A stretch of DNA of 24,620 nucleotides from the IMG/VR virus record IMGVR_UViG_3300044701_003128, positions 1 through 24,620 of that record; one strand, 5' to 3'. This DNA comes from a virus. Both the position numbers and the translations under genes were made by a program. Positions 1 to 24,620 of this stretch are shown here, in pieces. The first letter of the stretch is position 1, and each line of letters starts with the position of its first letter. The notes below the pieces were generated by a model. It was not told the DNA's origin, did not search any database, and saw nothing but the letters and a program-made list of their open reading frames with translations.

Positions 1-3000
1 GCCCGAGCTCGGTGGTGACTTCTTCGACAGAAAGGGTCTGGTCCTGTTCGAGTTGGATGCGACGCTCGGCGATGCGGACTTCGGCGTCGATCAGCCGGCG
101 GCGACCGAAGTCCTCGTCGCTGCCGAAGGAGCGTGCCATATCGGCGGTGACGCGGACGGTCTCGCGTTGCAGCTCGAAGGGGAGAGCGTTTCTCTCCCGC
201 TGCATGGTTTGGACGGCCTCGGTGGCCTTCGTGAGCTGCAGATTTTCGCCGCGGAGTTTGTTTTCGCGCTCAAGGAGTGCAAGGAGCTGCACTTTGAACT
301 CAGGAAGTTCTTTTTCGATCTTGGCAGCTTCGCGCAGTGACTGCAGGTACAACTCCATCTGATCGGGGTTGTAAGCTTTGTCGCCTAGCTTCGATAGAGC
401 TTCTAGCGCTTGTTTGTTGCTGTTCAGCTCTAGGGTGAGGTTTTCAATGTTCTGTCCCGCCGTTTGCACTCGCTCAACAGCGCGGGTCAGTGGTACGAGT
501 TGATTGCGCAGGTTTACTTGCTGTTTGAGCTGCTCGTTGTACTTGGTTTCGCGCTCGAGGAGCTGCTTCTGGAGCTCGGCGTATTCGGCAGGGTTGAGGG
601 CCTTCTGGGCGCGCTCGCGGATCTCGGTGATCTCGCGTGCGCTGATTTCGAGCTGGGCCTGCATGTCGAGCTCAGCTTGCATCCGCTCGGGATCGAAGCC
701 AGCGCTCTTTTCGATGGCGGTGAGATAGCCGGCCAGGTTGATGCGGGCCTGCTTGATCTGGTTGTCGTAGTCCTCGATGGCGACCGTGGGGAAGGCGGCC
801 TTGGCGATCTCGTCGAAGGCGGCCTTCGTCTGAGCGTTGGTGAGGGCCTCCTGCAGGGCGCGGGACCGCTCGAGGGCGCTGGACAGGCGGCGGACGGCGT
901 CGGCGTACTTCTCGACGGCCGGGGCGCCAACAGCGTCGAGGGTGGGCGCCCTCGGGGGGAGGAGCGGTGCGGTCGGTGTTGAGGCTGTGGTGGTAGACGC
1001 GGCTGGAGCGGCACCACCGGTCGAAGCGCGGCTGTTGTCCGCCCCGTGCAGAAGGGAGTTGCCGGTGTCAAGGGATGTCGCTGACCATCCGCCGCCGCCG
1101 CGATCCCACTGAGGCGTACTGGTACGTGCAGGGACAAGAGTGCCGAGGGGGACCGCAATATCAATGGCGCCTTTGCTTTGACCGATACGCCGCCTACGAG
1201 TGGTGTCATGAGCAAGCTGCTCTTTACGCAGCGCCGCAATGAGCGCATTGTCGTCACGCATGTTCTTTACATCGATCTTAGCGTTACTAAGCTGAATGTA
1301 TGGGAGATTCTGAGTCTGCCAGTATTTGATAATGGCAAGAGCCTCGCGAATGACTGCTTCGCGGTTTGGTCCTCGGATGTCGAGATGTGGTCCGCTGCTT
1401 CTGCCGGAGCTGCCGACACGGAAGCCGTTGGTCACAGGGGTGGCAGCGCTCACACTCCCGGGAGTTGCAGGGGCCTCAGCTCGCGCGCGTGCTTCCTGTT
1501 CTGCCGATTGCCGCCGATAATCGGCGACTTCTTGTTCGTACTTAGCTCCGGCGCGCTTCAGCTCTTGGATCTTCTGTTCGTTGGCGAAGCGATAATCCTC
1601 GATCTGGCGCTGTAGATTGGCGCCTTCGATGATGAGCTGCTTCTTCTCGGCTTCGATGGCGAGCTCACCCCGCTCTCGGGTGCTGAGGTAGTTGTTGAGG
1701 GCCTCGAGGGCGGCGGCGGAGGCGCCTTCCTGGCCTTCGAGCATCTTCTTGTTGGCCTGCTCCATCTGGAAGATGCGGAGCTCGCCGGCAGCGCGGAAGA
1801 TTTCGACCTCCTTGGAGGCGAGCTGTTGGCGCAGCTGGAACAGGTCGGATTCCTGCTGGCGGCGGAGGCCGTTGATTTCCTTCTCGAGGTTGGTGCGGTC
1901 CTGGGCGGCGATGCGGATGTTGTTTTGAAGATTTTGCGCATCAGTTCGCGAATCGACCTTATTCAAGAAATCTTCGAGCTCTTTCTTCCTAGCGTTTAGC
2001 CCGCTTAAGATCTCTTTTTGTATTTCATCGAGCTTTCCTGATTCGGAGCCTGCTAAGGCGCTCCAAAATTCTCCCCAGCTCTGGATGCCTGGTTTGAGCT
2101 CGTAATTTATCTGATTTATCTTTTCGCGTACTTTTTCGAGTTCCTCAATGTATTGGCTGTACTGTTTATCAACTAATGCTCGCTCAAAGTCTCTAGCACG
2201 TATTGCAGCAGCAGACGCGTTCTCACCTACGTCTTTATATGTCGTTGCCAGTCTTTGTAGTGCGACCTCTACGCGACGTTCGCTCGCGATGCGATCTTGA
2301 GCTTCCTTCCAGGCTGAGAACCGCTCAATTATCAGGCTTATGCCTGCACTTACTGCAAACATGATAAGCTGAAACTTAATCATGCCTGCAATGAGTGTTA
2401 CAATACCGCCCCCAAGTCTGCCGGTCTGATTGTTTAGGCTTCCGATTTTAGAGCCTGCAAGTTGAGCTGCTTGCCCTACAACTCCGAGTTGAGTAGCGAT
2501 TGCTACTAACTCAGCTTTTAGCGATTGTAGAGCGACACTCGACGGTGTCCATGCACTTAACAGAGCTGCTCCCGCTGTTTGTACACTGACTAACAACGTT
2601 CCTATTCCAGCCACAATTCCACCTAGTATCCCTCGCAGCAAATTAAACTGTGTAATTACAAACTGAACACCTTTCTCCCATCCCTTTAGTACTAGAACTA
2701 ATGTCGTAGCACTTCGTATCAACGGCATAACACCGGTGCTTTCTAAAGCACCCATGATTGCTCGTATTTGTGTAAACTGTTGAACTACAGGCAGTTTCAG
2801 AAACTCACCCCATACCGCCAGAAAGCCACCCAAAGCATTTGCTGCTCGCAATAGTACGGGTGACAGTGCTTCAATAGCACCAACAACCGATTTAAGCTGT
2901 TCTATCTTTAGGCTCAACAAACCTAATGCTAAATTAGCCAATCCTTTTGTAATCGACGCAAACGCCGCCGATATACGTTCAACTAATGTGGCGATCTGCA

Positions 3001-4294
3001 GGTAGACACTCGAAATGGCGCTATTGATTTTTGTAGTTACGTTTCTAATAGCTCCGTCAACTTGAGTAAGAGTCTCCGTACTTCTACTTTCGTTATTTCG
3101 ACTTACACCACTTGCTCTTGTTATCAATCCTGCGGCAGTCTGTACGGTCGTGCCAATTGAGCGGCCCGCCAACTCTGCAATATCAAAAACCTGAGTTCGT
3201 ATCTTAAACAAAAACTCAAATATTTTGGTCAAGCCATCTAGCATCGGGTCTAACAGACCTTTCCCGAAGTTCTGATTTATAAGCTCTGACAGATCTTTAA
3301 TATTTGAGACTACACCTGCAAAGCCCTCAGCTGCGATGCGTTGACCTGCAACCGCAGCTGCTAACCTCTCCTCCAAAAACTTTACGACACCTCCAGCTTG
3401 ACCTTTTGCTTTTGCGATGTCTTGGTTTGTGATTCCAAGAGCTTTAGCTAAGTATGAGTCAGTAGTTATGTCAGCACGCAAAATTGATCCAATTTCTTGA
3501 CGTGCCTGGTACAAAGGGATTCCAAATGTGCCCAGAGCTGCTGAGAAGTTTATTGCAAGGTCTTCAGCCTCTTTTAGACCACCACCTATCTGACCTACTT
3601 GACTGGCGACAATACCGAAGACCTCGATGACTTCATTTGAAGTAACACCAGCCAGTGCGATCGAGCGCTCTCGGATGCTGTCAATGTTTTTCCGAACTTC
3701 TCCGGTTAGTGTAACGATCTTCTCGTAGGGATCTGTAACCTCTTTGCCGTTTCGAAATACTTTACTTGTTGATGCTAGTGTTGTTTGTGTTTTGAGAATT
3801 GTCTCACGAAGCTTTATTTCACGACCTACGGTCTCGTTAAACAGTCCACTAAACGCCTGTTGCGTTGCCTGAGCAGCTTCATTGACAACATACAGTGCAA
3901 ACGCGATCTTTGTTAGGCGTGAAACAAGAGACGAGGCCGCTTCACCGGCTACTTGTAATGAACCTTTAATAACATCACCAGCGTCACCAATACTGTTTTT
4001 AGTTTCATTGGCAGCCTGAGCAACGTTTTTGAGCTGAGAGCCCATTTCGTTTATTTGCTGGACAGGCGTCCCTGGAATCTGCCCAGCAACTCGATAAAAC
4101 TGTTGGATTGTATTTGCTGCTGAACCTATATCTTTCTGTAGATCGGTGAAGTTCTTATGAATTGCACTGTAATTTGGGAATTCAATGTTAATGGTCCGAG
4201 GTTTAGTGGCCTCAGTCGCAGTCTTGTCAACTTCACGAAGCTGCTTTTCAGCTTCTTGCGTTTCGGCAGTGACTTTTACTTTGAAATCTGACAC
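1..4294 (-). CDS. Tail tape measure protein (C-terminus beyond the left edge)
   Basis: The frame is open without a stop from a GTG at 4294 (first start after an in-frame TGA) to base 1, giving about 1431 residues with the end missing. The family sets tail length and is ejected ahead of the DNA. Visible parts: a helical N-terminal half, a hydrophobic Ala/Gly/Ile/Leu-rich middle (about residues 400-640) with several possible membrane segments, and charged coiled-coil stretches (about 650-930 and from 1110 on) rich in Glu, Gln and Arg. Between them, about residues 957-1090, lies a peptidase M23-like segment with its two halves in swapped order (GPHLDIR near H970, then IDIAVPLGT near D1045). It lies directly downstream of the frameshifted chaperone pair, the usual position. 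The first two thirds are clearly more AT-rich than the last third. Role is secure from length and position; the peptidase segment is inference. Confidence 0.9.
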   Translation of the reverse strand, partial: MSDFKVKVTAETQEAEKQLREVDKTATEATKPRTINIEFPNYSAIHKNFTDLQKDIGSAANTIQQFYRVAGQIPGTPVQQINEMGSQLKNVAQAANETKNSIGDAGDVIKGSLQVAGEAASSLVSRLTKIAFALYVVNEAAQATQQAFSGLFNETVGREIKLRETILKTQTTLASTSKVFRNGKEVTDPYEKIVTLTGEVRKNIDSIRERSIALAGVTSNEVIEVFGIVASQVGQIGGGLKEAEDLAINFSAALGTFGIPLYQARQEIGSILRADITTDSYLAKALGITNQDIAKAKGQAGGVVKFLEERLAAAVAGQRIAAEGFAGVVSNIKDLSELINQNFGKGLLDPMLDGLTKIFEFLFKIRTQVFDIAELAGRSIGTTVQTAAGLITRASGVSRNNESRSTETLTQVDGAIRNVTTKINSAISSVYLQIATLVERISAAFASITKGLANLALGLLSLKIEQLKSVVGAIEALSPVLLRAANALGGFLAVWGEFLKLPVVQQFTQIRAIMGALESTGVMPLIRSATTLVLVLKGWEKGVQFVITQFNLLRGILGGIVAGIGTLLVSVQTAGAALLSAWTPSSVALQSLKAELVAIATQLGVVGQAAQLAGSKIGSLNNQTGRLGGGIVTLIAGMIKFQLIMFAVSAGISLIIERFSAWKEAQDRIASERRVEVALQRLATTYKDVGENASAAAIRARDFERALVDKQYSQYIEELEKVREKINQINYELKPGIQSWGEFWSALAGSESGKLDEIQKEILSGLNARKKELEDFLNKVDSRTDAQNLQNNIRIAAQDRTNLEKEINGLRRQQESDLFQLRQQLASKEVEIFRAAGELRIFQMEQANKKMLEGQEGASAAALEALNNYLSTRERGELAIEAEKKQLIIEGANLQRQIEDYRFANEQKIQELKRAGAKYEQEVADYRRQSAEQEARARAEAPATPGSVSAATPVTNGFRVGSSGRSSGPHLDIRGPNREAVIREALAIIKYWQTQNLPYIQLSNAKIDVKNMRDDNALIAALRKEQLAHDTTRRRRIGQSKGAIDIAVPLGTLVPARTSTPQWDRGGGGWSATSLDTGNSLLHGADNSRASTGGAAPAASTTTASTPTAPLLPPRAPTLDAVGAPAVEKYADAVRRLSSALERSRALQEALTNAQTKAAFDEIAKAAFPTVAIEDYDNQIKQARINLAGYLTAIEKSAGFDPERMQAELDMQAQLEISAREITEIRERAQKALNPAEYAELQKQLLERETKYNEQLKQQVNLRNQLVPLTRAVERVQTAGQNIENLTLELNSNKQALEALSKLGDKAYNPDQMELYLQSLREAAKIEKELPEFKVQLLALLERENKLRGENLQLTKATEAVQTMQRERNALPFELQRETVRVTADMARSFGSDEDFGRRRLIDAEVRIAERRIQLEQDQTLSVEEVTTELG

Positions 4295-4321
4295 GTCTCA
4301 GATCACGGTGCTTGTTCAATA

Positions 4322-5304
4322 CTACGCAGGTTGCTCTGGCAAGGTCGTGAGTGCAGCAAATACGTGAATTGGGATCTGCCCTTTTTTGAGCAGCTTTGCG
4401 AGAATCGTTTTAGTAGCTGGATCGAGCTGTTGTTTTTTCTCTCCTTCAGGCTGCCAGTCAGGGAACGGTAAGAACTGCTGTGGCTTCGTTGTTGGTCCAG
4501 CTCCGCGGCTTTGTGAAAAACTGTGCGCGGCTTGAATCACGACTTGAGTCAATTGCGCTGTGGTAACTGAAGCGATGTTTGCAGCAGCTTTTTCGTAGTC
4601 GTCGATCTGACGAAGCACCCACCGAATTACCGCGATAGGTGTGCGAAGGAAACGCTCTCGGGGGAAGTCAGAACCGAGTTGAGACATGCGGATGCGTACG
4701 TAGATGCTCTCCCAATCGGTTTCTGAGGTCTGGAGATACTGCTCGACCTCCCTTAGGGTCTCTTCCGGCGTGGGGTCGGCGTTTCTTCGCCCTCGGGGGC
4801 GTTTCCCACTTCATCTCCGGCCGGCCAGCCATCGCGCTCCCAGAGGATCAGGTTGAAGACCTCGTCGAGCAACTTGCCTGGCATCTTCTCGGTGTCGCTC
4901 TCTGTCCAGTCGTCCGTGGGTTTCCAGTTCTCTTCGCCCGGTAGTTTGACTTCACCACGGAACTGCATGAAGAGTGTTACAAAACTGACGCGCTGCTCAA
5001 CTGCATTAACTCCTTGATCTTGTAGTGCTTCAAGTTCGTCAGTGTAGTCATACAACAGCTCTTCATTTTCAGTCTGACTGGCGTTGCTGAGAAGATCAAC
5101 GGCTTCTTTAGTTGTTATTCCTTTGTCTTTAGCGATCCGTTGAGCGAGCTTGATGGAGCGAAATACCGATTTAGACTGTTTGCGGGTCAGCTGCTCGATC
5201 TTTCGTGATTCACCGGGGACGAGATCGTGGTAAATCGGAAAGCGAAACGGTCCGATCTCGTGGTACTCCTCAGGGGCGAAGAGAAGGGAAGCGTACTTGC
5301 TCAT
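4322..5304 (-). CDS. Tail assembly chaperone fusion (G-T type, by -1 frameshift)
   Basis: This is the predicted long product: the first 168 codons of the upstream chaperone are read to the GGGAAAC heptamer at 4801-4807, then ribosomes slip back one base and continue to the TAG at 4322, giving about 327 residues. The T frame is closed by a TGA at 4811-4813 just upstream of the heptamer and has no convincing ribosome binding site of its own. The first Met in the T frame (4687) leaves an unexplained in-frame upstream stretch (ETLREVEQYLQTSETDWESI) that reads like real protein. In lambda-type phages the G and G-T products coat the tape measure and recruit tail tube subunits. Gene order, overlap geometry and slip site all fit; expression of the fusion is inferred. 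Confidence 0.8.
4753..5304 (-). CDS. Tail assembly chaperone, short form (G type)
   Basis: This 183-residue, mostly helical, acidic protein begins MSKYASLLFAPEEY and ends in a basic tail (PTPRRKRP). The ATG at 5304 is chosen because the longer reading (ATG at 5334) overlaps the previous gene by 65 bases, against 35 here. Position between the major tail protein and the tape measure, the overlapping downstream frame and the in-frame GGGAAAC site identify it as the unshifted chaperone. It would act in the cytoplasm during tail assembly and is not expected in the finished virion. No diagnostic sequence motif was recognised, so the assignment rests on context. Confidence 0.78.
   Translation of the reverse strand: MSKYASLLFAPEEYHEIGPFRFPIYHDLVPGESRKIEQLTRKQSKSVFRSIKLAQRIAKDKGITTKEAVDLLSNASQTENEELLYDYTDELEALQDQGVNAVEQRVSFVTLFMQFRGEVKLPGEENWKPTDDWTESDTEKMPGKLLDEVFNLILWERDGWPAGDEVGNAPEGEETPTPRRKRP
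4801..4807 (-). promoter_or_regulatory. Programmed -1 ribosomal frameshift slip site GGGAAAC
   Basis: On the minus strand the heptamer reads G GGA AAC in the frame of the upstream chaperone, matching the X XXY YYZ rule and differing only in the last base from the lambda G/T site GGGAAAG. A stop in the minus-one frame lies only 4 bases upstream (TGA, 4811-4813), and the zero frame ends 46 bases downstream (TAA, 4753-4755), so the usable window is short and this is the best site in it. Slippage would put ribosomes straight into the T frame. Confidence 0.82.
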
Positions 5305-5530
5305 TGCGGATAGGTAGCTCGACTTGCCATGCACGGAAAGCGTCCGGCTGGTTTACGAGCTCGAAGGGCAGTTCAACCTGAATACTAGCCTCGCCATACG
5401 CTAGGCGTATAGACTGGCTCTGGATCAGGGGTTCGAGGTAGAGGGCTCCGCAGTGGAGCGTGGAGCCTTCTTCTCGGCAGTTGATCGCAAAGACAGTGTT
5501 GATGGGATCAATAAGTAAGTCGTGGTTCAT
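5270..5530 (-). CDS. Small protein between tail tube and chaperone genes, unknown function
   Basis: An 86-residue reading frame, MNHDLLIDPINTVFAINCRE to VRFPSLRP, with alternating hydrophobic residues suggesting a small beta-rich fold. It begins 10 bases after the minus-strand terminator behind the major tail protein gene, so it is the first gene past that terminator, and its end overlaps the start of the short chaperone by 35 bases, suggesting translational coupling. No family was recognised. A minor tail or tail-tube accessory role is possible from position only. Confidence 0.6.
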   Translation of the reverse strand: MNHDLLIDPINTVFAINCREEGSTLHCGALYLEPLIQSQSIRLAYGEASIQVELPFELVNQPDAFRAWQVELPIRNEQVRFPSLRP

Positions 5531-5539
5531 GGCTGCAAT

Positions 5540-5563
5540 AAAAAAGGCCCCTGTTAAGGGGCC
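5540..5563 (-). terminator. Rho-independent terminator after the major tail protein gene
   Basis: Read on the minus strand the sequence is GGCCCC, loop TTAACA, GGGGCC, then six T: a perfect 6-bp GC stem with a U-tract. It lies 24 bases past the stop of the major tail protein gene. This would lower transcription of the chaperones and tape measure relative to the abundant capsid and tail tube proteins. Confidence 0.88.
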
Positions 5564-5587
5564 GGGTCTGCCGTACTCAGGGGAAGA

Positions 5588-6592
5588 TTAGGCGGTGCGG
5601 AAGGTGCGGGTGAAGCCCTGGATGGGGCGCTTGACGCCGGAGGCAGAGGCGGCGCCGTTGGCATCGACGGCCTGGACGATGGCGCCGTCGGCGACGCGCA
5701 GGCGGTAGATGGTGGCGGCATCGAGATCGGCGGCCGGGTTGATGGTGACCACGTTGCTGGCCAGGGTGACCGTGGCCGGCACCTTGACGCCGGACGAGGC
5801 GACTTCGAGGCTGAAGCCGGAGCCGTCGGTCTGACCCAGGGAGAGCTGGGTGAGGGCCACCGTGCCGTTGCTCGTGTAGGTGACAGTGAGGTTGTCGCCA
5901 ACGACCACGGCGGTGGCGTTGTCCGTAGGCACCGTGGCGGCCTGGCGGGTGCCGGCGGTCAGGAACAGGAGGCTGGACTGGACACCACCGAAGGTGATGG
6001 CCGAGGCACCGGCGTCGTAGCGGCCGAAAACCGGACGAGCCCGGGACATCAGGTCGAAGGTGATCTCGGTCAGGCCCTGAGCATTCATCTGCTCCTGGTA
6101 GTTCTGAATGACAGCGTTGAAGCCTGTGAAATCGTAGATGTAATTGCCGGTGGCGCCGTTGCTACGACCGAGCTCTTTGAGAAACTCGATGTAGATCTCA
6201 TAGTCCTTGTTGTAGCGAGCGCGCTGGATAAGCTCGAAACCCTCGTCGTAATTGCCTTGGAAGACAGGGCAATTCTGGCCTGCAGGAATTTCGGCGTCCT
6301 TCAGGAAGTAGGCGGTCACCGAGGCCTGAACCGAAGCTCCGGTGATCACCGAGTCCATCCAGCCGTCGTCGCCAAGCAGACGGAAGTCCTGGTTCTGGTC
6401 GTTGATACGGAAGCTCGCCTGGGTGATGCCTTGCATCTCAACGTAGCTGCTGCCTGGGTCGAGGGTGGGCAGTGTGATCGCACCGGCGTTGTCGCGGGTG
6501 GCGAAATAGCGGCAGGGAGGGGTCAGGTCCACAGCCCGGACGATCGTCCGATGGGACTTGTGGAACGAGAGCCCGATGGCATAGTCGGCCAT
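5588..6592 (-). CDS. Major tail (tube) protein with C-terminal Ig-like domain
   Basis: 334 residues. The N-terminal part (about 1-215) begins MADYAIGLSFHKS and has the beta-rich, Gly/Asp/Tyr-rich make-up of tail tube subunits. The C-terminal part (about 220-334) reads like a bacterial Ig-like domain of the SbsA/Big_5 type: VVVGDNLTVTYTSNG, repeated short beta strands, ATIYRLRVADGAIVQ and a final FTRTFRTA. Such add-on domains usually decorate the outside of the tail tube and may aid weak binding to cell surfaces. The start is supported by AAGGAG 9 bases upstream of ATG. A strong terminator follows the gene, as expected for a highly expressed structural protein. Confidence 0.82.
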   Translation of the reverse strand: MADYAIGLSFHKSHRTIVRAVDLTPPCRYFATRDNAGAITLPTLDPGSSYVEMQGITQASFRINDQNQDFRLLGDDGWMDSVITGASVQASVTAYFLKDAEIPAGQNCPVFQGNYDEGFELIQRARYNKDYEIYIEFLKELGRSNGATGNYIYDFTGFNAVIQNYQEQMNAQGLTEITFDLMSRARPVFGRYDAGASAITFGGVQSSLLFLTAGTRQAATVPTDNATAVVVGDNLTVTYTSNGTVALTQLSLGQTDGSGFSLEVASSGVKVPATVTLASNVVTINPAADLDAATIYRLRVADGAIVQAVDANGAASASGVKRPIQGFTRTFRTA

Positions 6593-6605
6593 GGTGATGA
6601 CTCCT

Positions 6606-7079
6606 TCAGGGGATCGGGGGGTTGATGGTGGGTCCGAGGATGGACACCGTGAGGGACTCGAAAGTCACCTCAGTGCGGCGCATGTAGACCGCACGGTCTC
6701 GGGGGAAAGCTCGGGCGATGCGGCGGCGGATGTCGAGCATCGAAACCGGCATCGTGGTGCCTTCCTTGGTGCCATAGTTCGTGAAACGAACGGGCCATGT
6801 CTCCATGGAAATCACGCATCCCACTGAAGGGGAATCAGGGATTTCTGGAACGTCGTCAATCGTGCATTCGATGCCTGTGATGTTCCAGTTGGACGGGACC
6901 ATGTCTTTGCCGACGACAAAGACAGCAGGAATGCGCGTTTTATTAGGTAGAGTGTAATAGCCTGGCCACTGGGTGTAGGGCTTGAGGGTGGAGCCGTCAG
7001 CCTCGAACAGGTCGAGGATGTGGCGCTCAAGCGTGCTGCGCAGAGCGGTGACCGGAGGGCAGGCCGTTGAGATCGTCAT
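6606..7079 (-). CDS. Tail terminator / tail completion-like protein
   Basis: A 157-residue protein, MTISTACPPVTALRSTLERH to GPTINPPIP. The ATG at 7079 is used because it overlaps the stop of the previous gene in an ATGA arrangement; the longer open frame upstream only shadows that gene. It lies directly before the major tail protein gene, where tail terminator or head-tail joining proteins are normally encoded. Alternating strands (VFVVGKDMVPSNW, CVISMETWPVRF, TVSILGPTI) fit the small alpha/beta fold of that group. No diagnostic motif was recognised, so function is by position. Confidence 0.68.
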   Translation of the reverse strand: MTISTACPPVTALRSTLERHILDLFEADGSTLKPYTQWPGYYTLPNKTRIPAVFVVGKDMVPSNWNITGIECTIDDVPEIPDSPSVGCVISMETWPVRFTNYGTKEGTTMPVSMLDIRRRIARAFPRDRAVYMRRTEVTFESLTVSILGPTINPPIP

Positions 7080-7450
7080 CGCTGCGCCTCCAGAGCGGTG
7101 CGCAGGAACTGGCCGAACTTGGCGGGGGCCTCCTCGAGGGGGGCTTTCGTCCAGGGGCGGCCGGGGAACCGGAGTCCGGTGTCGGAAACTCCGCCCTCGT
7201 GGACCTGAGCGGCGTACTCGGTGGGCCAGGTGAAGGTGACGCTGCCGTCGCTGTTGACGACGCGTGTCTGGCTGGCCCTGAGGCGGCCGGTGTCCACGAT
7301 GTCGCGAACCTGCGGAGGCGTTGGATACTTCCACTTCACAGCGGAGATTTCCTCTGTGAAACGTGCGTCGAGCCAAGTACCAAGTTGCTTGGTGGCTTGA
7401 GCTACGGCTTGATCCAGCGCTTTGTTGAGGTCACCTTTGCGTTGGGCCAT
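7076..7450 (-). CDS. HK97 gp10-like head-tail / tail completion protein
   Basis: 124 residues, starting MAQRKGDLNKALDQAV. A long amphipathic N-terminal helix is followed by DIVDTGRLRASQ, then YAAQVHEGG and PGRPW, the order seen in HK97 gp10-like proteins (helix, 'D-T-G-x-L-R-x-S' strand, 'YA-x-x-V-H-x-G', C-terminal PxRPF/W-type motif). These proteins sit at the head-tail interface and help complete the neck. Start and stop overlap both neighbours by a few bases, typical of a coupled phage operon. Confidence 0.72.
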   Translation of the reverse strand: MAQRKGDLNKALDQAVAQATKQLGTWLDARFTEEISAVKWKYPTPPQVRDIVDTGRLRASQTRVVNSDGSVTFTWPTEYAAQVHEGGVSDTGLRFPGRPWTKAPLEEAPAKFGQFLRTALEAQR

Positions 7451-7848
7451 CAGGCAGGCCCTCCGACGACACGGAAGGTGCCTTCGATCTCCTGGCGGAG
7501 GTCGCGGCGGTGAGCGGCGTCCATCGAGAGGTTGAAGACCAGCTCGAATCGGCCGCGGTAGCCGTTGACAGTGGCCTCGGCCTGGGAACCGTTGGTGATC
7601 CGCGGGTCCAGGGTGGCTGGACTGAGCAGCCGCCCCTTGCAGGCGTAGGTCGTGGAGTCAGCTCCGGCCTCGGGGCGCCAGTTGGGGGCCTGGAGTGTGA
7701 GGGTCGCGAGGTATTCGACGACCTCGGGGGTCTGGACGACGTTGCCTGTGGCCGGGTCCACGCTCGTTGCGCTGCCGCCGACCGCGAACGCCAGTTCGGC
7801 GTTGCCCCAGGGGGCGTAGCGGGCGATGGTGGCAGGCGAGATGGGCAT
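7450..7848 (-). CDS. Head-tail connector region protein, unknown family
   Basis: 132 residues from MPISPATIARYAPWGNAEL to TFRVVGGPA. The ATG at 7848 lies 2 bases after the stop of the DUF4054 gene, so the longer open frame reaching 8043 is rejected as shadow. The sequence has a beta-rich core (VVEYLATLTLQAP, TVNGYRGRFELVFNLSMD). Position between DUF4054 and gp10-like proteins suggests a head-completion or stopper protein. I recognise no family signature. Confidence 0.7.
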   Translation of the reverse strand: MPISPATIARYAPWGNAELAFAVGGSATSVDPATGNVVQTPEVVEYLATLTLQAPNWRPEAGADSTTYACKGRLLSPATLDPRITNGSQAEATVNGYRGRFELVFNLSMDAAHRRDLRQEIEGTFRVVGGPA

Positions 7849-7850
7849 AG

Positions 7851-8159
7851 TCAGAAGGCGAAGCCGCAGAGGGGGCGACTGTCGAGCAGTCGCTTGTACT
7901 CCTGGCCGTAGAGGGTGGCGTCGAGCCGGTTGCCGGTGGGCACGCCGGAGGTGGCGCCGACCTGATTGCCGATTTGCATGGTCCGCATCGCGAGGAGGTG
8001 GGCCGCCATGTAGCTGACGGCCTCGGGGTGGACATCTCCCCACTGGAGCGCTGGGATGAAGCGGCCCGCCTCCGCCAGGGCCTCGTCCACCACCGAGATC
8101 GACTGTTCGCCGAACTCGGGGAAGCGAGCGAGGAAATCTGACGTGGTGGGCGCGGTCAT
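7851..8159 (-). CDS. DUF4054-like head-tail adaptor protein
   Basis: 102 residues. It begins TTSDFLARFPEFGE, continues with a helix ending in PALQWGD, then a helix with YMAAHLLAMR. The order 'F..RFPEF', 'W' and 'A-A-H-L-L' is characteristic of DUF4054, a small helical adaptor of the gp6-like group that binds the portal ring. The gene overlaps the previous stop by 4 bases. Function is known for the family; the assignment rests on motif order and position just after the capsid genes. Confidence 0.75.
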   Translation of the reverse strand: MTAPTTSDFLARFPEFGEQSISVVDEALAEAGRFIPALQWGDVHPEAVSYMAAHLLAMRTMQIGNQVGATSGVPTGNRLDATLYGQEYKRLLDSRPLCGFAF

Positions 8160-8569
8160 GCCTTGCCCTCCGTGATCGCGGTGATGCGTTTGGCGATCGA
8201 GTTCTTCACCCGGATCCGGGATTCACGGGCGTCCCAGCGGCGGAGCTGCGCGATGTCGAAGCTGCTTTCGACGAGGCTGAGGGCCTCGGCAAGAGGGATG
8301 TCGGCGATCGAGTCAGCCTGGGCCGCGGGGGCCGGGGTGGTTTCCTCGGGCTCCTCGTCTTGGACGCGCAGGGCGCCCAGCTTGAGGAGATTCTTGACCA
8401 CGTCGTAGTCCTTGATCTTGTCCCAGACGTCCTCGGGGAAGTCACGGGTGACACCGGAGGGAACCTGAATGCACTCGGGGAGGCCCCCGCCATCAACAAA
8501 GGTGAAGCTGATGGTGCATTCTTTGTCCATCGGCGGGTTTTCAAGTTCAGGGCGATAGACGACGATCAT
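8156..8569 (-). CDS. Hypothetical protein after the major capsid gene
   Basis: 137 residues. The N-terminal half (ECTISFTFVDGGGLPECIQV) is beta-like, an acidic Pro/Ala linker follows (EEPEETTPAPAAQ), and the C-terminal half is helical and basic (DIAQLRRWDARESRIRVKNSIAKRI), resembling the short helix-turn-helix-like tails found in many phage proteins at this locus. No enzyme motif is visible. The start could be the ATG at 8569 or an internal ATG at MDKECT; neither has a good ribosome binding site. Likely an accessory head protein. Confidence 0.68.
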   Translation of the reverse strand: MIVVYRPELENPPMDKECTISFTFVDGGGLPECIQVPSGVTRDFPEDVWDKIKDYDVVKNLLKLGALRVQDEEPEETTPAPAAQADSIADIPLAEALSLVESSFDIAQLRRWDARESRIRVKNSIAKRITAITEGKA

Positions 8570-8613
8570 GATGAATGGGTGAATGTAGTAACCAGATCAG
8601 AATAGGTCGGTAC

Positions 8614-8633
8614 AAGCCGTTGGGTCACGGCTT
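8614..8633. terminator. Hairpin overlapping the major capsid stop codon
   Basis: AAGCCGT and ACGGCTT form a perfect 7-bp stem around a 6-base loop. The hairpin includes the stop codon of the capsid gene. On the minus strand it is not followed by a U-tract, so it may stabilise the capsid mRNA end or weakly terminate; on the plus strand four T follow, so a weak antisense terminator is equally possible. Confidence 0.4.
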
Positions 8634-9542
8634 TTCCATCACCAGGCCGCTCTTGGGGTAGTACCAAGCGAGGCCACCGATACGTGCGTGAGCAGCGACG
8701 GTGAACTCGAGGTTGCGGCGCTCGGGGGGCAGGAACTCCAGGGGCTGCGGGATGTGCAGCTGGAGCTTGTCCGGGTTGCGGTCATAGACCATGATCCGGT
8801 CCTTGGAGAGGAAACCGAAGCTCTTGGTGGCTTCCAGCTCGTTGATCGGCTCAATGGAGCTGATCATCGGGTTGGTGCGGAGGAAGAACTCCATCACCGT
8901 GGTATCGGAGGTCGTCGACCTCGGGGTGGTGGAGATGATGCGATACACGTTGTAGGGAACGAGCATCGTGTTGGGCATCTCCTTCATGTTGCTGTTCTGC
9001 ACGAGGCGTGTGGGCGCTTCGTTGAGCAGGGACAGCATCTCGTCGGTGGTGACGCCGGAGGTGTCGAACCACTTGTCGGGGACCAGCTTGTCGATCTGGT
9101 CGTTGTTGAAGAAGCCCTTCATGCCGGAGGGGGAGTCGCCGAAGTAGGCGATCTCCTGGACCTTCTCCTCGTAGGCGCGGCGGACGGCGTTGGCCCGGCG
9201 CTGCTCGAGGTTCATGTTGGGGACCATCGCCGCGGCGCGGGTCTCCTGGATGGTGTAGGCGAAGGAGCCGCCGAGGGAGCGCACCGGGTAGGTGATCTCC
9301 TTGCGGAGGACGTCAGCACGGGGCAGATCACTGGCCTTGTCGGCGATGATCTTCATCGATCCCTGCTTATCGAAGACTCGATAGGTGAAGGAATCGGAGC
9401 CAGGGCCGACCTCGGAGGAGATCGGGATCAGCTGGCTGTACTTGATGTCGGCGTACTCGACTTCGAACGTGCGAGACAGGATCGTCTCGAGTTCGCGGGC
9501 GAGAAAGATGCCGACGTCGTCGTTACGGACTTGGGTGGTCAT
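8625..9542 (-). CDS. Major capsid protein (DUF2184-like)
   Basis: 305 residues, HK97-fold size. The sequence TFEVEYADIKYSQLIPISSE, then ITYPVRSLGGSFAYTIQETR, AYEEKVQEIAYFGDS with GMKGFFN, and a C-terminal VAAHARIGGLAWYYP fit the DUF2184 group of major capsid proteins as I know it. The start has GGAG 8 bases upstream of ATG. It follows the prohead protease/scaffold and the cement protein and precedes the adaptors, the standard order. The gene is uniformly GC-rich with strongly preferred codons, as expected for the most abundant virion protein. It would form the icosahedral shell. Confidence 0.85.
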   Translation of the reverse strand: MTTQVRNDDVGIFLARELETILSRTFEVEYADIKYSQLIPISSEVGPGSDSFTYRVFDKQGSMKIIADKASDLPRADVLRKEITYPVRSLGGSFAYTIQETRAAAMVPNMNLEQRRANAVRRAYEEKVQEIAYFGDSPSGMKGFFNNDQIDKLVPDKWFDTSGVTTDEMLSLLNEAPTRLVQNSNMKEMPNTMLVPYNVYRIISTTPRSTTSDTTVMEFFLRTNPMISSIEPINELEATKSFGFLSKDRIMVYDRNPDKLQLHIPQPLEFLPPERRNLEFTVAAHARIGGLAWYYPKSGLVMEKP

Positions 9543-9558
9543 GGGAGGGGCTCCAGGA

Positions 9559-10179
9559 TCAGGTGCCGGTGTCGGCGGTGTAGGTCATCGCCGGGATGTC
9601 GACCTCGAGGAGAACGAGTCCTGCGCCGGAGGTCTCCGACAGCCAGCGGGCGCCGGCAGAAATCGCGACGGTCTTGTTGGCGACGGCGGTCTTGGTGAAG
9701 CGGCCGAGGAAGGCGCCCGTGACGGTGCCGGAGTGATCCGCGTTGAAGAAGCGGACGGCATCACCGAGGGCGATGGCAGCGGTGGTGTACACCCAGACCA
9801 CACCCTTGGAGACGACGTTGACCGTCTCCTTGTCGGGGTAGCCCATGCGGCCATCGGCGGCGAAGGGCGTGGGGACAGGGGTGTAGACCATGCCGGCATC
9901 CGAGCCCTCGACGACCATCGAGCTGATCACCAGGCCCTGGATGAGGGAACCGCTGGTGGCCGGCTGAATGGCGAGGGGATCGTTGCTGGTGGGCGAGTTG
10001 TCGGTCTGGACGAGGACGCCGTAGGGGATGGCGGCGCCGGATTGGTTGCGGTAGGACCGGCAGACGTAGGCCTGCAGGTCGGCAATCATGCCTTCGTGGC
10101 CGGCAACCTGACGCTGGGGGTAGGAACCCTGAGCGCCGATGGGATTGTTGACCGTGGTGGGGGTGAAAGTAACAGCCAT
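9559..10179 (-). CDS. Head decoration / structural cement protein
   Basis: 206 residues, MAVTFTPTTVNNPIGAQGSY to TYTADTGT. The order is: short N-terminal arm with GHEGMIADLQ, then YRNQSGAAIPYGVLVQT, a central GLVISSMVV with GYPDKETVNVVSKGVVWVY, and FFNADHSGTVTGAF. This is the pattern of the phage cement protein family ('structural cement protein Gp24'-like), which binds the capsid surface and stabilises it. A strong ribosome binding site (AAGGAGAT) precedes the ATG, consistent with high expression. It sits between scaffold and capsid genes. Confidence 0.75.
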   Translation of the reverse strand: MAVTFTPTTVNNPIGAQGSYPQRQVAGHEGMIADLQAYVCRSYRNQSGAAIPYGVLVQTDNSPTSNDPLAIQPATSGSLIQGLVISSMVVEGSDAGMVYTPVPTPFAADGRMGYPDKETVNVVSKGVVWVYTTAAIALGDAVRFFNADHSGTVTGAFLGRFTKTAVANKTVAISAGARWLSETSGAGLVLLEVDIPAMTYTADTGT

Positions 10180-10191
10180 GGAAGGATCTCC

Positions 10192-11478
10192 TTACTTGGT
10201 GGCGGTGAGAGGACGCTTCCAGGCATCGGCCTGCCGAGCTCGGTAGGTCTCGAGGGGGCTGGCCGCTTGACGGGTGCCGCGGAGGGCGTCGCGGAGGTTC
10301 TCGGTGCTGTCACCGCGGGCCTCGTCGTCGCTCTCTTCGGTGTCCTCGTCCTCGGGGTCTTCGCCTTCCTCGTCTTCGTCCTCGGGGGAGTCGGCGCGGG
10401 CGGCGAGGATGCCCTCAACCACGCCCTGGATGTAGGCGGGCTCAGCGTCTTCCCGAGGGGCGGAACCGGTGAGGTTCTTGAAGGCTTCGGTGTAGAGGGT
10501 GTCGTCGTCGATGCCGTCGAACTTGAAGTCCTCGTTGAAGGCGGGGGCCAGCTTCTGGAGGGTGGCCAGGCGGGCGGCCACGAGCTGGTCGAGTTCGGCG
10601 GTGTCGATGCGGGAGGGGTCGCTGTCGAGCTCAGACAGGCGCTCTTCGAGAGCGTCGGCCCGGCCTTCGGCGGCTTCCTTTTCGTAGGTGGCGGAGTCGA
10701 GATCTTCCTGGAGGCTGTCGACGCGAGCGACGAGGTTGTCGCGCTCGGTGGTCAGAGCCGTGAGCTGGCGCTCCATGTCCCGTGCGAAGGACTGGACCGC
10801 ACCGGCTGCTTCCGCGGGCAGATCGATCTCCAGGCCGTCCAGTTTGACGGTGGCCATGACGGGAGATGCAGGTGAACTGGGCTGGAGCGCCGACCCCGGG
10901 GGAGGGGTCAGGCTCGGGTCGATGGCGACGGCGTCGGCCGCATCCATGCGATCGAGAAGAAGACGTACCTCGGGGCCAGCCCGGCCTCGGGGAACGATGG
11001 CGATGTGGTTGACGCGAATGTTGCGCTGGACGCCGGAGTACTCCTCGCCCTCGGGGGTGAAGCCGGGGGTGGGGTCGAAGTCGACCTTGTAGCCGGCGGA
11101 GACTTCGGTGGCGTCTTTGCGCCTGATCTTGCCGATGGCGTCTTGGTCGGTGACGACCAGGGCGACTTCCACGAAACCGTCGTTGTACCGAACTTGGCTA
11201 CCGGAGTAGCCGACTTGGTACTGCTTGGTGTTCGCGGCATCGAGCAGGACCGGAGGGTGGCCCCACGTTGCGGGTTTCATGCCGAACGTGGAGAGGGAAT
11301 CAGGGTTGCTGACTTCCTCGGGGGGCCGGTATTCGCGGACCTGGGAACCATCGGCGCGGCGGTAGAGCTGAGTCCCCGTGCGCGCGGCACGACACCAGAC
11401 GCGGAGGTAGCCCTCCTCGGTGGTCTCGCTCCCGGTGATGGGCGCGAAGTCGTAGCGATGGACAGAACGTGTTTCCAC
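10192..11478 (-). CDS. Prohead protease (DUF2213) fused to scaffold domain
   Basis: 428 residues with a GTG start inside an inverted repeat. Residues 1-180 are a DUF2213-type prohead protease: TTEEGYLRVWCRAARTGTQ, GHPP at 73-76, EVSAGY with candidate nucleophile S127, and NHIAIVPRGRAGPEV with H158. Residues about 205-360 form a coiled coil (ERQLTALTTERDNLVARVDS) typical of scaffold, followed by a very acidic stretch (about 365-395) and a basic end. The protease would cut scaffold and capsid N-termini during maturation. A Met opening MATVKLDGLEIDL marks the domain border and could start a separate scaffold, but no ribosome binding site is seen there. Confidence 0.85.
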   Translation of the reverse strand: METRSVHRYDFAPITGSETTEEGYLRVWCRAARTGTQLYRRADGSQVREYRPPEEVSNPDSLSTFGMKPATWGHPPVLLDAANTKQYQVGYSGSQVRYNDGFVEVALVVTDQDAIGKIRRKDATEVSAGYKVDFDPTPGFTPEGEEYSGVQRNIRVNHIAIVPRGRAGPEVRLLLDRMDAADAVAIDPSLTPPPGSALQPSSPASPVMATVKLDGLEIDLPAEAAGAVQSFARDMERQLTALTTERDNLVARVDSLQEDLDSATYEKEAAEGRADALEERLSELDSDPSRIDTAELDQLVAARLATLQKLAPAFNEDFKFDGIDDDTLYTEAFKNLTGSAPREDAEPAYIQGVVEGILAARADSPEDEDEEGEDPEDEDTEESDDEARGDSTENLRDALRGTRQAASPLETYRARQADAWKRPLTATK

Positions 11479-11480
11479 GT
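11467..11480. promoter_or_regulatory. Inverted repeat over the protease start codon, possible operator
   Basis: ACGTG TTTC CACGT is a perfect 5-bp inverted repeat with a 4-base spacer. It covers the GTG start codon of the prohead protease gene and lies about 90 bases from the divergent XRE regulator gene. Small dyads like this are typical XRE binding sites, so it may be the target of that regulator, or an mRNA hairpin hiding the start codon. Confidence 0.35.
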
Positions 11481-11517
11481 CTCCAGATTACGTTGTTTTG
11501 GGAGTAGGAGTAACCTT

Positions 11518-11562
11518 ATGCGGACAGCGTGTAGAAGTAGGTGGCGATCCACAGGCAGTTAG
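11518..11562 (+). CDS. Possible 14-residue leader peptide before the XRE gene
   Basis: An ATG with the best ribosome binding site in this region (AGGAG, 7 bases upstream) opens a 14-codon frame, MRTACRSRWRSTGS, ending at TAG 11560-11562. The XRE ATG at 11571 follows 8 bases later and has no ribosome binding site of its own, so the regulator may depend on ribosomes reinitiating after the leader. The peptide is basic. It could also be chance. Confidence 0.4.
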   Translation: MRTACRSRWRSTGS

Positions 11563-11570
11563 CACTTTGC

Positions 11571-11756
11571 ATGCGGATTCGGGCGCTAAGAGAGAAGGCT
11601 GGGATTTCGCAAAGACAGGTGGCAGAGACGCTTGGTATCAGTCAGGCGGCGTACAGTAGGTTGGAAACGGGCGAGGTTGAGGTGTCGTTAAATAAGCTGT
11701 TTGTGTTGGCAGAGATGTATGGGTTGACGCTGCAGAAGTTGATCGAGGGGATTTAG
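11571..11756 (+). CDS. XRE/Cro-C1 family HTH regulator
   Basis: 61 residues from MRIRALREKAG; a GTG at 11541 would add 10 residues but gives a less typical N-terminus. This is a bare XRE helix-turn-helix: IRALREKAGISQRQVAETLG, ISQAAYSRLETGEVEV, LNKLFVLAEMYGLTLQKLI. Helices 2 and 3 (SQRQVAETLG / SQAAYSRLE) are complete, with no sensor or dimerisation domain after it. It is the only well-supported gene on the plus strand, set inside the head module, divergent from the protease gene and convergent with the next minus gene, whose stop codon is 2 bases away. It may control the start of the head genes. Late-operon transcription would produce antisense RNA across it. Confidence 0.85.
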   Translation: MRIRALREKAGISQRQVAETLGISQAAYSRLETGEVEVSLNKLFVLAEMYGLTLQKLIEGI

Positions 11757-11758
11757 TG

Positions 11759-12619
11759 TTAGGCGCTGCGGCGGCTTGTCTTACCCGAGCACTTCCACTT
11801 GGTGCGGGAGAGGCAGAGGGGAGTATTGCGGTCGGCGCCGGAGCAGTCCTTGCCGTGAGACTTCATGTCGCCGAAGGAGCGAGCGCAGTAGCGGTCCCCC
11901 TTGTCGGTGCCGGGAGCGATGGTGTAGCCCTTGGCGCCGTAGCGAACTTTGTTTTTGCGGCCGGTCTCGGGGTTTGTGACGGTCTTGGTGTACTTCTTGC
12001 CGTCGTCGGCGTCGCTGCGCAGCGGAGGTTGGATCTGGGTGGGGGCGTAGAAGGCGATGTAGTTGTCGGTCCGGCCTCGGGGGGTGCGGCGGTAGCCGGG
12101 TTCGTAGCGGCGGCGGAGGCGCTCGACGGTGAGGTTGTGGCGGCGCATGCCGCTGCGCAGGGAGGCCCGGGTGGCGCGGCCGGATTCGTACATGGCGCTG
12201 CCCACGGCGCCAGCCCGTTCCACCTCGAGCTGCGCGGCTCTCTGAATGGCTTTTTCGGCGCGGCGATTCGCGGTCTTGGCGGCCTCGTGCAGACGCTGGG
12301 TCTTGGACTGTGGCTGGATCTGGGCGAAGGCCTCGGGAGTGAGGCGCATCGAGGGGGGCTTGGCCGTGGCGCGGTGAACGACCTCGGTGACACCACGTTG
12401 AGCAGTGCGCTTGATCGCTGCAGGGGCACCGAGGATGGCGTTGCGGCTGCCTTTGAAGACGAGGGCGCCACCGATGGCCCCCGCGGTGAGGCCGGCGGCC
12501 AGGGCGGCGCGCTTGGGGAAGGCACCGCGCTTGTGGCAGGTCTGGCCGGCTGCGATGAAGCTCTGACCGCAGGCCCGGCCCTGGGCGTCGAGGCGGAGGG
12601 TGGCGGGGGTCAGGGTCAT
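11759..12619 (-). CDS. Virion-associated protein with CGx3Ix5C motif and Cys-rich C-terminus
   Basis: 286 residues. An N-terminal cysteine motif (C17-G-Q-S-F-I-A-A-G-Q-T-C28) is followed by basic residues and an Ala/Gly hydrophobic segment (about 37-54, AALAAGLTAGAIGGALVF), then a basic helical region. The C-terminal 75 residues read VRYGAKGYTIAPGTDKGD, then YCARSFGDMKSHGKDCSG, LCLSRTKWKC, a conserved cysteine-rich domain that I associate with structural proteins of cyanophages and related phages but cannot name. The membrane-like segment and strong basic charge suggest an ejected or internal head protein. It lies 3 bases after the stop of the previous gene. Confidence 0.75.
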   Translation of the reverse strand: MTLTPATLRLDAQGRACGQSFIAAGQTCHKRGAFPKRAALAAGLTAGAIGGALVFKGSRNAILGAPAAIKRTAQRGVTEVVHRATAKPPSMRLTPEAFAQIQPQSKTQRLHEAAKTANRRAEKAIQRAAQLEVERAGAVGSAMYESGRATRASLRSGMRRHNLTVERLRRRYEPGYRRTPRGRTDNYIAFYAPTQIQPPLRSDADDGKKYTKTVTNPETGRKNKVRYGAKGYTIAPGTDKGDRYCARSFGDMKSHGKDCSGADRNTPLCLSRTKWKCSGKTSRRSA

Positions 12620-12622
12620 GGG

Positions 12623-13573
12623 TCAGATCGCGAGCTGGTCGTACTGGGGGGTGAAGCCGTCCGCCCAAACTGCATCAGCGCCGTACCTGCCACGAGTGCG
12701 AGCGTTGATGCGGTCATAGCCACGAGCGAGGGTCATGGCTGTGCGCATGTCGTACTCACCAATTTGACGACGGCTGGCTCCACTGGCTTTCATGGAGGCG
12801 CGCTTCCTCGAATAGCGCGCAGCGATGGGCTTTTCGAACTTCTCGCGTTGAAGACTGCGGTTCGCAGCACGGCTAGTCATGCGGTTGACTTGTGCAGAGA
12901 TCACACCACCAGCGGCACCTCCCACAGCGCCATAACCGCCACCAATACCTGCACCGATAGCTGCGCCTTTTAGGTTACCTGTCAAGAGAGCACCGGCAAC
13001 ACCGCCAGCCAAAGCTCCAACACCGGCATTAAGAGCAGCCGCACGTTTTGCTTGACTTTTGCGGCTAAAGGGATCACCACCAACAGGGGCGCCGTAATAA
13101 CCTTCACGTTTGATCCGCTGGCGGCTGAGGATTCCTGTCTCGGCCCCGGTTAATGTTTTGCGCGACGGTCCTTGCTGTGCGTTTCCTTTGGTGCATTTTT
13201 CACCAGGGGAGATCGATCCATTACCGCACTTGAGGTCGAGGCGCTCAGCGGCGTCGAGGCGGGAGCGGATGTACTGACGGGAGCGGTCTTGGATTCCCAT
13301 GTCGCAGGCGGCGAGGTATTCGTGAGGGGTCAGCGCAGAGTCCATCTTCTTGTAGGAACCGCAGCCGCCGTCGCAGCTGCATTTCTTGCCTTTGCCGGCG
13401 CCGCAGCTGCAGGATTCGGCGTCCATGGGGGCCTTGGTCTTCTTGGCGCCGCGCATGCCGCGCTTCCGGGAGTGCTTGGACATGGGCATGTCGTCAGAGC
13501 CTTCACGGACGTCGCCGGGCTCCATTTCCTTCTCTTCCATCTCCATCGGCGGGCGTTTGCGCGTGGCAGGCAT
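12623..13573 (-). CDS. Cys-rich virion-associated protein with Gly/Ala membrane-like hairpin
   Basis: 316 residues. The N-terminus is highly charged and Met/Lys/Glu-rich, followed by a cysteine cluster (about 55-71, CSCGAGKGKKCSCDGGC) and then the C-G-x3-I-x5-C motif (C116 to C127). Residues about 180-235 are a long Gly/Ala stretch (VGALAGGVAGALLTGNL, GAAIGAGIGGGYGAVGGAAG), as in glycine-zipper proteins that cross membranes. The C-terminal third is basic. No enzyme motif is seen. Together with its two Cys-motif neighbours it may help DNA pass the cell envelope. The middle of the gene is less GC-rich than its start. A run of 12 G lies about 50 bases upstream of the start. Confidence 0.75.
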   Translation of the reverse strand: MPATRKRPPMEMEEKEMEPGDVREGSDDMPMSKHSRKRGMRGAKKTKAPMDAESCSCGAGKGKKCSCDGGCGSYKKMDSALTPHEYLAACDMGIQDRSRQYIRSRLDAAERLDLKCGNGSISPGEKCTKGNAQQGPSRKTLTGAETGILSRQRIKREGYYGAPVGGDPFSRKSQAKRAAALNAGVGALAGGVAGALLTGNLKGAAIGAGIGGGYGAVGGAAGGVISAQVNRMTSRAANRSLQREKFEKPIAARYSRKRASMKASGASRRQIGEYDMRTAMTLARGYDRINARTRGRYGADAVWADGFTPQYDQLAI

Positions 13574-13622
13574 GGCGAATGGGGCGCAGACGCCCGTGAA
13601 GCGATAGTTGTATGTTACCGAC

Positions 13623-13635
13623 CTCGGGGGGGGGG
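13623..13635. repeat. Run of 12 G next to a CTCGGGG motif
   Basis: The short gap between the MuF stop and the next gene start holds CTC followed by 12 consecutive G (C12 on the coding strand). This is the longest homopolymer noticed in the window and could vary in length by slippage. It lies outside both genes, so a change in length would alter spacing, not reading frame. Confidence 0.8.
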
Positions 13636-13641
13636 GGAACT

Positions 13642-14502
13642 CTAAGCGTATGGAGTTGGAGCTAATTGTTCGAAGACAGCGGCTTTGTTGAGGTCAACGG
13701 GTTTGATGTTGTTAGCGCGAAGTGATGCAGCGACCTCTTTGCGGTGGCGTTCACGTTGAGCGGCGTAAACGGGATCGTTAGCAGCGATGTCTGCGTCCCA
13801 CGGTGCTAGGTAGCAGCGGCAGCGGGGGTGACAAGGGACACGCACTTCGTTGCGCTTGTAGAGGGTGCCGGCGCGAGGAGCACAGAGATCGCAAGAGCGA
13901 TCATCGCTGGTCGCGTACCACATAACAAGATCTATGCCTTGTGCGGCGTAGTACTGATTAGAGGCGTCGTTGTAGGCGCGCAGCGCTTCGGTGCGGACGA
14001 TGGTTTCAGCGCGGGATTTGACCACGCCGAGGCGAAGGCGCATGTCCTGCACGAGGGCGTTGGTGGGCCGGCCTTCGGCGATGCCCTGGGCGACGACCTC
14101 GGCTGAGGTGGTGGCGAAGGATTCGCCATGGCGGCGGAGGTAGCCCTTGGCCTGGGCAGCGGCAGCGGCGGTGGCCTCGAGGGGGATGGAGACGTCGATC
14201 CGCTCTCGGGGGGATAGCTCTGTGGCGACGTCGAGCCCGCGGGTGCTGGCATCCGCGGTCAGGTTGCGGAGGATCCGGTCGTATGCGTCTATGCGGTCTG
14301 GGCGGTAAGCCGGGATGAGCTGCCGGAAGTCTTGCAGCAGAGCCAGGTTGCGCTGGGCGGGGTCCGCGTAGCCGGCGCGCATGTGGATGCGGGTGCGGCG
14401 GACCAGGCGGTTGAAGGACTGGTCGAGAACACGGTTCAGGAGCGTGATGGTGCCGTCCTCGGTGGTACGGAGTAGGGCGTTGTAACGCTCAAGAAGGTCC
14501 AC
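13642..14502 (-). CDS. Mu F-like minor head (head morphogenesis) protein
   Basis: About 286 residues from a GTG at 14502, which overlaps the previous stop by 14 bases; a TTG at 14544 would add 14 residues. The C-terminal half has the MuF signature: TIVRTEALRAYNDA, then DDRSCDLCAPRAGTLY and PCHPRCRCYLAPW. The cysteines C-x2-C and C-H-P-x-C-R-C can bind one metal ion. Mu F-like proteins bind the portal and are needed for correct head assembly; several are injected. The gene sits 14 bases into the preceding small gene and two genes after the portal. Confidence 0.88.
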   Translation of the reverse strand: MDLLERYNALLRTTEDGTITLLNRVLDQSFNRLVRRTRIHMRAGYADPAQRNLALLQDFRQLIPAYRPDRIDAYDRILRNLTADASTRGLDVATELSPRERIDVSIPLEATAAAAAQAKGYLRRHGESFATTSAEVVAQGIAEGRPTNALVQDMRLRLGVVKSRAETIVRTEALRAYNDASNQYYAAQGIDLVMWYATSDDRSCDLCAPRAGTLYKRNEVRVPCHPRCRCYLAPWDADIAANDPVYAAQRERHRKEVAASLRANNIKPVDLNKAAVFEQLAPTPYA

Positions 14503-14677
14503 GAGAGCCGGGGAACTGAATGGTGCGCTCAGCCAGGGCGCCAAGCATGGTCAGAGCGTCCTCGGGGGCACCTTGAGCTGCTGCCTTCTCAATCAAGGAT
14601 GTGATGCCATCAACGTCCCCTGCAGCCTGATACTGCAGGGCTTTTTCGTAGGCAGCTTCGAAGTCTTTGTCAGTCAC
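14489..14677 (-). CDS. Small helical protein between the giant protein and MuF
   Basis: 62 residues from a GTG at 14677, whose first codons overlap the stop of the giant protein by 8 bases (GTGACTGA); the longer form from ATG 14719 would overlap by 50 bases. The sequence TDKDFEAAYEKALQYQAAGDVDGITSLIEKAAAQGAPEDALTM reads as two or three amphipathic helices like a single TPR-type repeat. It ends inside the start region of MuF, so translation of the three genes is probably coupled. Function unknown; possibly a small head assembly chaperone. Confidence 0.6.
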   Translation of the reverse strand: MTDKDFEAAYEKALQYQAAGDVDGITSLIEKAAAQGAPEDALTMLGALAERTIQFPGSRGPS

Positions 14678-17600
14678 GGGCTTGGCGCGCTTCGGTCCAG
14701 ATGTCGTCCACCCAAGCATAAGCGAGTGGAAACTCGCGCTTAAACCTGGAACCTTGAGTCACGTAGAGCACTGAGAGCTCCGCAAACGTTTCAGTACGCG
14801 AACTTCTCACATCTGAACGTCCATACTCTGATACTGCGGCTTCTAGCTGATTAACAACAAGCTTTTTGCGTTGCTGGACATCTCTGTAGAATGCATCAAA
14901 GTCTGTGCTGTTGCTTTTTAGTTTTGACGGCACTGCTTTGTCTAGGAACGGAGATCTGTCTACAGGATCGTAAATAATACCTCTAATAATTGTCTCGTCG
15001 GATCCACCTCTGTTGAGACTCGCTTGAAAGTGGACTTTGTGCGAAATCTCGTGAATATGCAAAATGGCTTCGTGTACATCTCCATTACTTGTATTTCTTG
15101 CAACGCTGTACAGCCGCTTGAAACGCTCGGTCATGCTAGGACGTTGCCTTCCCTGTGCTTCCGCTCGTCGATCCATGAAGCGGGCGCTGGCGGCGACCAT
15201 CTCACCGGGATCGGGGTTGAGAATGGCGTTATCCTTACGAGAGCTTCGTACATAAATACTATCTGAAGCGGTAGAAGCTAAACCATCAAATGCACCAAGC
15301 TTAATCATTAGATCAGCTTGCTTCATTATCTTCTTACTGTCTTTTCCTATAGAGGTCTTGGCGAGTCCCTGCTCCATATCACCTAAGACAATGGCAGGAT
15401 TATTCGTGATGTTTCTAGCTCTTACAAAATCTTGCAAAGCCTGTACGTTATTTGGGATTACACCTTTTTGAGCTTTCAAATCCTCAAAGACATTTGCGAT
15501 CTCTTTGGAGGACATTGGTTTTTGATTTTTCTGCATCCAAGTGAATCGACGCTTGCGCACGGGCGCAAACGGATCAGAGGTTCCTAGACCCGTATGGAAC
15601 TCAGTAACCTTTGCTTTTTTCAAGGCGTATGCACCCGCTGCAATGGCACCTGCAGTCAACGCGACCTTGGCGACTTGAGAGGTGCGCTTTTGGCGGCACT
15701 CATGTGACTTAGGAATAAAGCTCTCGCCGCAGGGCTTACCTTTCTTGGCTGGTGAAGTGGTCTTAGTTGTGCGCGCCCTAAACTTAGTAAGAGCTAAGCT
15801 ATCTTTTCGTGCATTGGCTTCTCGTTGTGCTTTGCTGCTAGAGCTGATCGCTAGCATCAGATACATTTTGATGCGCTGTACGGCCTCGGGGTCAGTGATT
15901 CCTTTAGGGAGTAGAGCTTCGATAGGTGGCAGGCCGCTGGATTCGCCCTCAGCATCTGTACGCTTGCCGAGGTTGACCAGTTCAGTAAATACGTTCAGCT
16001 CTTGAGCAGCCGTAACATCACCATTGATACGCCTCCACCAGAGGTCTAGGCGTTTGGATTCCTGCTTAATCGAAGTAGCACCTCGCAAGTCTGCCTTACC
16101 GAACATATTGTCAAGCTTGTACAGGGTTTTAGATATTGCCGAAATTCGATCGCTTTGAGTAGAGCGCGGTGTACCTTCAACAATCATGCGAGCCCACGCC
16201 TCGCAGTTGTTTTCAAGCATGTCGTAGCGCATCGGTTGCTGCAGCGACTTGCCGATGCGATAGCGCAGCTGCTGTTCGTCAAACTTCCCTGTACCTCCAC
16301 CCATGGTCTCAGGGACTTTGCTGAATATATAAGGTCTGAAATTCCCACCAGGGCCTGTACCTTCCAACGAAGCACCGCCAATACCGTTTGCTTCACCTCC
16401 GAAGTGGGCAAACTGGTGAATGCCTCCCATTTTTCCTACGTATATTCCGTAGTGATCTTCATTACCCCCAATAACCACCTTGCCTCCTGTATAGCGCGTA
16501 TATACAAGTTGTCCAGGCTTCCAGCCTTCCTTGATGACGATGTCTTCGTAGTATTTATCAAGAGCTGCTCCTGTGTCAAATCCTTGATTCGCTTTCTTGA
16601 TCTTAGATACTGTCTGCTTGAAGCTCGGAGGCTGAGGTAAGCCTGAGCCTTTGTTAAGTCTGTTTATGTCGAACGCTACGGTAACACCTATAACCCCTAC
16701 AGCTACGATGCCTGCTGCGACTGCTACTTTTGCGGCTTTATTCGTTTTCTCTTTTTTCTTCTCATCTTTCTCCAGATCAAGTTGCGCCTGCGCGACACTT
16801 AGTGTGTCCATAGGCATGCCTGTTTTCTTTACATAAGCCTTTTCCTTTGGTGTGGCTGTCTTTTCAGCCAGTTGCCGTTCTCGGGGGGATGTAGCGGGGC
16901 CTTGTCCCTTCCGGCAGTCATGCGTCTTGGGGATGTGGCTGGCCCCACAGGGCTTTCCCAGGCGACTGGCCTCCTTCAGGTCGGCGCGGTGCTCGAGGAA
17001 GGCGCGGACGCGCGGGGGGAGGTCGTACTCGGGGGAGTCGCTGCGGCGGGCGATGATGCTGTCCGCCTCGTTGGCAGCGGCCTCGGGGGATCGGCCGGCT
17101 CGGACCAGCATCTGGATGATCTGCTCGCGGGTGCGCGGAGGGCGGGCGCGGCGTTGACGTGGGGTTCCGGTCAGGGGCTGGGCATTGGCACGCTGCGAGC
17201 CGATCTGCCGCTCTCGGGTGCGGGGCCGGGGGGCCAGGCGGCGGAAGCCGTTCTGCTGCAGGAAACTGACAGCACCGTCGATGTCGTTGCCCTGCCAGCC
17301 CATGTCCCGGGCGGCGTTGCGCAGCAGCGAGTCGCTGGGGCCGCGGTTGCGCGCTGTCTCGTCGGTCTGGGAGGCGAGCCAGGTGCTTCGGCGGTTGCCG
17401 TTGAAGCTGCCGGGCTGCACACGCTCGTAGTAGAGCTTCTGAAGGACGAGCTCGGCGTGATTGCCACCTGTAATTTGGTAGTTAGCACCGAGACCGATGT
17501 CTGTTTTCACTCGATTGGCTGTAGCGATAAGAGTAGATCGAATTTCTATGCCTGTATTGCCCGTAGCTACGACGTTTGATGTGGCAGCTGTGTTCTCCCG

Positions 17601-18848
17601 AATCGCTGCACTGTAATTGCTGAAGTATGTATTGAAGGACTCTTGCGTAGAAGTAAACATATCATCAGCGATGCTCATAGTTGACGCTTCGTCACGCAGA
17701 TTGCTAGGGCGCAATACGATTTGTCGAATCAAACCCCGAAAGTTGTTTTCAGCATTGGCTTGATTGTCAGGCGTTAAGCCCTGCATGCGTGGCATTGCAT
17801 TCCCCAGGGCGATGGTGGCGTAACGGTCGACATCGTCGATATTCCGAGGATTGAGTCCTCGGGTGGCCATGTCGGCTCGCATGGAAGAGCGAGCAGAGAT
17901 CAGAGAGGCACTGACACGATTAACGACTTGTGTCCTGCTAGGTATTCCTTTTGAATTGATAACAGTATCTGGCGCGAAGCTGAATCGGCGTGCAAGGTGA
18001 TCGGCTGCGGCAAACTCTGCGTAGATGCTTTGACCATCACTATTCCGTGCACCAACAACGTCACCTAGGAATTCGGAGCGAAAATCGTTGTAAGAACGAC
18101 CCTGTAGACGCTGGTAGGACGCATTGATTTGAGTATCAAGGCCCGAAAAGGCGCCGCGGCGAGCATCACTGGCTCTGGTAAATGCGCTGAAATTAGTTGT
18201 TGATGCACTGGGATCACGAGTGAAGCTGCGTGTGACAGCACGACCAAGACGTTGTGCCTCAAGACCTGCGACACGGCGCTGAGCAATGCGGCGCGGTCCG
18301 AAAACAGGAACTTGATCGAGTCCCCAGCTGATAGCGTTGTTCGCTGATTGCTCGATTTGTTGCCCGATCCCACTCCGATACTGCGGAACCAGCACTTTGA
18401 TGCCTTCGTGACCTTGGCGAATAGCCCAGATACCGAAGATCGTAGATGCTACGGGCAGTAAAGCTTTGCTGACCGTACTGCGCAGTTTTTGCTTCTGCTT
18501 TATGTTTTGTCCAGGGACGGCCTTGACAATGCCACGTTCAATGGCGGCGCGCCCGCCTTGGATGTCAGCGAGGTTGCCGGTCTGAAGTCCTCGGCGGAGG
18601 CGGGCCTGGCCACGTTGGATTGAGGCTGCACCGGCGAGGGGGTCACCGGCGACGACGCGGGAGTGAGAGTCAGTGCCCTCACCCTTGACGCGGCATTTCC
18701 AGCTGGGCGGAATGCAGCGATCACCACATACACGGTTTGGGGGATTGCACTTAGGGCCTTTTCCTTTCTTGCTGCGTCGTGCGTCAAGACGTTGCTTTGC
18801 TACTAAGAAGGCAGCGGCGCGGGCGGTGTCATTAGTGATCTCGCTCAT
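14670..18848 (-). CDS. Giant multidomain (polyvalent) virion protein: Cys motifs, LRAT/H-NC papain-like domain, HExxH metallopeptidase
   Basis: 1392 residues; start overlaps the portal stop (TGATG). Order: Cys motif C34/C41/C45/C52; hydrophobic segment about 130-147; long helical region to about 500; Arg/Pro-rich part (540-630); second motif C634...C645; hydrophobic segment about 703-725; papain-like domain about 765-895 with HYGIYVG (H799), IHQF (H811) and NNCEAWARMIVEG (C882), the H-x11-H...NC pattern of LRAT/HRAS-like enzymes; third motif C1040...C1051; hydrophobic segment about 1058-1075; C-terminal peptidase-like domain with HEISH (H1266, E1267, H1270) and ETFAE (1353-1357) as zinc ligand site. 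LRAT enzymes act on lipids, relatives on peptidoglycan peptides; the substrate here is unknown. Placed between portal and MuF, it is probably packaged and ejected. Domain calls are from motifs only. Confidence 0.85.
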   Translation of the reverse strand: MSEITNDTARAAAFLVAKQRLDARRSKKGKGPKCNPPNRVCGDRCIPPSWKCRVKGEGTDSHSRVVAGDPLAGAASIQRGQARLRRGLQTGNLADIQGGRAAIERGIVKAVPGQNIKQKQKLRSTVSKALLPVASTIFGIWAIRQGHEGIKVLVPQYRSGIGQQIEQSANNAISWGLDQVPVFGPRRIAQRRVAGLEAQRLGRAVTRSFTRDPSASTTNFSAFTRASDARRGAFSGLDTQINASYQRLQGRSYNDFRSEFLGDVVGARNSDGQSIYAEFAAADHLARRFSFAPDTVINSKGIPSRTQVVNRVSASLISARSSMRADMATRGLNPRNIDDVDRYATIALGNAMPRMQGLTPDNQANAENNFRGLIRQIVLRPSNLRDEASTMSIADDMFTSTQESFNTYFSNYSAAIRENTAATSNVVATGNTGIEIRSTLIATANRVKTDIGLGANYQITGGNHAELVLQKLYYERVQPGSFNGNRRSTWLASQTDETARNRGPSDSLLRNAARDMGWQGNDIDGAVSFLQQNGFRRLAPRPRTRERQIGSQRANAQPLTGTPRQRRARPPRTREQIIQMLVRAGRSPEAAANEADSIIARRSDSPEYDLPPRVRAFLEHRADLKEASRLGKPCGASHIPKTHDCRKGQGPATSPRERQLAEKTATPKEKAYVKKTGMPMDTLSVAQAQLDLEKDEKKKEKTNKAAKVAVAAGIVAVGVIGVTVAFDINRLNKGSGLPQPPSFKQTVSKIKKANQGFDTGAALDKYYEDIVIKEGWKPGQLVYTRYTGGKVVIGGNEDHYGIYVGKMGGIHQFAHFGGEANGIGGASLEGTGPGGNFRPYIFSKVPETMGGGTGKFDEQQLRYRIGKSLQQPMRYDMLENNCEAWARMIVEGTPRSTQSDRISAISKTLYKLDNMFGKADLRGATSIKQESKRLDLWWRRINGDVTAAQELNVFTELVNLGKRTDAEGESSGLPPIEALLPKGITDPEAVQRIKMYLMLAISSSSKAQREANARKDSLALTKFRARTTKTTSPAKKGKPCGESFIPKSHECRQKRTSQVAKVALTAGAIAAGAYALKKAKVTEFHTGLGTSDPFAPVRKRRFTWMQKNQKPMSSKEIANVFEDLKAQKGVIPNNVQALQDFVRARNITNNPAIVLGDMEQGLAKTSIGKDSKKIMKQADLMIKLGAFDGLASTASDSIYVRSSRKDNAILNPDPGEMVAASARFMDRRAEAQGRQRPSMTERFKRLYSVARNTSNGDVHEAILHIHEISHKVHFQASLNRGGSDETIIRGIIYDPVDRSPFLDKAVPSKLKSNSTDFDAFYRDVQQRKKLVVNQLEAAVSEYGRSDVRSSRTETFAELSVLYVTQGSRFKREFPLAYAWVDDIWTEARQARD

Positions 18849-20692
18849 CAGTACACCTCCCAGCCAGCGCGAAGGGCTTCGACTTCGCCCTCGGGGATAG
18901 GGGAGAGTCCAGCCACAGTCTGCCGAGGGAACAGACGGGATACCCCGAGCTTGGCGGCGCGCATCGAGGCGAAGCCTGCGACGTAGGGGCCATGTGCAAG
19001 CTCGTCGTTCCGGTCGAAGTGAGCGCGGTACAGGCGGTAGGCCCGGGCTCGGTGGGGCCCGAAAATCATCAGCGGCGCCGCGGTAGAAGAGTCGGTGCGC
19101 TGGCCGTCGGGGCCGACCAGGAAGCCGGCCTTCACGTCGCCGGCCTCGTGGGTGACACGGATGCGGAGGCCCTGGGCCTGGTAGAAGTCGAAGGCGTCGC
19201 GCTTCGCGGTGGCGTCGGGCGCCGGGGCTTCGCCCTGGGCGGCGTCGCCTTCCGGCTGTTCTGGGCCCCCGTCAGGAGGCGGCGGGTTCATCGCCGCCTG
19301 GGCCTGGGCCTCGAGCCCCATCATCTGGGCCTGGAACTGGGCGTCGGTCTGGGCGACGAGCTGCTCAGTGACGGCTTCGTTGAGCGTGGTCTCCATGCTG
19401 AACTCTGTGCCGCCGAAGCGAGACTCCCGGACCTCCAGAGCGTTGAGCACCCCGAGGTTGATGTACTGGGCATCGGATTGGGCCACCTGCAGACGCAGCG
19501 CTGCCTTTTCCTCGTCGGTTTTGGTGAAGACGGACGGGAAGTGGACGCTCCAGGCCTCCGGGGGACGGCCTCGGGTGGGGCCTTCGCGGCTGGCGAGGAT
19601 GTACTGGAAGACCTCGGTGATCGGACCCTGGCAGTACACGGACTGCCACTGCTCGACGATGGAGGCCCAGACGCGCTCCTCGAAGCGGCCCTCCTTGCCG
19701 AGGCCGCCGGGCGATTCGCCCATGAGGATGGAGGCGGGCCAGCCGGTGGCGGCCTGCAGGTCTTTGATGAACGGGTCGGTGGCGCTGGCGATGTTGGCCA
19801 GGGCCCGGTTGATGAAGTTGACCTCCTCCTCGGTGTCGACCACCACGCCGCCGTAGACGCTGCGGCTGAGGCTGTTGGCCTCGAGGCGCTTGCGCAGGTC
19901 GGTCTCGTTGCCGGAAGCAATGCGCTGGAAGAGGCCCGGGATCTTGTGGACGAAGAGGTCCGAGTCCGCGGTCATCGTCTCGAGGCCGGACATGGCGGCC
20001 TCGTAGCGTTTATAGCTCTCCCATAAAAGCTGCAAAACACTCATGCCCCAGCCGGTGTTCCGCACTCGTGTGTCCCAGGGGAGGTACAGGCCGTCGAAAC
20101 GGGCGACGCGGGACGAGTGGATGCGGACGTTGACGTAAGAGCTTTGTTGGTCAGGAGTAATGCGCTGACTTGTTGTAATGCGATAATGAGAGGGCTTGCT
20201 GTAGTCGGTGATCGAGAAGTCTTCTGGTATGAGGTGGTGGCGGCTCAGGGGGATGTAGCCGCGGACGGCGCGGATGCGCTGGAGGTCGACGGGCTCCTCT
20301 TCCGGCAATCCATCGTCGATGAGAAGGACCAGGCCGGCGCCGCCGTAGAGGCGCTGGAGCTTCACGGCCTCGGAGAGGGCCTGGTGGAATTGCGTGTTCT
20401 TCAGGAACTCCTCGAAGGAGGAGATCAGATCCTGCGAGTCGGTCTGCTTGTCGCCACCGAGGGTGATTTTGGTGTGATGACGCAGGATGTCATCTGCAAT
20501 GCAGTCGACGTAGCGACGTGGTACGGCGTAGTTGTAGAGATCTTCTAGTTCTTTCTGTGAGAGTAGAACTGTAGGCGCAACCGACGATGCAATGCTCTTG
20601 TCTTTAGCGCTCGTTCCCATACCAGTGAGAACGTTGACAAGAGCACCATCATTCCTCGCTTCCGGCATTTCTCGGAATGCAGAGGAGGTCAC
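18848..20692 (-). CDS. Portal protein (DUF1073-like)
   Basis: 614 residues from a GTG start with only a weak ribosome binding site; an ATG at codon 9 is an alternative. The N-terminal three quarters match the DUF1073-type portal family: DLYNYAVPRRYVDCIADDIL (51-70), YGGAGLVLLIDDGL, DSDLFVHKIPGLFQRI and the hallmark GESPGGLG (325-332) followed by a long helix. The portal forms the dodecameric ring through which DNA is packed and leaves. After a Pro/Gly/Ala-rich linker (about 470-500) there is an extra C-terminal domain of about 115 residues (GLRIRVTHEAGDVKAGFLVG to EALRAGWEVY) that I do not recognise. TerL lies upstream and the giant virion protein overlaps the stop. Confidence 0.88.
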   Translation of the reverse strand: MTSSAFREMPEARNDGALVNVLTGMGTSAKDKSIASSVAPTVLLSQKELEDLYNYAVPRRYVDCIADDILRHHTKITLGGDKQTDSQDLISSFEEFLKNTQFHQALSEAVKLQRLYGGAGLVLLIDDGLPEEEPVDLQRIRAVRGYIPLSRHHLIPEDFSITDYSKPSHYRITTSQRITPDQQSSYVNVRIHSSRVARFDGLYLPWDTRVRNTGWGMSVLQLLWESYKRYEAAMSGLETMTADSDLFVHKIPGLFQRIASGNETDLRKRLEANSLSRSVYGGVVVDTEEEVNFINRALANIASATDPFIKDLQAATGWPASILMGESPGGLGKEGRFEERVWASIVEQWQSVYCQGPITEVFQYILASREGPTRGRPPEAWSVHFPSVFTKTDEEKAALRLQVAQSDAQYINLGVLNALEVRESRFGGTEFSMETTLNEAVTEQLVAQTDAQFQAQMMGLEAQAQAAMNPPPPDGGPEQPEGDAAQGEAPAPDATAKRDAFDFYQAQGLRIRVTHEAGDVKAGFLVGPDGQRTDSSTAAPLMIFGPHRARAYRLYRAHFDRNDELAHGPYVAGFASMRAAKLGVSRLFPRQTVAGLSPIPEGEVEALRAGWEVY

Positions 20693-20757
20693 GACTGTTC
20701 CGTGGGGTGGATCCTTTACAGCGTAGGGGTTTGGGGCAAAAGTGTTTGGCCAAAACG

Positions 20758-20773
20758 CATCTTTGCAAAGATG
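20758..20773. repeat. Perfect 16-bp palindrome upstream of the portal gene
   Basis: CATCTTTGCAAAGATG is identical on both strands. It lies 66 bases upstream of the portal start and has no U-tract, so a protein binding site is more likely than a terminator. It forms the last unit of the 21-bp phased array. Confidence 0.75.
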
Positions 20774-20862
20774 AGGTTTGGATCAACGAAGATACGTTCT
20801 GGCGCAACGAAGATCCGTTCTCGGGGGTAAAAGATGGGGCGTAGGGGCAGACAGATGCGAAA
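20758..20862. repeat. Phased 21-bp repeat array between terL and portal genes
   Basis: Five successive 21-base units (starting 20758, 20779, 20800, 20821, 20842) share AGAT at the same position; four share AAGAT. The second and third units agree at 18 of 21 bases (core CAACGAAGAT). Spacing of 21 bases equals two turns of DNA, so all copies face the same side, as in iterons or operator arrays. The gap between terL stop and portal start is otherwise featureless. Confidence 0.65.
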
Positions 20863-20873
20863 GCGCGCAGCGC

Positions 20874-22355
20874 TCAGATGTGCGCAAAGAAGCCGGCGGT
20901 GTTGGGCGTCTCGGGGATCAGGGAGCAGGCGAAGCTCAACGCCATCACACAATCGTCATGCGCCCCGGAGGCCGCGCGGCGCTCGCCGGTCTCTGTCTGT
21001 TGGAAGGCGCGGAGCTCGTCGGGGATAGGCCCGGGCGGGAAGATCAGCTCGTCGTGCTCGAGGAGGTAGAGGACACGGTCGGTGGCAATGTTCTTGGAGG
21101 GGCGGCTGGTGCTGAACAGCTCGATCGCGTACTCGGGGAGGATGTGCTGCAGCGCCTCGGCGATGACGGAGCCCATGGCCTGCTTCTCAACGATGACGCG
21201 CTGGGGCATGAAGTCTTCGATGAGGGCTTTGATGTGGCGAAGGCTGTAGTCGGTGCTACGGCCGTTTTCGCGGTAGATACCTACAACTTCGTACGGTTTT
21301 TCAGTGATGTCTAAAACCATCGCGACGAAGTAGTCGTTGCCACCGGCGTTGGGGTCGATACCGATGACGTAGGAGCGGCCGACGGAGCCGCACTCGCGGT
21401 AGTGACCGCGGGTGGCGCGGGCGACCAACGTGCTCGGGTAGATCTGGGTGTCGGTGGCACCGAAGGCCAGCTCGTACTCGGCGTCCCAAGCGGCCTGCGT
21501 CAGGCGGCGAGATTCACGAGTCTTGCGCGCCCAGTCGGGGTCGGCGCCGTAGATCGGGTGCTGCGAGTAGTGGATGGCGACTCGGTTCCAGTCGTCCTTG
21601 ATCCGCGCGAGGGCCTTGTTCAGGGCAGGAATGTCGCGGTGGCGGACGAAGTCGTACCAGTCAGGGGGGATGCCGTGGTGCCAGAGCTGGCCGAACCAGT
21701 CGAGCTCGGTGTCGGGCGTGCTGGTGACGATGATCTTGGCCTGGTCCCCGACCATGGAGAGGGTGGGCATGGCGCCGCGGTAAATCTCGGCGGCGCCGTC
21801 GAGGAAGGCGGCCTCGTCCATGAACAGGACCGAGCAGCTGGGGATGCCACGGGCGGCGCGGGGAGAGGCCGGCAGGAAATAGAGCGTGCCCCGGCCCTCG
21901 ATCGCGATCTGGGTGTTGCTGTCGGTCAGGTAGCGGATCGATTCGCCCTGGATGCTGTTGGCCATGGCGCGGACGCGGCGGCCGAGCTCGGAGGCGTCGG
22001 CCTGGGTCTTGGAGAAGACCACCGCGGCGAAACCGCGCTCGGTGAGGGCGCGGCAGAGCAGGTAGGAGCAGACCGTCTCGGAGGCGCCCATCTGGCGCGA
22101 CTTGTTGATGATCGTGTTGGGCGCCGCGTTGATGCGCCTGACGAGATCAGCCTGAAAGGGGTAAGGGTTGAAGGGGGCGACGGTGCCGGCGGTGCGGATC
22201 CAGGTGAAGCGCGCGAAATCTGGCCAGTTTTCGACGCCGGGCAGGCGGGAGCAGCGCTCCGTCGAGGCGAAGTTGGCGGCCCGGGCCTTGCGGCGTTCCA
22301 GCTCGATGCGGAGGCGGTCGACCCGGCGCTGGAGGCTGGAGAGGGAGGCGGTCAT
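20874..22355 (-). CDS. terL: Terminase large subunit (TerL)
   Basis: 493 residues, usual size for the DNA packaging motor. The ATPase half has a Walker A-like KSRQMGASE (85-93), Walker B VLFMDE (D180, E181) and coupling motif IVTSTP (about 209-214). The nuclease half has VIGIDPNAGGND (D334), RVIVEKQAMG (E390) and GAHDDCVMA (D467, D468), the acidic residues that bind metal in the RNase H-like fold. The gene begins in a TGATG overlap with the small subunit stop, so the two are translated together. It packs DNA into the prohead through the portal and cuts the concatemer. All catalytic positions are intact. Confidence 0.95.
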   Translation of the reverse strand: MTASLSSLQRRVDRLRIELERRKARAANFASTERCSRLPGVENWPDFARFTWIRTAGTVAPFNPYPFQADLVRRINAAPNTIINKSRQMGASETVCSYLLCRALTERGFAAVVFSKTQADASELGRRVRAMANSIQGESIRYLTDSNTQIAIEGRGTLYFLPASPRAARGIPSCSVLFMDEAAFLDGAAEIYRGAMPTLSMVGDQAKIIVTSTPDTELDWFGQLWHHGIPPDWYDFVRHRDIPALNKALARIKDDWNRVAIHYSQHPIYGADPDWARKTRESRRLTQAAWDAEYELAFGATDTQIYPSTLVARATRGHYRECGSVGRSYVIGIDPNAGGNDYFVAMVLDITEKPYEVVGIYRENGRSTDYSLRHIKALIEDFMPQRVIVEKQAMGSVIAEALQHILPEYAIELFSTSRPSKNIATDRVLYLLEHDELIFPPGPIPDELRAFQQTETGERRAASGAHDDCVMALSFACSLIPETPNTAGFFAHI

Positions 22356-22837
22356 CAGACGTCACCGTCCTCGGGGGTGATGTCGAGAGCGTCGGCCGCG
22401 GGATCGGGGTCTTCGTGGGGGAAGGAGTTGCGGGGCTTGTCGTTGGTCTGGCCGTAGAGCTGGGCCTCGAGGTCGGCGATGGTGCGCTCGAGCAGCTTGC
22501 GCTCCTGGTAGGTCTGGGCGCCTTGCATGAGGGCCCGGGAGGCGGCGATGCGGTCGCGGTCCGCAGCCTCAGGGTTGTTCATGATCTCGGTCAGGGTGCT
22601 GACGGCCTGGCCGACGACGTTGATGCCCTGGCCGGCGCTCTCGTCGAGGAGCTCCTGCTGGCGGGCGTAGACCGCGCGCTGGACGATGGGCTTGCGACGG
22701 ATGTTGTAGAGGGCGCGCTCGGTGATGCCGAGCTGGCGGGAGATTTCTCTGCAGGTTTTGCCTTGGGCCAGAAGCTCTACGGCGATGCGCTCACGTTCGC
22801 GCAGCCCATCGATGGTGCTGTCATTACGAGAAGGCAT
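22355..22837 (-). CDS. terS: Terminase small subunit (TerS)
   Basis: 160 residues. The N-terminal part is a helix-turn-helix (ERIAVELLAQGKTCREISRQ, LGITERALYNIRRKP) that would bind the packaging site; the central part (QELLDESAGQGINVVG to RIAASRALMQGAQTYQERKL) is the helical oligomerisation domain; the acidic C-terminus (about 135-160) would contact TerL. Size, HTH order and coupling with TerL fit the small terminase. The ATG at 22837 has only a weak ribosome binding site. The packaging site is often close to or inside this gene but none was identified. Confidence 0.85.
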   Translation of the reverse strand: MPSRNDSTIDGLRERERIAVELLAQGKTCREISRQLGITERALYNIRRKPIVQRAVYARQQELLDESAGQGINVVGQAVSTLTEIMNNPEAADRDRIAASRALMQGAQTYQERKLLERTIADLEAQLYGQTNDKPRNSFPHEDPDPAADALDITPEDGDV

Positions 22838-22873
22838 GCTTCTGGGTTTTTCTGAGAACTGCTGGTCTCAAGC

Positions 22874-23236
22874 CTAGTCGGAAGGGGTCGGAACAGCAGC
22901 CGATTCAGGAACGGGATGGGTGCGGGCAACAGGGCGGATGCCGAGGACAAAGGCCTCGGGGAACTCGCGGAGGAAGGAGGCGCGGGCGTCGTCGGGGGAG
23001 GTGCCGTAGGCGAGGTGGTCCGCGGTGCGGGAGTGGTCGACGAGCTCGGTGACCCAGTAGGCGGCGAGGGGCCGCCAGGCGGAGGAGTGGGTCCAGGGCT
23101 CGCTGTAGCGGACTTGGTCCCAGGCCATGAGCATGCCGGGCTTGTCGGGGCCCCAGCGGACCATGCCGAGGGAGTCGGCATCGGCCTCGGTGGGGAGGCG
23201 GTCACGGATCCAGGTGCCGAGGTCAGGGGCAGTCAT
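22874..23236 (-). CDS. Hypothetical phage protein, DUF551-like context
   Basis: 120 residues with the opening GTWIRDRLPTEADADSLG, MVRWGPDKPGMLMAWDQVRY and EPWTHSSAWRPL. The 'W-I-x-x-R-L-P' start and Trp-rich short strands resemble small DUF551-type accessory proteins of phages, but the usual C-terminal 'T-H-W-x-P-L-P' is missing. The C-terminus is Pro/Ala-rich. It precedes TerS by 36 bases. No function can be given. Confidence 0.65.
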   Translation of the reverse strand: MTAPDLGTWIRDRLPTEADADSLGMVRWGPDKPGMLMAWDQVRYSEPWTHSSAWRPLAAYWVTELVDHSRTADHLAYGTSPDDARASFLREFPEAFVLGIRPVARTHPVPESAAVPTPSD

Positions 23237-23271
23237 GGGTCGTCGTTCGCATGAAGAGGGGGAACTTCTAA

Positions 23272-23304
23272 TTTGGCTGAGATTTGGAGTTGGTTTGGAG
23301 TTGG
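23272..23304. repeat. Three 11-bp tandem units upstream of a small gene
   Basis: TTTGGAGTTGG occurs twice head to tail (23283-23293, 23294-23304), preceded by a degenerate unit TTTGGCTGAGA. The 11-base period is close to one DNA turn. It fills half of the 71-base gap between two minus-strand genes and could be a binding site or simple slippage product. Confidence 0.6.
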
Positions 23305-23307
23305 GGG

Positions 23308-23829
23308 CTAGTGGTGGTCACTAGGGGAAGGCAGCGGCAGGGCGTGGGCGGGGAGCCAGTGACTGAAGCAGTAGCTGAGCTTCGGGATGCCTGGATTGGT
23401 GACGCTGATCAGGCGCCAGTCACTCTCGATCTTGCCGAGCATCCAACACCTCCCCTCCCCATCCCAGTCCTCCGGCCCCGGCAGCCGCTCGCTCAACGGG
23501 ATGGGGGTGATGGTGGGGCGGCCCCAGCGGGCGATGGAATACCGGATGGCAGGGATCAGGTCGCCATCACAGCCCTGTTTCTTGATGAGGTACTGCGCCG
23601 CTGCTCTGATCTGCGCTTCTGTGGCTATCTCTGGCACGCGGTCGTAGTCAGGCGCTGGCTTCACCCCCACCGGCTCCGGCTGGGACAGGGCGGTGCGGGC
23701 GCGTTCAAACGGCGTGTCGTCAATCTCGGCAAGCGGGCCGACAGGGTTGCCTTTCCAGTCGTATTCCCACGGCAGGTCATCCCAAGCCTGCAGCAGCTCA
23801 GCGCACAGGGCGCGGTAGTCGGTGGTCAT
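23308..23829 (-). CDS. DUF551-like accessory protein
   Basis: 173 residues. The N-terminal half (YRALCAELLQAWDDL, ERARTALSQPEP) and the middle (AAAQYLIKKQGCDGDLIPAI) are helical. The C-terminal 65 residues match the DUF551 layout: PIPLSERLPGPEDWDGEGRC, WMLGKIESDWRLI and SHWLPAHALPLP. DUF551 is common in phage and prophage accessory regions; its function is unknown. The gene is followed by another short Trp-rich gene with related features, so the two may have arisen from similar building blocks. Confidence 0.75.
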   Translation of the reverse strand: MTTDYRALCAELLQAWDDLPWEYDWKGNPVGPLAEIDDTPFERARTALSQPEPVGVKPAPDYDRVPEIATEAQIRAAAQYLIKKQGCDGDLIPAIRYSIARWGRPTITPIPLSERLPGPEDWDGEGRCWMLGKIESDWRLISVTNPGIPKLSYCFSHWLPAHALPLPSPSDHH

Positions 23830-23847
23830 GGCGTGTCGGTGGCGGGC

Positions 23848-24033
23848 TTAGATGTTCTCACTAAAGGGGCGCAAGAAAAAGACAAGCGCTACGGGCCATG
23901 CAATCGGCCAGACAAGGCCCGCAGTCACGACCCACCAGCCCGTTCTATCTCCCCTGGACATTGCCATGCCTATCAGTCCAAGCATGGCGGCGACAGAGGA
24001 TCCAAGGTAGATGTACGCACAGAAGATAACCAT
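23848..24033 (-). CDS. Small membrane protein with two transmembrane segments
   Basis: 61 residues, MVIFCAYIYLGSSVAAMLGL then a charged loop (SRGDRTG) and WWVVTAGLVWPIAWPVALVF, ending RPFSENI. Two hydrophobic helices separated by a short basic turn give a hairpin with both ends on the same side. GAGGAA precedes the ATG. Holins can look like this, but the neighbours are not lysis genes, so this is only a small inner-membrane protein of unknown role. Confidence 0.65.
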   Translation of the reverse strand: MVIFCAYIYLGSSVAAMLGLIGMAMSRGDRTGWWVVTAGLVWPIAWPVALVFFLRPFSENI

Positions 24034-24047
24034 TAGTGTGTTCCTCT

Positions 24048-24272
24048 TCAGGAAGGGTTGGCGTCAAACCAGGATTCGCTCAGCTTGTGATCGCCGCACC
24101 AGTCGTTGACAAACACGACCGGATAGCCGTTCATGGTGGGCGCATGGCGCCGGCAGCGTCCGATGTGAATGAACTGCCCGGCCTGCTTTGGTACAAACCA
24201 CATGCAGGACTTGCAACGCATTCGCTCCGAGCGATGAGCCCAGGGGTCAATGGTGTTCAAGCTGTTGTCCAT
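24048..24272 (-). CDS. Small zinc-binding-type protein (CxxC...C...C)
   Basis: 74 residues from the ATG at 24272, supported by AAGGAGA about 8 bases upstream; a TTG seven codons earlier would overlap the previous gene and includes the ribosome binding site, so it is rejected. Cysteines lie in MRCKSCMWF, IGRCRRH and NDWCGDH, with nearby His, fitting one zinc ion. The order 'C-x2-C-x-W/F ... C-R-x-x-x-P ... W-C-G' is seen in short phage and prophage proteins of unknown function. Confidence 0.7.
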   Translation of the reverse strand: MDNSLNTIDPWAHRSERMRCKSCMWFVPKQAGQFIHIGRCRRHAPTMNGYPVVFVNDWCGDHKLSESWFDANPS

Positions 24273-24276
24273 GGAA

Positions 24277-24489
24277 TTAGTCTCCTTCTCCAAGAGAAAC
24301 GATGGGAGCTGGCACCTTTACTGATTGTGGCCAATGAGATAGGGCAGCGGTAGGTGTTGCTTCCAAATGACGCACGCCGTTGTCCCACTCCCCGCATGAG
24401 CCGCACTGAACGAAGTACGCATTGCCATCAAGCCATGAGCGAATCGAAGGCTCACCACCGCATTTCGGGCATCTCGACAGCTTGGTCAT
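24277..24489 (-). CDS. Lar-like zinc ribbon protein
   Basis: 70 residues beginning SRCPKCGGEPSIRSWLDGN, then YFVQCGSCGEW, an acidic turn and ATPTAALSHW. The CPxCGGxP ... V-x-C-x-x-C-G ... A-x-x-x-W pattern is that of the Lar restriction alleviation family and related zinc ribbons, which in Rac prophage modulates host type I restriction. Only the fold is supported here; anti-restriction activity is not shown by the sequence. AGGAGG 8 bases upstream of ATG is one of the best ribosome binding sites in the window. Confidence 0.72.
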   Translation of the reverse strand: MTKLSRCPKCGGEPSIRSWLDGNAYFVQCGSCGEWDNGVRHLEATPTAALSHWPQSVKVPAPIVSLGEGD

Positions 24490-24492
24490 CCC

Positions 24493-24620
24493 TTAGTCCT
24501 CCTGTCTTGTGGAAACCGTGGCCGGAGGCTCCACCCCCAGCGCTTCCGCCTCAGGCCACGGCATGCCGCTCAGGCGGGTGGCGGCGCTCACCTCGCGCCA
24601 GTAGCGGCGGCGGGTGGCGG
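24493..24620 (-). CDS. C-terminal end of a gene cut by the right edge
   Basis: The minus-strand frame is open from the right edge to a TAA at 24493-24495 and encodes about 41 residues ending EPPATVSTRQED. It contains RRRYWREVSAATRLSGMPWP, rich in Arg and Trp. The stop is 3 bases before the ATG of the zinc ribbon gene and the last codons include its ribosome binding site, as in a tight operon. Too little is visible for a function. Confidence 0.5.
   Translation of the reverse strand, partial: ATRRRYWREVSAATRLSGMPWPEAEALGVEPPATVSTRQED

Follow-up and report, generated by a model that had tools for sequence, protein, structure and literature searches.

What would an LRAT-type thiol enzyme do inside a giant protein encoded among the head genes of a phage, and is the domain in question an LRAT domain at all? 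The locus lies in the window, the whole stretch of DNA analysed here, which comprises one IMG/VR viral record of 24,620 bases. A sequence-only reading had proposed a permuted papain-like domain of the LRAT (H-NC) type at 16160-16560, in a giant protein whose gene lies between those for portal and MuF, and had suggested profile comparison and structure prediction as computational checks.

Gene order and layout of the giant protein

The genes on the minus strand followed the order small terminase, large terminase, portal, 1392-aa ORF, MuF, two smaller genes, head maturation protease, cement protein and major capsid protein. Pfam families identified the portal and MuF genes on either side of the 1392-aa ORF, and the position given earlier for the giant gene was thus correct. 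The genes that matter here were as follows:

18848-20692, minus strand: portal protein (PF06381, 3.2e-52)
14670-18848, minus strand: giant ORF, 1392 aa, with its ATG overlapping the portal stop codon (TGATG)
13642-14544, minus strand: MuF minor head protein (PF04233, 2.2e-12)
12623-13573, minus strand: 316-aa structural-module gene with a related Cys motif (13193-13228)
11759-12619, minus strand: 286-aa gene with a related Cys motif (12536-12571); the homologous gene in contig L091 carries an LRAT domain
10192-11478: head maturation protease, a separate gene
9559-10179, minus strand: structural cement protein of the E217 gp24/Pam3 gp6 type (3e-18)
5588-6592, minus strand: Ig-like domain protein (Big_5)

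The start of the giant ORF lies inside the portal stop codon, and its translation is therefore probably coupled to that of the portal. The gap between the end of the giant ORF and MuF was 125 bp in the window, and the corresponding genes overlapped in the sister contig L004. No matching family for the 1392-aa protein was found in PHROGs, where its relatives matched weakly to tail lysin-type families. A further ORF of 1431 aa (2-4294, minus strand) was open at the contig end and was without a convincing family match.

The host is likely to be a picocyanobacterium, judging from relatives of the structural proteins. Synechococcus phage S-CBS4 has a relative of the window portal (40%), and the genome of Vulcanococcus limneticus (Synechococcaceae) contains another as a fragment (59%); the window cement protein resembled that of the cyanophage Pam3. 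The phage fragment in V. limneticus LL (L146) was degraded; a portal piece was followed directly by a MuF piece, and the giant gene was absent.

The giant protein, in which a zincin-like module follows the domain described by the sequence-only reading, had the following layout:

16950-18848, minus strand: N-terminal trunk, aa 1-633, shared, at about 25-54% identity, by proteins in the same slot of related viruses
18693-18749, minus strand: N-terminal four-Cys version of the Cys motif, CNPPNRVCGDRCIPPSWKC, aa 34-52, read from the sequence
16906-17041, minus strand: conserved DNA island, 93% identical to L004, with divergent flanks
16905-16958, minus strand: boundary Cys motif 1, GKPCGASHIPKTHDCRKG, aa 631-648, encoded by the conserved island
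16653-16745, minus strand: hydrophobic segment after motif 1, aa 702-732 (maximum Kyte-Doolittle value 2.54)
16053-16595, minus strand: LRAT/PLAAT-like domain, aa 752-932, from profile and predicted structure
16452-16454, minus strand: H799, predicted catalytic His, invariant (36/36)
16416-16418, minus strand: H811, predicted second His, kept in 15/36; K, I or V in one clade
16224-16226, minus strand: Y875, seven residues before the Cys (-7), where PLAAT also has Tyr and other relatives have F or W
16203-16205, minus strand: C882, putative nucleophile, located where a predicted helix begins (35/35 readable relatives)
15744-16052, minus strand: helical tail of the LRAT cassette, aa 933-1035
15687-15740, minus strand: boundary Cys motif 2, KGKPCGESFIPKSHECRQ, aa 1037-1054
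14673-15692, minus strand: zincin-like metallopeptidase cassette, aa 1053-1392, with HExxHxxH at 1266 and downstream ETFAE; 46% identity to the cassette of contig L079

The trunk (aa 1-633) had no Pfam or PHROG match, and no MuF domain was found in it when one was sought with Pfam. The window zincin module had no significant Pfam match; its HExxHxxH motif and the ETFAE-type Glu were invariant across five cassettes. The Cys motif (C-G-x3-I-P/A...C) recurred in several structural-module proteins (16905-16958, 15687-15740, 18693-18749, 13193-13228 and 12536-12571). It usually preceded a hydrophobic segment and marked cassette boundaries, and it might serve as a disulfide staple, a targeting site or a cleavage site.

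Identity and conservation of the LRAT-like domain

The motifs HYGIYVG, HQFAHFG and NNCEAW began at residues 799, 811 and 880 of the ORF translation, which makes the Cys residue 882; H799, H811 and C882 all stood at the positions claimed for them, within 16160-16560. The spacing H-x11-H-x(50-90)-NC arose in 0.24% of shuffled copies of the giant protein, and by itself it was suggestive but not decisive for LRAT identity. The full-length 1392-aa protein scored 18.3 bits against the Pfam LRAT family (PF04970), and the trimmed window domain reached 24.3 bits, a borderline value equal to the curated cut-off (24.3), with a match that spanned model positions 18-119 of 120. A single-sequence phmmer search against the PDB found no PLAAT. 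As the single-sequence evidence was borderline, relatives were collected, and with them the LRAT assignment was firm.

At least 40 viral contigs contained an LRAT-like domain, and 36 distinct domains, the window included, were gathered from viral contigs by the Cys motif and an alignment scan. All cassettes of relatives (29/29) matched Pfam LRAT, with a best value of 3.4e-11. When the 36-domain profile was searched against all PDB sequences, the top matches were PLAAT2 (4dpz, E 4.4e-12), PLAAT3/AdPLA, an HRASLS3-LRAT chimera and PLAAT4; 4dot gave 4e-10, and canonical NlpC/P60 peptidases reached 0.0028 at best. The profile alignment took in the His strand, the NCE motif and then the (Y)GVxRSxQ segment common to PLAAT chains. 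Membership in the canonical NlpC/P60 family was rejected, since the Cys comes last here whereas it precedes the His in that family, and since the scores were poor (E 0.066 for PF00877 against the window domain).

An AlphaFold2 model of the domain (pLDDT 79.7, pTM 0.76), built on a shallow alignment of 36 rows, placed H799 and H811 in adjacent strands and C882 at a helix start. Foldseek ranked H-REV107, PLAAT4, PLAAT3 and AdPLA 1-4 in the PDB, each with a probability of 1.00, with TM (target) values of 0.58-0.66, rmsd values of 4-5 A and E-values not below 1e-3. No non-PLAAT match with a probability of at least 0.2 was present among the best 50 matches listed. The best matches among viral models were the LRATs of Marseillevirus and Pithovirus and picornavirus-type polyproteins, and the viral structure library gave no convincing tailed-phage LRAT. 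The modelled domain is predicted to have a PLAAT-like fold. Both suggested computational checks pointed to the PLAAT family, so that the LRAT-type permuted papain-like domain of the sequence-only reading was supported. The first cassette truly belongs to the LRAT/PLAAT family, its predicted His-His-Tyr-Cys site is complete, and the fold and modularity of the giant protein are well supported.

H799, N881 and E883 were invariant in all 36 rows, and so was C882 in each of the 35 rows that were readable. H811 was present in 15 rows (the window and 14 relatives) and was replaced by K, I or V in the other 21, which formed one clade (clade B, the largest) with 100/100 support. In clade B, the Tyr at -7 was replaced by Phe, and the His and Cys were fixed. 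The proposed His-His-NC site therefore stood family-wide for H799 and C882, and H811 proved not to be essential. The median dN/dS within groups was 0.07-0.16, and the LRAT domain is under purifying selection. A mutagenesis study of LRAT reportedly showed that the enzyme may not need its third polar residue (PMC3142127). Taken together, the conserved His and Cys, the low dN/dS and the possibly dispensable third residue suggest functional enzymes in both clades, and the losses in clade B leave room for differences in activity or substrate between members of the family. There, the second His and the -7 Tyr were lost while His and Cys stayed fixed under strong purifying selection, which might reflect a change of substrate.

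Of 150 genomes of the host order, 93 had an LRAT gene of their own on the chromosome, and it shows the H-x11-H, NNCE and RSxQ signature of the phage domain. The picocyanobacterial gene (e.g., L150-L162) was mostly absent from small genomes (1.6-1.8 Mb), and in V. limneticus it adjoined a clpX-like gene. Host proteins scored 13-21 bits with the phage LRAT profile, compared with 49.6 for PLAAT2, and recent copying from the host LRAT gene was not supported by these scores; hhalign of the phage and host LRAT gave 84% over 38 columns. An LRAT alignment scan of 84,980 bacterial and archaeal genomes returned no relative; it used short-peptide patterns and missed the host LRAT genes, so it is no proof of absence. 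Giant structural proteins of the T4-like cyanophages S-SSM5 and P-RSM4, which gave weak tblastn matches, were discarded as candidates, because the LRAT profile found nothing in them and Pfam assigned a laminin-G domain.

Trunk and exchangeable cassettes

A pattern scan for the Cys motif yielded 105 viral stretches, mostly genes in the portal-MuF slot. The trunk was about 630 aa long and ended in the general boundary motif GKPCGASHIPKxHxCRKG. The sister contigs L003 and L004 had portals 94% identical to the window portal; the product of their next gene resembled the window protein only in its trunk, which has diverged, and in its boundary, which is almost the same, and it continued with a different end domain. 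The 136-bp island (window 16906-17041) was 93% identical, and both its flanks were unalignable by blastn. The island is a likely recombination site and cassette boundary. The same separation of trunk and cassette was found in other pairs: the trunks of L014 and L024 were 98% identical and their cassettes 28%, whereas the trunks of L017 and L028 were 38% identical and their cassettes 89%. The slot thus encodes a trunk and Cys motif with exchangeable enzyme cassettes, and these have been swapped. Beyond what had been read from the sequence alone, the LRAT domain is one of several such cassettes.

The modules behind the motif were LRAT-like, GNAT-like, APH/RIO-type kinase, zincin and alpha/beta-hydrolase-like; the GNAT-like module had no Pfam match and was assigned by reading of the sequence. 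A hydrophobic segment stood behind the motif in 97% of LRAT cassettes and in 94-97% across GNAT-like/kinase and LRAT cassettes. Counted as loci, with duplicate loci of the same contigs included, the domain orders were trunk-LRAT (32), trunk-GNAT/kinase (20), trunk-GNAT/kinase-LRAT (15), trunk-zincin-LRAT (8) and trunk-LRAT-zincin (2). The window has the last order, and so does L079, with a clade-B LRAT. Wherever flanks were present, the LRAT gene sat between portal and MuF, except in L091. There (7814-9604, plus strand), an LRAT domain with its own Cys motif was fused to the front of a homologue of window 11759-12619, another structural-module gene; the LRAT module thus moves between genes.

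Other modules were observed in the same setting. In L031, a 1086-aa same-slot ORF from about 2204 (plus strand) had after residue 608 or so a module resembling an alpha/beta-hydrolase (LMSYSNGGNVA), possibly another lipid-acting enzyme; its GxSxG-like motif was read by eye, and it had no Pfam match. The APH/RIO-type kinase module (2.7e-10) was found behind a second Cys motif in L098, L015, L032, L036, L039 and L093. From about 9438 (plus strand) in L091, a Cys-motif protein carried a module that reads like an ADP-ribosyltransferase (YRG...FSSSR...REREFL), with no Pfam support.

Possible role and relation to known systems

Polyvalent proteins are delivered by the virion with phage DNA, and their zincins are proposed to process the polypeptide (PMC5512222). 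Such proteins combine several enzymatic domains in one polypeptide near packaging genes, as the LRAT and zincin-like modules between portal and MuF do here. LRAT-type enzymes act at the lipid-water interface (PMC10318531). Tox-Act1, a permuted NlpC/P60 toxin related to LRAT, has phospholipase activity, and its toxicity depends on its His and Cys (PMC12994826). As gene slot, tandem modules and zincin fit the polyvalent theme, these properties together suggest a module that may enter with the DNA, be held at the membrane and act on acyl groups. We favour, as somewhat probable, a modular polyvalent-type protein, probably carried in the virion, that would deliver a lipid- or acyl-acting thiol enzyme into picocyanobacteria, with swappable cassettes and a zincin-like module as the second of them.

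For packaging, injection, membrane placement, substrate and processing, we infer the following course. The giant protein would be packaged near the portal and enter the host together with the DNA, and the hydrophobic segment would place the LRAT domain at the membrane. With H799 activating it and H811 orienting it, C882 would attack an acyl ester or amide via a thioester intermediate, which would then be hydrolysed in a phospholipase A-like manner or donate its acyl group to an acceptor. Early in infection this would alter the host's membrane lipids or its acylated proteins. The zincin may cut the polypeptide and free the modules. Behind the Cys motif and hydrophobic segment, whole enzyme cassettes are exchanged by recombination. 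The known membrane anchor of PLAAT proteins is C-terminal. The hydrophobic segment here precedes the LRAT domain, unlike that anchor, and this counts against the membrane placement. A bolder proposal, that tailed phages carry a virion PLAAT-type enzyme which opens or remodels the host membrane (cytoplasmic or thylakoid) during DNA entry, as a phage counterpart of PLAAT3 within a new plug-in cassette system, is offered only tentatively and seems doubtful.

Other explanations were weighed against the delivered lipid- or acyl-acting enzyme. A polymorphic toxin against competing bacteria, with the LRAT module as toxic tip, would resemble MuF toxins, which also sit downstream of the portal (PMC5576092); the constant trunk with exchangeable C-terminal enzymes and the antibacterial phospholipase Tox-Act1 (PMC12994826) agree with it. 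No immunity gene was present, however, in the 125 bp before MuF in the window or between the overlapping genes in L004, the trunk lacks a MuF domain, and cassettes can be tandem with the LRAT often not the sole one, so we regard this as rather unlikely. It is unlikely, too, that the domain is a peptidase maturing the giant protein or other head proteins, for example at Cys-motif boundaries, and not an injected lipid enzyme. Although the fold is papain-like, 24 of 29 members gave weak Pfam NlpC/P60 matches and multi-cassette proteins would need processing, as proposed for the zincins of polyvalent proteins (PMC5512222), the E-values of the profile search are about nine orders of magnitude better for PLAAT than for peptidase NlpC/P60. 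The phage has a separate gene for a head maturation protease (10192-11478), and siblings such as L004 have the trunk and boundary and lack the LRAT module, which is thus unneeded for assembly.

An acyltransferase acting on a host or phage protein or a small lipid, and interfering with the host's own LRAT-family pathway, would fit the chromosomal genes with the same signature in 93 of 150 host-order genomes. But the phage domains are not recent copies of these (13-21 bits against 49.6 for PLAAT2), and we consider this quite unlikely. A catalytically dead structural module, for which the clade without second His and Tyr might speak, is highly improbable: LRAT can reportedly function without the third polar residue (PMC3142127), the His and Cys are invariant in 36 divergent members, that clade included, and the domain is under purifying selection.

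On the favoured reading, that of a virion-borne enzyme acting on lipids or acyl groups, the DNA of tailed phages may be accompanied into the host by an enzyme that modifies lipids. The known targets of phage proteins that accompany the DNA are nucleic acids, proteins, nucleotides and the cell wall; a lipid-type LRAT module would extend this list to membrane lipids or acyl groups. C882 and H799 offer a concrete active-site test. The infection mechanisms of freshwater cyanophages are little known, and one conserved boundary with exchangeable cassettes would be a simple route to further early-infection enzymes in them. The phage module may also hint at the role of the picocyanobacterial chromosomal LRAT gene.

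A search of open-access literature found no description of phage LRAT domains. The locus represents a known family within a known type of phage effector, and we could not find this combination described; the cassette boundary looks new, and the available part of the polyvalent-protein account (PMC5512222) contained no mention of a conserved Cys motif as a site of cassette exchange. Polyvalent proteins of phages and conjugative elements (Iyer et al., 2017, PMC5512222) are likewise giant, lie beside packaging genes and carry tandem enzymes with zincin, GNAT-like and kinase modules, whereas the four peptidase superfamilies listed for them are MPTase, assemblin-like, DD and LonC, with LRAT not included. 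Compared with LRAT/PLAAT proteins (HRAS-like suppressor, H-REV107; PF04970, permuted NlpC/P60), the phage domain has the same order and spacing of H-x11-H and NCE, Tyr at -7, RSxQ after the Cys helix and the same predicted fold; however, it is embedded in a 1392-aa protein behind a Cys motif and hydrophobic segment, and one phage clade lacks the second His and Tyr. The LRAT-related T6SS effectors Tox-Act1/TseH (PMC12994826) are likewise permuted NlpC/P60 proteins with conserved His and Cys and serve as delivered effectors, as is proposed for the phage domain, but they are secreted by the T6SS, come with an immunity protein and belong to a different superfamily clade. MuF polymorphic toxins (PMC5576092) share the portal-proximal gene and the variable C-terminal enzyme, whereas here the trunk lacks the MuF domain, which is encoded by a gene of its own further downstream, and there is no immunity gene. 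Enteroviruses need PLA2G16/PLAAT3 for timely delivery of their genome to the cytosol (PMC6639302). As a functional parallel only, a PLAAT enzyme would aid delivery of a viral genome across a membrane in both cases, supplied there by the host and encoded here by the virus.
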